Shown here piece after piece: positions 1-64,000 of a stretch of DNA of 64,000 bases. Positions within the stretch are counted from its first letter, which is position 1, and each line of letters opens with the position of its first letter. Source of the DNA: a virus. The translations under genes were made by a program, and so were the position numbers. The stretch lies in IMG/VR virus record IMGVR_UViG_3300034200_001454, positions 1 to 64,000 of that record. One strand, given 5' to 3'. Under the pieces are notes generated by a model. It worked only from the letters and a program-made list of their open reading frames with translations, was not told the origin of the DNA and did no database searches.

Positions 1-2
1 GG

Positions 3-140
3 ACTAAGCGGGAGGAGCCGGGCTTGGCGTGTGCTCCGCTTACGGTAATCGTATCTCAGCCTGTGGGTCAAATGTGGCTTTTTCCGTATCATGGTGATAC
101 AAAAGCTAAAAAATCTTCACAATTTCTTAAGGATTCATGA
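3..140 (+). CDS. 3' end of an unidentified gene (partial)
   Basis: The third plus-strand frame is open from the window edge to a TGA at 138-140, encoding at least 45 residues that end in QFLKDS. No start codon can be seen because the gene would begin outside the window. The translation has no motif I recognise. It lies in the same direction as the genes that follow. The open frame is short enough to be chance, so this is tentative. Confidence 0.3.
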   Translation, partial: TKREEPGLACAPLTVIVSQPVGQMWLFPYHGDTKAKKSSQFLKDS

Positions 141-174
141 GGGCATGGTCGTTTGCTGAAAAATGTATTAAATA

Positions 175-420
175 ATGCATGCACGATTTGTGAGAAGAAC
201 TAGCGTGGTAAAACTACGAGCTATTACAATGCTTGGTTTGCCAGAACGCCAGCCATTTAACTATGGTCCTTATAAGCTTTGGCCATGTTTTAGTAGGCCA
301 GAATTTCAATGGTTTGCAGCGATAGACGGCAAGCCTTGCTATTTCAAAAGCTTGAATGAAGCGAAGCTGTTTATCAAAGATTTGGTCTCAAACGAGGATG
401 CTGAGAATTTGTGCGACTAA
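175..420 (+). CDS. small hypothetical protein (81 aa)
   Basis: Small protein of unknown function, same strand as nrdA and followed by a terminator. The start used is ATG 175. A second ATG at 229 would give a 63-residue protein beginning MLGLPERQPF. The C-terminal half (KPCYFKSLNEAKLFIKDL) resembles in layout the 67-residue protein at 3535: a short aromatic beta-like segment, then an acidic amphipathic helix. The two may belong to one loose family of small phage proteins, but that is an impression. No membrane segment or catalytic motif is visible. Confidence 0.5.
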   Translation: MHARFVRRTSVVKLRAITMLGLPERQPFNYGPYKLWPCFSRPEFQWFAAIDGKPCYFKSLNEAKLFIKDLVSNEDAENLCD

Positions 421-478
421 AGGAAGATTTCCCATTTCCATCGCCTTGACTGAGCTAGCCTGCTTTGGTTGATTCTCA

Positions 479-499
479 GGGGCCATTGGCCCCTTCTTT
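479..499 (+). terminator. intrinsic terminator before nrdA
   Basis: A 6-bp GC stem (GGGGCC at 479-484, GGCCCC at 488-493) with an ATT loop is followed by TTCTTTG. It ends five bases before the nrdA start. A longer reading of nrdA from ATG 469 would translate this hairpin, which argues for ATG 505. Confidence 0.65.
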
Positions 500-504
500 G
501 TCTT

Positions 505-1956
505 ATGGCGCTCAAGAAAAATGCAAAGTGTGAACCAATTGCTCGTACAGGGCGAGTGCAAGATTGGCTTGATAGCCCCGAGGGGCGCCTCGCGGTGAGC
601 TGCACCACATTTGTAGTGGAAGATTCAATGGAAGGGCCGGATGGAATTGAGGCGTCGTGGCGTTTTGTTTCTCATGCTCTCCGCAATGCCGCTGGCGCTG
701 CTGTTAATTTGTCAAAACTTCGTTCGGAAGGCTCCGAAAATGGACGCGGCCTTACCGCGAGTGGCCCGGTGAGTTTTGCTGGTTTGTATAGCAAACTAAA
801 TGAAGTACTGCGGCGTGGTGGCGCGTTTAAGAATGGCGCCGTTACTTTGCATCTTGATTATGACCATCCAGATGCAATTAAATTTATCAATGCATCGCGG
901 AGCGAGCTGCCGTGGGTGAAGCGTTCTTTAACCATTGATGAGCAATTCTTTGAAAAAGCATCGTCTGAATTAATTAGCGCTTTGCTTAAGGGAATTGGCA
1001 ATGGAGATATGTGGCTAACTAAGAAGCGTTTTGATGCAAAGGGGGAGCGTATTTGGCCGAACGTTTGCGAAGAGATTTGGCTGAAGCATCGTGGCACTTG
1101 CCTACTGCAGCACGTCAATCTTGGCGCCTGTAATTTCGATAATTTGCAAGGCGCTTTTATTGAAGGTATGCAGCAGTTAGTTGATCTCCATCCCAATACT
1201 GGCGTGGGTGACACTGGAGAATATCTTTCTCCCACCATTGATAAACAAATTGGGCTAGGAGTGCTGGGCCTAGCTAATTTCCTTTCCATCCATGGCATTA
1301 GCTATGAAGATTTCGGAAAGGCGCTCGAAGCATATCTGGACAATGATCCTCATCCCTGGGCTCACCATTGGAAAGATATGCCTGCTGGCGAAGCAGTGTG
1401 GCAATTGGATCAAGGCATTCAGAAAGCAGCAGAAATTGCTCGTGAGCATGGCATGGAACGTGCTTTCTGCATCGCCCCCACTGCATCGTGCTCCTATCGC
1501 TACCTTGACACTCGTGGCTTTACCACTGCTCCTGAAATTGCTCCTCCCATTGGTCGTATTGTTGACCGGGATTCTGGTACTTTTGGCGTGGAGAGTTTTG
1601 ACTATGGCGAAGTGGAAATTGCTGCTGAAGTGGGCTGGGGAAATTACAAGCGCGTTGCTGATGGCATTGTTTCTCTTTATCAACGCACTGGTCTTTTCCA
1701 TGGCTATTCTTTTAATAGCTGGTCAGACTTGGTAATTTATGACGAAGCATTCCTGCGTGATTGGTTAGAATCTTCTCAGACGAGCCTCTATTACAGCCTG
1801 CAAGTCCTGCCTGATACTCAGCGCAAGGATGATGCATACGCTGCATTGGACGACGATTTTAAGAGCATGTTTGGCTTAGACGAAGAGTCTGAAGCTGACG
1901 GATCTTCTGCGTCTTGCAATTTAGAGGCAGGTTTCTGCGCTAGCTGCGCCGAATAG
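505..1956 (+). CDS. nrdA: ribonucleotide reductase large (alpha) subunit
   Basis: Catalytic subunit of ribonucleotide reductase, converting ribonucleotides to deoxyribonucleotides for phage DNA synthesis. At 483 residues it is much shorter than the roughly 750-residue bacterial NrdA but matches the compact cyanophage form. Visible motifs are a cysteine in AVSCTTF (residue 33), NLGAC with Cys at 209 (thiyl-radical region), APTASCS near residue 323, PEIAPP, and C-terminal cysteines (CASCAE) of the kind used in disulfide exchange with a reductant. ATG 505 is chosen because the upstream in-frame ATG at 469 lies before a terminator hairpin. The partner nrdB lies 470 bp downstream, separated by a homing endonuclease gene. 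The family call is firm. Class I rather than class II is inferred from the adjacent R2-like gene. Confidence 0.93.
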   Translation: MALKKNAKCEPIARTGRVQDWLDSPEGRLAVSCTTFVVEDSMEGPDGIEASWRFVSHALRNAAGAAVNLSKLRSEGSENGRGLTASGPVSFAGLYSKLNEVLRRGGAFKNGAVTLHLDYDHPDAIKFINASRSELPWVKRSLTIDEQFFEKASSELISALLKGIGNGDMWLTKKRFDAKGERIWPNVCEEIWLKHRGTCLLQHVNLGACNFDNLQGAFIEGMQQLVDLHPNTGVGDTGEYLSPTIDKQIGLGVLGLANFLSIHGISYEDFGKALEAYLDNDPHPWAHHWKDMPAGEAVWQLDQGIQKAAEIAREHGMERAFCIAPTASCSYRYLDTRGFTTAPEIAPPIGRIVDRDSGTFGVESFDYGEVEIAAEVGWGNYKRVADGIVSLYQRTGLFHGYSFNSWSDLVIYDEAFLRDWLESSQTSLYYSLQVLPDTQRKDDAYAALDDDFKSMFGLDEESEADGSSASCNLEAGFCASCAE

Positions 1957-1960
1957 CTAT

Positions 1961-1989
1961 AATTTACTCTCTACAACGGAGAGTAAATT
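1961..1989 (+). promoter_or_regulatory. hairpin covering the ribosome-binding site of the homing gene
   Basis: An 11-bp perfect inverted repeat (AATTTACTCTC at 1961-1971, GAGAGTAAATT at 1979-1989) encloses a 7-base loop. The only Shine-Dalgarno-like sequence for the next gene, GGAG at 1978-1981, and the first base of its TTG start (1989) lie in the loop edge and right arm. The stem should therefore hide translation initiation. It lacks a following T-run, so it is a poor terminator. Sequestering hairpins of this kind are known before phage T4 homing genes. Confidence 0.6.
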
Positions 1990-2366
1990 TGACTTCAGAG
2001 GAGGTTGCTTGGTTCGCTGGTTTATTTGAAGGGGAAGGGTGGATTAGCGTCAGCTACCGCCCCAACCACTCAAGTGCAAAGCGAAAGCCGTATTACTTGA
2101 TGATTCGCATGAGCATCAAAATGACTGACCTTGACACCTTGGAAAAGGTTCATAACATGCTCGGTGGCGGGCTTGTTTCAACAAAGGTCCTTGAGAACAG
2201 AAAACCATGCTGGACGTGGACTCTCGGAGACAAGATGAAGTGCTCAACACTTGGTCACTTGATCTTTCCTTACATGAGTCGGCGCAGGCAGTTAAAACTC
2301 TGTTCAATGTTTGATGCCATTAACGATCATCTTGACGAGTACGGATACAGGGCCACCGCCGAATAG
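1989..2366 (+). CDS. LAGLIDADG homing endonuclease, free-standing
   Basis: 125-residue single-motif LAGLIDADG endonuclease. The motif is WFAGLFEGEGWI at residues 8-19, and such proteins act as homodimers that cut DNA at a specific intron-less or insert-less site. It starts at TTG 1989, with GGAG seven bases upstream inside a hairpin. It sits between nrdA and nrdB and does not interrupt either reading frame. Its target would be expected in nrdA or nrdB of competing phages (inference). A 10-bp direct repeat brackets it. Confidence 0.88.
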   Translation: MTSEEVAWFAGLFEGEGWISVSYRPNHSSAKRKPYYLMIRMSIKMTDLDTLEKVHNMLGGGLVSTKVLENRKPCWTWTLGDKMKCSTLGHLIFPYMSRRRQLKLCSMFDAINDHLDEYGYRATAE

Positions 2367-2369
2367 AAA

Positions 2370-2395
2370 AAGGGGGCTTACGCCCCCTTCGCTTT
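2370..2395 (+). terminator. intrinsic terminator after nrdA/homing gene
   Basis: 8-bp stem AAGGGGGC (2370-2377) and GCCCCCTT (2382-2389) with a TTAC loop, followed by CGCTTTC. It lies between the homing gene and nrdB, so nrdB may need its own promoter or read-through. Confidence 0.7.
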
Positions 2396-2425
2396 CCTCA
2401 CACACCATTGAATGATACTACGACC

Positions 2426-3154
2426 ATGACCGTCAAGAGCCCCTATCTGTCCATGATTGCCAAGAAGCGTCCTTGGCAGGCTACTCCCGTGGATAATTCA
2501 CCCGTCAAGGAGGGTGCGGAGGAGACGCTTTACAAGGCTCTGGCTCTTCGCCACATTGAACTTCCCGTGAAAGACTTGCTGGAGCAGGGGCTCGCCAAGG
2601 ATCTTCCGTCAACTCCTGGCGTTATTGAAGCTTTGCGATCCAATCAGGCCGATGAGGAGCGCCACGACGAGGCTTTGAATTATGTCGCTGCTGCTTATGG
2701 CACTGACGAAAAAGCCGAGCGCGAAGTAAAGCAAATTCTAAAAGCTTGGATGGAGCATCCCGCTCATCCAATTCATAAGGTTTCAATCATTGAGCGTAGT
2801 ATTTTCTTTGTTGCGCTTCCCTTCTTTCGCTTCAACGGAAACATTGGCATGCGCACTGTTTCCGCCGATATTAGTCGTGATGAGCAGGTTCACTGCGGGG
2901 TGCATGGATTGGTTGCCAAGGAACTAAACGAGAAAGATTCTCAGAGCCTCAACAAGCTTCGCGCAGCTACTGCTGCTTGGCTTTTTGAGAAGCTTGGCAG
3001 TCATGAGGACAAGTGGCTAGATAAAGATGCTTGGATGAAGCGTTCTGAGCGTCTTTTCTGGGAAGGTAAGACATCTGACATGCAAGAAAGCCGTGCGTCT
3101 AGGATGATCAGTTTCTTTGAAAGTTCAAACGTGAACCTACCTATGTATTCTTAG
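2426..3154 (+). CDS. nrdB: ribonucleotide reductase small (R2/beta) subunit, Tyr-less
   Basis: Ferritin-like R2 subunit that would generate the radical used by NrdA. 242 residues, shorter than the roughly 340-375 of bacterial R2. Metal-ligand motifs are visible: E77-x-x-H80 in DEERHDE, E123 in IIERSIFF and E153-x-x-H156 in RDEQVH. E45 is a possible first ligand, 32 residues before E77 (31 in E. coli). The position equivalent to the E. coli radical Tyr122 (four after the first His) is Leu84. A Tyr lies two further on. ATG 2426 is used; an in-frame TTG at 2408 would add six residues. The gene follows nrdA on the same strand. Family call firm; cofactor type unknown. Confidence 0.9.
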   Translation: MTVKSPYLSMIAKKRPWQATPVDNSPVKEGAEETLYKALALRHIELPVKDLLEQGLAKDLPSTPGVIEALRSNQADEERHDEALNYVAAAYGTDEKAEREVKQILKAWMEHPAHPIHKVSIIERSIFFVALPFFRFNGNIGMRTVSADISRDEQVHCGVHGLVAKELNEKDSQSLNKLRAATAAWLFEKLGSHEDKWLDKDAWMKRSERLFWEGKTSDMQESRASRMISFFESSNVNLPMYS

Positions 3155-3227
3155 AGACCTTTCCATCTTTGCCGACTTATCCATGCTATGCGGTAAGCCT
3201 TCCTGCATATGGGCAGGCTTAATGGTC

Positions 3228-3251
3228 AAGGCGCCTTTCGAGGCGCCTTTT
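3228..3251 (+). terminator. intrinsic terminator after nrdB
   Basis: 8-bp stem AAGGCGCC (3228-3235) and GGCGCCTT (3242-3249), loop TTTCGA, continuing into TTTTGC. It lies 74 bases after the nrdB stop. Confidence 0.75.
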
Positions 3252-3297
3252 GCTATGCTTGTTGAGTTCCCGCTCTGCTTTGCATCGGGCCGATAGA

Positions 3298-3339
3298 GTC
3301 CAAGCCTCTGTTCGTCCTTGAGGCGCTTTACGCTTGGAC
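3298..3339 (+). ncRNA. stem-loop of unknown function
   Basis: GTCCAAG (3298-3304) pairs with CTTGGAC (3333-3339), and inside it CCTC can pair with GAGG, giving a two-part hairpin with an asymmetric bulge. There is no T-run after it and it is too short for a tRNA. It may be a structured leader or processing site. No homology is claimed. Confidence 0.3.
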
Positions 3340-3381
3340 CATCCACTCCCCTCCATGCTTAGCTCCTAGACGGAGACTATT

Positions 3382-3397
3382 TTGTTGGCGCCAACAA
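3382..3397. promoter_or_regulatory. perfect 16-bp palindrome
   Basis: TTGTTGGCGCCAACAA is fully self-complementary. It extends to 22 bp with one mismatched pair (ATTTTGTTGGC/GCCAACAATAT). It lies 40 bases before the tRNA. A dimeric DNA-binding protein site or a cruciform are possible readings. Confidence 0.35.
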
Positions 3398-3436
3398 TAT
3401 GGTTTCTAGGGATGATGCACAAACAGGAGGGGCCCT

Positions 3437-3506
3437 GACGGTTAAGTGTTGTGGTACACGCCAAGCTCATAGCTTGGAATACCAGGTTCGATTCCTGGAG
3501 CTGTCC
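3437..3506 (+). tRNA. tRNA-Met (CAU) candidate
   Basis: A cloverleaf can be drawn by hand. Acceptor GACGGTT (3437-3443) pairs with AGCTGTC (3499-3505) with two G-U pairs. The D stem is GTGT/ACAC with a short 6-base loop, the anticodon stem CCAAG/CTTGG with loop CTCATAG giving anticodon CAU, and the T stem CCAGG/CCTGG with loop TTCGATT. No CCA is encoded, and the discriminator would be C, which is unusual. It could be elongator Met or, with lysidine modification, Ile2. The total length of 70 is short, so confidence is moderate. Confidence 0.65.
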
Positions 3507-3534
3507 TATGATGAGCTTTCTTCTCCATTGAACC

Positions 3535-3738
3535 ATGGCACGGTTTCGCATCGTTCAAAAGCCGTCAGGGCTAGACCCACGGAAGCCCATGTATGAAGTG
3601 CAGGAAAAAGAGTTTTGGTGGTGGACTTTTCGCAACGTGTTTCACGATTTAAATGAAGCCGAAGAATGGACAATCAAATTAATTGAAAGTCTTGAGCGGC
3701 CATTTGTGAAAACTTGCGTGGTAGGTGAATATAAATAA
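3535..3738 (+). CDS. small hypothetical protein (67 aa)
   Basis: Unidentified 67-residue protein starting at ATG 3535. It has an aromatic cluster (FWWWTF) and an acidic helix (LNEAEEWTIKLIESL) reminiscent of the protein at 175-420. Its stop TAA (3736-3738) overlaps the next ATG at 3738 by one base (TAATG), a sign of translational coupling with the phosphoesterase gene. No function can be inferred. Confidence 0.65.
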   Translation: MARFRIVQKPSGLDPRKPMYEVQEKEFWWWTFRNVFHDLNEAEEWTIKLIESLERPFVKTCVVGEYK

Positions 3739-4310
3739 TGAGTGCTTTCGTCACGAGCGACACTCACTTCGGTCACGCGAAGATGATTGATTTCTTGAGG
3801 CCCGATGGCAAACCATTGCGTCCATTTGCATCGTGCGAAGAAATGGACGAAACCATTATTGAGCGATGGAACGCAAAAGTAGGAAAGCGTGATACTGTTT
3901 ACCATCTTGGCGATGTAGTCATTCCTCGCGCATCGTTAAAGCTTCTTGCTCGTCTCAATGGAAGAAAGATTCTCATTCGCGGCAATCATGACCAAGGCGC
4001 GTTGAAAGACTATTTGCCATATTTTGAAGACGTGCGGGGAGCGTTTTTCCATCCATGCGACAGTACATTTCCTAGCGGCTTAATTTTTACGCATATTCCT
4101 GTGCATCCATCGTGTCTGTCTGGTCATTACACGGGCAACGTGCATGGCCATTTGCATTGCCATCAAATCTTCACGGATGATGGGAAAGTGGATAAACGCT
4201 ATTTCAACGCTTGCTTAGAAAGGAACGATTTTGCTCCAGTAGCATTTGAAGATATAAAAGACTTTTTCCGTCGTGAGCGAGCGTCGAACGTTCAACACGC
4301 CTCTGCGTGA
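3738..4310 (+). CDS. calcineurin-like metallophosphoesterase
   Basis: 190-residue two-metal phosphoesterase. The family motifs appear in order: DTHFGH (residues 8-13), LGDVV (57-61), GNHD (81-84), an H near IFTHIPVH (about 115-122) and GHLH near 135. Such proteins hydrolyse phosphodiester or phosphomonoester bonds. The substrate cannot be told from sequence: nucleic acids, cyclic nucleotides, ADP-ribose-type and nucleotide substrates all occur in the family. It is coupled to the preceding small gene by TAATG and its end overlaps the next gene by 38 bases. Confidence 0.9.
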   Translation: MSAFVTSDTHFGHAKMIDFLRPDGKPLRPFASCEEMDETIIERWNAKVGKRDTVYHLGDVVIPRASLKLLARLNGRKILIRGNHDQGALKDYLPYFEDVRGAFFHPCDSTFPSGLIFTHIPVHPSCLSGHYTGNVHGHLHCHQIFTDDGKVDKRYFNACLERNDFAPVAFEDIKDFFRRERASNVQHASA

Positions 4311-4509
4311 ACCGCTCAACCCAATTATTTATCAATCATTGAGAGCCATTGATTGGCACAATGCTCAATTTTTCCTAACCATGGACCATTGGCATCTTGA
4401 AAAAGCTGCCATCATTAGACAATACGTAACAGAACTAAAGGCTTGGATTTATGCGCAGGAAGAAGCTATGGAGAGTGTGGGCAAAGGCTCTAGGGAGCAA
4501 GGAGAGTAA
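4273..4509 (+). CDS. small hypothetical protein (78 aa)
   Basis: Unrecognised protein read from GTG 4273, overlapping the phosphoesterase by 38 bases. A later ATG at 4381 (MDHWHLEK) would remove the overlap and leave a short helical, charged protein. The C-terminal part overlaps the next gene. The compact overlaps on both sides fit a real phage operon, but the start is uncertain. Confidence 0.55.
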   Translation: MSERRTFNTPLREPLNPIIYQSLRAIDWHNAQFFLTMDHWHLEKAAIIRQYVTELKAWIYAQEEAMESVGKGSREQGE

Positions 4510-4657
4510 TTGCGACAAGGAAGCAGATATAGTGGCAATTGTCCGCACGTTTATTTTTGCTTCGTATTTGATTACAAATATTGCGATTGTTGCCAATGCC
4601 GTGCGCCACTGGAATGACAATGAATGCACAGTGCGGGCAATAAAGAAAGGGGCCTGA
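4451..4657 (+). CDS. small single-pass membrane protein (68 aa)
   Basis: Starts MRRKKLWRVWAKALGSK, then an acidic stretch with DKEAD, then one hydrophobic helix (roughly residues 28-50, IVAIVRTFIFASYLITNIAI) ending ANAVRHWND. I recognise this layout (WRxWAKALG, DKEAD, a hydrophobic segment, RHW) as a small conserved cyanophage protein of unknown function. It overlaps the previous gene by 59 bases in another frame and its last codons run into the terminator at 4646. Confidence 0.72.
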   Translation: MRRKKLWRVWAKALGSKESNCDKEADIVAIVRTFIFASYLITNIAIVANAVRHWNDNECTVRAIKKGA

Positions 4658-4671
4658 CGGCCCCTTTTCTT
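4646..4671 (+). terminator. intrinsic terminator
   Basis: Nine-bp stem AAAGGGGCC (4646-4654) and GGCCCCTTT (4659-4667) with loop TGAC, then T and TCTTG. It overlaps the end of the membrane-protein gene and closes the 3535-4657 operon. Confidence 0.85.
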
Positions 4672-4760
4672 GCATTAACGCCTTACTAATGTGAACAGCA
4701 AGCAAATGCCGTGATATGGTAAAAGGCGTGTCGGCTTTAGAATGCTACCACAACGGCAGC

Positions 4761-4880
4761 TCAAAACCAATGGGGCTTGGGCACATAAGCAACGCCACGA
4801 TAGACAAGCGAAGCCATTTGAGCTTCACGCAGACGAGCAGCTTTTTCAAGCTGCTGCTTGATCAGAGCAAGAGGGTTCAT
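4761..4880 (-). CDS. 39-aa peptide with YRGVxY motif (DUF4278-like)
   Basis: A short minus-strand gene beginning MNPLALIKQQLEKAARL and ending in LVYRGVAYVPKPHWF. The YRGVxY motif is the hallmark of a small cyanobacterial and cyanophage family (DUF4278-like, function unknown). The first half is a predicted amphipathic helix. It lies on the same strand as, and 89 bases downstream of, the tRNA-Leu gene, which could be cotranscribed. Its short length is typical of the family, so the motif carries the call. Confidence 0.6.
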   Translation of the reverse strand: MNPLALIKQQLEKAARLREAQMASLVYRGVAYVPKPHWF

Positions 4881-4969
4881 GATGGTTCCCGATGATGCGC
4901 AGTCCCGTTCCGTACCGCGCTGTTCATGCGCCCCATCGCTGGGGTGAACGTTTCTTTAGCTTAGCATGA

Positions 4970-5051
4970 TGCCCCCAGCAGGACTTGAACCTGCAAGCCT
5001 TTCGGCAGCGGAGCTTAAATCCGCTGTGTTTACCAGTTTCACCATGGAGGC
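4970..5051 (-). tRNA. tRNA-Leu (UAA)
   Basis: Complete type II tRNA on the minus strand. Acceptor GCCTCCA pairs with TGGGGGC, the anticodon stem is GCGGA/TCCGC with loop TTTAAGC giving anticodon UAA, there is a short variable arm (GCCGAAAGGC) typical of Leu, and T stem GCAGG/CCTGC with loop TTCAAGT. The discriminator is A, as required for leucine. No CCA is encoded. Confidence 0.9.
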
Positions 5052-5059
5052 ATGAGGAG

Positions 5060-5120
5060 CGAAGGTGCTGAAGGCGGGGCTTCAATCCGCCGTTCTACAG
5101 CTTTTAACCATGGGTCGGCC
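5060..5120 (-). tRNA. degenerate tRNA-like element (anticodon GAA)
   Basis: The 19 bp preceding tRNA-Leu on the minus strand are preceded by a second element that aligns with it: D-arm GTT/AAC, then GCGGA, loop TTGAAGC and CCCGC with one A-C mismatch, which would give anticodon GAA (Phe). There is no recognisable T arm and no matching 3' acceptor before tRNA-Leu begins. It looks like a decaying duplicate rather than a working tRNA. A local hairpin (ATGGG/CCCAT) closes its 5' side. Confidence 0.3.
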
Positions 5121-5227
5121 CATAGCCTTCGATCCATTGTGGCAACGAACAGCATCCCCCGATACTGTTCTTTGAAACGCTGGCCAGCGTGCTTCGCGAA
5201 AGCTTTGAAATCATAACACGATGATGG

Positions 5228-5491
5228 TCAGGCGTCATATTCTCTTAAGCTTTCACTGCCGTCATGGTCTGGCATGTAGTCGTCGTCAGTGGCGTCCGCT
5301 TCCCAAGAGCGCTCCAACTGCTCTTCCTCCTTTAGGCGCTTGGCATGGGCCTTTAACTTGGGGAGCAATGTAGGAATGTATAGATGTTCTGCAGCAAGAA
5401 GCTGGAGCGAGGTTTGCCTACTAACAGGAGCATTTTCTAATAGCGCAACAAGAAATTTCGTTTCCTGTATGGTTAATTTGCAATAAGTCAC
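5228..5491 (-). CDS. small hypothetical protein (87 aa)
   Basis: Unidentified 87-residue protein directly downstream of terL on the same strand (32-base gap). It is helical with a basic middle (LLPKLKAHAKRLKEEEQ) and a very acidic tail (DATDDDYMPDHDG). No recognised family. A terminase-linked role is possible from position only. It does not look like a typical small terminase. Confidence 0.55.
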   Translation of the reverse strand: MTYCKLTIQETKFLVALLENAPVSRQTSLQLLAAEHLYIPTLLPKLKAHAKRLKEEEQLERSWEADATDDDYMPDHDGSESLREYDA

Positions 5492-5522
5492 TTCACGACG
5501 GAACTATTGTTTGAAAATCATA

Positions 5523-6893
5523 CTAGGAAATTAAGCTTTCGATCCAGCCAATGTCATCATCTTTACTTGCGGCAAGAATGGCACCAGCCATTGCAAATGC
5601 CAAGTCGTCAATACCAGTGGCTTTACCGCCAGTTACGCTCCATTGTCCACTCGGTTTGTAAACCACAGTCAGATTCTTAAGCTGCATAATTGCTTTTTCG
5701 TGGCGATAGACATTAATTTGCCCTGCATTGAAAAGCTCCCGCATTTTACTGAAAGCCTTCATTTTTGAACTGACGGTCCAAGTTAGTTCCGTAATGGGCA
5801 GGTCACTGGCCAAGCTTTGGATGGTGCCAGCGCTATTGAACTGGTCCATCACAATGGTGTCAAAAACATATAGGCGATGTTGTTCCTTAATCCAATCCTC
5901 CACTGCATTGATATTAACTTCCATCCTTCCATTGATTTCAAAATCAGCTACGAACGAATGGAACTTATCCACGACGAGAGTGCCGTTTTCATAGTGAACA
6001 ATGCAAGCAGTGTAGTCGTCACGGCCAACGCCACCACGGGCGGGGTCAAGGGCAAGGACGTAAGCTCCTTGGAATTCAGGACGTGGTGGCAATGCTGCGC
6101 GGCGATCATCAATGCAGGCATCAATCACATCACTATTCACCAGCGCGGAAAGATTACTGGCGAATTGGGCTCCATATTCAACTTTAAATTTCTCGGGGTC
6201 GCGTTGCCTCTCTGTGTCAAGAAACTCTTGCGAAATACTTGGATTCATCTCCCACGTTGGGAGATTAATCGCTTGCATAAAAGGAAAGCGTCCTGATGAT
6301 GCTTCCTTGAAATGCTGATAGAAGATACCGTCAGTTAGCCATGGTGAGGACAGTTCAAGGATGCGTCCTTTCCCGCCGAACTGAGCAATGGCAGGAGAGA
6401 GTGCGTCATAGATGCCACGACCTCCACTGTTTGCGTCGCCTTCAGTGGCAAAAGCAAGTTCGTCAAACACTGCTCCGGCACAAGCAAGACCACGAGCAGC
6501 ACGGCCTGATGTAGGGATGGCCTTAAACACGCAATTGTTGCTTAGTTCAATGATGTCGGCAGTTTCGCGGACAATTTCTTGAGCAAAAGGGCTTTCAATG
6601 ATTAGTTGACGGATGTTATTGAGGGCGATGCGGGCCTGGTCTTGACTGTTTGCCACTGTCACCACATACCATCGCTCCCCCTTTCGTACCTTACGTCGAT
6701 ATTCTTCTTCAAGGACGAAGCACATATAAATACATGCCACTGCGGCCATTAATGTTTTGCCGCTTCTTCGTCCCAATGCCCACACTGCATGCGATTTTCC
6801 TGGCTGAAAAAAATCATCCAGAATACGAGCTTGAGCTGGATAAAGTTCTAAGCCAAGAGCGTGTTTTGCAAATTGACTACAGGTAAGATTCAT
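5523..6893 (-). CDS. terL: terminase large subunit
   Basis: 456-residue DNA-packaging motor, with an ATPase that translocates DNA into the prohead and a nuclease that cuts the concatemer. Walker A is GRRSGKT (residues 41-47), Walker B with the catalytic acid is in VFDELAFA (about 145-152). The RNase H-like nuclease half shows YVLALDPARGG and IVMDQFNSAG acidic positions. Length is normal. It overlaps the upstream nuclease-like gene by four bases (ATGA) and shares its operon. The operon is divergent from the portal gene. No small terminase is recognisable nearby. Confidence 0.95.
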   Translation of the reverse strand: MNLTCSQFAKHALGLELYPAQARILDDFFQPGKSHAVWALGRRSGKTLMAAVACIYMCFVLEEEYRRKVRKGERWYVVTVANSQDQARIALNNIRQLIIESPFAQEIVRETADIIELSNNCVFKAIPTSGRAARGLACAGAVFDELAFATEGDANSGGRGIYDALSPAIAQFGGKGRILELSSPWLTDGIFYQHFKEASSGRFPFMQAINLPTWEMNPSISQEFLDTERQRDPEKFKVEYGAQFASNLSALVNSDVIDACIDDRRAALPPRPEFQGAYVLALDPARGGVGRDDYTACIVHYENGTLVVDKFHSFVADFEINGRMEVNINAVEDWIKEQHRLYVFDTIVMDQFNSAGTIQSLASDLPITELTWTVSSKMKAFSKMRELFNAGQINVYRHEKAIMQLKNLTVVYKPSGQWSVTGGKATGIDDLAFAMAGAILAASKDDDIGWIESLIS

Positions 6894-7399
6894 TTGTATT
6901 TCAACAGAGACAAAGATGATAGTTCAGTTTTAGGAACGAAATAAGCAGGGCGTCCACCCGCTGGATCTTTCTTCCATTGCTCCTTCATCGCATCGGCAGC
7001 TTTTATCCAGCCATGGATGAGCGTAATGCGGTTTTCAATTGTGACAAGCACCAATATCTTATCTGGACTTTCGTCAAGTTGCACTATCAAATCGTAGTAA
7101 TGCTTAGAGCGAGTTTTAATGTCAATGTTGGGAGGAAGATCAAAAGAGCCGCGCTTTGCTTCTGTTTCCTGATAAAGCTGGTTTTCCATTCCAAGCATGA
7201 CTGCCACTGCCATTTCTCCTGCAGCTCCGAGCATGTGATAGCGAAGAGCTAGTTCCCCCTTTTCCGCTTTTTCCCCACCATTGTTTCGGCTTTTTCTGCA
7301 TTGCTGCTCGTTAATAGCCTGCCTGCGAAAGGCTTCAGCGCGAGCACGCTGTCGTTGATCGGGAGTGAAAGCAAATGTGAGAGGCATTAACCAGTCCAT
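6890..7399 (-). CDS. PD-(D/E)XK nuclease-like protein
   Basis: 169-residue protein upstream of terL in the same operon (ATGA overlap). The middle shows AAGEMAVAVMLG with a conserved Glu, then GSFDL and NIDIKTR, matching the E...D...(D/E)xK order of restriction-like nucleases, then a hydrophobic strand (KILVLVTIEN). The likely role is DNA cleavage at branches or ends, possibly helping packaging (inference from position). The N-terminus is basic (RQRARAEAFRRQ). It is not a classical HNH protein. Confidence 0.55.
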   Translation of the reverse strand: MDWLMPLTFAFTPDQRQRARAEAFRRQAINEQQCRKSRNNGGEKAEKGELALRYHMLGAAGEMAVAVMLGMENQLYQETEAKRGSFDLPPNIDIKTRSKHYYDLIVQLDESPDKILVLVTIENRITLIHGWIKAADAMKEQWKKDPAGGRPAYFVPKTELSSLSLLKYK

Positions 7400-7473
7400 G
7401 ATGGCCAGCTTCTACGACCAATGTATCCAGGAATTAGACTGAAAGCAATACAACATAGCCATCAGCGTTCGTT
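7400..7473. promoter_or_regulatory. divergent intergenic region terL operon / portal
   Basis: Seventy-four bases separate the start codons of the packaging operon (minus) and the portal operon (plus). Promoters for both must lie here or further away. TAGACT (7436-7441) and CATAGC (7454-7459) are weak -10 candidates. No strong consensus is seen. Confidence 0.3.
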
Positions 7474-9606
7474 ATGGAAGGCGAAGCAATTGATTTAGGG
7501 CATGCCACTGCTGGTGGCATTCGCGCGGACGGCCTTCAAAACGTGCTGATTGGCATGGGCACTGGTCGGGACAAGGCGCAATACACTAAAACCACTGCCA
7601 CTGTCTTCCTTGCCCAGGAAGAACTGGAAAATCTCTATGGCGAATGGCTTCCCCGCCGCATTGTTGATATCTACGCAGACCAGGCCACGAGAAAGGGCTT
7701 TAAAGTGTTGTTTGGTGGTGATGGTGTAAGAGCCGAGGAAGTACAAGGCATTGAGCAAACGATTGAAGACCTCTACATTCTCGAACACCTCAACCTCGCA
7801 GCCAAGAACTCCCGCCTTTACGGGGGTGCTTGTCTACTTCTTTTTATTGACGATGGGCGTCCCGCTTACATGCCTGTCGATAAACGCAACATACGTCGTA
7901 TCGAAGAAATTGAATGCCTTGATCGCTGGCAAATTGCCCCAGTTATCAACGAAGAAAACTTATACGACTATTCAAAAGCCACTTATTATCAGATCATCTC
8001 TGGAGATTTAATTAACGAGCCGACGCTTTCTTATATTCACAAAGATAGGATTTTGCGGTTTGATGGTGACTGGCTGCCTTATCGCGTGAGGCAGCGTAAC
8101 TATGGCTGGGGCATGAGCAGTTTGCAAACTGTTTATGACAGTTTCCGTCATTATTGGACTGGCCTCAATTCTGCTGCCACTCTCCTCACTGAGTTTGATA
8201 TTTTTGTTCATAAAGTGAGGGGCTTGGCGGCGATGCTTGCCGCTGGCAAAGAAAGCTCCATTCGTGATCGTTTGCAAGTGAACGACATGAGCAAGAGCAT
8301 TTATCGCGGCTATGCGATTGATGCCGAAAAAGAAGAGCTTGAATTTATTAGTCGTAATTTCGGGGGCATTGGAGAAATCCTTGAAAAGCTGCGCGTAGAT
8401 ATTATTGGCGCCAGCAAAATTCCTCACACTGTGTTATTTGGTGAAAGCCCGAGCGGACTTGGTTCTACGGGGCGTAGTGAAGAGCGTGATTTCGCCAAGA
8501 TGCTTTCTGATTATCAAAGCGTCCATTTCAAGCGTCCGATGAAGAAACTGATGGAATACATCATGCTGAGCAAGGAGGGTCCAACAAAAGGAGAAATGCC
8601 CGATTCATGGCGCATCTCCTTTAATCCATTGTTTGAGCTTAATGAGCGCGAAATGGCTGACGTGCGGGCTCGTGTGGCGGCTGTAGACGGCCGTTACATC
8701 CAGTTGGGTGTACTGAGTCCCAAGGAAGTGGCAGATGCCCGTTACGGCGGTTCTGAGTGGAGCATGGAACTCATGCTCGATCCGTCCGTTGTTCGCGAGC
8801 TGCCCCAAACTGCAGGTTCCACTCAAGGTGGGGGTGGTTCCACTCAATCTGGGGGTGGAAAGCTAGCAGTGTCGCCAGGCGGTCGCGATCCAATGAACGA
8901 AGAGAATGGCACGCTTCCCATGGATGGAAGCCGGGAAGTGGAAGACAGCCGGGAAGACAGCCGGGAAGACAGCCGGGAAGACAGCGCTGGTTTATATCTT
9001 CCGCGTGACTTAGAGAAAGTTCGTGGCGACGTAACGTTCACTGACAAAGAGCTGCATTCTCGTGCCGTAAGCGCCGCTAAGGCTAAGTTCAAAGTATGGC
9101 CATCTGCTTATGCAAGTGGCTATGTTGTGCAACAGTACAAGCAAATGTACAAGAAAAAGCATGGTTCATTGAGCGGGGCTTTTAAAAGCGATGAAGGTGA
9201 GTTGCACGCCGATGATCTTGATAAATGGTTCAAGGAAAAATGGGTGAGGATTGGCGCTAACGGCGAAATTCTTGGGCCTTGCGGTGCTCGTGAAGAAAAA
9301 GAAGGCAAGCCCAAATGCCTTCCTCAGGCAAAAGCTCAAGCGATGAGCAAAGAAGAGCGTCAAACCATTGTGCGTCGTAAGCGTGCAGCAGACCCCGATC
9401 CCGAGCGGAAAGGACCAGCAAAAATGGTCAGCAGCAAAACAGACGCAATTGAGCCATTGAAAACCAGCGGGCTCATTCTTGCTGATATCGACGAGGCTTC
9501 TCTGATTGATGAAGAAGACATTTCCGCTGCATTGACTCAATGGAAAGAAGAAGCGCCCGAGCGTTTCAAGGATATTCTGGAGGCAGAGGATGTCCAGCCT
9601 CAATGA
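7474..9606 (+). CDS. portal protein (DUF1073-like) with C-terminal DUF5872-like extension
   Basis: 710 residues. The first 440 or so match the DUF1073 type of portal: YGEWLPRRIVDIYADQATRK, SRLYGGACLLLF, then IPHTVLFGESPSGLGSTGRSEERDF. It forms the dodecameric DNA gate at the head vertex. A low-complexity linker follows (GSTQGGGGSTQSGGG and three DSRE repeats). The extra C-terminal part (about residues 510-660) has FKVWPSAYASGYVVQQYK, DLDKWFKEKWVRI and RRKRAAD, which resembles the DUF5872 family usually seen as a separate small phage protein. Start ATG 7474. The stop overlaps the next gene by 17 bases. Confidence 0.85.
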   Translation: MEGEAIDLGHATAGGIRADGLQNVLIGMGTGRDKAQYTKTTATVFLAQEELENLYGEWLPRRIVDIYADQATRKGFKVLFGGDGVRAEEVQGIEQTIEDLYILEHLNLAAKNSRLYGGACLLLFIDDGRPAYMPVDKRNIRRIEEIECLDRWQIAPVINEENLYDYSKATYYQIISGDLINEPTLSYIHKDRILRFDGDWLPYRVRQRNYGWGMSSLQTVYDSFRHYWTGLNSAATLLTEFDIFVHKVRGLAAMLAAGKESSIRDRLQVNDMSKSIYRGYAIDAEKEELEFISRNFGGIGEILEKLRVDIIGASKIPHTVLFGESPSGLGSTGRSEERDFAKMLSDYQSVHFKRPMKKLMEYIMLSKEGPTKGEMPDSWRISFNPLFELNEREMADVRARVAAVDGRYIQLGVLSPKEVADARYGGSEWSMELMLDPSVVRELPQTAGSTQGGGGSTQSGGGKLAVSPGGRDPMNEENGTLPMDGSREVEDSREDSREDSREDSAGLYLPRDLEKVRGDVTFTDKELHSRAVSAAKAKFKVWPSAYASGYVVQQYKQMYKKKHGSLSGAFKSDEGELHADDLDKWFKEKWVRIGANGEILGPCGAREEKEGKPKCLPQAKAQAMSKEERQTIVRRKRAADPDPERKGPAKMVSSKTDAIEPLKTSGLILADIDEASLIDEEDISAALTQWKEEAPERFKDILEAEDVQPQ
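8941..8985 (+). repeat. 12-bp tandem repeat in the portal linker
   Basis: GAAGACAGCCGG occurs three times in tandem plus a partial fourth copy, encoding EDSR units. The repeat number is likely to vary between strains. It lies in the linker between the portal and the C-terminal domain. Confidence 0.9.
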
Positions 9607-10270
9607 TCTCTCTCATTTTTCTGAAGCCATTGTTCGTTTTGACGAATCATCCTGGCGTTATGACCCTATTAGTGGTCGGTATCGCGGCGCTAACGGACGT
9701 TTTCTCAGCGCTCGCGCAGTGGAAGCACTGGTGGATGGTCGAATTAATAAGCTTGGCGCTGAGCTACGGCGTTTTACACGTATGCTTAGCGCTGGTGATA
9801 TTACGCTGGACCAATGGCAAGGAAGCGTGAGGGAAGCGCTTAAGCTTGTCCACGTACAGGCAGCAATCATCGGCAATGGTGGACGAGAAACCATGCGGGC
9901 AAACGATTGGGGACGCATCGGGCAGCGTCTCCGTGTGGAATATGCTTACTTACAGGGCTTTGCTCGCGATCTTTTGGATGGCCGCGTTTCTAGTGCCATG
10001 GCTCTTGCTCGTATCGGGCTGTATGCTCAGAGCGTGCGCGCAAATTACTGGGAAGGAGTTGCGATTCGGACCGAAAAGCAAGGATATAGCTTGATGCGCC
10101 GCATTCTTGACTCTCAAGCAAAACACTGTCAAAGCTGCCTTGATTACGCTGCTCGTGGTGTTGTGGCAATTGGTAGCGTCCCGCTCCCTGGTCAACGCTG
10201 CGAATGCAGAGCAAATTGCAGGTGTAGCGTTAAATACTTTCGCCAGCAAGCACCGTCTATAATTGTGTGA
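9590..10270 (+). CDS. minor head protein, Mu gpF-like
   Basis: 226-residue head morphogenesis protein of the Mu gpF type. The C-terminal signature is HCQSCLDYAARGV followed by LPGQRCECRANCRC, a cysteine-rich region typical of this family. Such proteins bind the portal inside the prohead. The middle is helical (ITLDQWQGSVREALKLVH). It starts inside the end of the portal gene (17-base overlap), consistent with the portal-gpF gene order of many phages. Confidence 0.88.
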   Translation: MSSLNDLSHFSEAIVRFDESSWRYDPISGRYRGANGRFLSARAVEALVDGRINKLGAELRRFTRMLSAGDITLDQWQGSVREALKLVHVQAAIIGNGGRETMRANDWGRIGQRLRVEYAYLQGFARDLLDGRVSSAMALARIGLYAQSVRANYWEGVAIRTEKQGYSLMRRILDSQAKHCQSCLDYAARGVVAIGSVPLPGQRCECRANCRCSVKYFRQQAPSIIV

Positions 10271-10295
10271 ACCGGCGAGTGCCACCTCCCGGTTC
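10258..10295 (+). promoter_or_regulatory. -10 box plus leader hairpin before the HNH gene
   Basis: TATAAT (10258-10263) is followed five bases later by a 7-bp stem GAACCGG (10269-10275)/CCGGTTC (10289-10295) with loop CGAGTGCCACCTC. The same arrangement and a related loop recur at 44593 and 48351. If the box is a promoter, the transcript would begin at the hairpin. No clear -35 box is seen. Confidence 0.5.
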
Positions 10296-10321
10296 TCGAC
10301 CAACTCACTGGAGATGAGCTG

Positions 10322-10861
10322 ATGACTAAGTATAGGCAATTGCCGTCAATGGAGCGATTGGCGGAAGTGTTCAGAGTCGATGAAGACGGTCGTCTTTACT
10401 GGAAAGCCAAGCCGAATCCAAGTGTTAACGTTTCACGGATTAGCATCGGCCAGCAAATTACAACAACAAATAGCCAAGGATATTTAACTGTTGGCCTTGA
10501 TGGTGGCACATATCGCGTGCATCGCATTGTTTGGGCATTGATTCACAACGAAGATCCGGGGCAGTTTCAAGTAGACCACATTAATGGAGACAGAACTGAC
10601 AATCGTCCTTCAAACTTGCGTTTATGTGACAACGGCCAAAATCAGCTTAATTCAAAAATGCGTATAACCAATACCAGCGGGATCCGAGGAGTCCATCTAG
10701 TCATGTCTCCAAAAGACAGGCCATGGGCTGCATCCTACAGAAGTAAACATTTAGGCTATTTTGCGACAAAAGAAGATGCCGCAAAGGCAGTCATGGATGC
10801 CGTGGGACTATGCGACAACAAGGATTTTTATCAGACACAAGCGTTAGAAATGGTTGATTGA
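10322..10861 (+). CDS. HNH homing endonuclease with AP2-like domain
   Basis: 179 residues. The HNH core is YRVHRIVWALIH, then VDHINGDRTDNRPSNLRL (about residues 60-100). The C-terminal part is an AP2-type DNA-binding domain (SGIRGV, PWAASYR, HLGYFATKEDAAKA). This combination is typical of free-standing phage homing endonucleases that cut related phage genomes. It lies between the gpF-like gene and the sugar cluster, preceded by a -10 box and leader hairpin. Its end nearly abuts the next gene. Confidence 0.93.
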   Translation: MTKYRQLPSMERLAEVFRVDEDGRLYWKAKPNPSVNVSRISIGQQITTTNSQGYLTVGLDGGTYRVHRIVWALIHNEDPGQFQVDHINGDRTDNRPSNLRLCDNGQNQLNSKMRITNTSGIRGVHLVMSPKDRPWAASYRSKHLGYFATKEDAAKAVMDAVGLCDNKDFYQTQALEMVD

Positions 10862-10862
10862 A

Positions 10863-11585
10863 ATGGACGTTTTAGTGGGAAGCACTGGCCTTATTGGACA
10901 AGTGTTGCGCGAGGCGCATGGATTTGGCGCCTGCTTCCATTCCAAAAACATTCACGAGGCTCCACTGCTTAAGGAGCCCATTGAAAGGCTGTACTTGGCT
11001 TGCATGCCAGCGGAGAAATGGAAAGCAAACGCAGCGCCGCTGGATGATTTCAACAATATGAACAGCATCATTCAAAACATCCGACATCTCCCAAGCCCAG
11101 CGGAAGTCATTGTTTATTCAACGATTGACGTGCATGGACAAACTGCCTATTATTCAGGCCGCACGCCTGAGATTTTTGCTATTGATTACGGCACTAATCG
11201 CTATATCTTTGAAATGCTTATAAAGGCGACATTCCATGATTCAGTGGTGACAATCATCCGCCTTCCTGCATTGTTTCATCGCCTTATTAAAAAGAATATT
11301 CTGTTTGACCTATTAACGAACAACAACGTGGAGAAGATTAATATCAATTCTGCTTATCAATGGTATTGCTTGGATGATTTATGGAAGGACACAAAAAAGG
11401 CAATCAGTGGTACTACTAATCAATTTTTCCCTGCTCCCATTGAAACCGCTGAAATTATTCGGCGCTTCTTCCCCGAAGCAAATGTAAGCACTGGTCCTCG
11501 TATTGAATACAACATCGGACCACATACGACAACAAGGCATGAGACGATGAAGAAGCTGGAGGCTTTTATCAATGCTTGGAATTAG
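10863..11585 (+). CDS. NAD(P)-binding SDR-like epimerase/dehydratase
   Basis: 240-residue Rossmann-fold protein of the extended SDR type. The nucleotide-binding motif is VGSTGLIG (residues 4-11). A YSTIDVHG strand and a YGTNRYIFE segment follow; the latter would supply the catalytic Tyr region, although the classical YxxxK spacing is not exact. Likely acts on nucleotide-sugars (inference from neighbours). ATG 10863 is preferred over TTG 10854. The gene follows an HNH gene and overlaps the next by 14 bases. Reaction unknown. Confidence 0.75.
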   Translation: MDVLVGSTGLIGQVLREAHGFGACFHSKNIHEAPLLKEPIERLYLACMPAEKWKANAAPLDDFNNMNSIIQNIRHLPSPAEVIVYSTIDVHGQTAYYSGRTPEIFAIDYGTNRYIFEMLIKATFHDSVVTIIRLPALFHRLIKKNILFDLLTNNNVEKININSAYQWYCLDDLWKDTKKAISGTTNQFFPAPIETAEIIRRFFPEANVSTGPRIEYNIGPHTTTRHETMKKLEAFINAWN

Positions 11586-12312
11586 TGCTATCGGCTGGAA
11601 GGATGAGGAAGAGGAGCAAATCTTAAGCGCAAATGCTGGGGCGTTTAACGTGCTAGAAATTATTCCTGCACGCATCTTCGCTCAAAACAAAGACTACGCC
11701 GATATCGCGAAAGAATATCGCGAAAGCTATGGGATATGGGCCTATTCGGCGCAGGCTTTATTCTTTCAAAGTAACGTGCAAAGCTTTGAAGACACTGCGG
11801 CAGTGTCTGAGCATTTATTGAAAGTGATCAGCCTTGGCTCCCTCATGGGAATCAAGCGTTTCGTGCTGGGAAGCCCCAGCTTGAGAAAGGGAAGTCCTTC
11901 CTGCTTGATGAACGTCTTGAAGCGTATGGATGCAGTATTGGACGCGAATGGAGCCATTCTTTGCATCGAGCCTGTAGCAAAATGCTACGGAGGGTCCTAT
12001 TTCTTTACAGTTAACGAGATTGTCAATCACATTGATTTCTTTAATCTCAAGAATGTTAAGACAATGCTTGATACTAATAATGCTTGGCTTCAAGGCGATA
12101 GTCCTAAAAAGCTACTGAATCATTATTGGCCGTACATTGCTCATGTGCATATTAGCGACACAGACAATGGACCACTGCTAAATAAATACGAACACAAACA
12201 AATTAAGAGAATGCTTGATGGCATTAACTATGAGGGCGCGATTGTGCGCGAGCTATTCCAGGCTAAAAAGAATATGCGTGACTATCCGCTATTCCGCAGT
12301 ATCTACGCTTGA
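11572..12312 (+). CDS. xylose isomerase-like TIM-barrel protein
   Basis: 246 residues resembling the sugar phosphate isomerase/epimerase (AP endonuclease 2) superfamily. Metal-ligand-like stretches are CIEPVAKCYGG (Glu), MLDTNNAW (Asp/Asn) and HVHISDTD (His/Asp). It starts inside the preceding SDR gene (14-base overlap), implying co-expression and perhaps sequential steps on one sugar. It ends in a 10-base convergent overlap with the FAD gene on the other strand. Substrate unknown. Confidence 0.75.
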   Translation: MLGISAIGWKDEEEEQILSANAGAFNVLEIIPARIFAQNKDYADIAKEYRESYGIWAYSAQALFFQSNVQSFEDTAAVSEHLLKVISLGSLMGIKRFVLGSPSLRKGSPSCLMNVLKRMDAVLDANGAILCIEPVAKCYGGSYFFTVNEIVNHIDFFNLKNVKTMLDTNNAWLQGDSPKKLLNHYWPYIAHVHISDTDNGPLLNKYEHKQIKRMLDGINYEGAIVRELFQAKKNMRDYPLFRSIYA

Positions 12313-13280
12313 GACATGGCTTCTTTTGCCATCTCTTCGATGGCATAGATGCCTTGAATTTTGCCAGTGTAAAAAGACAGCAGATTATCCTGTTGCCTAA
12401 AAATGGGAGTGCGTTGAGCGCTAGCATTCTTGCATTTTGCTTTAATTGATACCACGGGAAATGCATATTTAAAATAGTCGTAAAAATCGGGCCAATAGCG
12501 CATCACGTGACCTTCAATTAAGTGGCGTCCATAATTCATTTGACCATAGTTTTTATCAAAGCAATTCATTTCTTTTTGCTCAATAATGCCAAGCTTCACG
12601 TGGCTTAACGAGAACATTGAAGATCCGTACGGATAGATAGAAAACAGTTCCCCATCAATAAAAGTTAGAGCGCCAAATGGGGGCGTTTTGATGGGACGAT
12701 AAACAAACATTGCCACTGCTTCAAAATAGTCTCCATTAAGAATTGGTAACAAGGAATTGTTTGTGCAATCAATGACGAAATCATAATCTCGCTTCAACAA
12801 GGTAAGCGATTTTTCATTGATTTTTTCCTTCCTCACGATGGGAGCCAGTAGTTCGCCAAAATACTTACCAGTGGCAGTTGGAGAAATATATTTTTCAATG
12901 GTATGCAGAAGCAGCGAAGAATAATTAAGAAAACTTGCATCGGCCTCCGCGTGTGGCCAATCTTTAAAAATAAGGCGAATCGTTTCTGCGTCCAACAAGC
13001 TTTCGTCTTCTGACACCGCATAGAAATTATTCTGCACGTTTTCCGTTAGATGGCCATAGTCCATCATGAACTGTTCAAACGTATTCCTGCACAACATGCG
13101 CGTGGCATGGTTCCTGGCATAGTGATAGCCATAGTGCAATCGGTTCTGATTGATTAATGATGCTTCGGAGATGAGCATTTCATTGCGCTCAAACAAAGTC
13201 ACATCGGCTTCGTTCATCAAGCGTGAAGCTAAATGGCACCCCGTCCAGCCACCACCAACAATTGCAATCTTGAGCGCCAT
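12303..13280 (-). CDS. FAD-dependent oxidoreductase
   Basis: 325 residues. The N-terminus IAIVGGGWTGCHLASRL is a clear dinucleotide-binding GxGxxG variant, followed by an acidic residue (FERNE) that binds the ribose of FAD. The rest (VIDCTNNS, YPYGSSMFSLSH) resembles DAO/glycine oxidase-like or sugar-modifying flavoproteins but does not fix the substrate. The start codon overlaps the stop of the upstream glycosyltransferase-like gene (TAATG), so the two are coupled. Part of the glycan cluster. Confidence 0.8.
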   Translation of the reverse strand: MALKIAIVGGGWTGCHLASRLMNEADVTLFERNEMLISEASLINQNRLHYGYHYARNHATRMLCRNTFEQFMMDYGHLTENVQNNFYAVSEDESLLDAETIRLIFKDWPHAEADASFLNYSSLLLHTIEKYISPTATGKYFGELLAPIVRKEKINEKSLTLLKRDYDFVIDCTNNSLLPILNGDYFEAVAMFVYRPIKTPPFGALTFIDGELFSIYPYGSSMFSLSHVKLGIIEQKEMNCFDKNYGQMNYGRHLIEGHVMRYWPDFYDYFKYAFPVVSIKAKCKNASAQRTPIFRQQDNLLSFYTGKIQGIYAIEEMAKEAMSQA

Positions 13281-13969
13281 TAAATATCAATGCAAAGTGT
13301 TGGCTGAACTCCCTGCCAATTTGACTTGGCCTTAAACAGGTCCAACTGTGGGAAGTATTCTACGCGGCGAGGCGTGCCGGTTCCATACACATCAGCATGC
13401 CCTTGATAGTTCCATTCATCAGCGCCATGCTTATCGGGGTGGTAAAGGCCAGTTGGCGAGTCCTGCAGCTTCCAGAGCATGTAGTCCTCGTTAGGCACTC
13501 CCCATTGCTTCCATGCTTGCAATGCCTGTGGCGAGCTGTCCATGTTTTTAATCGCCGTGAGGCGGTCTTTGTGGCGCATGAGATAGTCCATGCTGTAAAG
13601 GCCGATGCTCATTGATGGCGTGTGCTTCATTGCCACCTTTTCAAAAGCTTCTGGCGGCTCGTAGACGAGGCTTTTAAATGCTGGTCCCGCAATGCATGTG
13701 TCATGAAGCAGGAACCAAAACGGGCTTGTGAGATTGTGTTCGACAATTTCAATGAGGGGCGTATATTCAAATGAATTCTGAGGGGTGCAAATCATTGGCA
13801 CATCTCCATAGTGATCAATGCGCCAATTTTCTTGTCCACCATTGACAATCAAAATTTCGTTGGTGCCAATCCCAGCGCGAGTTAGGGAAGGGATGATTGT
13901 TTTAAGCGTATGGGCGGCGAACTTGTTACAGGTGCTAATGCAAAAACGCACAGAAGATGGTGGCAGCAT
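13280..13969 (-). CDS. glycosyltransferase-like protein (GT-A type)
   Basis: 229 residues. The start SSVRFCISTCNKFAAHTLKTII and the segment EILIVNGGQENW look like a nucleotide-sugar-binding GT-A fold, and FWFLLHDTCIAGP resembles the D-x-x metal region of family 2-like enzymes. The classical DxD is not visible, so the assignment is tentative. It is the first gene of a two-gene minus-strand operon and is divergent from the GT4 gene, with 62 bases between the starts. Confidence 0.55.
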   Translation of the reverse strand: MLPPSSVRFCISTCNKFAAHTLKTIIPSLTRAGIGTNEILIVNGGQENWRIDHYGDVPMICTPQNSFEYTPLIEIVEHNLTSPFWFLLHDTCIAGPAFKSLVYEPPEAFEKVAMKHTPSMSIGLYSMDYLMRHKDRLTAIKNMDSSPQALQAWKQWGVPNEDYMLWKLQDSPTGLYHPDKHGADEWNYQGHADVYGTGTPRRVEYFPQLDLFKAKSNWQGVQPTLCIDI

Positions 13970-14031
13970 GATTTTCCCCGTGTGCCGTCAGTATAGAAGC
14001 TGTTTATGATGACGAAGATTTATAGGCAGTT

Positions 14032-15255
14032 ATGGCACGTATTCTTTACTGCGGCGACGCGGCGGTGCAAACGGGGTTTGGGAGGGTAGCCGAATACTTG
14101 ATTCCGGCATTGTCGAGAGAGCACGAAGTTCATGTGATGGCAACAAACTGGCACGGAGACTCTTGTGATATGCAGCAGTATTGCAAGATGTATCCAGCCA
14201 TGGCGCATGGCCAGGATCCGTTTGGTTCTCATCGTATTTCGTCCGTTATTCAAGCCGTCAAGCCTGATCTGGTGTGGGTGACAAACGATATTTGGATTGC
14301 TATCAATTTATGGCAGCAGGCGAAGCCGCTCAAGGAGAAGATGGGCTTCAAATGGTTTGTCTACACTCCCATTGATTCTTACGGTCTATTTCCTGAGCTG
14401 AAAGCTCAAATGGAAGATTGGGACGGTCTTGCCACTTATACGCAATTCGCCGAAAAAGAACTGCGCTTGATGGGCTACGACAAGCCTATTGATATTATTG
14501 GCCATGGCACTGACTTCGAGAAATTCTTTCCGCTCGACAAACAACAATGCAGGAAAGAGCTTGGCGTGCCAGAAGACGTATTTATTGTCTTTAATGGCAA
14601 TAGGAATCAGCCACGAAAGCGTATTGACCTCACGCTCAAAGCATTTATCAAATTTGCCAAAGACAAAGACGATGCGCGTCTGTGGCTAAATATGGGCAGC
14701 AAAGACCTGGGATGGGAAGTCATTCCCTTGTTTAAGCGCATTGCTCGCGACGAAGGTTTCGATGCAACAAGCAAGCTTATCTTGACAAGCCCCCATTTCT
14801 CCGTAGACAATTGCCTCACTATTGAACAGCTCAACAAGGTGTATAACGCTGCTGACATTGGCATCAACACTTGCATTGGTGAAGGGTGGGGCCTAGTCAA
14901 TAGCGAGCATGGTTCCGTTGGTGTGGCGCAAGTTGTGCCTGACCATACGAGCTTGGCTGAGATCTTCGATGAGGTGCCTCGTATTCAATGCAATGCTTCC
15001 GAGACTGACCGCAATTATGGTCTTGAGCGTCTGCTTCCTGATCCCGAGAGTGCTGCAGAAATCTTGTCGTATTACTACGAAAACCGCAATGCCCTAAAGA
15101 AAGATGGGCAATGGTGTTACAAGCGTCTGCGCGAAGAACCGTTCACTTGGTCTTATATTCAGCAGCAGCTTCTTGACGTGGTGGAACGCACTCTTAATGT
15201 AAAACCGCCCGCTCCTGAATTTAAAGGTTTTGGCACTCCCGCAAAAATTGTTTGA
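14032..15255 (+). CDS. glycosyltransferase family 4
   Basis: 407 residues with the two-domain GT-B layout. N-terminal: ILYCGDAAVQTGFGRVAEYL. C-terminal nucleotide-sugar domain: FNGNRNQPRKRIDLTLKAF, then the EGWGLVNSEH segment (family E-x7-E motif, about residues 283-292). It transfers a sugar from a nucleotide donor to an acceptor glycan in the cytoplasm. It begins a plus-strand group with the following two glyco-genes and overlaps the next by a few bases. Confidence 0.9.
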   Translation: MARILYCGDAAVQTGFGRVAEYLIPALSREHEVHVMATNWHGDSCDMQQYCKMYPAMAHGQDPFGSHRISSVIQAVKPDLVWVTNDIWIAINLWQQAKPLKEKMGFKWFVYTPIDSYGLFPELKAQMEDWDGLATYTQFAEKELRLMGYDKPIDIIGHGTDFEKFFPLDKQQCRKELGVPEDVFIVFNGNRNQPRKRIDLTLKAFIKFAKDKDDARLWLNMGSKDLGWEVIPLFKRIARDEGFDATSKLILTSPHFSVDNCLTIEQLNKVYNAADIGINTCIGEGWGLVNSEHGSVGVAQVVPDHTSLAEIFDEVPRIQCNASETDRNYGLERLLPDPESAAEILSYYYENRNALKKDGQWCYKRLREEPFTWSYIQQQLLDVVERTLNVKPPAPEFKGFGTPAKIV

Positions 15256-15257
15256 TC

Positions 15258-15974
15258 ATGCACGTCTCTCAAATCTTTCTGTCCAGTGATCCATCGGAAG
15301 AGCTTAGTCCTTTTCTGAAACATGCCACTGGCACCATTGATGCCTGCTTTCCAGATGCAAAGCATAAGATTTATAGCAACGAGGAACTACGTTCTTTCAT
15401 CGCTGATAACTATGGAGAAGAAGTGGTCTGGGCATATGACACGCTTAAGCCTTTTTCTTACAAAGCGGATCTCGGTCGATTCTGTTTGCTGAACAAGCTT
15501 GGTGGCTGGTACTTTGATATTGGCGTGAGGGCTTTTAATGCCGTGGATCTTGGACCACGAATTAAATTCTTGGCATTTCGTGATATTCAGCGCTTCAGTT
15601 ATACAAGCTGGGCATGTGCTACGACAGTGCTTTATTCCCAGCCAGATAACTCTGCATTGCAAACCGCAATTGAAATGATCGTAGCAAATTGCATTGAACA
15701 ATACTATGGCATCACTCCATTGTGCCCCACTGGTCCCACGCTGCTTGGGAAAGCTTTGGCAGCAAATGGCAGTCAAGCCGATTTTATCTATGGCGACTAC
15801 CTTGAGCTAACGCCTACACACGGCCAAAAGAATAGGGCCTTTGTGCTCCCCGATGGCACGATCATGGCGTGGAGTAAGCCTGCTGGCGGTGGCGACTTGA
15901 CTGGGCTTGGCGCCAAGGGCGTCAACAATTACAATGAGCTGTGGCAAGCCCGTAAGGTGTATGGAGATGGCTGA
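15258..15974 (+). CDS. GT32-like glycosyltransferase with altered DxD
   Basis: 238 residues. KADLGRFCLLNKLGGWYFDIGV matches in layout the region of GT32/capsular polysaccharide transferases that normally reads GGxYxDxD, but the second Asp is Gly (FDIG). TGPTLLGKAL also fits the family. Whether the metal site works is uncertain. ATG 15258 is used; its region overlaps the preceding stop (TGATC). It overlaps the next gene by 14 bases. Confidence 0.7.
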   Translation: MHVSQIFLSSDPSEELSPFLKHATGTIDACFPDAKHKIYSNEELRSFIADNYGEEVVWAYDTLKPFSYKADLGRFCLLNKLGGWYFDIGVRAFNAVDLGPRIKFLAFRDIQRFSYTSWACATTVLYSQPDNSALQTAIEMIVANCIEQYYGITPLCPTGPTLLGKALAANGSQADFIYGDYLELTPTHGQKNRAFVLPDGTIMAWSKPAGGGDLTGLGAKGVNNYNELWQARKVYGDG

Positions 15975-16677
15975 CAGCACCATTTATGCGGTGTGCATCC
16001 CAGGAGAGAAGGTGCGGTACACGGCCAGGTCTCGCATTGTTCCCATCATGGGAGGAAGCTATGCGCTGAGCAAGGAAGAGCGCGAAAGTCTTCGCGCCGA
16101 AGGCTACGTTTTTGATGATGAAAATGCTGCGCTTTCTCCGTTCAACAATCGCTGGGGAGAGCTTTCTTGCGTTCATTGGATGATTAACAATGCAAAAGAG
16201 CCCAATCTTGGTAATGCGCAGTATCGACGCAATTGGCTAGAGCCGGAAGCTGAATGGTACTGCCCAGAAACTTTGTACGTACCAGAACCTGCTCAGTTTT
16301 CTTGCACGCTTGAGCAACAGTTCTATGGTGGTCATTCTGCTTTCAATGCGCCAGCAATCACTCGCAAATTAGCAGACGAGGGTAAATGGATTTTTACGCG
16401 CGAGGAGATTGATAAGATCTGGGCGCAATCTTCCTTTATTGGCTGCAATATGGCACGCGGGCCAAGGCACTCTTATTTGCGCTTGATGACAACATTGTTT
16501 GCTGGGCTTGTCCCAATTTGGCGTGAAAACAAAGAGCATTTTCTTTCCATTGAAGGCTACGACAAGCGTGCAATTGCTTTCATTGCTGAACGCTTAATTA
16601 CTGGCATGGTCTTATGTAGGGATAGAATCTTGCCGGGCGTAAAAATTGCTACGGCTCCGATAGGATTTATTAATTAA
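15961..16677 (+). CDS. DUF4422 protein (capsule/glycan type)
   Basis: 238 residues. MIYAV-like start (STIYAVCIPGEK) and the motif SPFNNRWGELSCVHWMINN, with NAQYRRNW, are characteristic of DUF4422, a family found in polysaccharide biosynthesis loci and often described as a glycosyltransferase. Two starts are possible, ATG 15961 and ATG 15967. Both overlap the preceding gene. It closes the glycan cluster. Confidence 0.75.
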   Translation: MEMADSTIYAVCIPGEKVRYTARSRIVPIMGGSYALSKEERESLRAEGYVFDDENAALSPFNNRWGELSCVHWMINNAKEPNLGNAQYRRNWLEPEAEWYCPETLYVPEPAQFSCTLEQQFYGGHSAFNAPAITRKLADEGKWIFTREEIDKIWAQSSFIGCNMARGPRHSYLRLMTTLFAGLVPIWRENKEHFLSIEGYDKRAIAFIAERLITGMVLCRDRILPGVKIATAPIGFIN

Positions 16678-16695
16678 TTGCGCTCAAGTTTAATC

Positions 16696-16968
16696 ATGAC
16701 CACGAAAGAAAAGCAGGCAAAAGTTGCGAAAGTGATGCGTGAATTTAAAGCTGGCACCTTGAAGGGCAGCGATAAAAAGCCTGTGACAAATCGCAAGCAA
16801 GCAATTGCCATTGCTCTTTCGGAAGCTGGCATGAGCCGTCAAGGGAAGAGTGATGCCTACTGGGATAATTATTTCATGACTCTCATTGGAGAAGAGGAGG
16901 AGGAAGAAGAGGAAGAAGAAGAGGGTATGGAAGAGATGGAGGACGGCTCCTGTGGAAAAAAGCGCTAA
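16696..16968 (+). CDS. DUF6496-like small protein; upstream half of a frameshift fusion
   Basis: 90 residues from ATG 16696. KVAKVMREFKAGTLKGS, NRKQAIAIALSEAGMSR is the DUF6496 motif. A run of glutamates follows (E-rich, about residues 60-74) and then a short tail CGKKR. Immediately before its stop lies the heptamer AAAAAAG (16956-16962), and the -1 frame continues openly into the next gene. The normal product is this 90-residue protein. Position between the glycan cluster and the capsid protease suggests a structural or scaffolding role (inference). Confidence 0.8.
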   Translation: MTTKEKQAKVAKVMREFKAGTLKGSDKKPVTNRKQAIAIALSEAGMSRQGKSDAYWDNYFMTLIGEEEEEEEEEEEGMEEMEDGSCGKKR

Positions 16969-16994
16969 GGGGTGATGCCGAAAGCTTTGCCCCT
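16956..16994 (+). promoter_or_regulatory. candidate -1 ribosomal frameshift site
   Basis: The slippery heptamer A AAA AAG (16956-16962) is in the correct reading phase of the upstream gene. Five bases later comes a stem AGGGG (16968-16972)/CCCCT (16990-16994), extendable by wobble pairs. Heptamer, 5-base spacer and stem match the canonical bacterial frameshift design, and the upstream stop codon (16966-16968) lies at the stem base. Confidence 0.7.
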
Positions 16995-17315
16995 CCTGCC
17001 GCCGTACGATCTGCTGCCCGTCGTGGCTTGGAACTACGCAAGAAACATGGGAAAGGAGGCTTGACGACGCAGGAAGCGGGCAAGCAGGGCATCGGAAGCG
17101 GCGTTGCTCGTGCAGGCGACTTAGCCGGTGGCAGTAAGATTAGTTTTGCCACAATCAAACGCATGTCTGCATTTTTCTCTCGCCATGAAAAGAATAAAAG
17201 TGGCGGCGAAGATGATGCCGGTTACATTGCTTGGCTTCTGTGGGGCGGCGATGCTGGTAGGGCATGGGCGAATCGCATTATTAAGATGGTGGAAAGTCGC
17301 AAGAAAGACTCATGA
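16962..17315 (+). CDS. downstream half of frameshift fusion (117 codons)
   Basis: The -1 frame is open from the slippery site to TGA 17313-17315. It encodes a conserved-looking domain with no good start codon: AESFAPPAAVRSAARRGLEL, then KKHGKGGLTTQEAGKQ, then IAWLLWGGDAGRAWANRI. The best internal start is TTG 17028, but that would cut off SFAPPAAVRSAARRG, which looks part of the domain. A frameshift product would have about 206 residues. I have seen the 'SAARRGLELRKKHGKGG...LLWGGDAG' layout in other phage proteins of unknown function. Its stop overlaps the next ATG (ATGA). Confidence 0.65.
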   Translation, partial: ALRGDAESFAPPAAVRSAARRGLELRKKHGKGGLTTQEAGKQGIGSGVARAGDLAGGSKISFATIKRMSAFFSRHEKNKSGGEDDAGYIAWLLWGGDAGRAWANRIIKMVESRKKDS

Positions 17316-17623
17316 GCGAATACGTACGTGTCATCGAGGAAGAGGATGAAGGTATTGGCGTAATGAAGGCTCTGGCTATTTTGTCGGCGCACGAACATCG
17401 CAATACTTCCCTCTGGCGACTTGTTGAGCAGCAGCATTTCAAGAATGGCCGCTTAGAGGAAACGCATATTTTCGTGGAGAATCACTACGAAAAGCCAGAT
17501 GAGCATTTTACGCCCATCAAAATGCTTGTCTTTGAGGCTGAAGCCATTGCGAAATCCTACGTGATGAGCGGCATCGAAGACCAGCTTCTCGACTTGCAGG
17601 ACGATGATGATGACGAGGATTGA
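17312..17623 (+). CDS. hypothetical acidic protein (103 aa)
   Basis: 103 residues starting with ATGA overlap on the previous gene. Very acidic at both ends (EEEDEG; DDDDDED). The middle (HFKNGRLEETHIFVENHYEKPDE) has beta-like character. No family recognised. Possibly a head scaffold or accessory protein by location. Confidence 0.6.
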   Translation: MSEYVRVIEEEDEGIGVMKALAILSAHEHRNTSLWRLVEQQHFKNGRLEETHIFVENHYEKPDEHFTPIKMLVFEAEAIAKSYVMSGIEDQLLDLQDDDDDED

Positions 17624-17660
17624 TTATTTGTTTTCCTGATAAATGCCTGTTATCAAGAAT

Positions 17661-17939
17661 TCAACTAATCTTTGCAATAAACGATGGGTAGCCCATTAAC
17701 CACAGCACGCTAATTCCATAGAGACCACTAAGCGTGCGAATTTGCACGCAATCTGGCGGGGCAGTTCCTTTTTCAATGCGGCAATAGGAACTTTGGCTAA
17801 TGTGCAGCTCTTTTGCCACGTCATGTTGAGTGAGCCCGGCATTAAGCCGGGCTTCTTTAATGCGACTTGCAATAAGAATACGTGCTTCCTGGTGGGGAAG
17901 TTTAAGAGCGTCTGTCGTGCTACGTGCCAAGAACATCAC
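17661..17939 (-). CDS. XRE-family helix-turn-helix regulator
   Basis: 92 residues. The HTH is RIKEARLNAGLTQHDVAKEL with recognition helix HISQSSYCRIEKG (about residues 25-57), as in Cro/C1-type proteins. It then has a short helical tail (LSGLYGISVLWLMG). It is a likely DNA-binding transcriptional regulator. It is the only minus-strand gene among the head genes here, divergent from the protease gene. Nine-base direct repeats lie in between (17968-18000). Confidence 0.85.
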   Translation of the reverse strand: MMFLARSTTDALKLPHQEARILIASRIKEARLNAGLTQHDVAKELHISQSSYCRIEKGTAPPDCVQIRTLSGLYGISVLWLMGYPSFIAKIS

Positions 17940-17967
17940 AAGAATTTATTCCGTTTTGCATAAGCTC

Positions 17968-18000
17968 ATAAAGTATAACATTTGCTTCTTGATAAAGTAT
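17968..18000. repeat. 9-bp direct repeats, possible operator
   Basis: ATAAAGTAT occurs at 17968-17976 and 17992-18000, 24 bp apart between equivalent bases, in the 59-bp gap between the XRE gene and the protease gene. Two helical turns of spacing would suit cooperative binding by the adjacent XRE regulator (inference). Confidence 0.4.
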
Positions 18001-18004
18001 GAAT

Positions 18005-19198
18005 ATGAGCACCATTTCCTGCCGATACGATTTCTCTCCTATTGAGAAATACGAACTCACGCCGGAAGGTTATCTTCGGGCATGGGCTTCTATCGCACGC
18101 ACTGGCATCCAACACTACACAGATAGTGATGGTTCCATTCGTCGCGAATATCGTCCTGAAACAGAAGTGGCGTCTCCCGATAGTCTTGCTTCGTTTGCGG
18201 GCAAGGCCATCACTTCAGAACATCCGCCTGTGCTTCTCGATTCCGAGAATACTAAAGACTATCAAGTGGGCTTTAGTGGCACTGAAGTGGTGTACGACAA
18301 TGGTTTCGTCAAAGCAGTGATGACCATCACTGACGAAGACACCATCAAGCGCATCATGAAAGGCGATGCTCGTGAGGTAAGCGCGGGCTATAGGGTGAAT
18401 TATGATCCTACGCCTGGCGTTACAGAAAACGGCGAACATTACGATGGCGTCCAAAAGGAAATCATCGGCAATCACATCGCTGTTGTCCGCCGGGGCCGCG
18501 CCGGCCCGCAAGTGAAGCTCCATCTTGATAGGCAAGATGCTGCCGATCCATCTTTATTTAAAACAACTGAGGAACGTCTTATGACTGCCAAAGTCGTATT
18601 CGACGGCGCCGAGTTCGAGGTGAGTGAGGGCGTTGCTCTTGCTATCACCAAAGAACGGGAAGATGGCCGTATGTCCTACGAGGACATGAAGAAAAAGTAC
18701 GACGAACTGCAAGCCTCCGCTGCTTCCATGAAAGAAGAAATGGATGCAATGGAAAAAGAAATGAAGGGCAAGTGCGATTCCGCTGAGGGTCGCGCTGATG
18801 CTCTGGCTGAGCAGATCGAAGAACTGAAGACCGAACTGGCTGCTGCTCAAGAAATCAACCTTGATTCCATGGTTGAAGAGCGTGTGGCTCTCATCGAGAA
18901 GGCCAAGCCTGTTCTCGATAGTGCCTATGCATTCGCTGGCAAAACTGCTCGCGAAGTGATGGTTGATTCCATCAAGGCAGTGCGTGGTGATGAGCTTGAT
19001 CTTTCTGAGAAGAGCGATGACTACGTGCAGGCAATGTTCGACACTCTCTCTGAGGGTCGTTCTGACTCTGCCACCACTGATGAGCTGCGTAAAGCCGTAG
19101 CTTCCATTGCTTCTCCTGTTTCTGCGCCCTCTGCCTACATGGACATGCTGCAGAATGCTTGGAAGAAGCCCCTTTCCATCTCCAAGGAGGCTAAGTAA
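18005..19198 (+). CDS. prohead protease / scaffold (DUF2213-like)
   Basis: 397 residues. The first 200 or so match DUF2213-type prohead proteases: YELTPEGYLRAWASIAR, FAGKAITSEHPP, GDAREVSAGY, IIGNHIAVVRRGRAG (His and Ser candidates). A long acidic coiled-coil (KKKYDELQASAASMKEEMDA) follows, typical of a fused scaffold. It cleaves itself and scaffold during head maturation. ATG 18005 is used; ATG 17999 two codons earlier is equally possible. The next two genes are the decoration protein and capsid. Confidence 0.88.
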   Translation: MSTISCRYDFSPIEKYELTPEGYLRAWASIARTGIQHYTDSDGSIRREYRPETEVASPDSLASFAGKAITSEHPPVLLDSENTKDYQVGFSGTEVVYDNGFVKAVMTITDEDTIKRIMKGDAREVSAGYRVNYDPTPGVTENGEHYDGVQKEIIGNHIAVVRRGRAGPQVKLHLDRQDAADPSLFKTTEERLMTAKVVFDGAEFEVSEGVALAITKEREDGRMSYEDMKKKYDELQASAASMKEEMDAMEKEMKGKCDSAEGRADALAEQIEELKTELAAAQEINLDSMVEERVALIEKAKPVLDSAYAFAGKTAREVMVDSIKAVRGDELDLSEKSDDYVQAMFDTLSEGRSDSATTDELRKAVASIASPVSAPSAYMDMLQNAWKKPLSISKEAK

Positions 19199-19200
19199 TT

Positions 19201-19761
19201 ATGGCCGTAACTTTCTCTGCTTCGGGCACCGCCTCCGCTGGTGGCGTGCAACAGAGCTACGCTCTTGAGCACAATGCACTGCTGGAAGGTCAACTGTCTG
19301 ACATCCGCGACAACACCATTGGCACCTATGTCAATGAAACCGGCGCTGTGCTGCCTTTCGGCAATGTGGTTGTATACAACACCGCTGGCACCGCCGCTAA
19401 TTCTGCTGCTACCATTTCTGGCGCTTCTGACACTGTTCAAGGCGTGAACGTTCTCACCTACGTTGACGAAACTGCCCTTGATTCCAACAGCCGTCCTGGC
19501 GTGAAGAATCAGCAAGTGCTGAACGTTGCCAATGAGGGTGCAGTCGCCGTTTATGTGACTGGCGCCGTTTCGCCCACTTCGCCTGTTCGTGTGCTGTATT
19601 CCGCTAGCGGCACTGGCAAGGCTGGTCAATTCTCTCATGCTTTTGCCTCTGGCAAAACCGTTCGCCTTGCAGGCGCTCGTTTCCTGACTTCGACTACTGG
19701 CAGCGGTCTTGCAATTCTGGAGCTGAATGGCCCCAGCTTTACTCTTTCCGCTGATTCTTGA
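19201..19761 (+). CDS. capsid decoration protein (DUF2190-like)
   Basis: 186 residues, rich in Ala, Gly, Ser, Thr and Val, with no charge clusters, e.g. TASAGGVQQSYALEHNALL and GAVAVYVTGAVSPTSP. Length and position between protease and major capsid fit the head decoration/stabilising class (DUF2190-like). It starts two bases after the protease stop. Confidence 0.7.
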   Translation: MAVTFSASGTASAGGVQQSYALEHNALLEGQLSDIRDNTIGTYVNETGAVLPFGNVVVYNTAGTAANSAATISGASDTVQGVNVLTYVDETALDSNSRPGVKNQQVLNVANEGAVAVYVTGAVSPTSPVRVLYSASGTGKAGQFSHAFASGKTVRLAGARFLTSTTGSGLAILELNGPSFTLSADS

Positions 19762-19776
19762 TAGGAGGCCCTAACA

Positions 19777-20685
19777 ATGTCTGAATTCCGTATGGATGAC
19801 GCGGGTCTGTTCCTTGAGCGTCAGCTTGAGTACATCCGCCCCCAAGTGTTTGAAGTGCAGTATGCGGATATTAAATATCCGACCATTCTGCCTGTTACTA
19901 GCGAAGCTGGTCCCGGTGCCCAGACCTTCACCTATCGCATCATGGACTCCACTGGTGAGTTCAAGCTGATTGCTGATGCTGCTGATGATCTGCCTCGTGC
20001 CGACATCAGCCAAGTCGAGAAGAGCATCAACATCCGCTCTTTCGGTGGTTCTTTCGGTTATACCGTACAAGAACTGCGTGCTGCTCAAATGGCCAACATC
20101 GCTCTGGAGCAGCGTCGTGCTGCTGCTGTGCGCCGTGCCTATGAGGAGAAAGTGGAAGAAGTGGCTCTGTTCGGTGAGAGCACCGTGGGCCTGTCTGGTT
20201 TCTTCAACAACTCCACCGTGGATGTTGTTGCTGCTGATAAGTGGTTCACCGGTAGCGGCACCACTGCTCAGGAAATGCTTGAGCTGCTGAACTATGGCGT
20301 GACTGCCATTATCAATGGTTCCAAGATGAAGGAGCAGCCCGACACCATCCTCATGTCCTATGAGGACTATAACAAGGTGAGCACCACTCGCAACTCCGAC
20401 TCTTCGGACGTGACCGTGCTGGAATACTTCCTGCGCACCAACCCCTACATCCGTAACGTTGAGCCTATCAACCAACTGGATGCCGATAACAGCGTGCTGA
20501 ATACCAACCGCATGGTTGTGTACAAGCGTGATCCCGAGAAAGTGCAACTGCACATTCCTCAGCCGCTGGAACTCTTCCCGCCCCAACAGCGCGGCCTTGA
20601 GTTCATTGTTCCCGCTCATGCTCGTGTGGGTGGCGTGGCTCTGTACTATCCCAAGAGCGTTATCTACGTTCAAGCTTCTGCCTGA
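19777..20685 (+). CDS. major capsid protein (DUF2184-like)
   Basis: 302 residues. Characteristic segments: LEYIRPQVFEVQYADIKYP near the N-terminus, IRSFGGSFGYTVQELRAAQMA, EEVALFGESTVGLSGFFN, and a C-terminal beta region ending GGVALYYPKSVIYVQ. This is the DUF2184/encapsulin-like major capsid type, which has an HK97 fold. Preceded by a good ribosome site (AGGAGG at 19763-19768). The long open frame on the opposite strand is a shadow of this gene's biased codons. Confidence 0.92.
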   Translation: MSEFRMDDAGLFLERQLEYIRPQVFEVQYADIKYPTILPVTSEAGPGAQTFTYRIMDSTGEFKLIADAADDLPRADISQVEKSINIRSFGGSFGYTVQELRAAQMANIALEQRRAAAVRRAYEEKVEEVALFGESTVGLSGFFNNSTVDVVAADKWFTGSGTTAQEMLELLNYGVTAIINGSKMKEQPDTILMSYEDYNKVSTTRNSDSSDVTVLEYFLRTNPYIRNVEPINQLDADNSVLNTNRMVVYKRDPEKVQLHIPQPLELFPPQQRGLEFIVPAHARVGGVALYYPKSVIYVQASA

Positions 20686-20740
20686 GGATAGTTAATCAAG
20701 AGAAGGGCGTTAAGCTATGGACAATTGTTTCTTTTGAACA

Positions 20741-21127
20741 ATGCTCATTGCTTATCGCCCCGAACTTGAGAACCCGCCCCGTGAAGGCGGGTTTGGCATT
20801 ATTACGCAAACAGGCTTGATTCAGCTCACGCCTGGTCTTAATCAAGATATTCCAGAGCATCAATGGAAAGTGGCCCGCGAAAATAAGGCAGTCAAACGTC
20901 TTATGAACATTGGGGCCATCGAAGAAGTGCGTGAACAGATCATGGTGGAAGACATTCCTCAAGATGTGCAAACGCTTTCTCAAATGCCATTGGTTGAAGC
21001 TATCCGCATGATTGAACTCATTCATGACCCGGATCAGTTGAATGGCTGGAAGAAAATTGAAGGCCGTGTGCGCGTACGTAATGCCATTAATAAGCGCATT
21101 GAAAACATTCGCATTGGGAAGGCCTGA
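20741..21127 (+). CDS. hypothetical head-associated protein (128 aa)
   Basis: 128 residues. Starts MLIAYRPELENPPREGGFGI and contains DLPQ-like acidic helices (QLTPGLNQDIPEHQ, VREQIMVEDIP) and a basic C-terminus (RVRVRNAINKRIENIRIG). Family not recognised. It follows the capsid gene and precedes the connector, so a head-completion role is likely. Confidence 0.7.
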   Translation: MLIAYRPELENPPREGGFGIITQTGLIQLTPGLNQDIPEHQWKVARENKAVKRLMNIGAIEEVREQIMVEDIPQDVQTLSQMPLVEAIRMIELIHDPDQLNGWKKIEGRVRVRNAINKRIENIRIGKA

Positions 21128-21129
21128 TT

Positions 21130-21441
21130 ATGGCCGTCACTTATGCGAGTTTTCTTGAGCGCTTCCCTGAATTCACTCCTCATCCATCGGGCATTGTAAA
21201 CGGCGCCATTTCTGAAGCCACTTACGATGCCTCTGCAGATGTATTTGGAGAGCAAACTGATAGGGCGGTTAAGTTTCTTGCTGCTCATATCATTGCCATT
21301 CAACTTGCGCAGATGGGCATTCAAATTGGTGCCACTGATGGCAAGGTTTATGGTGAGGGGCTAGATGCCACTCAATATGGTCAAGAGTTCAAGCGTATGC
21401 TGAATCTTCTTCCTTCCTCTTCTGTTGGTTTCGTTGTATGA
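21130..21441 (+). CDS. head-tail connector (DUF4054-like)
   Basis: 103 residues. YASFLERFPEFTPHPSGIVNGAI and DRAVKFLAAHIIAIQLAQMG are characteristic of the DUF4054/gp6-like connector family. It would sit under the portal. It begins two bases after the preceding stop. Confidence 0.75.
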   Translation: MAVTYASFLERFPEFTPHPSGIVNGAISEATYDASADVFGEQTDRAVKFLAAHIIAIQLAQMGIQIGATDGKVYGEGLDATQYGQEFKRMLNLLPSSSVGFVV

Positions 21442-21827
21442 GCAATTTCCTGGAGCCACTTGCCAATTCCACGCTGGTATGGTCAGTGGCTTCGGGCTAT
21501 GCACTTGATAGCGAAACTGGCAATTACGTGGCCGTTGCAACTGGCGTTACTTACTACGCAACGTTGAGACAAAAGCGTAATCCTCAGTATGATTACTTGC
21601 TTGGCGCAGATCAGACGGCCGTTTACATGGAAGGTCGTCTCACTTCTCCACTTACGCTTTCTGGCGTAACGCCTGGTGATTCTGCGCGAGCAACAATCAA
21701 TGGAAGAGAAGGGCGTTTTGAACTGTTGCCAAACGAAGAAATTGCTATTCATTATTGGCAATTCTTGGGCACGCCAATTAGAGGAATTTTTAGACTAATT
21801 GGCAAAGGAAGCGTTGACAATGCTTGA
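21438..21827 (+). CDS. head-tail adaptor/closure protein (putative)
   Basis: 129 residues, beta-rich (VTYYATLRQKRNPQYDYLLG; GVTPGDSARATINGREGRF). It starts with an ATGA overlap on the connector gene. Position two genes after the capsid and before the tail tube fits a head closure (stopper) protein. No family motif is recognised. Confidence 0.55.
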   Translation: MSNFLEPLANSTLVWSVASGYALDSETGNYVAVATGVTYYATLRQKRNPQYDYLLGADQTAVYMEGRLTSPLTLSGVTPGDSARATINGREGRFELLPNEEIAIHYWQFLGTPIRGIFRLIGKGSVDNA

Positions 21828-21884
21828 TTAAATCAAGCCTTCGCCGCTTAATCATTCTTTTCTTCCATTGCTGAGGTTTTTCTC

Positions 21885-22463
21885 ATGCTCTACCATCCCA
21901 CTGAACTGGTGAAGAGCCAAGACGTGATTGTGCGCGTTGGCTCGATCAACGGCACTGCACGCCCTGTTATCACCCAGAGCGGCGCTACCTTCACTGTGAG
22001 CGGCGCCCCTACTCTCTACACCCTCCAAGCCGCTACGACGGCTTCTGTTGCCTTTAACGATGGCAACCAAGAATTCTATCTGCTTGGTGGCGGCGGTTTC
22101 GCTGATAGCGTTATCGTTACCAGTCAAGCCACTGCTTCTGTCACTTCCTACTTCCAGAAGGACGTTGATGGCACCACTTTCCTGCCCAATAGCTTTGACG
22201 AAGCGTTCCAAGTGATCAGCTCGGCTCGTTACGACAAGAACGCTGAAGTGTACGTGGAAATCAACAAGCAGCTTGGTGCTTCTGGTGCCACTTACTACTA
22301 TGATCGCGTGGCCTACGTGGGTCGCGTGATGAACTATAACGAGAGCTATCCTGCCGATAACCTCGTAGAATGCACCTTTGATCTGATTAGTCGTGGTCGC
22401 ATTGGCATTCACCAGAATGCTGAGAACACTGGCTCGCTCATCCCTTCGGCTCCCAATAGCTGA
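21885..22463 (+). CDS. major tail tube protein (putative)
   Basis: 192 residues. Beta-rich, low charge, with the length usual for siphovirus tail tube subunits (about 150-250). It is followed by a strong terminator at 22488, as is usual after highly expressed structural genes. It lies between head-closure and terminator/neck genes. A second, different tail-tube-like pair lies at 36048-37520, so which is the true tube is open. Confidence 0.55.
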   Translation: MLYHPTELVKSQDVIVRVGSINGTARPVITQSGATFTVSGAPTLYTLQAATTASVAFNDGNQEFYLLGGGGFADSVIVTSQATASVTSYFQKDVDGTTFLPNSFDEAFQVISSARYDKNAEVYVEINKQLGASGATYYYDRVAYVGRVMNYNESYPADNLVECTFDLISRGRIGIHQNAENTGSLIPSAPNS

Positions 22464-22487
22464 TTCATCTTTCCATTGTTCTTTGCT

Positions 22488-22513
22488 AGCCTCTCCTTAC
22501 GGAGAGGCTTTTT
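22488..22513 (+). terminator. intrinsic terminator after tail tube gene
   Basis: A perfect 9-bp stem AGCCTCTCC (22488-22496)/GGAGAGGCT (22501-22509), loop TTAC, followed by TTTTATT. It ends right at the next start codon (GTG 22517), which has no ribosome site of its own. Confidence 0.9.
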
Positions 22514-22516
22514 ATT

Positions 22517-22927
22517 GTGAACATTACACAGCTTCGGGAAGTTGTCACTGAACTACTATCTGCATCACCCAATTTAATTGGCACCTATACGTTGCCAAAC
22601 AATTCAACTATTCCTGCTGTGTATGTAGTTGGAAGGCAAAGCGTTCCCAATGAGTGGAAAGTGAAGGGGCTAGAAGTGACAATGCGAGAGTTTCCTCAAT
22701 TGAATCCCCGCTCTCCATTGGGAGGCGCTGTGAAGGTAAACCAGATATGGGAAGTAGTGCTCACGCAGTTCACGCCTAATAGCGGCACGCTTGCCACTGC
22801 CATGGACAGGATGGTTAGACGTTTTCCCGATGCCACGCCACGATATTTTCCCGGAGACGATATTGCCTATGAGCGCTGTCGCTTCATGGTGCCCGATATG
22901 ATTCTGCGCAATCTGATAGCACCATGA
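22517..22927 (+). CDS. tail completion/terminator-like protein
   Basis: 136 residues from GTG 22517. Starts MNITQLREVVTELLSASPNL and has LEVTMREFPQLNPRS. It resembles tail-terminator-type proteins in length and position, but no diagnostic motif is seen. It overlaps the next gene by four bases (ATGA). Confidence 0.5.
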   Translation: MNITQLREVVTELLSASPNLIGTYTLPNNSTIPAVYVVGRQSVPNEWKVKGLEVTMREFPQLNPRSPLGGAVKVNQIWEVVLTQFTPNSGTLATAMDRMVRRFPDATPRYFPGDDIAYERCRFMVPDMILRNLIAP

Positions 22928-23391
22928 GCGGAATTATTGTCGGCGGCTCGTTCAGCAATCCAAATAACTTAGCGGCAAAACTCGCGAAGGCTTTTGAGGA
23001 GTGGACAAGAGAGGACATTCAAAAAGAGTATTGGAATGAACAATTTAGAGATATGGACAGATGGCAGTATGGAGGAGAGACGCGCAGAAAAAATGGCGAT
23101 TTAATTAGCGAAGGTCGTCGCGATATTTATGATCTTGGTGCTCTCTATGAAAGCGGACTAGAAAATTTCAATGTAACCCTAGGCAGTTCTGCGATTGTTG
23201 CATCATGGACATGGGATGCGATCAACCCCAAGAATGGCTATCACTATGCAGTTGATGTGCATGAAGGACTGGGAACAAGCGCTGGTTATCCTCGACAATG
23301 GACAGACGAGCTTGCTTCGCCTGCATTGTTTGAAGGAAGCGACGTGCAGTTAGCATTGAAGCGCCGAATTAAATTTGCGTTTAGTGCATGA
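22924..23391 (+). CDS. neck/HK97 gp10-like protein
   Basis: 155 residues. KAFEEWTREDIQKEYWNEQF, EGRRDIYDLGALYES, then a Trp- and Tyr-rich C-terminus with HYAVDVHEGLG. Size and position fit the gp10/gpZ tail-completion type. ATGA overlaps at both ends support a translated operon. Confidence 0.55.
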   Translation: MSGIIVGGSFSNPNNLAAKLAKAFEEWTREDIQKEYWNEQFRDMDRWQYGGETRRKNGDLISEGRRDIYDLGALYESGLENFNVTLGSSAIVASWTWDAINPKNGYHYAVDVHEGLGTSAGYPRQWTDELASPALFEGSDVQLALKRRIKFAFSA

Positions 23392-23645
23392 ATATTGACT
23401 ATCTGTGGAGCGAAGACCGCTCTGTTCATGCCATTAATAATCAGCTTGACGGAGCGTCCATGGAGGTGGGCATCCTCTGTCTTATTTCTTGTCGAGACGA
23501 GACCATTAGAATAAGCAACGAAAATCATTCATTGCTTGTTGAAGTGCCTAAAGAATTTCGCTCTAGCAGTGAAAGGGTGAAGGTGTTCAACGCATTGTTA
23601 AACGTTCTTGATCATGAGCAAATACAGCTTCCTTCTGCAGACTAA
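23388..23645 (+). CDS. small hypothetical tail protein (85 aa)
   Basis: 85 residues, ATGA overlap with the previous gene and overlapping the start of the next by 32 bases. Moderately acidic with no motif. Located directly before the tail-assembly chaperone. Confidence 0.55.
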   Translation: MNIDYLWSEDRSVHAINNQLDGASMEVGILCLISCRDETIRISNENHSLLVEVPKEFRSSSERVKVFNALLNVLDHEQIQLPSAD

Positions 23646-24150
23646 AGCCGAAGATTATTTTGAGCTTCTTCCTGAAATTCGCATGAAGAAATATGGTGGC
23701 TGGCTTGTCGCTGAAGCAATTGAACAGGAAGAAATTAGTAAGTTGCAAAGCCAAGCTACTATTAGGGCTGTGCAACTGGCTAAGCGCATTGCCACTGCAA
23801 AGGACATTCCGCTGGACGAAGCTTTTAGTTTGCTTCAGGGAGGCGGTGGTTCCATTACTGAAGCTGAACTTCTCTCGGAATATACCGAGGAAACACTGAG
23901 CATGATCACCAGTGGCTCTTCAGTGGAGAGCACCAACGCCCGCATGGTTACTGCCTTTATTCGCTCTCGCGGTCAAGGTTTGATTGATGGCGAATGGCAA
24001 GATCTTGCGGACTGGGAATTGGATGATACTAAAAACCTTCCCCGTAAAGCCATTGCAAAAGTGGTTGAGTTTATTGCTGAAGAGCAAAATGCTGAGACGC
24101 AGGAGGCAATGGCAGCAAAAAAAGCGACGAAGAGGAATGGTCCTCAGTAG
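23614..24150 (+). CDS. tail assembly chaperone (gpG-like)
   Basis: 178 residues, helical (KYSFLLQTKAEDYFELLPEI, then IRAVQLAKRIATAKDIPLDEA). Located directly before the tape measure gene, as tail assembly chaperones always are. The end contains the slippery site A AAA AAA (24117-24123). ATG 23614 is used because TTG 23608 is weaker. Together with the -1 frame it would give a 325-residue G-T fusion, the lambda G/GT arrangement. Confidence 0.85.
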   Translation: MSKYSFLLQTKAEDYFELLPEIRMKKYGGWLVAEAIEQEEISKLQSQATIRAVQLAKRIATAKDIPLDEAFSLLQGGGGSITEAELLSEYTEETLSMITSGSSVESTNARMVTAFIRSRGQGLIDGEWQDLADWELDDTKNLPRKAIAKVVEFIAEEQNAETQEAMAAKKATKRNGPQ

Positions 24151-24590
24151 CAGAAATGCTGGAAGCGCGAGCGCGTAACCAGCTTAAAAATTTGACGGAT
24201 TGGAACGAAATCTATTTTCGGCTTTCGGCATCAGATTTTAATGACAGGCGATGGCATGCAGATCAATTTGGTTTGCAGCCATTGTCTGATATTAAGCGTG
24301 CGTTGAAATACCTTGATAAACATGACGTAGCAAAATATAATGTCCAGAGCGTTGCCATCGCCAAGCTTGGCACGATGGCGGCTGGCATGATGGCGGGACG
24401 CAAGTCCAAGGTAAAGCCAGAAGATTTCTTGCCATTTGATACCAAAGCAATTAAGAAAGATACAGGCGTTACGGATGCTAGTTTGATCGTCTTCCAGCGC
24501 TTAATGAAGACAAGGAAGATGGACGGAAGAGTTATTGCTTTACTGGCGGATGATTTGAAAGCTTTTGCTGGGCGTAATCAGGATCAATGA
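24117..24590 (+). CDS. tail assembly chaperone extension made by -1 frameshift (gpT-like)
   Basis: At GCA AAA AAA GCG the in-phase heptamer is A AAA AAA (24117-24123). Slipping back one base gives KKSDEEEWSSVAEMLEARAR and then the open frame to TGA 24588-24590. The -1 frame has no good start of its own: ATG 24156 begins six bases after the upstream stop but drops the linker. This is the standard GT arrangement, with both the short and long chaperone forms needed for tail assembly. Confidence 0.85.
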   Translation, partial: KKSDEEEWSSVAEMLEARARNQLKNLTDWNEIYFRLSASDFNDRRWHADQFGLQPLSDIKRALKYLDKHDVAKYNVQSVAIAKLGTMAAGMMAGRKSKVKPEDFLPFDTKAIKKDTGVTDASLIVFQRLMKTRKMDGRVIALLADDLKAFAGRNQDQ

Positions 24591-24623
24591 TTATAGAATG
24601 AAGACAATAACGAGCAGTTGAAG

Positions 24624-27600
24624 ATGGCAGGTCAAAATGCTGACATGACCCTTAAGGTGGGTCTTGACCTTAATTTCTTCAGGCAGGAATTACAGAAAGC
24701 ATCGTCTTCTCTTGCAGGGCAGCCGATTGATATTAATGTTCGTTTTAAGAGGAATCAGATTACTAACGAATTGCGACTGCTCAGCAATTCGCTTAGCAGG
24801 AAAACATACGATGTTGAAGTAAAAAGCACAAGCCTCGAAGCCCTGCTAAAACAAGTAAATACTTTCAAGCAAACGCTCAAAAATCTCAAGGATGAAAAGA
24901 TTGAGCTGAGCATTAATGCTTCGGCCAACATTGAAAAATTTAGCAAAGAAAAAATCCGCAAGATACGGGCGCAAATTCGCAGCGATATTGTGTCTGGGGG
25001 AGCTGGAGAAATTCAGCTTCCGACAAAACTTGCTGCGCCAAGCACACCTGCATTTATTAAGGATGTAGCCAAAAAAGTAAAAGAGCAAATTAGCGCATCA
25101 TCTGCAGAAGGCGGTATTCCCATCGCGACAAAGCTTGCATTACCCGGCATTACGGACACGCTAAAAGCTCTGCAAAAAAATCTAAACCAAAAAGATCCAC
25201 TGCGAGTAAAAGTTAGTACAACGCCGTCAATCAAAAAGGCGGATGTAACCGCATTTAAAACTGCCGTCAGTGAAAAATTCAAGAACATCACCGTAAAGGT
25301 TAGGGCTGAGCTTGACACCGCCACTACTGTCGCGCAAGTCGCTACTGCCGGACCTTCTCGTACTTTCTTGCAAGAGCTGAAAGACTTAGACAAGAGCGCT
25401 CTTCAAAATATTTATAAAGCCGCTGGCGAAGATGCGCTACTGGCGTTTGATGAAGGAATTATCAATAACAAAGCAAAAATGGCGCAAGCCTTAAGCAAGG
25501 CGGGGGAAGACGCAAGCGCCGGGTTTATTGCCGCACTTGAAAATAAAAAGAGCGCTTTGTTTAAGGCTGCAGGCGAATACGGCGGCGCCTTGCTCAGCGG
25601 TTTGAAAAAAACTCTCAAAATACAATCTCCTTCGAGGGAGATGTTTGATATTGGCGATGATGCGGGCAAAGGTTTTGAACTCGGCCTGCTGAAAGCAATG
25701 GAGTTAGCGGAGAAGTCCGCTACCAATCAAATGCGGCGGATGTTAGACCGTCTCGCTCGAATGGCGCTCATGATGGGAGGCATGAGTGCGGCGGCAATTA
25801 ACAAACAAGTTGCGCAATCAAGGGCCCTGCCCAGTGTTAATTTTCCAGCGACTGTACCACCTAGTCAGAGCATTCCTATTGGGCCATCTTCTACTGGCAG
25901 GACTCTTCCTGCTAGTCGTGCTGCCGCTGGATTGATTGGAGCTGTACAGGCTCCTGTAGGCTTACTACCAAGCGCAACAAGACAGAGTGGACTTACTACT
26001 GGCCTTGAAGCCTTAATTCAATCACTCGTTTCCCAAAGTCGCGGGAGGGGGCCGGAAGGTCCTAGTTCCATTGTTTCCATGGAGACAGGATTTATTCCTG
26101 CGATGCGCGAACGCTTTGCGAAAGCTGCGGAACGCTATTTGTTTGGCGTTGAAACGCAAGTAATGGATTTGTTCGACGCTGCGTTGAGACAAGTGGAATC
26201 TGCAGTTGATTTGCATATCGCAAAGATTCAAGGGCAGATTTCGCAAAGAATGAGAAACGCTTTTTCCGTAGTGGATCTTGGCGTGCAGGAACGACCAATG
26301 CTTCCTGGTGCCGCTACAGGACAAGAGCCTCTAATGCTGCCTTCTGCAGGCGGAACAACACCGCAAGGACAGATGCGTTTCAACGCAGTTCGCACTGGCG
26401 AAGTTATTCCTTCTACACCATTGATGCTTCCGCCCGCTGGCGGCACCACGCCTCGCAGGGAAATGCGTTTCAATGCAGTGACATCTACTGGTGGACGAGG
26501 CGGCGGTTATGTCCCTCCCGGCGGTTTCCCGGAAGAGGGCATGCTTGGCATGCTTGGTGGGCGCCAAGGTCCAGCTACGTTTATTGGTGCTGGCAGTCAA
26601 ATGGTGAAACTTAAAGCTAATTTAGATGCCACTGTTCAATCAGTAGAGCAGTTCCGCAAGTCTCAGATACCGCTAGCAGGTACCATGCAAGAGCTTGCCG
26701 GAGAATTTGGAAACGCGGCTCAGCAAGTATTGCTTTATGGAACGGCTTACAAAGCGCTTGCATTCTTTGTGGGCCTTCCTGGTCAGGCTTTGAATGCAGC
26801 AAAAAGCTTACAAACATTTAACAACCAATTAAATGCAATCACTGGAAGTTCCGAGAATGCAGATCGGGCATTTGCTTTTGTCGATAATTTAGCTGCTCGT
26901 TTTAATGTGCCACTGGAAAGTGCTCGTCAGGGATTCGTAAAACTTTACGCTTCCATGGCTCCCGCTGGTTTTAGTAGCGGTGAAATTGAAAATCTATTCA
27001 GTGGAATTAGCAAAGCATCTGCAACTCTTGGACTTAGTTCCGATAAAGTTGATCGTGTTACTTATGCCTTCTCTCAAATGGCCAGTAAAGGTCAATTGAT
27101 GAGCGAGGAAGTTAGCGGCCAATTGGGCGACGTAATCCCAGGCGCGTTGTCAATCATGGCAGAAGCTGCTCGCATGGATATTGCCACGTTCAAGAAAGCG
27201 ATGGAAGACGGCGTATTCGTTGGAGAAACCTTCAAGCAGGTAATGAGCAATGTGCCTATTGTTTTGGAAAATCGTTTTGGGAAAGGAGCCGCTAACGCCG
27301 CGAAAACTCTTCAGGGTTCGATGAACGCTCTTGCTATTTCAACGCAAAAGTTTTATGAATCTTTTGAACCCATTGTTTCTATGGGCGCAGCTTCAATTTT
27401 CCCCATCATTGCTGTTGCCATTAATGATGCAACGCAAGCAGTACAGGCATTCACTGCTGCTATGCAGGGCAATACTACTCCCGCTCAAATGCTAGAAGGC
27501 AATGCTGCTCAAATTTATGGCGTATTGCAGCAATTAAGGGAAATCTTTGTAGCCGTCGCAGGAGTTATTCAAGGTATAGCTCCAACATTGATGATCGTCG

Positions 27601-30600
27601 GAAAAACATTTTTAACAACAGCGGAATACGTTGCAAAGCTTATTAATACACCAATCGGAGGTTTCCTTGCTGATCTTGCTGTCAAAGCCGGCATTGCGCT
27701 AATCGCTGTTCAGTTGCTTACAAAAACTGGAATAGTTGGATTGATTTCGCAGTTAATTTTGCTTCAAAGAAGCACTGCAGCGGCAGGCGGCGGTCTTCTC
27801 GCTTTTGCTGGTAATTTAACAAAAACAGGTACGGCTGCTAAACTTTTCAGACTTGCAATAACTGGACTAATTGGCGCTGGCATTTTGTTTGGCATCGAAG
27901 CTTTGGTCAATGCCATTGGCAGAATGGCCAATCGTTTGTCTGATGCAAGGAAAAATGCAATTGCTGCTCGCGATGCAATTAAATCAATGACTGGAGCCGA
28001 ACTTGGAGAGCAAATAATTGTTCAGCAAAACAAACTTCAAGCTTTAAGCAGAACTCAAAAAGCTGGAGGCAGGATAGGTTCTGAAAAAGATCGTCAAGCT
28101 TTAGAGCAAATGGGGATGAAGGTTTCGGCCACAGGCGGGACTTTTGTTGGAGGGCAGTTGATTGGCGGCAAGTATGCAGTTGACAAAAACTTGATTGAGT
28201 CTTTCCGAATTAGGGAGAAAGAGCAGCTAAAAGCAATTCAAGACCAAAGAAAATCGCTTTACGATACCACTCCTCTCCCGTTGAATGAGGTAGAGCTTGG
28301 CGCGGGGACAGGGGACGAAAAAGCAACCAAGAAAGCTCTCAATGACGCAGAGCAATTGGCGAAGCAAGAACAGCAGCGCCGCATTGAGCTTGCAAATTTT
28401 GCGAATGATATGCAAAAGATTGAATTTGACCGCGACGTACAGTTAAGTGACGCAGCTTTTGAGCACAAGAAAAGTCTTATTGATACACTCAATGAATATG
28501 AACTTTCTGGCCTCAATGATATACAGGCTCGCCAAGTTAAATTTGCCCAAGACCTTAAGAAGATTCAATTGAATGCAGTTGATGCTGTCAGGAAGGCATT
28601 GCAAAAATCTCAAGAAGCGCAATTGAACGTAGTCGCTGCGCAACGCACTGCACAAGCTGCCGGAGGAGGAGAGGGTCCATCTGTGGCCGGATTCACTCCA
28701 GCCGAATTATCCACTGCGACAGCCGCAGCGAGCAAGTTTACAGGTATCGCCAATATGTGCTCGGAATCCGTAAAAGCTTTTTACAAGAGCTTGGGAATTT
28801 CGCTGCCCGGCGTGACGGCATGGGCAGATACGGTGCGCAATGCCGGTACAACAATGAGGGATTGGTCCAAATTGACGCCCGGCGACATTGTTGCTACTGG
28901 CAGGCCTGGGGACACTCCTCACGTTGGTGTTTATACTGGCGGACAAAATGTATTCCACCAAAGCAGGAGCAGGGGATTGAAGGCTGGCAATTATCCAGAC
29001 CTTGATTACTTTAAGCAGGGTGGATACTTTGTTCGTCCCAATGGCGGAATGAAGCAATCATCTGCTTCTTTCTCCATGGATACAAAGGTGCAGAAAGAAA
29101 GCTTTGATTTGCAAAAACAGCTTGCTCAATCCACGAATCAGATTGCTTTGCAAAGTTTGGAAATCGAAAGAGCAATTCAACTAGCAAAAGAACAAACAGC
29201 GGCAACAATTAAAGCAAATATTGGCAACATTTTCCCTGTTGAGAAACAAAAGCTTGATCTTCAGTTGCAGCAAATGCGGAATAATTTAATTTTACAAGGC
29301 ATGCCACAAGAGTATATTGACTACGAAGAACAGCGTGCATTGAAGACGGAAGAGGCGGCTGCAGCTTCGTCGAAGATGAAGGACGCGATTAACGAAGCAA
29401 AAGTAGAGCTAAGTAAATACAATACCGAGGCGGCTAAGGGAATAGATTTGGCGCCAGAACAAAAAGCTCGCATGAAGATCCTTGAGGATCAAATTGCAGC
29501 GAATGAAGAAGGGCTTAAAAAATTAACGGACGCCCAGCGACAATCAAACATTGCTTCTCTTGAAAGTGCAATTGCGACGATGAAGCAAGCTGACGCGCTT
29601 AAGGCATTGCAAGAAAGATCAGAACGCATTAATCAATCCGTGGAGGGTGTCACTGGCACTTACAAAGATATGTTCAAGGAGATTGCCAAAGGCGGCGATT
29701 CAGTAGAAGCGCTTAAAAAAGCGCAAGAAGCTTTGGCCGATCAAGCGTTGACTATGTTCTTTGACTTTGCAATGCAGCCAGTTGAAAAGTTCTTCAAGGA
29801 TCAGTTGGGAGCAATTTTTGGAGTGCCAAACGAGGAGCAGCAAAGGCAGAAAACTATTTCTGCAATGGAAGCCCAATTAAAGGAACTACAAGCGCAGAAA
29901 CAAATACAAACAGACATTAAAAACAATACTGACAGAATGGTTGGCGCCGCTCCCGGTAATCAACAGGCTCAAGCTCTTCCTGGAGCGATGCCTTCAGCCA
30001 TTGTCCAAGGCATCGACGTGCCAATTGATCAGATGCCCGCAGGAATGCAATTTGAGGAGTCAATCGGTGCTGCTACTGAAAACCTGAACACTGCTACAGA
30101 AGGTGTCGCCGAAACTGTCAATAAAACGGCAGAAAAAACAAAAGAGGCTAACATTGATTGGCAAAAAGCACTGGGTGCAACGGTACAGGGTATTGGTGTC
30201 GCCGCAGGCTCAATTATGGGCATTGCTGCTGGCATTAACCAAACGAAAGAAGGTGGTTTTGCTAACACTCTTGGTGGCATTGGCATGATAATGAGCAGTG
30301 TCGGTGGTCTATTAGGTGGATTTAGTAATATTGCAGGCATGTTTAGAGGTGGAGGCGGAGCATCTGCCATTGTTCAAGGCGTAGACATTCCAGCATCAGC
30401 ATTGCCTCCCGGTATGGCATTCGCCAATGGTGGTATTGCCCATGGTGGCTTTATTCCCTTCCGTGCCTTCGCCAATGGAGGAGCTGTCTCTGGCCCCACT
30501 CTTGGCCTTGTAGGCGAAGGACGTTACAACGAAGCCATTGTTCCTCTTCCCGATGGCAGAAGCATTCCCGTACAGCTTGGCGGCAAGTCTGCTCGCGATC

Positions 30601-30827
30601 TCATGGGAGGCAATGCTCCTGGCATGCCTGCCGCTCCTTCTCTTAATATGAAATTCGAGACCACAAAGATTAATGGCGTAGAGTATGTAAGCAGGGAGCA
30701 GTTAGAAATGGCTATGGCAGAAACACGTCGTGCTTCCATTTCTGGAGGGGCAAAACAAGGCATGGCAATGACTTTAGATAAAATTAAACAAAGCCCCTCC
30801 ACTCGTTCTCGCATTGGTATGCGCTAA
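24624..30827 (+). CDS. tape measure protein with NlpC/P60-like domain
   Basis: 2,068 residues, ATG 24624 (TTG 24618 is weaker). Coiled-coil N-terminus; a tape-measure core at about residues 725-890 (FNNQLNAITGSSENADRAF, AFSQMASKGQLMSEE, LGDVIPGALSIMAE); hydrophobic helices near 960-1090. A peptidase-like domain lies near 1375-1475: Cys in NMCSESVKAFYKSLG, His in TPHVGVYTGG. Two repeat pairs occur: GGTTPxxxMRFNAV (26346-26476) and AIVQGxDxPxxxxPxGM (29998 and 30366). It sets tail length, roughly 300 nm by the 0.15 nm per residue rule. Ends with a one-base overlap on the next gene. Confidence 0.95.
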   Translation: MAGQNADMTLKVGLDLNFFRQELQKASSSLAGQPIDINVRFKRNQITNELRLLSNSLSRKTYDVEVKSTSLEALLKQVNTFKQTLKNLKDEKIELSINASANIEKFSKEKIRKIRAQIRSDIVSGGAGEIQLPTKLAAPSTPAFIKDVAKKVKEQISASSAEGGIPIATKLALPGITDTLKALQKNLNQKDPLRVKVSTTPSIKKADVTAFKTAVSEKFKNITVKVRAELDTATTVAQVATAGPSRTFLQELKDLDKSALQNIYKAAGEDALLAFDEGIINNKAKMAQALSKAGEDASAGFIAALENKKSALFKAAGEYGGALLSGLKKTLKIQSPSREMFDIGDDAGKGFELGLLKAMELAEKSATNQMRRMLDRLARMALMMGGMSAAAINKQVAQSRALPSVNFPATVPPSQSIPIGPSSTGRTLPASRAAAGLIGAVQAPVGLLPSATRQSGLTTGLEALIQSLVSQSRGRGPEGPSSIVSMETGFIPAMRERFAKAAERYLFGVETQVMDLFDAALRQVESAVDLHIAKIQGQISQRMRNAFSVVDLGVQERPMLPGAATGQEPLMLPSAGGTTPQGQMRFNAVRTGEVIPSTPLMLPPAGGTTPRREMRFNAVTSTGGRGGGYVPPGGFPEEGMLGMLGGRQGPATFIGAGSQMVKLKANLDATVQSVEQFRKSQIPLAGTMQELAGEFGNAAQQVLLYGTAYKALAFFVGLPGQALNAAKSLQTFNNQLNAITGSSENADRAFAFVDNLAARFNVPLESARQGFVKLYASMAPAGFSSGEIENLFSGISKASATLGLSSDKVDRVTYAFSQMASKGQLMSEEVSGQLGDVIPGALSIMAEAARMDIATFKKAMEDGVFVGETFKQVMSNVPIVLENRFGKGAANAAKTLQGSMNALAISTQKFYESFEPIVSMGAASIFPIIAVAINDATQAVQAFTAAMQGNTTPAQMLEGNAAQIYGVLQQLREIFVAVAGVIQGIAPTLMIVGKTFLTTAEYVAKLINTPIGGFLADLAVKAGIALIAVQLLTKTGIVGLISQLILLQRSTAAAGGGLLAFAGNLTKTGTAAKLFRLAITGLIGAGILFGIEALVNAIGRMANRLSDARKNAIAARDAIKSMTGAELGEQIIVQQNKLQALSRTQKAGGRIGSEKDRQALEQMGMKVSATGGTFVGGQLIGGKYAVDKNLIESFRIREKEQLKAIQDQRKSLYDTTPLPLNEVELGAGTGDEKATKKALNDAEQLAKQEQQRRIELANFANDMQKIEFDRDVQLSDAAFEHKKSLIDTLNEYELSGLNDIQARQVKFAQDLKKIQLNAVDAVRKALQKSQEAQLNVVAAQRTAQAAGGGEGPSVAGFTPAELSTATAAASKFTGIANMCSESVKAFYKSLGISLPGVTAWADTVRNAGTTMRDWSKLTPGDIVATGRPGDTPHVGVYTGGQNVFHQSRSRGLKAGNYPDLDYFKQGGYFVRPNGGMKQSSASFSMDTKVQKESFDLQKQLAQSTNQIALQSLEIERAIQLAKEQTAATIKANIGNIFPVEKQKLDLQLQQMRNNLILQGMPQEYIDYEEQRALKTEEAAAASSKMKDAINEAKVELSKYNTEAAKGIDLAPEQKARMKILEDQIAANEEGLKKLTDAQRQSNIASLESAIATMKQADALKALQERSERINQSVEGVTGTYKDMFKEIAKGGDSVEALKKAQEALADQALTMFFDFAMQPVEKFFKDQLGAIFGVPNEEQQRQKTISAMEAQLKELQAQKQIQTDIKNNTDRMVGAAPGNQQAQALPGAMPSAIVQGIDVPIDQMPAGMQFEESIGAATENLNTATEGVAETVNKTAEKTKEANIDWQKALGATVQGIGVAAGSIMGIAAGINQTKEGGFANTLGGIGMIMSSVGGLLGGFSNIAGMFRGGGGASAIVQGVDIPASALPPGMAFANGGIAHGGFIPFRAFANGGAVSGPTLGLVGEGRYNEAIVPLPDGRSIPVQLGGKSARDLMGGNAPGMPAAPSLNMKFETTKINGVEYVSREQLEMAMAETRRASISGGAKQGMAMTLDKIKQSPSTRSRIGMR

Positions 30828-31222
30828 TGGCAGTTTTCCCTTCTATCAGACCGACTAGGCGCTCTTATACACCTGGACAATTCCCCACGAAAGTTTATCG
30901 AGGTCTTTCTGGTGCCACTGTAAAGCGCATCTTTGGCAATCGTTCATTTGGTCATTCCATCGAACTAGAGTTTGCCAACATCACTGATGCTAATGTGAAG
31001 CTTATTCTCGATCATTACTATGGACAAGCCGGAAACTACACCCGTTTTACTCTGCCCAACGATACATTTTCTGGCATGAGCGATAGTCTTCGCGGCGTTG
31101 TACAGGCTCCAACCAGTATTCTCTGGGAATATGCTCAACCTCCGCAAGTTGAAAGTGTGTTCAATGGAAGAAGCACTGTTACAGTGAGCCTGATTGGCGA
31201 GCTTGATTATTCTGGGGCCTGA
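30827..31222 (+). CDS. distal tail protein-like (131 aa)
   Basis: 131 residues starting where the tape measure ends. FPTKVYRGLSGATVKRIFGN, then FANITDANVKLILDHYY resembles small distal-tail (Dit-like/gpM-type) proteins. It is the first of four consecutive overlapping tail-tip genes. Confidence 0.6.
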   Translation: MAVFPSIRPTRRSYTPGQFPTKVYRGLSGATVKRIFGNRSFGHSIELEFANITDANVKLILDHYYGQAGNYTRFTLPNDTFSGMSDSLRGVVQAPTSILWEYAQPPQVESVFNGRSTVTVSLIGELDYSGA

Positions 31223-31227
31223 TTACA

Positions 31228-31737
31228 ATGATGCCAACAATTCGAGTGGCGCATTTTGCATTCATTCAAACAGCAAATGGACGATCGCACTACTATCAGA
31301 ACTATTTCTTTGGCAAGGATTTTACTGCCGTAGCAATTCCTGGTAGCGCTTCTCCTCTGTATCGTCACGCACCATTTCAAGCGCAGGGTTCTACTGCTGC
31401 ATTGGGAGGAGATAATCCTGCTTTGCAGCTTTTGTTTCCACATTCTCCTTTTGCTATTGCAATGGTGGAAGACGGAGAAGGCAATAGGCTTAGCACTTTA
31501 GAACTTAAGACAGTATGGATGGCAAACAGTGGAGACTTGACGAACTATGCAGCTTATACAGTAACCAGTCAATACGTGGAATACTACGTTGGCGTGGGTG
31601 CTGCATTTAGTGATACTACAATTGAACTACGTTTTAGAAGTGCAATGGATAGCGTGGGCGCTGGATTCCCAGGACAGCAATTGTCTAGGCAAAATGCAGG
31701 CATTCTCCCATTGAACTCTGATTTGATCCTGCAATGA
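31228..31737 (+). CDS. minor tail protein (gpL/DUF1833-like)
   Basis: 169 residues. Beta-rich (YRHAPFQAQGSTAALGGDN, LSTLELKTVWMANSGDL). The place after the small distal tail gene and before an NlpC-like gene fits lambda gpL in gene order. The similarity to DUF1833 is weak. ATG 31228 and ATG 31231 are both possible. Confidence 0.55.
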   Translation: MMPTIRVAHFAFIQTANGRSHYYQNYFFGKDFTAVAIPGSASPLYRHAPFQAQGSTAALGGDNPALQLLFPHSPFAIAMVEDGEGNRLSTLELKTVWMANSGDLTNYAAYTVTSQYVEYYVGVGAAFSDTTIELRFRSAMDSVGAGFPGQQLSRQNAGILPLNSDLILQ

Positions 31738-32129
31738 TCAATGATCTAATTGGTCTGTCTTACGAGCGACGTGCTCGACCCGCAGATGGCAATGGCAGAA
31801 GTGATTGCTTTATGCTCGTTTGTGAAGCACGAAGACGACTAGGGCTGCATGATTACGAACAAGATTTTCAATGGGCGTATGATCAATATGATGCAGGCAA
31901 TCTTCCAATGCCTCGCATTATGCGATGGCTATTGACCAACGGAAAGAAGACTACAGAATTGAATGATGGCAATGTAGCAATAATGAAGAATCTTGGTGGT
32001 GAGTTGGCAGTGGGAGTAGTTTATGATAGGGGGATACTTATCATTGCAAAAGGAGCAAGGTCGTTTTGGGTGGCCGAACCATCTCTTTCTGCGATCAAGC
32101 TATTTGCAATGCTGCCTGATATTAAGTGA
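31734..32129 (+). CDS. NlpC/P60-like tail tip protein (gpK-like)
   Basis: 131 residues with ATGA overlap. RSDCFMLVCEARRRLGL holds the candidate catalytic Cys in the NlpC/P60-like position, and AVGVVYDRGILIIAKG matches the second strand pair, but a His is not clearly placed. Position matches lambda gpK. Likely a short, possibly inactive member. Confidence 0.6.
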   Translation: MINDLIGLSYERRARPADGNGRSDCFMLVCEARRRLGLHDYEQDFQWAYDQYDAGNLPMPRIMRWLLTNGKKTTELNDGNVAIMKNLGGELAVGVVYDRGILIIAKGARSFWVAEPSLSAIKLFAMLPDIK

Positions 32130-35100
32130 TGAGACGCCTTCTTCCTTACGAACGTGCCTTGATTGATACTCTTGGCATTACAGAAGAAGATTACTTTCGT
32201 TTCATTGCTTATCAAGAGCAATATAAGGACATCAAGGATGGCAGCGTTTTAGATATTCGCAATGGCTTAGAAACTGGCACCGTAGCCTTAATTCTTTCCA
32301 TCGTAGGAACGCTTGCATCAGTAGCGTCTGCGCTATTGATGCCGCGTCCACAGATTCCTCAAGACGCTAGAGCAGGCGTTGGTCGCAGGGAGCGTAGATA
32401 TAGCCCTAGGTTTGGCTTCGATAGCGCTCAAGACTTAGCGCAATATGGCGATCCTGTTAATTTGGTTTACACAGACATTGATACTAATCCCGATGGCGGA
32501 GTGAGAGTGGCTTCGTCGTTGCTATGGTCTGCTGTGCATAGCTATGGCGGCAAGCAATACATGCAGATGCTTGCAACCATCGGCAGTTCTGACATTACAG
32601 AAATTGCCCCTAGTCGCACCGCTTTTGGACAAGTGCCACTCAGGCAATTTGTCAATGCCGGCAATTGGTTATATTTCCGCAATGGCGGCCCCGTCACTTT
32701 TGACAATCTTTTAAGGCCAGCAAGCGACACGTCTGACCCATCTCGTACGGGCAGAGCTGGCGGCGAGCTTGCTTATCGACCCTACATTGTCTCCACTGAA
32801 TCATTTGGTGGTTTTAGCCAAGCATTTTCTCCTTCATCGTTCTCTGAATTTGGGATTACCAGCCCCATCCCAATTAATGTCAATATTTTTGAGCGGGAAG
32901 ATGATGGCTCCCCAAAAGGCAGCCCTAATCGTATTGAGATGGAGGATAAGGGTATTTATTGGCCGGGTACATACGGAAGTGCTCGCACCCCATTTCCCGT
33001 TGGGCAGCAACTGAAGCTGCGCATTGCAAAAACTGATGGCAAAGGAGACTTGGCGGAAAAGGCGGCAGAGGAAGATCGCTTAGTTGCTGCTTCTTCTATT
33101 GATGGTGCCAGTATTTATAAACTTGGCAGTGCTAAGTTTAAAGTGGTTGGCATGAGCGGGAGCGAGGATTTAAACAATTCTGCTCTGAATGTGACATTGC
33201 AATGCACTGAAAGTGGCTTTGGTCCAGAGGAAGACTATAGCACTCGCAGTACGTTGCAGCAGGAAGATGAGCTTAGCTCTGCGATTCCTGCATTAAAAGC
33301 AGAAAGAGAACGACTAACTGCATTGTTTAACCCAACAATTACTGTTACAAATTTAACGGCAAAGCAAAGTGCTCTTTATTCAATGTTTAACGCGAAAACA
33401 TCTGAATTAGACGAATTGATAGATTCCATTAATTATTACGTGAGGGCAGATGTCACCGAGTTGGACGAATATGTTCTAGAACTGAGCGCGAATGAGTCAA
33501 TAAAGCCTGATGGCACGGTAGACAAAGAAAATCCTCGCTGGTTTCCACAGCGCATTGTAAATATAGCTAATACGATTAGAAATCTTGAGAGCGATATTGA
33601 AGACAAGAGGGATCGGATTGAAGAGGAAAAGAAAAAAAATAATCCGAACATTGGTCAAATAGACAGATGGCGCTCGGCAATAGTAACGGCAAAAAACGAC
33701 CTAGAACCACTGAGAAGAAAGCTGCTTAGTTTTATTAAGGACAAAAATTTATCAAACCAAACGTTGTTTAATTTCATTAACGATCTAGATCGAATCGTAA
33801 GAGAAATTGGGGCCGCATTCAACGATCAAGGTCTCAGCAGCGTAATCAATGCAAATGATTTTGGAGACATCGTAAAAGAAAGGCAAAGATTCGGGAAATT
33901 AGGAGCACGGCAAGAATTGCGTATTTTAAGGCGAGTCAAAAGCAGAATTAGTCAAATTGAAAACAGAGTGGCAAGCGTCATTCAAATTGACCAGCCAGCA
34001 ATTGATAGGTTTAACGCTGATATAAATCGGCAAATTCAAGCCATAGATGCACAAATTGCTGCGATTAAAGCCACGCTTGCAAGTCCAGAAGGACTTAATG
34101 ATTTCTTGGTTACAAAATGCCTAACAAAAATCCAAGAGGCTTCATATGAAACTGTGTCTGCTTGCAAAGTAGTAAACTTTGCCATTCGCGGCAAAGTGTT
34201 TATGCGTATACAAGGAAGACAAAAGCAATACGGGGACGTAACAGTCAATAACTATAGGCAGTCCGACAATGGACTAAAGCACCGCAGTGCTTTCTTCTTA
34301 ATGTTTGTAAAAGAAGTTGCTTCTCCTGACTGGTCCTTGGTGCCACGTATTTTTGTTTTACGGCGAGCCGCTGATAACGACTTTTTCTTTCCATTGTATT
34401 TTGAAGCACCTGATTCGTCTAAGCGTTGGGCCTTTAGGTTTGAGCCGGTCTTTGATACGCCTTCTGAAATGAGAAAGCACGGAACTCTTCCTTTCGTCTA
34501 TTTGTCTGCTGGTCAAACAGTAGAAAATATTTCTACGCTTGACATTCCAGGTGGCATTGGAAAGGTGAAATTCTATGGCAGCAATAGACAGCCCGCTGCC
34601 AGTAATCTTCCTCCTCGCAATAAAAGTCCTTTTGCTATTGATGAATGGTGTCTTTATCCTCCATCGTTAATTACTGATAGTGATACAACGACAGGTGCAA
34701 AAGAAGTGATTAAGGCATGTTCATCTGATGCCAATATTTCTTTTTCGTTTGAAAGTGGTCCTGAGTTTGAAATTACGGCAGTAACTGAACAGCAACAAGA
34801 TTTAAATTATGACGTAAATTTTCCTGCCATTTATCAAGACCTCACTCTGATTGGTTTTAATTGCTTTAGCGGCCAAGGCGTGCGCAGTCTGCGCTCACTG
34901 AGCGCATTTGTCCTCAAAGGCAAGCGTGTTAGGAGAATCAATGAAAGCACTGGCGTTTACCCTGCCAGCCCCGATGGTCCCAGCAATTTCGCTTCGGACA
35001 TTTTTCTTGATACTCTTCTTGATCCCAAGAATGGCATTGGCAAGTTTGCAAATATCAATGGAGTGGATCTGCAAAAGCTTGCATTTGCCAAGACAATGAA

Positions 35101-36004
35101 TAAAACGATGGGATACTACATGGATGGAGTGATTGCTGATGTTACATCGTGGCGTGAATTCTGGGCCGAGACAGCTCCTTACTGCATGCTGGAACTAGCG
35201 CGAATTGGCGGACGCGATACGCTTATTCCTGCGTTGCCCACTGACAACACGGGGCGTATTAACAGAGTGGTGACGATTAGTGCATTATTTAATCAGGGCA
35301 ATATTCTGGAAGACAGTTACAAGGAAGAGTTTTTGGACTATGGAGATTCAACACAGGACTTAGTGGCCACTGTCATCTATCGCGCTCCTGAACGAGACGG
35401 TGTGTTCCCTAAAAATACAAGTCTCGTAGTATCACTGTCCGATGTAAATGATGCCGATGCGCGTAGAGCTACGTTTGATTTGTCTCAGTTCGTCACGTCT
35501 CGCACGCAGGCATTGCACTATGGCATGCTGATGTGCATGCAAAGGCGGCATGTTAGAAGGGCTGTGGAATTCCAAACTTTTCCAACAGAAGCACCAGTAC
35601 AGCCCGGCTCCTATATTTACGTGCAAACAGACGAGAATCGCTGGGACAACATTAGCAGTGGCATCATTGAAGCAGGAGGGGTGTTAAATGCGCCCATTTC
35701 GGAAAGCCCTATCAATGGAACATTTTCTGTTCTGGTTTACGATGGTGCATCAACTACTGCTCGTCTCACTTCCATCGCTGTTTCCAATGGTCAAGCGCCT
35801 GCGTTGGCTCAGTATAAAGGATGGCTATTTGTACTAGGTTCATTGCTCACTCAAAAGCGCGTATTTCGCGTGACTGAAGTGGAGATGAGCGAAGAAGGAG
35901 AAGTGACCATCAAGGCAACGGAGCATCCATGCGAAGAATCCAATGGCCAGACCAGATCATTAATTGCACGACAAGATCCAAGCCTATTCAAGATCATCGG
36001 TTAA
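32129..36004 (+). CDS. gpJ-like tail tip / host specificity protein
   Basis: 1,291 residues, ATG 32129 (TGATG overlap with the previous stop). A membrane-like hydrophobic segment lies near residues 52-73 (TVALILSIVGTLASVASALL). RYSPRFGFDSAQDLAQYGDP is the gpJ-type entry domain. Residues about 370-650 are a long A-rich coiled-coil insertion (LKAERERLTALF, EDKRDRIEEEKKK, IQAIDAQIAAIKATL). The second half is beta-rich to GEVTIKATEHPCEESNG. It forms the tail tip hub and binds the host surface. Confidence 0.88.
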   Translation: MRRLLPYERALIDTLGITEEDYFRFIAYQEQYKDIKDGSVLDIRNGLETGTVALILSIVGTLASVASALLMPRPQIPQDARAGVGRRERRYSPRFGFDSAQDLAQYGDPVNLVYTDIDTNPDGGVRVASSLLWSAVHSYGGKQYMQMLATIGSSDITEIAPSRTAFGQVPLRQFVNAGNWLYFRNGGPVTFDNLLRPASDTSDPSRTGRAGGELAYRPYIVSTESFGGFSQAFSPSSFSEFGITSPIPINVNIFEREDDGSPKGSPNRIEMEDKGIYWPGTYGSARTPFPVGQQLKLRIAKTDGKGDLAEKAAEEDRLVAASSIDGASIYKLGSAKFKVVGMSGSEDLNNSALNVTLQCTESGFGPEEDYSTRSTLQQEDELSSAIPALKAERERLTALFNPTITVTNLTAKQSALYSMFNAKTSELDELIDSINYYVRADVTELDEYVLELSANESIKPDGTVDKENPRWFPQRIVNIANTIRNLESDIEDKRDRIEEEKKKNNPNIGQIDRWRSAIVTAKNDLEPLRRKLLSFIKDKNLSNQTLFNFINDLDRIVREIGAAFNDQGLSSVINANDFGDIVKERQRFGKLGARQELRILRRVKSRISQIENRVASVIQIDQPAIDRFNADINRQIQAIDAQIAAIKATLASPEGLNDFLVTKCLTKIQEASYETVSACKVVNFAIRGKVFMRIQGRQKQYGDVTVNNYRQSDNGLKHRSAFFLMFVKEVASPDWSLVPRIFVLRRAADNDFFFPLYFEAPDSSKRWAFRFEPVFDTPSEMRKHGTLPFVYLSAGQTVENISTLDIPGGIGKVKFYGSNRQPAASNLPPRNKSPFAIDEWCLYPPSLITDSDTTTGAKEVIKACSSDANISFSFESGPEFEITAVTEQQQDLNYDVNFPAIYQDLTLIGFNCFSGQGVRSLRSLSAFVLKGKRVRRINESTGVYPASPDGPSNFASDIFLDTLLDPKNGIGKFANINGVDLQKLAFAKTMNKTMGYYMDGVIADVTSWREFWAETAPYCMLELARIGGRDTLIPALPTDNTGRINRVVTISALFNQGNILEDSYKEEFLDYGDSTQDLVATVIYRAPERDGVFPKNTSLVVSLSDVNDADARRATFDLSQFVTSRTQALHYGMLMCMQRRHVRRAVEFQTFPTEAPVQPGSYIYVQTDENRWDNISSGIIEAGGVLNAPISESPINGTFSVLVYDGASTTARLTSIAVSNGQAPALAQYKGWLFVLGSLLTQKRVFRVTEVEMSEEGEVTIKATEHPCEESNGQTRSLIARQDPSLFKIIG

Positions 36005-36047
36005 GCAATTAGAATTTTGCTAGTATTAAAACAAAAGCTTTAGAACA

Positions 36048-36467
36048 ATGCCTTTTTACACTGGTCGCACTGGCAAGCTTCGCCTTGGTGGTAGCGAGGT
36101 TTCCAAGGTAAAAAATTGGACGCTTGATACGTCCGTCAATATGCTGGATACCACTTCTCTTGGTGATACAGCTAATACTTTCACTCCGGGATTGTTTAGC
36201 GCCACAGGCAGCGCTTCTCTGTCGTATTACAACGGCGACACCACCGATACAACTAATCTTCTTGAGAAGATTGCCAAGACTGGTGCCATTACTGATAGCG
36301 ATGAAGTGAGCCTTACATTTGAAGTGGGTACTGGCCAGACTTTTGCTGCTGATGCTTTTATTAACAGTGCCAGTATCTCTTCTTCCACTGATGAACTGAC
36401 CACTGTTTCATTTAACTTTACGATCAACGGTCCCCTCACCTCTGTTGTGCTCACTGGCACCACCTGA
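36048..36467 (+). CDS. tail tube-like protein (139 aa)
   Basis: 139 residues. FYTGRTGKLRLGGSEVSKV, then MLDTTSLGDTANTFTPGLFS resembles a small tail tube protein with a Phe/Thr-rich beta body. Its middle shares the TSLxDxxxxxxxxGLxSxxGS pattern with the following larger protein, suggesting duplication. A third tail-tube candidate lies at 21885. Confidence 0.65.
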   Translation: MPFYTGRTGKLRLGGSEVSKVKNWTLDTSVNMLDTTSLGDTANTFTPGLFSATGSASLSYYNGDTTDTTNLLEKIAKTGAITDSDEVSLTFEVGTGQTFAADAFINSASISSSTDELTTVSFNFTINGPLTSVVLTGTT

Positions 36468-36509
36468 TTTTAGGCATAGATACAATGGAATAATTAAGGC
36501 TGTAGCGAG

Positions 36510-37520
36510 ATGACATTTTTTGTTGGCCATACAGGCGCAATCAAGCTACAGCGTGGTGGTGAAAATACATTCACTGCCATTGTTTCGCCGGATGATGTCA
36601 ATACTGTATTAAATAGATTCAGTTTTGAAGGTGGTGACGACAATTTAATTACTGGAGATCTTCTTGAAATTACGACCGAGGATCCGCGTGGTCTTCTTTT
36701 TCTGCCCCCATCGTTTTGGAGTATTCCAGGGGAGCCAGTAGACGGCTATGACGAAGTGGTATGGGCGTCTGGAGGTACAGCCGGTCTTGCCGGTTGGGAT
36801 GATGATAATATCACAACTAGCTCAGATTTGCCTCCCGACGGATACGACGAATTTCGGCTAGGCGATTACATTTTTTCGGACAACGCACGCGCATATGTCA
36901 ACATTAATGCCGTAGGCGGTGTGCGTCTATTTGAAAATTTTAACGACGCCATAAACAATGAAAGGGCAAACGAATACGAGCTTGCCGCTTTTTACGGAGA
37001 ACCCATTGAAATAACAGTGGGAATTAGGGACACTAGATACAATACGCTTGGCTCAGTCACTTCCTTTGAAATTAATACAGACAGGGCTGCAATGGAGACG
37101 ACTAGCCTGTCAGATAGGTTTAAGCAGCAGTATTCCGCTGGGCTATTAAGTGGCAATGGTAGTATCGAGTGTTTATTTAGTTACGAAACAGTGGGCAATG
37201 AAGAAATCCCCCTGTTCTTATTGCAGGTCATTAATCGGCTGGATGTTGGCAGCAGCTTTAAGGCGCTTCTTTCTCTTTCTTCCATTGATCAATCTGCCTC
37301 TTTCAGGGAGGAAGTTTACTACGACATTGAAGCAGTGGTAACGAGAGCGGGGGTAACTGTCACTGCCGATGCATTAGTGGCATGCTCTGTTGATTTTGTA
37401 ACCACTGGCGAATTCAAACTTCGCGTGGGTATCCCTCCTGAATACATCTTAAAGGAGGATGATGACGCCATCTATCTTGAACAGGGTCTTGATTATCTGC
37501 TCAAGGAAATAACCGACTGA
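36510..37520 (+). CDS. tail tube-like protein with insertion (336 aa)
   Basis: 336 residues. N- and C-terminal parts resemble the preceding protein (FVGHTGAIKLQRGGENTF; AAMETTSLSDRFKQQYSAGL), while a mid segment of about 100 residues (DGYDEVVWASGG to DSARAY-like) is extra. It ends EDDDAIYLEQGLDYLLKE. It may form a tail ornament or tube variant. Function is inferred from similarity to its neighbour only. Confidence 0.55.
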   Translation: MTFFVGHTGAIKLQRGGENTFTAIVSPDDVNTVLNRFSFEGGDDNLITGDLLEITTEDPRGLLFLPPSFWSIPGEPVDGYDEVVWASGGTAGLAGWDDDNITTSSDLPPDGYDEFRLGDYIFSDNARAYVNINAVGGVRLFENFNDAINNERANEYELAAFYGEPIEITVGIRDTRYNTLGSVTSFEINTDRAAMETTSLSDRFKQQYSAGLLSGNGSIECLFSYETVGNEEIPLFLLQVINRLDVGSSFKALLSLSSIDQSASFREEVYYDIEAVVTRAGVTVTADALVACSVDFVTTGEFKLRVGIPPEYILKEDDDAIYLEQGLDYLLKEITD

Positions 37521-37574
37521 TAATAGCTAATATCGTTTAAGACTAGACTGTATTGAGACCCGCACCTTCCTGCA

Positions 37575-40500
37575 ATGGCTGATCAAAGAATTACGGAGCT
37601 TGTAGAACTTCCCCAGGGAGGCGTATCGTCTAATGACGTACTGCCTATTGCAGACGTAAGTGCTAGTCAGACAAAGAAAGTGCAAGTGAAGAGCCTGATT
37701 CAAGCAGGTTTTAATCTTGCAGACGCTTCTACGCTGGATATTTCAAAAATTAACCAGGCAAGCGTAGCGAAACTTGGCGCAGCGGCCATTGGAACCAATG
37801 TTCTTACTTACGACAAGATTCAGCAGGTCAGTGCCACCGATCGCTTACTAGGAAGAAGCAGTGCGGGCGCGGGAAATATAGAGGAAATCATTTGCACTTC
37901 ATTTGCTCGCTCTCTGCTAGATGATGCAGATGCCACGACAGTACGTTCAACGCTTTCTCTTGGCGCTGTTGCTACTGGCGATACCATTAACACTTCCCTC
38001 ATCGAAGATCTCGCCATCACAACTGGCAAAATCAATAACAATGCAGTTACCACTGCAAAGATTGCTGATGCCAATATTACTACGGCAAAGATTGCAAGCG
38101 GAGCAATTGATAGTGCTCAATTAGCCGCTAGCGGAGTCGTTCAAGGCAAATTAGCCGCCAACTCTGTTATTACTGTCAACATTGTTGATAGCGGAATTAC
38201 TCAAGCAAAACTCGCTGCCGATGCGGTGGGAACTGTCAATATTATTGGCAGTGGCATCACTCAATCTAAGCTTGCCGCCGATGCTGTTAATACGGTCAAT
38301 ATTATTGATTCGGCAGTAACCCTTGCCAAAATGGCAAGCGGAAGCATTGGCACTGCTCAGCTTATCGCTAGTGGCATTACGCAAGAGAAGCTTGCTGCCG
38401 ACGCAGTGGCGACTATTAACATCATTGCCTCTGGTATTACTCAGTCAAAGCTTGCTGCTAATGCAGTGGCTACTGTCAACGTCATAGATAGTGGCATCAC
38501 TCAAGCCAAGTTGGCCAGTGGCTCTGTTGATACTGTCAATATTATCAATAGTGCGGTGACGCTAGCCAAGATGGCCAGCGGAAGCGTCGATACTGCTCAA
38601 TTAGTCGCCAGTGGCATCACGCAAAGCAAATTAGCGGCCAATGCAGTGGACACTGTTAATGTCGTTGATTCTGGTATTACGCAACAAAAACTTGCCGCCA
38701 ATGCAGTGGCGACAATTAATATTGCTGATTCTGGTATTACGCAAGCAAAGCTTGGAACTAGTTCAGTAGACACTATTAACATCATTGATTCTGCAGTAAC
38801 GCTGGCAAAGATGGCCAGTGGTAGTGTTAATACTGCTCAGCTTATTGCTAGTGGTATCACCCAAGAAAAGCTGGCTGCCGATGCAGTGGCAACAATTAAT
38901 ATTGTTGATTCGGGAATTACACAGGCAAAACTTGCCGCTAATGCAGTCGCCACCATTAACATCATCAGCAGTGGTGTTACACAAGAAAAGCTTGCAAGTA
39001 ATGCAGTGGCTACTGTCAACATTGTTGATAGTGGAGTTACGCAAAGCAAGCTTGCTGCTAATAGTATTGCAGCAATCAACATTGTTGATTCTGGTATTAC
39101 GCAAGCAAAACTTGGAAGTGGAGCAGTTGCTACTGTCAATATTATCGACTCCGCTGTAACGCTTGCAAAAATGGCGAGCAACAGTGTAGATACTGCTCAA
39201 TTAGTCGCCAGTGGCATTACGCAGGAAAAGCTGGCTGCTAACGCAGTGGCAACCATTAACATTACGGATAGTGGTATCACCCAAGAAAAGCTAGCTGCAA
39301 ATGCAGTAAACACGGTCAATGTTGTTGATAGCGGGATTACGCAAGCAAAGCTTTCTTCTAATGCCGTTAACACCATCAACGTGGTGGACAGTGGTATTAC
39401 TCAGGCAAAGCTTGCTGCCAATGCAGTAGCTACAATCAATCTTGTCGATAGTGGAGTGACCACTGCAAAGATTGCTTCTGGCGCAATTACTATCGGCAAG
39501 CTTTCTCTTTCGTCGGGAGAATTAACGGGCTCCGTCATCACTGCTTCTTCCATTCCATCGGGAAGCTACGTGAGTGGATCAATTGTCACCACTGACATTG
39601 CTGACAATGCAGTTACATTTGCAAAAATTCAGCAAGTGGCATCTGGCGTACTGCTTGGACGTGCAAGTGCTGGTAGCGGCAACGTAGAAACTATCACGTT
39701 GACGGAAGCCGGCAGGGCATTGCTTGATGACGCGGACGCCACTGCTCAGCGCACAACGCTTGGCCTTGGCTCTATGGCCATCCAGGCCGCTTCTGGCGTG
39801 CTCATTACGGGCGGCACAGCAGTACTTAGCAGCGGCACGATTGCTTACGCGACAATCAACGGTGGTGTCATCAGTGGAATTACTGACCTTGCCATTGCTG
39901 ATGGCGGCACGGGCGCTTCTACGGCCTCTGGCGCACGAACAAACCTTGGCCTTGCCGTTGGTACTGACGTGCAAGCATATGATGCTGCACTTGCATCAAT
40001 CGCAGGGCTGACGACGGCATCTGGCCAAATCATTTACACCACGGCTTCCGACACTTACGCCACCGCCACAATTACGGCTGCTGGTCGTGCCATTCTTGAT
40101 GATGCAGATGCAAGTGCTCAGCGCACCACTCTTGGACTTGGCTCTTTATCTGTCAAAAATACAGTTGGCAGTGGAGATTATGATTCTTCTTCCATTGTTA
40201 CTGCCAACATTGCCGATTCTGCAATTACCACAGCAAAGATTGCTGACAGCGGCATTACGACTATCAAGATTGCTGATGCAAATGTTACGCAGGCGAAGCT
40301 GGCTAGCGATTCAGTAAGCACTATAAAGATCGTCAATAGTGGCGTGACCACTGCAAAATTGGCTGATAACGCAGTTTCTTATGCAAAGATTCAAGAAACG
40401 ACAACGAGTGATGTCATTCTTGGTCGCTCATCTGCAAGTGGTGGCACTGTAGAAGAAATTGCATGCACTTCGGCGGCACGTTCAATTCTTGACGATGCTT

Positions 40501-42581
40501 CCATCGCTGATATTCGCACAACGCTTGGCCTTGGTACTCTTGCCACTCAGAACGGGAGCTTCTCTGGTACTTCCACTGGTACCAACACTGGCGATCAAAC
40601 AATCACGCTTTCTGGGGATGTCACTGGTACAGGTACTGGAGCATTTGCTGCCACCATTGCCAATAGTGCTGTAACCACAGCCAAGATTCTTGATAGCGCT
40701 ATTACTACTGCCAAAATTGCGGATAGTGGCGTAACAGCCGTAAAATTAGCGGACAATTCTGCTGCCGTAGTAGCTGGTTCTTCACCAATTGGCAATGGAT
40801 CTTTCATTGGTCAACAATGGTTTAATACCAGCGATGGTTATGAATACACCTGGACTGGGAGCGTGTGGCAGCGTCAAACAGGGCTCGTAACAACTGTCGT
40901 TTCTGGAGACACTGTTTATAGCTTTACTACGTCCTATCCTGATTCGTTCAGCGCTTCCATTGTTCCTTCTCTAAATACGCAAGTAGCTTCTCGGTTCTTT
41001 GCTGGTCCCGCAAGCGGAAATAGTGATGCCGCGCCTACATTCCGCGCCATTTCTGCAAGCGATCTTCCTAAGGCAACAACTAGCGCTCTTGGCGTGGCTC
41101 AAGCTGGCACTGGTTTAGTCACTGTCAGTGGCATCTTCAATCATGCCAATAGCGTAGCCTCTGGCATTTATTACAAAGTTACTGTTGACGAACAAGGGCA
41201 CATTAGCGCAGGTGAAACTGCTTTAGTAGCCGACGATATTCCAGAATTATCTGCCTCGAAGATTACCACTGGTACATTTGGCAGTGGTCTCATTGGAGAC
41301 GATGCGGTTCGGGCATCTAGCTTGGCAAACTACAGCGTTAGCCAGTTTGGTGAAGCATTGCCATCTGCAGATTTTATTGGACAATTCTTCTTCAATCCAT
41401 TGGAGAAAGATCTCTATCTATGGGATGGAAACGTTTGGAACCCCGTTGGCATTTCAGTTGGTGAAATTATTTTTGGCGGCACTTACAATGCAAGTGGCAA
41501 TATTATTGCTAGCACAAGTAGCGATGGCGCCGCTGTTGGCTTGTCAATTGGTCAGCCGCTTCCTTCTCCCTCTGCTACGTTTAATCGTTATTACGTGGTG
41601 GTGGAAAGTGGAGGCACTGGCGTGGCTCCTGCTCCTGCCACTACTTTGCAGCCGCCTGATATTCTGCTTTGCAATGGCACTGCATGGACTGAAGTGGATG
41701 TTAGCTCCACTTATACGGCACAAGCTGCAGTTAACGTTGCCTTTACGCCCGCTGCCAATATAGGCAGCACTAATGTTCAGGCTGCATTAGAAGAAGTTAG
41801 CGCTGAATGTCGCAATGCTAGTAATGTTGCAAGTGGCATTTTGGCCGTTGCTTACGGTGGTACTGGCACTGGCACTTATACAAAAGGCGACATTCTTGTT
41901 GCAAGTGGTACCACATTAGTCAAGCAGGCAATTGGCACTAACGGGCAAGTATTGACGGCTAATTCGGCCTTCGGGCCAGGCGTTCATTGGACTACTCCTG
42001 CCAGTGGTACTGTGTTGTCAGTGAGCGTCAATTCTCCACTCACTGTTGTCAGCGGCTCAACTACTCCTGTTATTTCTATCCCCGATGCATCAACCAGCGT
42101 AAGGGGAAGCGTTCAGCTCACTGATAGCACGAGCACAACTAGCTCTTCTCTTGCTGCTACTGCCACTGCAGTGAAGAGTGCTTATGACCTTGCTAATGCT
42201 GCTCTTCCTCGTACTGGTGGCACCATTACTGGTGAAGTGGTTATCGGCAATACTGGCACGCTGTTGTTTGAAGGCGCCACTGACAATGCTTTTGAAATCC
42301 AACTCACTGCTGCCGATGCCACTTCTGACAAAGTGGTGACACTGCCAGATACCACTGGCACTGTCATTACCACTGGAGACACTGGTACTGTTACCAACAC
42401 GATGCTTGCTGGCAGCATTGCTGACACCAAGCTTTCTACGATTTCCACTGCAGGAAAGGTTAGCAACAGCGCCACCACCGCCACCAGTGCAAACACTGCA
42501 AGCGCAATTGTTGCCCGTGACAGTAGTGGTAATTTCTCCGCTGGCACCATTGATGCCACCATTGATGAAGGAACTTTCTAA
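37575..42581 (+). CDS. tail fibre protein with 20-residue repeats
   Basis: 1,668 residues. N-terminal head MADQRITELVELPQGGVSSN, then 22 tandem 20-residue units of the type GITQAKLAANAVATINIVDS (residues about 187-626), then Ala/Thr/Ser/Gly-rich beta-like regions with YxSxxAT repeats (e.g. ASGIFNHANSVASGIYYKV). The C-terminus SAIVARDSSGNFSAGTIDA is a common fibre feature. The protein presumably attaches to the tail tip and recognises the host. The repeat probably forms an extended beta-structured shaft (inference). Confidence 0.9.
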   Translation: MADQRITELVELPQGGVSSNDVLPIADVSASQTKKVQVKSLIQAGFNLADASTLDISKINQASVAKLGAAAIGTNVLTYDKIQQVSATDRLLGRSSAGAGNIEEIICTSFARSLLDDADATTVRSTLSLGAVATGDTINTSLIEDLAITTGKINNNAVTTAKIADANITTAKIASGAIDSAQLAASGVVQGKLAANSVITVNIVDSGITQAKLAADAVGTVNIIGSGITQSKLAADAVNTVNIIDSAVTLAKMASGSIGTAQLIASGITQEKLAADAVATINIIASGITQSKLAANAVATVNVIDSGITQAKLASGSVDTVNIINSAVTLAKMASGSVDTAQLVASGITQSKLAANAVDTVNVVDSGITQQKLAANAVATINIADSGITQAKLGTSSVDTINIIDSAVTLAKMASGSVNTAQLIASGITQEKLAADAVATINIVDSGITQAKLAANAVATINIISSGVTQEKLASNAVATVNIVDSGVTQSKLAANSIAAINIVDSGITQAKLGSGAVATVNIIDSAVTLAKMASNSVDTAQLVASGITQEKLAANAVATINITDSGITQEKLAANAVNTVNVVDSGITQAKLSSNAVNTINVVDSGITQAKLAANAVATINLVDSGVTTAKIASGAITIGKLSLSSGELTGSVITASSIPSGSYVSGSIVTTDIADNAVTFAKIQQVASGVLLGRASAGSGNVETITLTEAGRALLDDADATAQRTTLGLGSMAIQAASGVLITGGTAVLSSGTIAYATINGGVISGITDLAIADGGTGASTASGARTNLGLAVGTDVQAYDAALASIAGLTTASGQIIYTTASDTYATATITAAGRAILDDADASAQRTTLGLGSLSVKNTVGSGDYDSSSIVTANIADSAITTAKIADSGITTIKIADANVTQAKLASDSVSTIKIVNSGVTTAKLADNAVSYAKIQETTTSDVILGRSSASGGTVEEIACTSAARSILDDASIADIRTTLGLGTLATQNGSFSGTSTGTNTGDQTITLSGDVTGTGTGAFAATIANSAVTTAKILDSAITTAKIADSGVTAVKLADNSAAVVAGSSPIGNGSFIGQQWFNTSDGYEYTWTGSVWQRQTGLVTTVVSGDTVYSFTTSYPDSFSASIVPSLNTQVASRFFAGPASGNSDAAPTFRAISASDLPKATTSALGVAQAGTGLVTVSGIFNHANSVASGIYYKVTVDEQGHISAGETALVADDIPELSASKITTGTFGSGLIGDDAVRASSLANYSVSQFGEALPSADFIGQFFFNPLEKDLYLWDGNVWNPVGISVGEIIFGGTYNASGNIIASTSSDGAAVGLSIGQPLPSPSATFNRYYVVVESGGTGVAPAPATTLQPPDILLCNGTAWTEVDVSSTYTAQAAVNVAFTPAANIGSTNVQAALEEVSAECRNASNVASGILAVAYGGTGTGTYTKGDILVASGTTLVKQAIGTNGQVLTANSAFGPGVHWTTPASGTVLSVSVNSPLTVVSGSTTPVISIPDASTSVRGSVQLTDSTSTTSSSLAATATAVKSAYDLANAALPRTGGTITGEVVIGNTGTLLFEGATDNAFEIQLTAADATSDKVVTLPDTTGTVITTGDTGTVTNTMLAGSIADTKLSTISTAGKVSNSATTATSANTASAIVARDSSGNFSAGTIDATIDEGTF
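38133..39452 (+). repeat. 22 tandem 60-bp units in the fibre gene
   Basis: Exactly 22 units of 60 bp encode 20-residue repeats. Units of type GxTQxKL alternate with type AVTLAKMASxS at units 4, 8, 12 and 18, so there is a higher order of four units with one six-unit exception. Codons vary between units, so the repeats are conserved in protein more than in DNA. Confidence 0.9.
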
Positions 42582-42593
42582 TCAATGACAAAT

Positions 42594-42649
42594 AAAGCCT
42601 TTTAGAATTGCGAAAGACTTATTAGTCTTCTGTAATTCCGAAAGGCTTT
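42594..42649 (+). promoter_or_regulatory. long nested stem-loop before second fibre gene
   Basis: Three co-axial stems: AAAGCCTTT (42594-42602)/AAAGGCTTT (42641-42649), GAATT (42605-42609)/AATTC (42634-42638) and AAGACT (42614-42619)/AGTCTT (42624-42629), loop TTAT. It ends four bases before ATG 42654. It may be a processing or translation-control element, or an imperfect terminator. Confidence 0.55.
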
Positions 42650-42653
42650 AATC

Positions 42654-44090
42654 ATGGCTGGTGTTCTTCAGCATCTGCGTTCATCGACGCTTAATAAGCG
42701 TCCTAATCCTGCTTCTATGGTTGATGGTCAAGTGGCCATTAACTATGCAAGTGGCGCTCCCGGCATGTTCTTCAAGGACAGCAATGGAAGCTTGGTAAAA
42801 GTGGGGCCTGTGCATGTGGGTAGCGGTGCTCCTAATGCCGTACCTGCGAGTGGTGGCACTGCCGGTAATTCCTTGGGAGAGCAATGGCTTGATACCAGTG
42901 GTGGCACTTACGTGTTTAAGATTTGGGACGGCAGTGCATGGCGTAGTGAAGCTGGTGAATTTGTAAACGTCACTGGCGATACGATGACTGGCGCATTGGG
43001 AATTATCGCAGGCAGCGCTGGGTCTCCATCGCTTTTTATAAGCGGGGACGCAAATACTGGACTGTATTCCCCCGGCGCGGACCAAGTAGCCATCTCGACT
43101 AATGGCACGGGGCGGATAACCGTTCAATCTGACGGAAACGTACTTATTGGCGCAACTGGATTAGCAAATAGGCTTTTAACCGTTAATCAAACAGGAATAA
43201 CTGGCGGGGAATATGGCATCAGTATATCACAAACAAGTGCAACTAGTAATGCACTTGAACTAACTATCGACTCGGCGAATGCACTCTCAAAGCTTTTTCA
43301 AAAAAGCACTATCCCGCTCGTTTTTGGAACTAATGATACCGAGCGGATGCGCCTGGACTCAAATGGCCGCTTAGGTCTGGGGACTAGTAGCCCTGGACAT
43401 GCTTTTGATTGCGTTGCAAGTAGCGCTGGTGTTGTCGCGGCAAGGTTCAGGGGAAATTCTAGTGGAAACAATAATACCCAAATTCGTTTCTATGGAGCCA
43501 ATACCGCAACGGACCAATGGGCGGTTGGTAATGCCGTTGCCACGGATGATGCTACCAGAAACTTTGATATTTATGATCTTGTATCCAATGTAAATAGACT
43601 CAGGATTGATTCCTCAGGCCGCGTAGGGATTGGCACTACTAATCCTAGGTTTGCTGTATCCATTGGATCAACAGCAGGAGCGGGGGTTGTAAACCCAGAT
43701 ACATTAGATCTTGGTGGCACTTACTCAAGCGTGGCCGGAGCTAATGCAAAGCTCCGTGTGTATTGGGACGGGACTGATACTTTTGGTTTTGGTGTGTCGC
43801 CTGGCCAGCTTGAGTACACAGTGCCTTCGTCCTCGTCCCATGTTTTTTACCAAGGTGCAACGCAATCAGCGAAAATCGACAGCTCCGGCAGGTTGTTAGT
43901 TGGCACGTCCTCGCAGTCTGGCGGATCACTCTTACAAGTAAACGACAATCGCATCAGAATTGCGACAGCAAAAACACCGGCATCGGCTACCGATACTGGC
44001 GTAGCTGGCGAGATATGCTGGGATGCTAATTACGTCTATGTCTGCACTGCTACGAACACATGGAAGCGCTCAGCAATCAGCACATGGTGA
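42654..44090 (+). CDS. tail fibre/appendage protein
   Basis: 478 residues. MAGVLQHLRSSTLNKRPNP, then repeated short motifs (GxxSPGxxxD and RLRIDSSGRVGIGT, RMRLDSNGRLGLGT, AKIDSSGRLLVGT) typical of cyanophage fibres with an IGT-type beta repeat. The C-terminus ATNTWKRSAISTW and AGEICWDANYVYVC are like those of many cyanophage fibre and neck proteins. ATG 42654 directly follows a structured hairpin. The stop overlaps the next start (TGATG). Confidence 0.85.
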   Translation: MAGVLQHLRSSTLNKRPNPASMVDGQVAINYASGAPGMFFKDSNGSLVKVGPVHVGSGAPNAVPASGGTAGNSLGEQWLDTSGGTYVFKIWDGSAWRSEAGEFVNVTGDTMTGALGIIAGSAGSPSLFISGDANTGLYSPGADQVAISTNGTGRITVQSDGNVLIGATGLANRLLTVNQTGITGGEYGISISQTSATSNALELTIDSANALSKLFQKSTIPLVFGTNDTERMRLDSNGRLGLGTSSPGHAFDCVASSAGVVAARFRGNSSGNNNTQIRFYGANTATDQWAVGNAVATDDATRNFDIYDLVSNVNRLRIDSSGRVGIGTTNPRFAVSIGSTAGAGVVNPDTLDLGGTYSSVAGANAKLRVYWDGTDTFGFGVSPGQLEYTVPSSSSHVFYQGATQSAKIDSSGRLLVGTSSQSGGSLLQVNDNRIRIATAKTPASATDTGVAGEICWDANYVYVCTATNTWKRSAISTW

Positions 44091-44566
44091 TGACGTGTCC
44101 CGCGCTGCGTCAGTGCAACATCTGCAAGGAGCACAAACCGCAGACTGACTTCTACAAAGTCAAGCGGGCAAAGAAGGACATTCTTGGTGTGCCTCGTATT
44201 TCACGCTGCCGTCAGTGCGAGATACAGAAGTACATGGAGCTGGATCCACGGCAGAAGATGGTCTACGCGGCTCGCAATCGGGCTCGCATCGCCGGACTGG
44301 ACTGCACCATCACAAAGGACGACATTGAGATTCCCGAAACCTGTCCGGTGTTGGGCATCCCACTGTTCGCTCGTGTTGGCGCTGGCAGATCAAACCGCGA
44401 TCAAGTGGAGAACTCCCCGAGCCTGGATCGGATCGACAACAGCAAGGGGTATGTGCCCGGCAACATTGCAGTCATCTCGATGCGAGCAAACATGATCAAG
44501 AACAACGCCACGCTTGCTGAACTGAAGGCCATCGTGGCCTACATAGAAGCCAGCCAGAGCCAGTAA
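44090..44566 (+). CDS. HNH/endonuclease VII-like protein
   Basis: 158 residues from ATG 44090 (TGATG coupling; ATG 44084 is two codons earlier). Zinc-finger-like RQCNICKEHKPQTDFYK and SRCRQCEIQK, then RARIAGLDCTITKDD and SPSLDRIDNSKGYVPGNIAV, which is the HNH/endonuclease VII type pattern (D-x-x-N with N-x-G-Y-x-x-x-N). It probably acts as a free-standing homing or junction-cutting nuclease. It begins a GC-rich stretch unlike its neighbours. Confidence 0.75.
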   Translation: MTCPALRQCNICKEHKPQTDFYKVKRAKKDILGVPRISRCRQCEIQKYMELDPRQKMVYAARNRARIAGLDCTITKDDIEIPETCPVLGIPLFARVGAGRSNRDQVENSPSLDRIDNSKGYVPGNIAVISMRANMIKNNATLAELKAIVAYIEASQSQ

Positions 44567-44592
44567 ACCTACTCTCTACTGCCGATCAAGCG

Positions 44593-44629
44593 TATAGTGG
44601 TGGGGCAGCGAGTTTGCACCTCCTGCCCC
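44593..44629 (+). promoter_or_regulatory. -10 box plus leader hairpin (second copy)
   Basis: TATAGT (44593-44598) then a 7-bp stem GGGGCAG (44602-44608)/CTGCCCC (44623-44629) with loop CGAGTTTGCACCTC. The gene at 44652 follows 22 bases later. It matches the element at 10258 in layout and loop. Confidence 0.5.
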
Positions 44630-44651
44630 TGGCCACAGTTCTCTAGAAACC

Positions 44652-45167
44652 ATGACCCAAGAAGATTACTCCAAAGTGCCACCGCCGCACCTGCTCAAAA
44701 AGTTCTCCGAGCAAGCACGAGAGGACAGCCAGAAGCGGGGCCATGCGGGCTACTGCAAGACCTTCGCCAAGCTCTGCATCGACTGGGCGCTGAACTCCAA
44801 ATCATCTCCTAATAATCTCCAAATTAGGAGTTCCGATCTGGACGTAACGATTGCATTGGTGCAGCAGTGGACTGATGAGATCTACGGCGGTCCCGGTGCA
44901 GTTGTCGGTAGTGACGACATTTGCTTAGCCAAGCTGGCTGCTCAGTACGGCGCCGATCAGGAGCTGGAGGCGTGCTGTGAGTGGCTGAAAGCCAAGCACT
45001 GGATTGAGCCTGAATTTGTTGATGAACTCCGCGCCGCCCGCCGTCCGAAACCCGCAACACTGAAGGAGCAATCCCTGAAGCACTTAGAGGTGATGGAGCG
45101 GGACGGGCATTACCTGCCTGAAATCCTGCAAGATCTTCGTCGTGCAGTAGAGCAGCTCGATGACTAA
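44652..45167 (+). CDS. hypothetical protein (171 aa)
   Basis: 171 residues from ATG 44652, GC-rich. Helical (LLKKFSEQAREDSQKRG; EYLTDELRAARRPKPATLKEQ-like). EQSLKHLEVMERDGHYLPEI and DLRRAVEQLDD end it. No family recognised. It belongs to the GC-rich accessory block and lies behind a leader hairpin. Coupled with the next gene. Confidence 0.65.
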   Translation: MTQEDYSKVPPPHLLKKFSEQAREDSQKRGHAGYCKTFAKLCIDWALNSKSSPNNLQIRSSDLDVTIALVQQWTDEIYGGPGAVVGSDDICLAKLAAQYGADQELEACCEWLKAKHWIEPEFVDELRAARRPKPATLKEQSLKHLEVMERDGHYLPEILQDLRRAVEQLDD

Positions 45168-45306
45168 GTGGTTTTCTGTTCGCAAGGCAGACTTCGACAA
45201 AACTTTGTTTTTCGGCGTTGGTATCGGCGGCGACTTGCCAGAGACCACGCTTGCGCTTTTCTTTGTTATTGGCGAACACGTCATTTGCATTGGTCCCCAC
45301 AAGTAG
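45160..45306 (+). CDS. small hypothetical protein (48 aa)
   Basis: 48 residues: MTKWFSVRKADFDKTLFF start and GEHVICIGPHK end. Starts 8 bases before the preceding gene's stop in the -2/+1 frame. Composition (aromatic and hydrophobic strands) resembles a small beta protein. Function unknown. Confidence 0.45.
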   Translation: MTKWFSVRKADFDKTLFFGVGIGGDLPETTLALFFVIGEHVICIGPHK

Positions 45307-45320
45307 TCATTACCACTTCT

Positions 45321-45602
45321 ATGTCTGAGCTTTCACTTGCTGCGCAGGCGGTGCTGGATGCTGCTTTCCCCGTCTACGACGAAGAGGAACACCTTTACGT
45401 CGCCACTGGCGAACAACATGCAGGCATGATTGCCGCCGCCGCCCTGCGAGCGGCTGCGGATCAGGTGGTGCCACTTGCCGATGTCGCACCCCAAGAAGAC
45501 CTTGAAAGTCGAAGGGAGGCAATGGCCTGGGGGATGCAACACCAGACACAGCTCACTCGCTACCAACTCCTCGCCATCGCTGATGAGCTTGAAGCCCAGT
45601 AG
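45321..45602 (+). CDS. hypothetical protein with LRAAADQVVP motif (93 aa)
   Basis: 93 residues from ATG 45321. SLAAQAVLDAAFPVYDEEE, AAALRAAADQVVPLADVAPQ, then QLLAIADELEAQ. I recognise the LRAAADQVVP and LLAIAxELEAQ pattern as a small family seen in Synechococcus phages, function unknown. An upstream in-frame ORF start at 45168 would read through unrelated residues and is not used. Confidence 0.7.
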   Translation: MSELSLAAQAVLDAAFPVYDEEEHLYVATGEQHAGMIAAAALRAAADQVVPLADVAPQEDLESRREAMAWGMQHQTQLTRYQLLAIADELEAQ

Positions 45603-45616
45603 TCACCTTCGTTTCT

Positions 45617-45895
45617 ATGTCTGAATACAAGATGAACTTAATTGCAACATTTAAAGTCCCCGTTACTGTCTCTTTAAGCATTGAACAACAGAAAGAAGCG
45701 CGACAAGCTGTTAATTGCTTTTATCTTGGAGATCCAGAATGTAATGTTTTGAACCCAGAAACAATGCAGTATGAAGCTAAGTATCCACAAAAAGAAACGT
45801 CTGAATTCAAGAAAGCCTGTCGCAATATTGCTCAGGACGCAACAGAATACTTAACTATTGGTCTTGACTCATCTGGCCGGCTTTCCATCCTGTAA
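45617..45895 (+). CDS. hypothetical protein (92 aa)
   Basis: 92 residues. VPVTVSLSIEQQKEARQAV, then CNVLNPETMQYEAKYPQKET. AT-richer than the preceding block, marking its end. No family recognised. Confidence 0.6.
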   Translation: MSEYKMNLIATFKVPVTVSLSIEQQKEARQAVNCFYLGDPECNVLNPETMQYEAKYPQKETSEFKKACRNIAQDATEYLTIGLDSSGRLSIL

Positions 45896-45966
45896 GGCGC
45901 CCGCAATTCCCGCACCTTGATCTGCCTTTGCATCGTCTAAACTAACAAAGACCATTCTTTTTAACC

Positions 45967-46281
45967 ATGGCAATCACTTACCAATGGGGCGTTGCAAATC
46001 TGGAACGCCACCTTGCTGATGGAATCGTCTACACGGTTCACTATACAATTTCGGCTGATGATGGCACGTATGCTAGTTCGGCGTATGGCAGTCTTGGCCT
46101 TGAAGCGCCTGACGCAGATGATGAAATTCCCTATGCCCAACTCACGCCTGAAATCGTCACTGGCTGGGTGAAGGAAAAGTTTGGCGCTGAAAAAGTAGCA
46201 GAAATCGAAGCGGCATTGGCCGAACAGATTTCTCAACAGCGCACTCCCACTACAGGCAACGGCCTGCCCTGGAATAGCTAA
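45967..46281 (+). CDS. DUF7936-like conserved phage protein (104 aa)
   Basis: 104 residues. AITYQWGVANLERHLADGIV, then VHYTISADDGTYASSAYGS and GWVKEKFGAEKVAEIEAALAE and PTTGNGLPW match a widespread tailed-phage family (DUF7936-like) of unknown function. Presumably non-virion accessory, judging from broad presence. Distance to next gene is short. Confidence 0.75.
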   Translation: MAITYQWGVANLERHLADGIVYTVHYTISADDGTYASSAYGSLGLEAPDADDEIPYAQLTPEIVTGWVKEKFGAEKVAEIEAALAEQISQQRTPTTGNGLPWNS

Positions 46282-46304
46282 GCTTTTGTTTTCATCGTCT
46301 TTCC

Positions 46305-46442
46305 ATGGCGGCAAAAAGCAAAATCGGCATCAGCGGGCAAAAGCTGTTCACGCCTGGTAAACCTAAAACTACAAGGCAGGGTAACGGCAAAAACAGTAAG
46401 GCCAGTCACGGGCGCAAGCTCCGCAAAGGACAAGGCAAATAA
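46305..46442 (+). CDS. small basic conserved peptide (45 aa)
   Basis: 45 residues: MAAKSKIGISGQKLFTPGKP start and SHGRKLRKGQGK end, 15 Lys/Arg. Seen in tailed phages as a short conserved basic peptide. It is too short for a function call. Followed immediately by a terminator, which supports it being the last gene of its unit. Confidence 0.6.
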   Translation: MAAKSKIGISGQKLFTPGKPKTTRQGNGKNSKASHGRKLRKGQGK

Positions 46443-46444
46443 AC

Positions 46445-46470
46445 AAGGGGCCGAAAGGCCCTTTCTTTTT
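46445..46470 (+). terminator. intrinsic terminator
   Basis: Stem AAGGGGCC/GGCCCTT with loop GAAA (one bulged base) followed by TCTTTTT. It begins three bases after the basic peptide stop. Confidence 0.85.
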
Positions 46471-46501
46471 GCGCTTACAATACAAGAAAGACAAGATTAT
46501 C

Positions 46502-47725
46502 ATGGGCCAAATTATTGCCGGTGGCGAGCAGTTTGAAACTCATATTGAAGCAGATTATCGGGGAAAGATTTTACAAAAAGGACCAGATAGTGGAGCCGTA
46601 GATGCTTTTGGAAGACAGCGGACAAGTGCTCCTTATACGCTTTTTGATAGCACAATGCGCTATGACAAGCGTCCTGATCAATGGTTTGACAGTATTGTTG
46701 GCAGTGGCACTTCCACTTTTTTAACGCATCAAAGCAGTGTGGCAATGAGTACCACCACTGCGTCGGGAGACACGGTTCTTCGTCGTACTAAGCAGAACTT
46801 TCCGTATCAGGCGGGTAAAAGCATGATGCTTTTGCAAAGTTTTGTTGGCGCTCCGCTTGCTTCTGGACTCATTCAAGAAGTGGGAATTTTCAATGACCAG
46901 AATGGTGTGATGCTACGCGCTAGTGGTACTACGGTGCAATTTGTTGTTAGAAGCTATGCATCTGGCACAGTCAATGAAGACGTAGTGAATCAAAGCGATT
47001 GGAATATTGACACGCTTTCTTCACTTAACTTTGCTAAAGCACAAATCTTTACTGCTGATTTGGAATGGCTTGGCGTGGGGCGCGTTAGGTGTGGTTTTGT
47101 TATTGACGGGGAAATAGTTTATTGCCACGAGTTTGAGCATTTCAACGCATTGGATAGCGTCTATATGACAACTGCTATTTTGCCATTGTCCTATCGCATT
47201 CATAATGCTTCCGCTCAAGCGTCTTCGGCGACAATGAAGCATGTGTGTTGCAGCCTGCTAAGCGAAGGCGGCTACGAGCCAGATGGTGCCATTTATTCAG
47301 TGTCGCATAGTCTTTCAACAGTACCCAACACTTCTGGCGAGCGCATCACTGCTGGCATTCGTATGGCCAGTGGTCGCACTGGTAATGTCATTCTTCCCGT
47401 CAGGATTTCTACGACCACTGCTTCTAGCGATGTAGTGCTGTGGCGATTACGGTTGAATCCTACGCTTTCTGGCGTTACTTGGAGCGCAGCCAGCAATGGT
47501 AGGGGCAATGTAGAAGTGACGACAAGCGGCACTGCTACGGGAGGCACTGTAATTGATTCTGGTTTTGTCAGTCAGGGCAGCGCTAATAACTATGCAGTGG
47601 CAGAAGCCATTCGCTTAGCGCTGGGGCAAAATGCCTCTGGCGTTAGCGACACGTTGATTCTTACCGTGGACACTGACGTGAACGCTAAAGCTTTAGGCAT
47701 GATTGGCTGGGTGGAAGTGGTTTGA
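46502..47725 (+). CDS. virion structural protein (GRxRxSxPxTLFD family)
   Basis: 407 residues from ATG 46502 (an ATG at 46469 lies before it but within the terminator region). DAFGRQRTSAPYTLFDSTMRYD is the conserved entry motif of a virion protein family present in many tailed phages, usually annotated as structural. The rest is beta-rich with Gly/Ser/Thr (TASSDVVLWRLRLN; TLILTVDTDVNAKALG). It may be a fibre-associated or head-decoration protein. It has its own transcription unit after the terminator. Confidence 0.75.
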   Translation: MGQIIAGGEQFETHIEADYRGKILQKGPDSGAVDAFGRQRTSAPYTLFDSTMRYDKRPDQWFDSIVGSGTSTFLTHQSSVAMSTTTASGDTVLRRTKQNFPYQAGKSMMLLQSFVGAPLASGLIQEVGIFNDQNGVMLRASGTTVQFVVRSYASGTVNEDVVNQSDWNIDTLSSLNFAKAQIFTADLEWLGVGRVRCGFVIDGEIVYCHEFEHFNALDSVYMTTAILPLSYRIHNASAQASSATMKHVCCSLLSEGGYEPDGAIYSVSHSLSTVPNTSGERITAGIRMASGRTGNVILPVRISTTTASSDVVLWRLRLNPTLSGVTWSAASNGRGNVEVTTSGTATGGTVIDSGFVSQGSANNYAVAEAIRLALGQNASGVSDTLILTVDTDVNAKALGMIGWVEVV

Positions 47726-47758
47726 TCAGCTAAGCTAAGAACTCTTGTCTTTCCTTCC

Positions 47759-47962
47759 ATGGACGGCTTTAAAGACCAGTGGTACAAGCAACAAGTGGAT
47801 CACATCTCTGAGGCTCTTCAAGAGCTGCTTACGGACGACGATCCTGCCGTTGCCATCAAGGGACTAAGCGAAGCTATTAGCGAGTGGGAAACCTACCACG
47901 AGAAGGAACTGGCTAAATGGAAGCGCCTTAGGGCGCTTCTGAGCTGGGAAGCTGGTACGTAA
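47759..47962 (+). CDS. small helical hypothetical protein (67 aa)
   Basis: 67 residues, almost wholly helical and acidic (EALQELLTDDDPAVAIKGL; EWETYHEKELAKWKRLR). It overlaps the end of the following minus-strand gene by 35 bases. No function recognised. Confidence 0.55.
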   Translation: MDGFKDQWYKQQVDHISEALQELLTDDDPAVAIKGLSEAISEWETYHEKELAKWKRLRALLSWEAGT

Positions 47963-48332
47963 TTCGCAGTTCTCCTCCTAGCGCCTTTACAGCCTCGCTA
48001 GCATCCGCTGGCGGGGCTGTTTCAATGAGGACAGACGGAACGATGGCATCAGGAAGAGGCGTCACCTTTGCTTCGGGGTAGAGGGAGCGAGCTTTCTCCG
48101 CTAATGCATTTGCTTTTGTTTCTTTTTCTTCTTTCTCCCATTGTTTCACCAATACTGCTACCTGCCCGTCTATTTTCTCCATTACGATTTTAGTTTTCCA
48201 TTCTGCCCAGTCTTGACGACAATGCGCCATGAGCAGTTTGAACCATGAATTAAAAGCAAGAGAGGGCCATCGTGAGGCGGCCCAAAGTCCTGCTTCGTAG
48301 CAAAGTGCATTAAACCAGCTTTCGCGGCTCAT
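47928..48332 (-). CDS. hypothetical protein (134 aa)
   Basis: 134 residues from ATG 48332; an upstream in-frame start at 48395 would run through the leader hairpin at 48361 and is rejected. SRESWFNALCYEAGLWAASRW, then basic helix KTKIVMEKIDGQVAVLVK, then Pro/Ala-rich tail. Function unknown. Its end overlaps the preceding plus-strand gene convergently. Confidence 0.55.
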   Translation of the reverse strand: MSRESWFNALCYEAGLWAASRWPSLAFNSWFKLLMAHCRQDWAEWKTKIVMEKIDGQVAVLVKQWEKEEKETKANALAEKARSLYPEAKVTPLPDAIVPSVLIETAPPADASEAVKALGGELRITYQLPSSEAP

Positions 48333-48350
48333 ATTTCGTTGATCATCGCC

Positions 48351-48387
48351 TAAGATGAAAGGGCAGCGGAACTGCAATTCCCTGCCC
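48351..48387 (+). promoter_or_regulatory. -10 box plus leader hairpin (third copy)
   Basis: TAAGAT (48351-48356) then stem GGGCAG (48361-48366)/CTGCCC (48382-48387) with a 15-base loop containing TGCAATTC, related to the loops at 10258 and 44593. The HNH gene at 48414 follows, preceded by a strong AGGAGG (48400-48405). Confidence 0.5.
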
Positions 48388-48413
48388 ACGGACACCTAAA
48401 GGAGGTAGGCATC

Positions 48414-48941
48414 ATGTCCATGATAGAAGAATGGCGTCCCGTCGTTGGTTACGAAGGGCTTTACGAGGTGAGTAGTCTTGGTCGGGTGCGAAGTTTAGAC
48501 CGATGGGTTCGAGCTAATTCTGGTCGCAGGAGGACTGGAGTTCGCTACTTTACTCCGTCTCCATCGGGGCGCAATGGTAAATACAAGCGAGTTCTTCTGC
48601 GCAACCCGGACAAGCAGCGCCCTGTTCATCACTTGGTGCTCGAGGCATTTGTTGGTCCTCGCCCAGAAAACTGCGAGGTTAGGCATTTAGATGGCGATCC
48701 CAGTAATAACAGGCTTGATAATTTAGCTTGGGGAACTAAAGCAGAAAATCAAGCCGATAAAGTCAGGCATGGTACAGTTCTTCGTGGTACGGCAAACCCA
48801 GCCAGCAAGCTTACCGAAGCTGATGTATTAGCTATACGCGCAAGCAACAAAAGGCAGGTTGATTTAGCTGAAATATACGGAGTAACTCAGCCCATTATTA
48901 GCGCAATTCGCTTGCGCAAGATATGGAAGCACCTCGATTAG
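48414..48941 (+). CDS. HNH homing endonuclease with NUMOD4 domain
   Basis: 175 residues. NUMOD4-type start EEWRPVVGYEGLYEVSSLGR, HNH core PVHHLVLEAFVGPRPENC and VRHLDGDPSNNRLDNLAWGT (about residues 65-110), then a NUMOD/HTH-like C-terminus (QVDLAEIYGVTQPIISAIRL). A textbook free-standing HNH homing endonuclease. It converges with the endolysin gene (4-base overlap). Confidence 0.93.
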   Translation: MSMIEEWRPVVGYEGLYEVSSLGRVRSLDRWVRANSGRRRTGVRYFTPSPSGRNGKYKRVLLRNPDKQRPVHHLVLEAFVGPRPENCEVRHLDGDPSNNRLDNLAWGTKAENQADKVRHGTVLRGTANPASKLTEADVLAIRASNKRQVDLAEIYGVTQPIISAIRLRKIWKHLD

Positions 48942-49882
48942 CCTTCTTGAAAAACACTTATAAATAAAGCTCCTTTATCTGCTAGCGGTAATACTTTGTC
49001 GCGCAAATCAATATTACGAGCACGACAACAACCCATCGTTGGCATTAGCTTTTGATTCGGAGCCCACGCGCCTGGCCATCCAAGCGCACTAGATCCGCCA
49101 TGCAGCATGATTCCTGCACGCCCATTATCCCTTTCTTGCCCCTCTAGATCAATCATGTCAAAACTGTACCAACCATAAGCCATGAGTGTGCGATCATAAG
49201 CAGGCTTGTCGCCCACCCGATCATAGTCTCGATAAATAGTGCCAACTTTATACAAACCAGGAGGACAATCACTGTTTTGAATGCGCCATTCAAAATCACT
49301 ATATTGTCCACGAGCAAGACAAGGGATTTCCCACAAAAGCTTTCCTTCATAGGAAAAAGCTTTCATGGTTTCCACTGCATCGTTCACAATCAAATGCGAA
49401 TCGCCAGCTTTAAAGCCAAAGTCTTGAGGACGTTTTGTGGGGCCAATCATGGTAAATTGCGTGGTTTCTGGAGTATATTCCTTCATAAGCTTTGAAAGCT
49501 TTGCAGGATATTCTGGATCAGTGGCATACGATTGCTCCTTGAGCATACGTGCCGCTGCATAACGATTTGGCGCATTGTTGACGCCTTTGAACTGACGATA
49601 GTCTTTATACCATCGCGTGATGAGATATTCAATGCAAGCAGAAAGACTTGGAAAGTCAAGGAAGCCTGCTTTAATTGTCACCCATTGACCGTCGTACCAC
49701 TCTTGTGTAGTGGTCCTAGTGCCATCGCCTTTTAGGCCTAAGTAATTATGAGTGCCAGATGTATGCTTCCCGAAACCACTTTCTAGACAACATTGTGCTG
49801 CCACTAATTCTGGGAAACGCGCACCATGCCTTCGAGCAATGGTATAGCAGGTATCCCAGAATGCCCTATTGGAAGCCGTCAT
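48938..49882 (-). CDS. endolysin: glucosaminidase plus L,D-transpeptidase-like domain
   Basis: 314 residues. N-terminal glucosaminidase-type domain with E34 in AAQCCLESGFGKHTSGTHNY and a fold-typical NYLGLKGDGTRT. The C-terminal half (residues about 145-314) has HGG at 261-263 and, 21-22 residues later, TMGCCRARN with Cys 285/286, matching the His...(S/T)xGC(x)R pattern of YkuD-type L,D-transpeptidases. The enzyme would degrade or modify host murein at lysis. It is the last gene of the lysis cassette. Confidence 0.85.
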   Translation of the reverse strand: MTASNRAFWDTCYTIARRHGARFPELVAAQCCLESGFGKHTSGTHNYLGLKGDGTRTTTQEWYDGQWVTIKAGFLDFPSLSACIEYLITRWYKDYRQFKGVNNAPNRYAAARMLKEQSYATDPEYPAKLSKLMKEYTPETTQFTMIGPTKRPQDFGFKAGDSHLIVNDAVETMKAFSYEGKLLWEIPCLARGQYSDFEWRIQNSDCPPGLYKVGTIYRDYDRVGDKPAYDRTLMAYGWYSFDMIDLEGQERDNGRAGIMLHGGSSALGWPGAWAPNQKLMPTMGCCRARNIDLRDKVLPLADKGALFISVFQEG

Positions 49883-49886
49883 GGCT

Positions 49887-50030
49887 TCAGTCCTTCACGC
49901 GGAAAACAGTCTTCAAACCTTCGAGAAGCAGTTGCAGCACGTTATTGCTTTTCCAGGGTGAACGATCAAGAATTTGGTCGGCAGCAGCAATGATGATGCC
50001 ACCAACAACGAACCATTCTGCACCAGACAT
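49887..50030 (-). CDS. 47-aa membrane-associated lysis cassette protein
   Basis: 47 residues: MSGAEWFVVGGIIIAAADQI, then SNNVLQLLLEGLKTVFRVKD. One short hydrophobic helix plus an amphipathic helix. It ends four bases before the endolysin start and follows the holin-like gene, so it shares their operon. Similar short proteins sit beside cyanophage lysis genes, role unknown. Confidence 0.7.
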   Translation of the reverse strand: MSGAEWFVVGGIIIAAADQILDRSPWKSNNVLQLLLEGLKTVFRVKD

Positions 50031-50060
50031 GGCTAGTCCTCTAAGAGAGTTTCTTAAAGC

Positions 50061-50270
50061 CTAGCGTTTAATCTCAAGGCTGCGCACTCGTGTTTCAATA
50101 TCGCTCATTTTGTCCGTAAGAGCACTAAGTTTTTCAGTGACACTTTCAATTTGCACTGCCACTCTTGCCTGTTGATTGCCGACAGTGATAAGCATTGCTC
50201 CCGTGGAAAGAAGCATGCCAGCCGTGATCGTGGCCACGAAATTGGCCATGCCTTCTTTGAATGAGTCCAT
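50061..50270 (-). CDS. holin-like protein (69 aa)
   Basis: 69 residues. One transmembrane helix (GMANFVATITAGMLLSTGAM, about residues 7-30) followed by a coiled-coil tail (ESVTEKLSALTDKMSDIETR). First gene of the lysis cassette, upstream of the 47-residue protein and endolysin. A single membrane span plus coiled coil fits class III holins, but spanin-like or anchor roles are possible. Confidence 0.6.
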   Translation of the reverse strand: MDSFKEGMANFVATITAGMLLSTGAMLITVGNQQARVAVQIESVTEKLSALTDKMSDIETRVRSLEIKR

Positions 50271-50314
50271 GGAGAGTCCTGCAATTTTTATATTAGCAAA
50301 AGCGCATTATTCGC

Positions 50315-50839
50315 TTGTCGCCGGTTAGATTGTTTGCAGGAAAATTTAATAGCACCATGCTTAGAGCGAATGGTCCCGATGAGCTATTGTATTCCCTCAT
50401 TGAACTTCGCCCCGGAGACGCAAGACGCAGATTTCGCAAGAGTATTTTTGAAGACTATCCGCTAAGAGGCCCGCTTGGACAGTGCGCTTGTGCATATTGT
50501 GGACAATGGAATGAGAAACTAACTATTGACCATATTGTGCCAAAAAGCAAAGGCGGCCCTCATTTTGCAAAATATAATTTAGTGCCAAGTTGCAAGTCCT
50601 GCAATCTTCTAAAAGGAGCGGAGCCTATCTTTGAATGGTGGCGTCCGCAAAAATTCTGGAACGAAAAACGAGAGCAGCTTTTGCTGGCGTGGGTGCATCA
50701 CAATAGCTTCGTCAGCGCCCACACTTCATTGCAGGATATTGAAGCTTTTGCGGAGAAGCGTGATTATTACATTCCACCGTCAAAAGAAGAAGCCCCCATT
50801 TCTGGGGGCTTTTGTTATACGGAATGGCAAGCAGCTTAG
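50315..50839 (+). CDS. HNH endonuclease
   Basis: 174 residues from TTG 50315 (TTG 50330 is an alternative). Zinc-finger-like CACAYCGQWNEK, HNH core LTIDHIVPKSKGGPHFAKYN and NLVPSCKSCNLLKG (about residues 55-95), then an extended C-terminus. McrA-type HNH, probably a homing or defence-related nuclease. A TATATT box with a small hairpin (AAGCG/CGCTT) lies just before the start. A terminator is encoded within its last codons. Confidence 0.88.
   Translation: MSPVRLFAGKFNSTMLRANGPDELLYSLIELRPGDARRRFRKSIFEDYPLRGPLGQCACAYCGQWNEKLTIDHIVPKSKGGPHFAKYNLVPSCKSCNLLKGAEPIFEWWRPQKFWNEKREQLLLAWVHHNSFVSAHTSLQDIEAFAEKRDYYIPPSKEEAPISGGFCYTEWQAA
50790..50816 (+). terminator. intrinsic terminator inside the HNH gene end
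   Basis: Stem AAGCCCCC (50790-50797)/GGGGGCTT (50804-50811), loop ATTTCT, followed by TTGTT. It lies inside the final 17 codons of the HNH gene and faces the convergent DUF3310 gene. Confidence 0.8.
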
Positions 50840-51198
50840 GCTTTATCTACTGGCGCGAATAAATCATAACGCGCGCCTGGCATTGGACAGAAGCCATCCT
50901 TGCAGCCATTATCAACATTGTTCTCGATGGCGGCAAGAGCTTCGCTTTCTTGATCTGTTTCTAGAGCAAAGATGAGCTGTCCAAGGTACCACTTTGCCTT
51001 TTCAAGATCTTCAAGACCATTCTTCTTTTCGTAGCGCCAAACGTATTTCAGAATATTGCCTTTAAGGAAACCACGAAACGCTTCTGGCGTCATGCTTGCT
51101 TCCATCGCTTCAATGGCCTCTAAGCCGCCACTGGCGTAGTGAATGGGACGTTCCACGGGATGAAAAGCTTCAGGGGATTGCTCAAAAGGCATTGCCAT
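50836..51198 (-). CDS. DUF3310 protein (nucleotide-metabolism associated)
   Basis: 120 residues. HYASGGLEAIEAMEASMTPE, then FLKGNILKYVWRYEKKNGLE and LEKAKWYLGQLI is the DUF3310 signature. The family is widespread in phages and often linked to nucleotide pools; no reaction is established that I know of. It overlaps the end of thyX by 17 bases. Confidence 0.88.
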   Translation of the reverse strand: MAMPFEQSPEAFHPVERPIHYASGGLEAIEAMEASMTPEAFRGFLKGNILKYVWRYEKKNGLEDLEKAKWYLGQLIFALETDQESEALAAIENNVDNGCKDGFCPMPGARYDLFAPVDKA

Positions 51199-51901
51199 TT
51201 TCCTCGAATGTTTGAAACACTTCTTTAAAGAGAGGGCGAGCGAGAGTGCTCAAGGCTTGAGCGTAGCATTGAATTTCGCCTTGGGCATCGGGCTTGTCGC
51301 GCAATGACAGAAAATGCAAGAGGGCCTGCAAGCTACAGGTCCACGTGAACGACGTATATGTGCTCATTGGCATGATGCCACGAGCCTGCTCCTTGCTCAC
51401 GCCTAGCGTCAGAAGAGCCCTGTAAGCCTGCTTAGCCTGCTCTAGTGCCTTGGCGTATTCGATCATCGCCATTTGGTTCATAGAGGGCTCTAGAGGGCCG
51501 GCAGAGGCCTGCTTGTTGCTGGCGCTCTGCTGCCTGAACTCACGAGGCATGTAGTACGTCTCGTCATCCGCTTCGCAATAACGAAAGCTCTTTTCGTTCC
51601 AACCAAGCTGATCATTGGCAAACGTGCCACCAATGACATGTTTCCACCATTGACGAGCAATAAATAACGGAGCTTTCACTTGCCATTTAGTAACAACTCC
51701 CCTAAAGGGACTGGTGTGCTGATGCTTCACCAAATAGTTAAGAAGCTTTTGATCTTGATCAGTCCACTGAAAAGAGGCTTGATCGAAACTTTGCCGCGCA
51801 TCACAAACGATGTCAAGCGAAGTTCCCATCCAATCAATGAGCCTGACAAAGCTAATACCGTCACGGAGGGGATCAATGATTTGAAGAGGAGAGGAAGTCA
51901 T
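51182..51901 (-). CDS. thyX: FAD-dependent thymidylate synthase
   Basis: 239 residues from ATG 51901 (an upstream in-frame start at 51937 also exists). Makes dTMP from dUMP using FAD and folate. The family motif, normally RHRxxSxNExSxRY, is altered: RQWWKHVIGG at 83-92 then WNEKSFRY at 101-108, so the RHR core reads WKHV and about ten residues are inserted before NE. Other parts (RGVVTKWQVKAPLFIARQWW, YTSFTWTCSLQALLHFL) match ThyX. It overlaps DUF3310 downstream and a small gene upstream. Confidence 0.88.
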   Translation of the reverse strand: MTSSPLQIIDPLRDGISFVRLIDWMGTSLDIVCDARQSFDQASFQWTDQDQKLLNYLVKHQHTSPFRGVVTKWQVKAPLFIARQWWKHVIGGTFANDQLGWNEKSFRYCEADDETYYMPREFRQQSASNKQASAGPLEPSMNQMAMIEYAKALEQAKQAYRALLTLGVSKEQARGIMPMSTYTSFTWTCSLQALLHFLSLRDKPDAQGEIQCYAQALSTLARPLFKEVFQTFEENGNAF

Positions 51902-52202
51902 GAACCAGTAGGAAAGGGCGGAGCCTCTGGAAGCCAATAATAAGTGCCACCTTCGTTTCAGCGTGCCAAACGATGCGGGCTTTTGTTTGTCTTCCGTCTT
52001 TCACGATGGCAGCGATGGTGCCCAAGAGGCTCGTGGGCATCCAGCCAGCAGCCGTACATTGTACGTACACGACGGTTTGCCCAACTTCCCAAGTGTGGGA
52101 CACTGGCGTTTTCGGGAGGGCTCTGAAGGAAGCCGTACCAAGCTTTTCGGCCTTCCTTCCATCGTCCACTGCGTAAACAAACTGCTTGCCATTTCGCTGC
52201 AT
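51873..52202 (-). CDS. small hypothetical protein (109 aa)
   Basis: 109 residues, overlapping the thyX start by 29 bases. The middle (VGQTVVYVQCTAAGWMPTSL, IAAIVKDGRQTKARIVWH) looks like an SH3-like beta barrel. No family recognised. First gene of the thyX-DUF3310 unit and divergent from the 52233 gene. Confidence 0.5.
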   Translation of the reverse strand: MQRNGKQFVYAVDDGRKAEKLGTASFRALPKTPVSHTWEVGQTVVYVQCTAAGWMPTSLLGTIAAIVKDGRQTKARIVWHAETKVALIIGFQRLRPFLLVHDFLSSSNH

Positions 52203-52232
52203 CGCTAGGCTAAAGCAAACGACGGGAGCCCT

Positions 52233-52610
52233 ATGTCAAGAATGTTTTCCATTCCAGTAGCATTAAGCTACAACGGACGTGACTACATTGCTGAAATGGG
52301 GCCTTTTGAACGGAGCATGGAAAGGGACTTTGCCCTTGTCGCCAATAAGAAAGCACTGGACGAATGTAACGATATTGCAAAAATTAAAGAAGTGGCATGG
52401 AATATGATGCAAGGCTGGAGTAACATGCAAGATGCCACTGCTTCGCTCGTTAAGGAGAATCTTGAGCTGCGTCAAGCCATGCAAATCCAGCAAATGGACT
52501 TAGAAGCAGCAGATGCTTTGCTTGGGGAAGCTGGCGAAGCAATTAAGGCATTCTCAGAACAGCAGCAATCTTCTCAAGCCAGGCGATTTCTTTGGCCGTT
52601 TGGGAAGTAA
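52233..52610 (+). CDS. conserved hypothetical protein (125 aa)
   Basis: 125 residues. SIPVALSYNGRDYIAEMGPF, then RDFALVANKKALDECNDIAK, then a coiled coil (ATASLVKENLELRQAMQIQQ). I recognise the MGPFERSMERDFALV type as a conserved phage protein without known function. A lone plus-strand gene among minus-strand early genes. Its end overlaps the following nuclease gene by 68 bases in the opposite direction. Confidence 0.65.
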   Translation: MSRMFSIPVALSYNGRDYIAEMGPFERSMERDFALVANKKALDECNDIAKIKEVAWNMMQGWSNMQDATASLVKENLELRQAMQIQQMDLEAADALLGEAGEAIKAFSEQQQSSQARRFLWPFGK

Positions 52611-52905
52611 GCAAAAATACTTTCCAGCCGCATAGCATTGCTAGGTTAAACTTCCTAGCGTCTCGTTCATAGCCAGAGCCAGTAACATGACGGCCACGAT
52701 TAAAAGTGCCGCCTTGTATTTCAATGAGAGAGCGAGAAGGAAGATGTGCAAAATCTGCTCTGTAACGTTTTGAACGCTTGCTTTTTGTATAGCGCTCCTG
52801 AAAATCAGCTTCCCAAGCTTCTACATCGCTAAATTCCCGGATCAATGGAAGGTCGGGATAGTGAGCTTGCCAAAGCCCGAGAAACTGATCTTCGAGAGCG
52901 CTCAC
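52543..52905 (-). CDS. PD-(D/E)XK nuclease-like protein (120 aa)
   Basis: 120 residues. YRADFAHLPSRSLIEIQGGT supplies the D...ExQ-type catalytic pattern of small phage nucleases, followed by GRHVTGSGYERDARKFNLAM and a hydrophobic strand. It likely cuts DNA or acts as a Holliday-type resolvase. It lies between the dcd gene and the plus-strand conserved protein. Confidence 0.7.
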   Translation of the reverse strand: MSALEDQFLGLWQAHYPDLPLIREFSDVEAWEADFQERYTKSKRSKRYRADFAHLPSRSLIEIQGGTFNRGRHVTGSGYERDARKFNLAMLCGWKVFLLTSQTAKEIAWLEKIAAVLRMP

Positions 52906-52908
52906 AAG

Positions 52909-53496
52909 CTATACGGCAGCAAAAGCCACTTTAGCTTGCTGATTCTGGTATTTGCCATCGCCGTAGGCGCTAGCAACATCACCATCGAGCTTCATAAACA
53001 TAATTTGCACTATCCCTTCATTGGCATAGATGCGGCTTGGAAAAGCCAGGGGATTGACAATACAAATAGTGAGATGGCCAGACCAGCCAGGCTCAATTGG
53101 CGTAACGTTAATGATGGTCCCTTGACGTGCATACGTTGACTTCCCGTCTGTGATGCCCATCACATTGTTAGGCATCGAGATGCGCTCAAGGCTAACGCCA
53201 AGCGCGTAGGAAAAAGGCGGAAGCACGAAAAACGTGCTGCCATTTTCTTGACGAGGCTTCTGCTCTTCCATTAGCTCCGTATCAAAGCTTTTCACGTCAA
53301 GAGGGAAGTCCTTGCTGACGCTGTTGTCGATGACCATAAAACCTTCCGGGGAAAGGCGCAGGTCATATCCAGCATGAGACAGGCCATAAGACAATGCTTT
53401 CGTGCCATTGTCCAGCTCGCGACGCTTCTCTCCAGTGAAAGGAAAGATGATGTCGTTTTCAGCGAGAATGCTAATTTGCTTGTCGTTGAGAAGCAT
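52909..53496 (-). CDS. dcd: dCTP deaminase
   Basis: 195 residues. Converts dCTP to dUTP, feeding dTMP synthesis by ThyX. Family segments: LSHAGYDLRLSPEGFMV, ISMPNNVMGITDGKSTYARQ (catalytic Ser-containing region), VTPIEPGWSGHLTICIVN and GDGKYQNQQ at the C-terminus. Length matches bacterial Dcd. The only close upstream element is a terminator (53500-53522), so it may have its own promoter. Confidence 0.93.
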   Translation of the reverse strand: MLLNDKQISILAENDIIFPFTGEKRRELDNGTKALSYGLSHAGYDLRLSPEGFMVIDNSVSKDFPLDVKSFDTELMEEQKPRQENGSTFFVLPPFSYALGVSLERISMPNNVMGITDGKSTYARQGTIINVTPIEPGWSGHLTICIVNPLAFPSRIYANEGIVQIMFMKLDGDVASAYGDGKYQNQQAKVAFAAV

Positions 53497-53499
53497 GAA

Positions 53500-53522
53500 A
53501 GAAAAGGGGCGTTGCCGCCCCC
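53500..53522 (-). terminator. intrinsic terminator (minus strand)
   Basis: Read on the minus strand: GGGGCG (53516-53521 complement) loop GCAA and CGCCCC, then TTTTC. It lies between the SPFH-like gene and dcd. Confidence 0.7.
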
Positions 53523-53544
53523 AAGAAACAACGATGAAAAAACG

Positions 53545-53958
53545 TTACTTAACGCGTCCTGATTCAGAAATAGGCAGAGGAACAAGACCATCAGTGGGGA
53601 TGTACACAACAGTCTTTTCACCTTGCTTGCCCTCCTGATCTTGAAGCCCTGTGATATACAGATACTTCAAATACTCAGGATTACCTTTAAGGCTATCGCC
53701 AATGATTTTATTGGCTTTAGCCACGCCTTCGGCGCGTGCTACTTCAGCATCAGCTTCTAAAACTGCTGCTTCTTTTTTGGCTTTAGCTTCATACACCCTC
53801 ACTTGGCGAGTGGATTCAGCTTCCTGCAGCATCGCTTTGCCGTTTTGCGTTTTGCTATAGATGTTGTATTGAGGCCCAATCCAGAAGAGACTGGCAAGAC
53901 CAAACAATGCAACAACTAAGACAAGAACAACTTCGGCTGAACCGTTGTCTTTCCGCAT
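53545..53958 (-). CDS. membrane protein with SPFH/prohibitin-like C-terminus
   Basis: 137 residues. One transmembrane helix (SAEVVLVLVVALFGLASLFW, about residues 6-28), then a helical, Ala/Glu/Lys-rich coiled coil (VRVYEAKAKKEAAVLEADAE, ARAEGVAKANKIIGDSLKG) ending in a beta-like tail (KTVVYIPTDGLVPLP). The last part resembles C-terminal regions of stomatin/prohibitin-like proteins, but the SPFH core domain is missing. Function unknown; membrane localisation likely. Confidence 0.55.
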   Translation of the reverse strand: MRKDNGSAEVVLVLVVALFGLASLFWIGPQYNIYSKTQNGKAMLQEAESTRQVRVYEAKAKKEAAVLEADAEVARAEGVAKANKIIGDSLKGNPEYLKYLYITGLQDQEGKQGEKTVVYIPTDGLVPLPISESGRVK

Positions 53959-53967
53959 TGCTCAGGC

Positions 53968-54252
53968 TCAGAACAGATCGTCGTTAGACGAAGACGATGC
54001 GAAGCTGCTGCCTGCACTTTCGCCGTTCTGCCAGAAGGAAGAATAAGCTTTAGGGCTATTCTCCATCTTGTTGACGGTCACTTGTCCCTTGAAATGAGGA
54101 GCAGTGTCCTTGTCGCGCTTGTCGTTGTTCCACAGTGCCACGCGGAAGCTGTAGTTTCCTTGGGCATTGGGACCAGCCTTTTTGGCTGCATTCAGAATGT
54201 CGGGGGTGAGATCGACAGTGCCGCTGAAAACGGGAAGATTGCCAGAGGGCAT
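53968..54252 (-). CDS. SSB-like small protein with acidic C-terminal tip
   Basis: 94 residues. GTVDLTPDILNAAKKAGPNA, then NYSFRVALWNNDKRDKDTAP and HFKGQVTVNKM, then a Ser/Gly-rich linker and the tip SSSSNDDLF. The acidic DDLF end resembles the protein-interaction tip of single-stranded DNA-binding proteins. The beta-rich body could be an OB-fold, but this is inference. It lies among recombination genes, which fits. Confidence 0.5.
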   Translation of the reverse strand: MPSGNLPVFSGTVDLTPDILNAAKKAGPNAQGNYSFRVALWNNDKRDKDTAPHFKGQVTVNKMENSPKAYSSFWQNGESAGSSFASSSSNDDLF

Positions 54253-54323
54253 TTAGTGTTCCTCAGAAGGAGAGTGGTCGGCCCTGGAGGGGCTCTAGAA
54301 GCATAGCCGGTATGGACGAGAAG

Positions 54324-55124
54324 TCAAGCTCCGCGATCCATAGAAATGGTTAAGGGGCGTCCACCTGGATAGTGCTCAAGAAAGTACTGCTGCGTTTTCT
54401 GGGCCATGATGCCTGCCTGCATAGCAAGGTCAGTGCCATCAAGACTCACAATTTGAGCTTCCTGCCCTTCGCCCGTATCGGGATCGTAAATGGCGATGGC
54501 GCAATGAGCCTCATTGATTTCGATGCCGTACATTTGTTCAATGGCTTGGGAATAGGCTCCGAGCTGCATGCGGTAGTCGCCTAGCTGCGTATCAGGCTTC
54601 TGCTTGTAGCTTGTCTTCCAATCAAGCAGGGCAATGTTGCCATTGCCCATAGTGGCAAGCATATCAAAGGTGCCTGAATAGCCAGTTTCAGTGGAAGGAC
54701 AGTACCAAGCGATGGCACTTTCCACCAATAGAGGGCTGGCTACGCCAGTTAGGAAGCTAGCAATGCTGTCGAAATAAGGAACGAACGATGGATGGGAATC
54801 AAGGTGGCAGTTGATGTCCTCGCCATTCCAGAAATCCTCCAGCACTCCATGGAGCCAATTGCCACGTTCTACGGCAGAGCGTGTGCGACGATTGGCCTCT
54901 TCATTGCCTACTTTCTTGCGCCAGTTCATGAGCGCTGCAATCTTGCCAGGCGGCGAACACGCGCTCGCAATAGTCGTCACAGAGGGCAAAACAATGCCTT
55001 CTGGCGCATTTGGAAAACCGTTCAAAACGTAATTCCGTTTGCCGTTGAGCTGAATCCGATTGGGCTCGTAGCGGGGCAGAGAAGGCATCGAAAGGGCGTC
55101 GAGACATAGATCGTAACATGGCAC
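54324..55124 (-). CDS. RecB-like PD-(D/E)XK exonuclease
   Basis: 266 residues from GTG 55124 (TAGTG overlap with the preceding gene); ATG 55088 is an alternative. Motifs: GVAERGNWLHGVLEDFWNGE-like region, GYSGTFDMLA, then ALLDWKTSYK (catalytic D...DWK) and DYRMQLGAYSQAIEQ (Q-x3-Y). Family of phage exonucleases partnering annealing proteins. Together with the SSAP at 55859 it forms a recombination pair. Confidence 0.85.
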   Translation of the reverse strand: MPCYDLCLDALSMPSLPRYEPNRIQLNGKRNYVLNGFPNAPEGIVLPSVTTIASACSPPGKIAALMNWRKKVGNEEANRRTRSAVERGNWLHGVLEDFWNGEDINCHLDSHPSFVPYFDSIASFLTGVASPLLVESAIAWYCPSTETGYSGTFDMLATMGNGNIALLDWKTSYKQKPDTQLGDYRMQLGAYSQAIEQMYGIEINEAHCAIAIYDPDTGEGQEAQIVSLDGTDLAMQAGIMAQKTQQYFLEHYPGGRPLTISMDRGA

Positions 55125-55447
55125 TATTTTTCGTTCATGTCCCAGAAATACTCGCAGCCTTCTTCCGTATAAGGCGGCGTTGCAAAATAACTTTGGAAGC
55201 GATTAGCGGGCGCCATGTAACGCCAGCAATCTTCTTTGATAGGACATTCGTTGCCCTTACACATTGCAATATCAGGCATGAGAATAGTTCGTGCAGTTTG
55301 ATAAAGGAAAGTGCGATCAGCCAGAGGATGTTCAGCAATAGCGTGGAGAACAGCAGCAATACGACGGTCACTGCTAAGCGTATCGTCAGGAAAGCTCCAG
55401 AATGCTTCATGGCAGGCATTAATCAGCGTCCGTCTGTTCGTCAACAT
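55124..55447 (-). CDS. four-cysteine conserved protein (107 aa)
   Basis: 107 residues. CKGNECPIKEDCWRYMAP holds three cysteines (C-x4-C-x5-C type), and a fourth follows in EEGCEYFWD. QSYFATPPYTEEGCEYFW is conserved in tailed phages. The cysteines would bind Zn or an iron-sulfur cluster (inference). It is immediately upstream of the exonuclease and coupled to it by TAGTG. Confidence 0.7.
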   Translation of the reverse strand: MLTNRRTLINACHEAFWSFPDDTLSSDRRIAAVLHAIAEHPLADRTFLYQTARTILMPDIAMCKGNECPIKEDCWRYMAPANRFQSYFATPPYTEEGCEYFWDMNEK

Positions 55448-55670
55448 TTTTCAGCAAATCTGCAAACTCTTCTGCTTGTGCATTGAAAGCATCAACAATA
55501 AGAGAACGTGAATAGCCACAGCCCGTTAAATAACAAGTAAAGTCCTCGACAACTTCGTATATAGTTGCCTTGTAGCTAACCACTTCAATCTCAAAACTTG
55601 GATCGCCATGGCGATTGGTAATTGAATGTTTCCATGAATGTTTCCATGGAGAAAGGGAGGAATCGTTCAT
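55419..55670 (-). CDS. small hypothetical protein (83 aa)
   Basis: 83 residues, overlapping the next gene by 29 bases. Starts MNDSSLSPWKHSWKHSITNR with a duplicated WKHS produced by an 11-12 base tandem repeat. Middle is FEIEVVSYKATIYEVVEDFT. No family recognised. Its ATG overlaps the preceding peptide's stop. Confidence 0.55.
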   Translation of the reverse strand: MNDSSLSPWKHSWKHSITNRHGDPSFEIEVVSYKATIYEVVEDFTCYLTGCGYSRSLIVDAFNAQAEEFADLLKNVDEQTDAD

Positions 55671-55798
55671 GGTAGAACTAAGCTTGCAAGGAGCAAAATG
55701 AGCAAGGCCAGTGCCGTAGAGGCAACGGCAATTAATAGAAACAAGCCCAGCGGATCATCAGCCAAAAAGCTTGGGAGGAAGGCAATCAATTGGGGCAT
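55667..55798 (-). CDS. small transmembrane peptide (43 aa)
   Basis: 43 residues, with a long hydrophobic helix (LFLLIAVASTALALLILLLA). It precedes the 55670 gene with an ATGA overlap, supporting translation. No function assigned. Confidence 0.5.
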   Translation of the reverse strand: MPQLIAFLPSFLADDPLGLFLLIAVASTALALLILLLASLVLP

Positions 55799-55829
55799 GA
55801 TCTTCATCAAGGCAAATAGTTCCAGCGAA

Positions 55830-55848
55830 GGCCCGTGCAAAACGGGCC
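55830..55848 (-). terminator. stem-loop, possible weak terminator
   Basis: 7-bp stem GGCCCGT/ACGGGCC with a 5-base loop lies 11 bases after the SSAP stop. Only a short TT follows on the minus strand, so it may be a processing hairpin rather than a strong terminator. Confidence 0.45.
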
Positions 55849-55858
55849 GCCGCTAGAT

Positions 55859-56821
55859 CTATGGCTTTTTTGCAACAAAAGCCTTCATGGCTTCCACCAT
55901 TGCTTCTGTTGTATCACAAGCACGCACCAAGTCAATTTCCTTGGTCATTTCTGCTTTAGTGATAACAAGCTGTTCTTCCTTCGCCCATACGGTCATCATG
56001 GCTGCTGCCACATTGCCGAATTGTTGCCAAGTCTTCACTTCAGTGGCACGGGAGAGGCCAATGGCCTCTAGAGCAGCCTTGCCAAGCGCCATGCTTGCTT
56101 TCTCATCGGCATAGCCAAATGGATTGGCCTTGCAAATGGTGGTTAGAGCAGTTTTGGCATCAAATGCTTCATCACTGGCCCCTGTTGCAGCGGCGGGAGC
56201 ATTCCCTCCTTCTCCAGCAGGCTCAGAAGGAGCTTTAGTTCCCGTTGGCGCCTTGCTTGTCCGCGCTGCTTGCTTCGGAGCCTCCTGTTGGAGCGGGAGT
56301 TTGGCCTGTCCTTTTTCATCTTCTTTGGGGATGTCCTCTCCTGCATAGAGACGCAGGCCAAGGCCGGTGAAGGTGGCAATAGCCTTTACAGCAGCACGCT
56401 GGCAGTTGTCAGAAATGGCACGACCATCAAGCTCCTTGATGGAATTGTGCTTCCTGTCCATGATCGGGAAGATCAAAGCAACAGTACGACGGCAGCCATC
56501 AGTGAGGTAGGGACGGAGATAGTAAGCGCCTGGCGTGCCAAACACCACTTCTCCAATGGTCTTCTCTTCAAAGGCCACAAAATAAGTGGGGAAATGCTCC
56601 TTCAGATAGCGATAGGCAAAAGGCCAGGACAAATAGGACAAGCCTTTGTAGTCCTTCTCGATGTGAGGACCAATATCAGGCGTGTCGTAAGCAGCCTTAA
56701 AAGCTTCAGCACTAATCTCCAGCGGAGAGAAGATGCCGTTATAACGATCCATTGTGGCTTGCTTGGCAGGGTCCATGGAAGAAAAATCAGACGGGGAATA
56801 AAGCATAAATGAATGGTTCAT
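55859..56821 (-). CDS. single-strand annealing protein (DUF1071-like SSAP)
   Basis: 320 residues. YKGLSYLSWPFAYRYLKEHF, VFGTPGAYYLRPYLTDGCRR, DRKHNSIKELDGRAISDNCQ and LGLRLYAGEDIPKED match the DUF1071/Sak-type annealing protein family. It pairs complementary strands during phage recombination. The C-terminal third is Ala-rich and then helical (ALEAIGLSRATEVKTWQQFG). It precedes no other recombination protein directly but shares the minus-strand unit with the exonuclease and SSB-like gene. Confidence 0.85.
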   Translation of the reverse strand: MNHSFMLYSPSDFSSMDPAKQATMDRYNGIFSPLEISAEAFKAAYDTPDIGPHIEKDYKGLSYLSWPFAYRYLKEHFPTYFVAFEEKTIGEVVFGTPGAYYLRPYLTDGCRRTVALIFPIMDRKHNSIKELDGRAISDNCQRAAVKAIATFTGLGLRLYAGEDIPKEDEKGQAKLPLQQEAPKQAARTSKAPTGTKAPSEPAGEGGNAPAAATGASDEAFDAKTALTTICKANPFGYADEKASMALGKAALEAIGLSRATEVKTWQQFGNVAAAMMTVWAKEEQLVITKAEMTKEIDLVRACDTTEAMVEAMKAFVAKKP

Positions 56822-57081
56822 TGCTTGGAATGAGGAATGCTCATGTATTCGCCATACATGATTACGAAATCAACTGTCATTTCAGAGCCTTCATTCTTGG
56901 TGACGATGCTCTTACCAGGAAGAGGCCAATCGGCGATTGCACGAATGTCAGTGGGAAGTTCGTAATACTTAAAATTGAAGCCGTCATCAATGACGCCTTG
57001 CTCCCATAGGAGCTTCACTTCCTGATCGCCGTGCTCAAGGATAAATTCCTCGCAGGCAAGTTTAAGCTGAGAAACTTTCAT
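56818..57081 (-). CDS. hypothetical protein (87 aa)
   Basis: 87 residues, ATGA-type overlap with the SSAP gene. VSQLKLACEEFILEHGDQEV, then FVIMYGEYMSIPHSKQ. No family recognised. Part of the early operon. Confidence 0.6.
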   Translation of the reverse strand: MKVSQLKLACEEFILEHGDQEVKLLWEQGVIDDGFNFKYYELPTDIRAIADWPLPGKSIVTKNEGSEMTVDFVIMYGEYMSIPHSKQ

Positions 57082-57084
57082 TGA

Positions 57085-57330
57085 TCAGTCGTTGTTGTAA
57101 AACAGGACGGCATAGGCAGATTCTTTTTCGTCTACCTCTTGCTCTTCAATTGGCGTGCCGGGCAGGCCAGCATGCGGGCTGTTCATGATGCGCAAACCAA
57201 TAATTTTGTACAAACTTGCAATACCGTTGATGTCGCCGGCATCGTAAGTGCCTAGCGCTCCAATTTCAATGTCACCATATTTAATGATTGCTTTTTCAAG
57301 CTGCCTCATTAAGTCAGAAAGCTTCATCAT
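57085..57330 (-). CDS. hypothetical protein (81 aa)
   Basis: 81 residues from MMKLSDLMRQLEKAIIKYGD (ATG 57330, alternative 57327). An upstream in-frame start would read through the neighbouring RHH gene and is not used. DIEIGALGTYDAGDINGIA and IGLRIMNSPHAGLPGTPIEE. No family recognised. Confidence 0.55.
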   Translation of the reverse strand: MMKLSDLMRQLEKAIIKYGDIEIGALGTYDAGDINGIASLYKIIGLRIMNSPHAGLPGTPIEEQEVDEKESAYAVLFYNND

Positions 57331-57556
57331 GTTCTGGGGAGTCAATGGAAGATGTGGAATAGTCTTCAATGAGATCAAAGGCACCGTTGGCAAGAGTGGC
57401 ACTGCCCTCCCAAATTGGCGTGGAACGAACAAGGCGTTCTAGGGTTTCGCTGAGGCTCAATCGAGCTTCATGGGCGATGTTGCCAAGATGGGCGTAGGCA
57501 GTGTCAGTTAAGCTGAAATGCCGGCCCTTTTTCAGCTCTTTGTTACCGTTTGTCAT
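57314..57556 (-). CDS. RHH/CopG-like DNA-binding protein (80 aa)
   Basis: 80 residues from ATG 57556. KKGRHFSLTDTAYAHLGNIA and EARLSLSETLERLVRSTPIW fit a ribbon-helix-helix regulator resembling small cyanobacterial proteins, with an extended acidic tail. It would bind DNA as a dimer. Overlaps the start of the 57085 gene by 17 bases. Regulation of the early operon is a plausible role. Confidence 0.65.
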   Translation of the reverse strand: MTNGNKELKKGRHFSLTDTAYAHLGNIAHEARLSLSETLERLVRSTPIWEGSATLANGAFDLIEDYSTSSIDSPEHDEAF

Positions 57557-57620
57557 AAAACAGGGGGGCAAGCAGGTAGCCAATTGAAAAGCCGATAAGG
57601 CCGGCTAGCCAGAGTTCCAT
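57543..57620 (-). CDS. 25-aa membrane peptide
   Basis: 25 residues: MELWLAGLIGFSIGYLLAPL then FYDKR, a single membrane helix with a charged end. Overlaps the RHH start by 14 bases. A longer in-frame reading from 57839 extends across the divergent primase start and looks unlikely. Very short; tentative. Confidence 0.35.
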   Translation of the reverse strand: MELWLAGLIGFSIGYLLAPLFYDKR

Positions 57621-57788
57621 GAACAAGAGGCATCGGGAACATGGCCAGACTAGCCATAGTTTTGAGCCCTGCCAACCACCTAAGCCATTGCTTTCACTGA
57701 TGGTTTGTTTCGCTTTGTATTGCTTTGGCTTATAGGGCTGCTGCTTCTTGATTTCCTTGCTACAACGGGAGCGATTCCACCACTTTCC
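57621..57788. promoter_or_regulatory. divergent region between early operon and primase-helicase
   Basis: 168 bases separating the minus-strand operon from the plus-strand primase-helicase gene. TTATAG (57730-57735) lies 18-19 bases after TTGTTT (57707) and could be a plus-strand promoter. No strong minus-strand consensus is seen. Early promoters are expected here. Confidence 0.35.
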
Positions 57789-60700
57789 ATGGCATTCTCC
57801 ATCCTGGACCACATTGAGAAGCTTGAACCAAGTGATCATCCAGGAAAATATATCTGCCCGGCATGCGGCGGCAATGATCTTTCTATCAATGAAAGCAATG
57901 GTGCCTATAACTGTTTCAATGATGATTCAGCCAAACATCGTGCTGAAATTCGTAACATTCTTGCACCATTAGATCGCTGGGAACGCCCTCTTCGTGATGC
58001 ACGTTCCTACACTTTCTCCTACAAAAATAAGCAAGGCGAAACCACGATCAACGTGCATCGTGATGATGCCAGTGGTAAGAAAACAATTCGCCAAGCCTAT
58101 CCTTCAGTACCACAAGGCACGCATCAACGCAAGGCGTACATTGATGAAATAAGAACTACTGTTCTCCCCTATCGCTACGACGAAGCCCTCACTGCTTGTC
58201 AAGTGACGGGACTTCCCATCTTCATTGTTGAAGGCGAACTCACTTGCGACAGGCTCTGGGAAATTGGCCTGCCCTCTGTCACCTTCCTTGGTGGCAGCGG
58301 ACAATATCGTGCTAACGGCGACTATTCGCTGTTGTTTCGCGGCAAGAAAATTGTCCTATGTCCTGATCGCGATGAGCCCGGCATTGCTCTCATGCGAGAA
58401 GTGGCTTCAGATAATCCTGGAGCGCAATGGCTTTATGCCGACCCTGATAATTTTGAATGGGATAGTCTTCCTCAAAATGGCGGCTACGACTTAGCTGACT
58501 GGCTGGACGATGGTGCAGATCAAGAGCTGATTCTCTCCTCCATCGTTTCTAAGGATCGCCATGAAGGTAAAGATGGTCTTCCTTCCTACGAGGAAATCAT
58601 CGGCAGCTTCGAGCGAATGGTCGGCCTTTATGACAATGATGCTCGTGTGGCTTTTCAGGCAGCGCAATGGCTAGAAGCTCATGGCGTGAAGATGAGCCAA
58701 GCCAATATCGACAAGATGATCGACGAGGCGAAGTCTCGTTTGTTTGGCAAGGAAGAAATAGAAACCATTGACGTGCTGCAGCTCATTGATGATGATTCTG
58801 TTCGTGAATGGCTGATTGCTGGCATCGTTCCTCTTGGTAGTGTCACGCTTCTTGCTGCTCAAGGCGGCACTGGTAAAGCTCAGAGCCTGGACAGCAAGAT
58901 TCTCACCCCCGATGGCTGGACAACCATGGGAGAGCTTCACGTGGGCAGTAAGGTCATTGCAATGGATGGGACGGTGGCGAAGGTCACGGGAGTCTTTCCA
59001 CAGGGCGTCAAGCCTCTTTATCGGGTCACTATGAGCGATGGCAGTTCTACCATTTGCTGCGACGAGCATCTGTGGCTCACAAAAACCGAGAACGAGCGCA
59101 ATCTTAAACGCTCATGGAATATCAGGTCTCTTTCGGAAATTCGCTCTTCAATTCGTCGCGGTAATTCCGATAAGCGGAATCACTCAATTCCCACGGTTGG
59201 TCCTGTTCAATTTGAGAAAAAGGATCTTCCCATTCACCCCTATTTACTTGGCGTGATTCTTGGTGACGGAAATATTTCCAGCAATTCTTGCTCTGTAACT
59301 CTTTCGGATGATGAAATTGTTTATCGCATTCAAAAACTGCTTCCTCGTTATCACGATTTGAAGGTTCAAGAGAAAGCGAAAAAATGCACTACTTATGCGA
59401 TTCGCCAAAACTGCTCGACTGCCATCTCGCCTGGTATTCGCGATATGTTGCGCGAAATGGGTTTGTGGGGCAAGCGCTCTTGGGAAAAGCACGTTCCACA
59501 AGAGTATCTTTTTTCCTCCGTTCAAGATCGCATGGACCTGTTACATGGCTTGATGGATACTGATGGAACCACAGGCGGCAGCCATACAACATTCGATTCT
59601 GCATCTAAAGACTTGGCGGAAGCTGTTCAATTCTTGGTTCTTTCCATTGGCGGCAAGGCAAAGCTCACTCAACGCCGCACTTTCTTCACTTATCTAGGAC
59701 AGAAGAAACAAGGACGGATTAGTTATCGTGTTTTCATCTCAATGCCTTCTGGTTTTAAAAGCTTTAGTATTTCAGCCAAGGCAAGCAAGGAAACGCCGCG
59801 CACCAAGTATTTACCCTCTCGCTTAATTGAATCAGTTGAATACATCGGAGATGGAGAAGCACAGTGCATCATGATTGACCATCCTTCGCATGCTTATGTA
59901 ACTGACGATTTTATTGTTACGCACAACACCAGCTTGGTTTACAACTGGGCGCTAGGCGTTGCCACTGGCTCTTCGTGGTCTGGACGCCGCTGTCTCCCCG
60001 GCAAGTGCCTTCTCATCTCTGCTGACGAGCCACTGTCAGACACCAAAGAGAAGCTTTCCATCATTGGTTATCAAGAAGCCAACATTCAACCTGGCATGAT
60101 TTCCTTCTGGGAAACCTGGCGCTTTGCTCATATGCAACAGCTTGAGCGTTTCATTAAAAAGCACCGCCCAGTGTTTGTCGTCATTGACTCGCTCACTGCA
60201 TGTTTCGCTGGCATGAACGTTGATCTCATCAAGAGCAATGCGGGCGATTCTCTCTATGCATTGCGCGACATGGCCAATGTTTACAAATGCTCCATCGTCA
60301 TTCTTCACCACTTAAACCGTCAAGGCGGACTTCGTGATAGCTCTAGCTTTGTTGACAATGTGAGTGAAGTGGTGAAGCTCTATCGCCAAGAGGGCAACTT
60401 TGATCAAAACCAGTTTGTTCTGGAATGGGTGAAGAGCCGCAGTGGCCTAGCTGGCAAGCACGTTCTAAAACGGAATGCCGTGAACTATGGATGGGACTAT
60501 GCTGGTCCGCTTGGTAATTCCATTGCTGAACTTGATCGCGTGGCAAACTATGTGAACATGCGTCCGCATGAGCGTTTCAGCAAGCAGCAGGTTTCGCTGG
60601 GCGCTGGCATGAATGAAAATGTCACTACTGGCAAGCTGCTAGAAATGGCCCGTCGTCAAGGGCTTATTACTAGCAGCTTCATCGTTGGCCCTCACGATGA

Positions 60701-60875
60701 ACGCACACGCATGTACCACTCATGGGACTACCAAGGCCCCGATCTGAATTTTAGTTCTCCCAATGAAGAGCAGAATATTGTTCCCGATAAGGAAGAGCTA
60801 CCAATTATTCCACCTGTTTCCATTGTTTCCAATGAAAATCTTCCCGAAAAGGAAGATCAGGAGGATTGGTTTTAG
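57789..60875 (+). CDS. primase-helicase with intein insertion
   Basis: 1,028 residues before splicing, 678 after removing a 350-residue intein. ATG 57789 (the open frame begins earlier at 57705 but lacks conserved sequence there). Zinc-binding-like CPACGGNDLS..C (C23, C26, C42); TOPRIM primase domain with IFIVEGELTCDRLWEIGLPS and KKIVLCPDRDEPG; RecA/RepA-like helicase domain with split P-loop (GGTGK at 359-363, resumed TSLVYN) and Walker B FVVIDSLTACFAG. It would prime and unwind phage DNA. Confidence 0.9.
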   Translation: MAFSILDHIEKLEPSDHPGKYICPACGGNDLSINESNGAYNCFNDDSAKHRAEIRNILAPLDRWERPLRDARSYTFSYKNKQGETTINVHRDDASGKKTIRQAYPSVPQGTHQRKAYIDEIRTTVLPYRYDEALTACQVTGLPIFIVEGELTCDRLWEIGLPSVTFLGGSGQYRANGDYSLLFRGKKIVLCPDRDEPGIALMREVASDNPGAQWLYADPDNFEWDSLPQNGGYDLADWLDDGADQELILSSIVSKDRHEGKDGLPSYEEIIGSFERMVGLYDNDARVAFQAAQWLEAHGVKMSQANIDKMIDEAKSRLFGKEEIETIDVLQLIDDDSVREWLIAGIVPLGSVTLLAAQGGTGKAQSLDSKILTPDGWTTMGELHVGSKVIAMDGTVAKVTGVFPQGVKPLYRVTMSDGSSTICCDEHLWLTKTENERNLKRSWNIRSLSEIRSSIRRGNSDKRNHSIPTVGPVQFEKKDLPIHPYLLGVILGDGNISSNSCSVTLSDDEIVYRIQKLLPRYHDLKVQEKAKKCTTYAIRQNCSTAISPGIRDMLREMGLWGKRSWEKHVPQEYLFSSVQDRMDLLHGLMDTDGTTGGSHTTFDSASKDLAEAVQFLVLSIGGKAKLTQRRTFFTYLGQKKQGRISYRVFISMPSGFKSFSISAKASKETPRTKYLPSRLIESVEYIGDGEAQCIMIDHPSHAYVTDDFIVTHNTSLVYNWALGVATGSSWSGRRCLPGKCLLISADEPLSDTKEKLSIIGYQEANIQPGMISFWETWRFAHMQQLERFIKKHRPVFVVIDSLTACFAGMNVDLIKSNAGDSLYALRDMANVYKCSIVILHHLNRQGGLRDSSSFVDNVSEVVKLYRQEGNFDQNQFVLEWVKSRSGLAGKHVLKRNAVNYGWDYAGPLGNSIAELDRVANYVNMRPHERFSKQQVSLGAGMNENVTTGKLLEMARRQGLITSSFIVGPHDERTRMYHSWDYQGPDLNFSSPNEEQNIVPDKEELPIIPPVSIVSNENLPEKEDQEDWF
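58878..59927 (+). other. class 3 intein with LAGLIDADG endonuclease, in the P-loop
   Basis: 350 residues inserted between GGTGK and TSLVYN. First residue Ala (not Cys/Ser), so it cannot use the usual first step. Class 3 marks are present: Trp in HLWLT (intein residue 66), Cys in EAQCIMIDHP (330) and Thr in IVTHN (348), then His-Asn and +1 Thr. The middle carries two LAGLIDADG motifs, LLGVILGDG and LLHGLMDTDG. It sits exactly in the conserved P-loop, as homing inteins favour. Confidence 0.9.
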
Positions 60876-60899
60876 TATGCATTAATTCGCTTAAAAAGC

Positions 60900-61646
60900 A
60901 TGAAAACAATTGCAGTTTGGTTTTCTTGCGGCGCAGCTAGCGCTGTCGCCGCTTATAAGACCATTGAAAAATACGGACACTCTCATCAAGTGCGCGTCAT
61001 CAATAACCCAGTAGCGGAAGAGGATCCCGATAATCGTCGCTTTCTTCTTGACGTAGAAAAATGGCTAGGGCATCCAATTGAATTTGCTACCAATGCAAAA
61101 TATCCATCTTGCTCTTGTGTTGATGTCTGGGCGGACCGTAAATTCATGAGTGGCCCCACTGGAGCGCCTTGCACTATGGAGTTAAAAAAGAAAGCTAGGC
61201 AGCAATGGGAAAAAGAAAATCATGCTGATTGGCATGTTTTGGGTTTTACTTATGACGAGAAAAATAGGCACGAACGATTTGTATTGACAGAGCGTGAAAA
61301 CGTGCTGCCAGTGCTAATTGACGAAAGGATTACGAAAAGAGAATGCTTTGAAATCATTTCTGCCGCTGGTATTGCACTGCCCTCTATCTACTTGCGTGGT
61401 TATCCAAATGCAAATTGCATTGGCTGCGTTAAGGCAACTTCGGCTACTTACTGGAATCACGTTAGGCAGCAGGATCCAGAAGTGTTTCAGCAAAGGGCTG
61501 AGCAATCAAGGCAAATTGGATGCAAGCTTGTGCGATGGAAGGGCAAAAGGATGTTTCTTGACGAACTGCCAGTTGAGGCTAAAGGTAGAAAGATGAAAAA
61601 TATGGATTTTGAATGTGGTATCTTTTGCGAGGAACGTACCTTTTGA
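60900..61646 (+). CDS. PP-loop (PAPS reductase-like) protein
   Basis: 248 residues. IAVWFSCGAASAVAAYKTIE contains the PP-loop-like SCGAASAVAA. FYTDEKNRHER-like region and PNANCIGCVKATSATYWNHV, then FECGIFCEERTF. Members reduce PAPS, activate nucleotides or sulfurate tRNA. Phage copies are common but the reaction is unknown. Several cysteines (CSC, CIGC, CGIFC) suggest metal or Fe-S binding. Confidence 0.75.
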   Translation: MKTIAVWFSCGAASAVAAYKTIEKYGHSHQVRVINNPVAEEDPDNRRFLLDVEKWLGHPIEFATNAKYPSCSCVDVWADRKFMSGPTGAPCTMELKKKARQQWEKENHADWHVLGFTYDEKNRHERFVLTERENVLPVLIDERITKRECFEIISAAGIALPSIYLRGYPNANCIGCVKATSATYWNHVRQQDPEVFQQRAEQSRQIGCKLVRWKGKRMFLDELPVEAKGRKMKNMDFECGIFCEERTF

Positions 61647-61656
61647 TGCAATAGTA

Positions 61657-61705
61657 GGGAGGCTCTATTGCACAGCCTCCCCGCTGCTTACCGTAGCGAG
61701 CAGCT
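61657..61705 (+). promoter_or_regulatory. two tandem hairpins after the PP-loop gene
   Basis: GGGAGGCT (61657-61664)/AGCCTCCC (61674-61681) and then GCTGC/GCAGC (about 61684-61704). The first stem is strong but no T-run follows directly. TAGTTTAGCTTTTTTAG lies 10-20 bases later. It may end transcription weakly or start the next unit. Confidence 0.4.
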
Positions 61706-61755
61706 TTCAATAGTTTAGCTTTTTTAGTACGATGGAGGAAAGAAGATCTTGAGCC

Positions 61756-61893
61756 ATGAAAATCATTTGGGACAACAGTGAGAGCGCGGCGCCTGTAGCG
61801 CCGCTTGTGCTTACGACGGAAGCCGAAATTGAACGATTCTTCGCTGAGATGAAAGCAGAGATCGCGGCAGAAGAAGACGAAAACGAAGAATGA
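61756..61893 (+). CDS. small acidic peptide (45 aa)
   Basis: 45 residues: MKIIWDNSESAAPVAPLVLT start and AAEEDENEE end. Very acidic. Preceded by GGAGG-like ATGGAGGAAAG (61731-61741), followed immediately by a terminator. No family recognised. Confidence 0.55.
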   Translation: MKIIWDNSESAAPVAPLVLTTEAEIERFFAEMKAEIAAEEDENEE

Positions 61894-61894
61894 A

Positions 61895-61923
61895 AAAGGC
61901 GGCCCTTGAGCCGCCTTTCTTTT
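61895..61923. terminator. bidirectional terminator
   Basis: Nine-bp stem AAAGGCGGC (61895-61903)/GCCGCCTTT (61910-61918), loop CCTTGA, then TCTTTTG. It sits between convergent genes and has A-runs on the left, so it can serve both strands. Confidence 0.85.
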
Positions 61924-61933
61924 GCCTTGTTGA

Positions 61934-62728
61934 TTATTGAAGGAGTTGTTTCAAGAAAAACTCCTTAGATATTGGTTTCGTCCCGATAAACATTTGTTTG
62001 CTACGAAAATTTGTACTGGTAATAAGAAAAAGTTTTGGCTCTCCAAAATCTAGGTAAACTTTCTTTTTGGCGCTTAGCCATGTTTTGCACGGCCATTTCC
62101 AATGAAAGTGCATCGAGTGCTGCTGCCTTTGACGAATCCATGCTTCGTATGCATCTTGCTTCTTTTTCACTTGATAATGATTTCTCCATTTTTCCATTGC
62201 TGCTTCATATGCCCGACTTGCTGCTTCGGGATCCTCCAGCAGTTCTATTAGCCCGCCAAATTTAGACCGACACGGCGGATCAGGTGGGAACAATTGCCAT
62301 TCTGGCTTTTTCTTTTCATGCATGTATTCATGCCGCCACTCCATTGGGATTATCGGAAAAAGATTGTCCTTGAATTTTTCCGCATTAACTATCCAAAGCA
62401 TTCGCCCATAAAATTCTTCCCTCTTGTGAATTACTCCAGAGCTTAAAGACGAGTTTTGAAGCTCAATGACGCCACTGGGAGTTTTAACATCGGCACGGTG
62501 GTTGCCAATAGTCACTTCTTGCCATGCTGCTGGAAACTGTTGCTTCCATCGAATATGCCATTCGGATTCAGGCTCATACCAAGGATCGCAATCGCATTTT
62601 TTGTGAGCCCAATGCCAAGAAACAATCTCTCCGCATTTTGCAATAACCTCGCCACCGCAAGTGGGGCAAACGCCTTTTGCAGAGGGTTTGGCAAGTTCTT
62701 TTTGTCCGTCGATAGAAGCCCAAAGCAT
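61934..62728 (-). CDS. CoiA-like competence-type nuclease
   Basis: 264 residues. N-terminal zinc-finger-like CPTCGGEVIAKCGEIVSWHW with HKK, then EWHIRWKQQF, then NHRADVKTPSGVIELQNSSL (D...ELQ catalytic-type pattern of PD-(D/E)XK nucleases), as in competence protein CoiA. The C-terminus is basic and helical. Likely processes DNA. The gene is convergent with the terminator at 61895. Confidence 0.8.
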   Translation of the reverse strand: MLWASIDGQKELAKPSAKGVCPTCGGEVIAKCGEIVSWHWAHKKCDCDPWYEPESEWHIRWKQQFPAAWQEVTIGNHRADVKTPSGVIELQNSSLSSGVIHKREEFYGRMLWIVNAEKFKDNLFPIIPMEWRHEYMHEKKKPEWQLFPPDPPCRSKFGGLIELLEDPEAASRAYEAAMEKWRNHYQVKKKQDAYEAWIRQRQQHSMHFHWKWPCKTWLSAKKKVYLDFGEPKLFLITSTNFRSKQMFIGTKPISKEFFLKQLLQ

Positions 62729-62739
62729 TGTCTTTTCTC

Positions 62740-62898
62740 CTATTTGGACGCGCGTTTTCCGTTGAACTGGCGCCGCTCAATAGCTTTGCGTGTGCGCTCA
62801 GTGTCCTTGTCTTTGCCGTAGAGCCAGGCGTCCATGCTTTGCCCAGGCTTGGGTCCGTTGGGAGGCAGCTTAATCACTTTGAAATTGGAAGTGTCCAT
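62740..62898 (-). CDS. small hypothetical protein (52 aa)
   Basis: 52 residues from ATG 62898 (an upstream start at 62976 lies inside the next gene). MDTSNFKVIKLPPNGPKPGQ, then DTERTRKAIERRQFNGKRAS. Basic C-terminus. No family recognised. Confidence 0.5.
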   Translation of the reverse strand: MDTSNFKVIKLPPNGPKPGQSMDAWLYGKDKDTERTRKAIERRQFNGKRASK

Positions 62899-62903
62899 GA
62901 TTA

Positions 62904-63152
62904 TCAAAAGGCTTGACGAGGTGTGCGTAGCAGGCGCGGATCGCTGTGTTTGTTGTACTTGTGGTGCACTACCCATTCCTGCATTGCGAAAGAATCAGTT
63001 TCATGCTTCATGAACCATTCCTGTAGCCATTGGCGATCATGGCCGTTTGCTGCGAGCCATTCGTCAGTAAATGCCGGATTGGCTGCTCCTAAGTCCTGCG
63101 ATGAATCGGAGAAGAGCGGGTGTCCCATAGAGAGGATGGAGAACAAGGTCAT
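62904..63152 (-). CDS. hypothetical protein (82 aa)
   Basis: 82 residues. GAANPAFTDEWLAANGHDRQ, WLQEWFMKHETDSFAMQEW and a basic end. ATG 63152; ATG 63128 (MGHPLFSD) is an alternative. No family recognised. First gene of the two-gene unit before CoiA-like. Confidence 0.5.
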   Translation of the reverse strand: MTLFSILSMGHPLFSDSSQDLGAANPAFTDEWLAANGHDRQWLQEWFMKHETDSFAMQEWVVHHKYNKHSDPRLLRTPRQAF

Positions 63153-63526
63153 ACTGGAGCCGAACGCGGCATCTCGGGGAAAGCATTGTGCCAGTAAGAA
63201 AAGCTGCCCAACCCCGTATTGACTTTTGCCAAAATCCCTTTACCCTAAAGCCAGACAAGCCTTGCTTCACCAGCAAGAGCTTCACCGTTGCCTCACTACG
63301 CTCAGGCATGGCCACCAGCCAGAGCGGAGCCCCCCACGGGCGGAGCGTTCAGTCCAGCGGGCCAAGATTCCCTACAAAGAACAAAAGCCTGCACAAGACC
63401 AAACACTCCTGCAATGCCGCTCTAGCCAGAGTGGAGCCCCCACGGGCGAAACGTTCAAGACACAAGGCAATAAAGCCTTCATTGAACAAACAAGCTATTA
63501 GCATTCTCAAGGAATTTTCCTGAACA
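63153..63526. other. 374-base region without a supported gene
   Basis: Two overlapping plus-strand open frames (63188-63523 and 63226-63501) run here, both basic and without a recognised domain. The two copies of an imperfect 34-35-bp repeat are read in different frames by each, so neither looks like a maintained protein. The region may be regulatory or a decayed gene. Confidence 0.4.
63317..63457 (+). repeat. imperfect 34-35-bp direct repeat, two copies
   Basis: Copies at 63317-63351 and 63424-63457, 107 bp apart, share about 29 of 34 positions (AGCCAGAG..GGAGCCCC, CACGGGCG..GTTCA). Each contains GCCC/GGGC with a 4-5 base loop. The left copy has one extra C. Not seen elsewhere in the window by eye. 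Confidence 0.7.
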
Positions 63527-63766
63527 ATGCTTAACGCTCCACGAGTAGTTGATCACTTGCCTCTGCTTGAACATAACGGCACTGAAATTTTGCCTATTGT
63601 TCACTATGGTTTTTCTTCTCCCAAGAAAGGGCCGCAACCAGCGGCCCGTACGCTTTACGGAGCACGTGATAACAATGGAGAGCGCCATTGGCGCTCTAGC
63701 CTGCATGAAATTGAAAAGCTAATTGATAGCGGCTTTACCATTGAACAGGAGGAGAACGATGCCTGA
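63527..63766 (+). CDS. hypothetical protein (79 aa)
   Basis: 79 residues. NAPRVVDHLPLLEHNGTEIL, then SSPKKGPQPAARTLYGARDN and HWRSSLHEIEKLIDSG. A hairpin (GGGCCGC/GCGGCCC, about 63629-63647) lies inside the gene. Overlaps the next by eight bases. No family recognised. Confidence 0.6.
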   Translation: MLNAPRVVDHLPLLEHNGTEILPIVHYGFSSPKKGPQPAARTLYGARDNNGERHWRSSLHEIEKLIDSGFTIEQEENDA

Positions 63767-63989
63767 GACAATCAAGAACGAATATTGCGACAGTCCTAAA
63801 TCTTGCATGGCCGTAGCTTATCGTCGTGAAACTGGTGATGAGCTATTACAAGCAGGATTGGATGCTGCCTATGCGGAAATTATTAGCTCCTTCCATGGAG
63901 AAATGGAGGAGTTTGTAAGGAAGTATTGCCCTAAACGCTTGGTAGAGCTAGATGCCTTGATGGATCAAGCCTTTTGGCAGTATCATTGA
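63759..63989 (+). CDS. hypothetical protein (76 aa)
   Basis: 76 residues from ATG 63759 (an earlier in-frame start at 63723 overlaps the preceding gene). PETIKNEYCDSPKSCMAVAY, GDELLQAGLDAAYAEIISSF, then FVRKYCPKRLVELDALMDQA. Helical with four cysteines. Function unknown. Confidence 0.55.
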   Translation: MPETIKNEYCDSPKSCMAVAYRRETGDELLQAGLDAAYAEIISSFHGEMEEFVRKYCPKRLVELDALMDQAFWQYH

Positions 63990-64000
63990 TTTTCTAGAAC

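Follow-up and report, generated by a model that had tools for sequence, protein, structure and literature searches.

The locus and its two reading frames

The window (the whole stretch of 64,000 nucleotides analysed here) belongs to a tailed phage that is related to cyanophage S-CBS4. The following features lie at the locus, with the main basis of each assignment in brackets.

16696–16968, plus strand: zero-frame ORF of 90 aa, the predicted short product, with a DUF6496 domain and an acidic tail (third-position variability in frame 0)
16705–16827, plus strand: DUF6496 domain, PF20106 (profile match above cut-off)
16888–16947, plus strand: acidic poly-Glu linker between two basic domains, variable among relatives (sequence)
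16956–16962, plus strand: slippery heptamer A_AAA_AAG, in phase (canonical heptamer at all 99 loci with a -1 arrangement)
16966–16968, plus strand: zero-frame stop TAA, 3 nt past the heptamer (at most 3 nt from it at 97 of 99 loci)
16968–16994, plus strand: putative stimulatory stem-loop of 8 bp with an upper helix of 2–3 bp inside (covariation, codon bias)
16962–17315, plus strand: -1-frame ORF of 117 codons plus stop, here called the C domain, all-helical and basic, the extension of the predicted 206-aa product (codon-position variability, open frame, AlphaFold2)
17312–17623, plus strand: next gene, 103 aa, whose ATG overlaps the C-domain stop as ATGA (gene order, NTGA overlap)
17999–19198, plus strand: head maturation protease (DUF2213, phrog_530), which marks the head module (profile matches, gene order)
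19777–20685: probable capsid gene (position, S-CBS4 gp024)

The zero-frame codons at the gene end are GGA AAA AAG CGC TAA, and the protein ends with CGKKR. The heptamer thus sits one codon ahead of the stop of the 90-aa protein, and five nucleotides (16963–16967) separate it from the stem. The sequence-only reading had described the in-phase heptamer with its five-base spacer, 117 open codons in the -1 frame and products of 90 and about 206 residues. All of these are borne out by the sequence: the -1 frame runs from 16962 to the TGA at 17313–17315, and the products would be 90 and 206 aa long. The first domain, described there as DUF6496-like, matches PF20106 with an E-value of 1.7e-9 and 37.5–38.4 bits, above the curated cut-off of 24. 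Across 86 relatives, the variability of this domain at the first, second and third positions of frame 0 is 0.54, 0.40 and 1.33 bits. Since the third positions are the most variable, the DUF6496 region is coding in frame 0.

Conservation of the slippery site

Viral contigs were searched with the C domains of the window, S-CBS4, Limnohabitans phage DC31 and one divergent member. Loci from a genome scan and from phage records were added, and a script sorted them all by arrangement. Once duplicates were removed, there were 123 distinct loci in which a DUF6496 ORF sits immediately upstream of a close-form C domain. The scan of the genome collection matched only three metagenome-assembled contigs, none of them with a firm host. 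A cyanobacterial host may be supposed from the relation to S-CBS4, whose host is Synechococcus CB0101; this relation is the one indication of it.

At 99 of the 123 loci the C domain is read in frame -1 relative to the DUF6496 ORF. A canonical in-phase heptamer of the form X_XXY_YYZ is seen in the ORF overlap at every one of these 99 (A_AAA_AAG in 83, G_GGA_AAG in 12, C_CCA_AAG in 4), always exactly 15 nt ahead of the first codon of the C-domain query. Six loci also have an overlapping AAAGGGC; they are counted here under their A- or C-type heptamer, which occupies the common position. None of the 123 loci has a -1 split without a slip site. The zero-frame stop follows the heptamer directly in 7 loci, one codon later in 90 and further away in 2. 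In eight loci a -1-frame stop lies directly 5' of the heptamer; because the -1 frame is closed there, the shift is possible only on the heptamer.

In-phase heptamers of the three kinds occur four times in the 18,251 codons of the window, about one per 4,600. The chance of finding one within the last three codons is about 0.07% per locus, and it is found at an identical position at 99 of 99. On the minus strand, a further in-phase A_AAA_AAG close to a stop (about 55864–55870) can be attributed to chance; its -1 extension of 37 codons runs into a GC-rich inverted repeat.

On a C-domain tree built without the slip site itself, the kind of heptamer changes at least nine times. Because the three kinds interchange so often, it is the slipperiness that is conserved and not one particular sequence.

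The diversity of heptamers bears on two other explanations. Six consecutive A are present at 83 of the 99 sites, as would suit transcriptional slippage on the A-run as the source of the fusion. The GGGAAAG and CCCAAAG sites are at the same place and have no run long enough, and the downstream stem and its codon bias (see below) fit translation. After this comparison transcriptional slippage is rejected as highly improbable. The other alternative is that the genuine gene is one continuous ORF, and that the split reflects gene decay or a mistake in sequencing or assembly. Relatives with a continuous ORF do exist, and three loci (L039, L112 and L135) resemble homopolymer or indel variants. Against this, the same -1 offset recurs at 99 distinct loci and in the isolate S-CBS4, 16 loci have no six-A run, the stop and the stem are conserved, and both frames are under purifying selection. 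An assembly error is refuted by the G_GGA_AAG and C_CCA_AAG loci together with the isolate, and error or decay as a whole has next to no probability.

The stem-loop downstream of the site

The stem had been read as five GC pairs (16968–16972 with 16990–16994), which is wrong. The arm AGGGGUGA (16968–16975) pairs with UUGCCCCU (16987–16994) to form 8 bp, A-U and G-U pairs included, with a short upper helix inside. AGGGG is found at a fixed place past the heptamer in 85 of 88 frameshift loci, and CCCCT in 82 of 88. In the covariation alignment of 68 distinct sites, there are 32 double-sided changes in the stem. The covariation score of the stem is 0.187 versus 0.117 in shuffled alignments, no shuffle being as high, and at most 0.099 when the partners are slid. 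The clearest covarying pair is C-G in 32 sites, A-U in 22, U-G in 7 and G-U in 3. In L095, GGGAC stands opposite GUCCC.

The codons of the C domain that overlap the stem are also constrained. Arginine in the stem is encoded by AGG in 86 of 88 loci; in the remainder of the domain, AGG makes up 127 of 892 codons for this residue. The serine codon in the 3' arm is TCC in 37 of 38 cases; elsewhere in the domain TCC, the rarest serine codon, accounts for 15 of 686. The AGG bias is in part due to the overlapping zero-frame stop, which does not explain the TCC bias. Third positions in the outer four stem pairs are nearly invariant; outside the stem, their mean in the C domain is 1.26 bits. Most in-frame loci have diverged in the stem sequence (CGAGGA, CGCGGA, AGAGAC), and at one locus, L155, the slippery site is kept and the stem is lost.

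The sequence-only reading had proposed an alignment of relatives. In that alignment the heptamer, the spacing, the stem and the zero-frame stop are all conserved, the heptamer swaps keep the slipperiness, and the changes in the stem are compensatory. A structure about 5–8 nt downstream is defining for -1 sites, and the 8-bp stem is at a fixed spacing and covaries. Every defining sequence feature of a programmed -1 frameshift that was tested is present, as far as sequence can tell.

The C domain lacks an early start codon at nearly all loci

The -1 frame past the site is open in 88 of 88 loci. Its variability at the three codon positions is 0.33, 0.20 and 1.26 bits, a pattern of purifying selection, and the domain is strongly conserved in protein sequence. 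No start codon is present within its first 12 codons in 86 of 88 loci. The second domain had been called conserved-looking and devoid of a proper start, and the relatives agree with both points.

The C domain could instead be made separately, by re-initiation past the zero-frame stop or from an internal start. S-CBS4, which carries the same site, is deposited with two separate CDS, gp018 and gp019, and GTG or TTG codons occur deeper in the -1 frame at some loci. These codons are not kept as such and lie within conserved sequence, and a slippery heptamer is needless for re-initiation. Separate initiation is argued against by the lack of early starts, and it was rejected as very improbable after comparison with the relatives.

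The AlphaFold2 model of the C domain has a pLDDT of 86. The domain matches phrog_2859 (E-value 7.5e-17) over part of the 740-position profile, and profile searches found its family in neither Pfam nor NCBIfam. Neither sequence nor fold searches gave a significant relative among solved structures. N-terminal domains of lambda cI are the best fold matches; with an E-value of about 0.8 they are too weak.

Relatives with both domains in one frame

The two domains are encoded in one frame at 22 of the 123 loci. There is no slip site at the junction in 21 of them, and the other, L039, has a seven-A variant of the slip site. L112, with five A, and L135, with an indel further upstream, look like indel variants. 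These three loci may result from errors in sequencing, or they may be natural switches between the shifted and the fused form of the gene. The shifted and in-frame arrangements change at least seven times on the C-domain tree.

Since the two domains share one frame at 21 loci that have no slip site at the junction, the fusion of DUF6496 and the C domain is a real protein. Judging from their sequences, the in-frame genes show that such a protein is encoded and kept by selection. One example, L073, encodes 182 aa from an ATG start, and the AlphaFold2 model of this fusion is confident (pLDDT 87). Of the in-frame loci, 14 were examined, and these encode the fusion alone; a second DUF6496 gene is absent from the sequence covered, so the short product may not be essential.

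Relatives that lack the heptamer, or encode the second domain with a good start, had been expected by the sequence-only reading to speak against a frameshift. Such relatives exist, namely the 21 in-frame loci and phage DC31, where the domain has its own ATG. They oppose the frameshift only superficially: a -1 split that is not slippery is not among them.

The head module

Gene order around the site is conserved, protease and capsid genes included. All 90 frameshift loci have the 103-aa gene next in line, and 83 of the 90 also show the head protease, which some contigs are too short to reach. In 82 of 88 loci the stop codon of the C domain shares bases with a potential start of the next gene (ATGA in 64, GTGA in 17, TTGA in 1), and the same overlap is present at in-frame loci. 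Because its ATG overlaps this stop, the 103-aa gene is likely to be translationally coupled to the C domain.

It can be speculated that the frameshift is real and mainly regulatory. Only shifted ribosomes would reach the stop/start overlap, and the shift would set the expression of the 103-aa gene. The frequency of the NTGA overlap and the constant presence of the next gene agree with this. Such a role alone does not account for the strong conservation of the C-domain protein sequence, nor for the persistence of the fusion as a plain gene with the same overlap at in-frame loci. These two facts indicate that the fused protein matters in itself. A mainly regulatory function is unlikely, and coupling to the next gene may be an additional consequence.

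Head proteins of unrelated phages carry the C domain as a portable module (e.g., L083, 1329–2123). In Limnohabitans phage DC31, a member of a distant group, it is the N-terminus of an XkdF-type prohead protease. In phage records it lies under annotated capsid, portal and protease genes of Roseobacter, Synechococcus and haloarchaeal viruses. Predicted viral structures sharing its fold include many prohead proteases and portals. The domains in the DC31 protease and in the head proteins of Vibrio, Roseobacter and haloarchaeal viruses are the same as phrog_2859 and the C domain here by sequence or by predicted fold. In those proteins the domain is integral to a larger protein with a normal start, whereas here it would be reached only via frameshift.

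Other genes of the region were also noted. The portal protein (Phage_portal_3, 7474–9606) has a C-terminal DUF5872, another small domain on a head protein. An antisense HTH repressor-like gene lies on the minus strand at 17661–17939, between the 103-aa gene and the protease, and the S-CBS4 repressor gp021 is at the matching place. Genes at 10854–16677, inside the head module, look by eye like sugar or glycan metabolism genes, one of them glycosyltransferase-like.

Comparison with known frameshift systems

In Escherichia coli dnaX, A_AAA_AAG is followed by a 3' stem-loop. The heptamer is common to dnaX and the window and a 3' hairpin is present in both, the spacing here being five bases. The shift in dnaX shortens the protein, while the shift here would lengthen it. 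The Shine-Dalgarno-like enhancer upstream of the dnaX site has no conserved counterpart: Shine-Dalgarno-like 5-mers are present in 32 of 88 loci and are partly a by-product of the Glu-rich linker. Such an enhancer is optional in bacteria and is not defining for -1 sites.

G_GGA_AAG is the slip sequence of lambda G/GT. As in the lambda tail chaperone gpG/gpGT, a -1 shift on X_XXA_AAG, close to where a small gene ends, would yield two products, one short and one long, from a single start, and heptamers are common to both systems. The site here is in the head module upstream of the protease, among head genes and not directly upstream of the tape measure, and the protein domains are different. The window has a probable tail assembly chaperone pair elsewhere (23608–24590), with its own -1 site A_AAA_AAA at 24117–24123, immediately upstream of the tape measure gene at 24618–30827.

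Frameshifts that extend capsid proteins are known from the major head protein of Lactobacillus phage A2, 10A/10B of T3 and T7, and Listeria phage PSA (PMC5009743). They resemble the present case in that a shift in the head module adds a domain to a fraction of a structural protein. Their zero-frame product is the major capsid protein, whereas here it is the small DUF6496 protein and the capsid gene is separate. The C domain is all-helical, unlike the Ig-like domain added there, and phage PSA uses +1 whereas the shift here is -1. The site belongs to neither the chaperone nor the capsid-extension family, since the tape measure is not its neighbour and its zero-frame ORF does not encode the capsid protein.

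A search of open-licence papers on DUF6496, on cyanophage frameshifting and on frameshifting in head genes returned no report of this site. The earlier statement that no example with this domain pair is described stands for the open literature; the pair does exist as a one-frame gene in relatives.

A possible mechanism and its purpose

The most probable reading, at roughly 95%, is that this S-CBS4-related phage uses a programmed -1 ribosomal frameshift in its head module. Ribosomes translating the DUF6496 protein would reach A_AAA_AAG with the stem-loop five bases ahead. Most would terminate one codon on and release the 90-aa product, a basic domain with an acidic tail. The lysine tRNAs in the P and A sites presumably slip at the heptamer, and the fraction of ribosomes that moves back one base would continue through the C domain to give the 206-aa fusion. 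The slippage rate is presumably a useful one, both products acting in the head, and the shifted ribosomes may also feed the 103-aa gene through the overlapping stop and start. Two products from one start in the head region, as the sequence-only reading had it, are supported by the comparative evidence. Their function in the head is suggested by the gene order and by the company that the C domain keeps.

The likeliest outcome would be that a minority of the molecules of a small head-module protein bear the C domain. As other phages attach the C domain to prohead protease, portal and major capsid proteins, the likeliest purpose is that the domain is dosed onto a minority of DUF6496 molecules, which would fix the ratio of plain to bearing forms in or on the assembling head. 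The odds of this purpose being correct are about even. A wider proposal is more tentative: in a lineage of S-CBS4-related phages, the site may be a domain-dosing switch for head assembly in which the same event gates the next gene via the stop/start overlap, the dosed and fused states being converted repeatedly among relatives.

For relatives of a cyanophage isolate, the site would be a well-supported case of programmed frameshifting among head-module genes, and a widespread one. The public annotation of S-CBS4 shows two unrelated-looking genes, gp018 and gp019, at the frameshift site. Tail chaperones and capsid proteins would be joined by a further place of -1 slippage in tailed phages. With three heptamers, one stem, constant spacing and in-frame conversions, the naturally occurring slip sites could serve as a test bench for the purpose of a frameshift ratio. 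The C domain itself, as a portable part of head proteins, deserves study.
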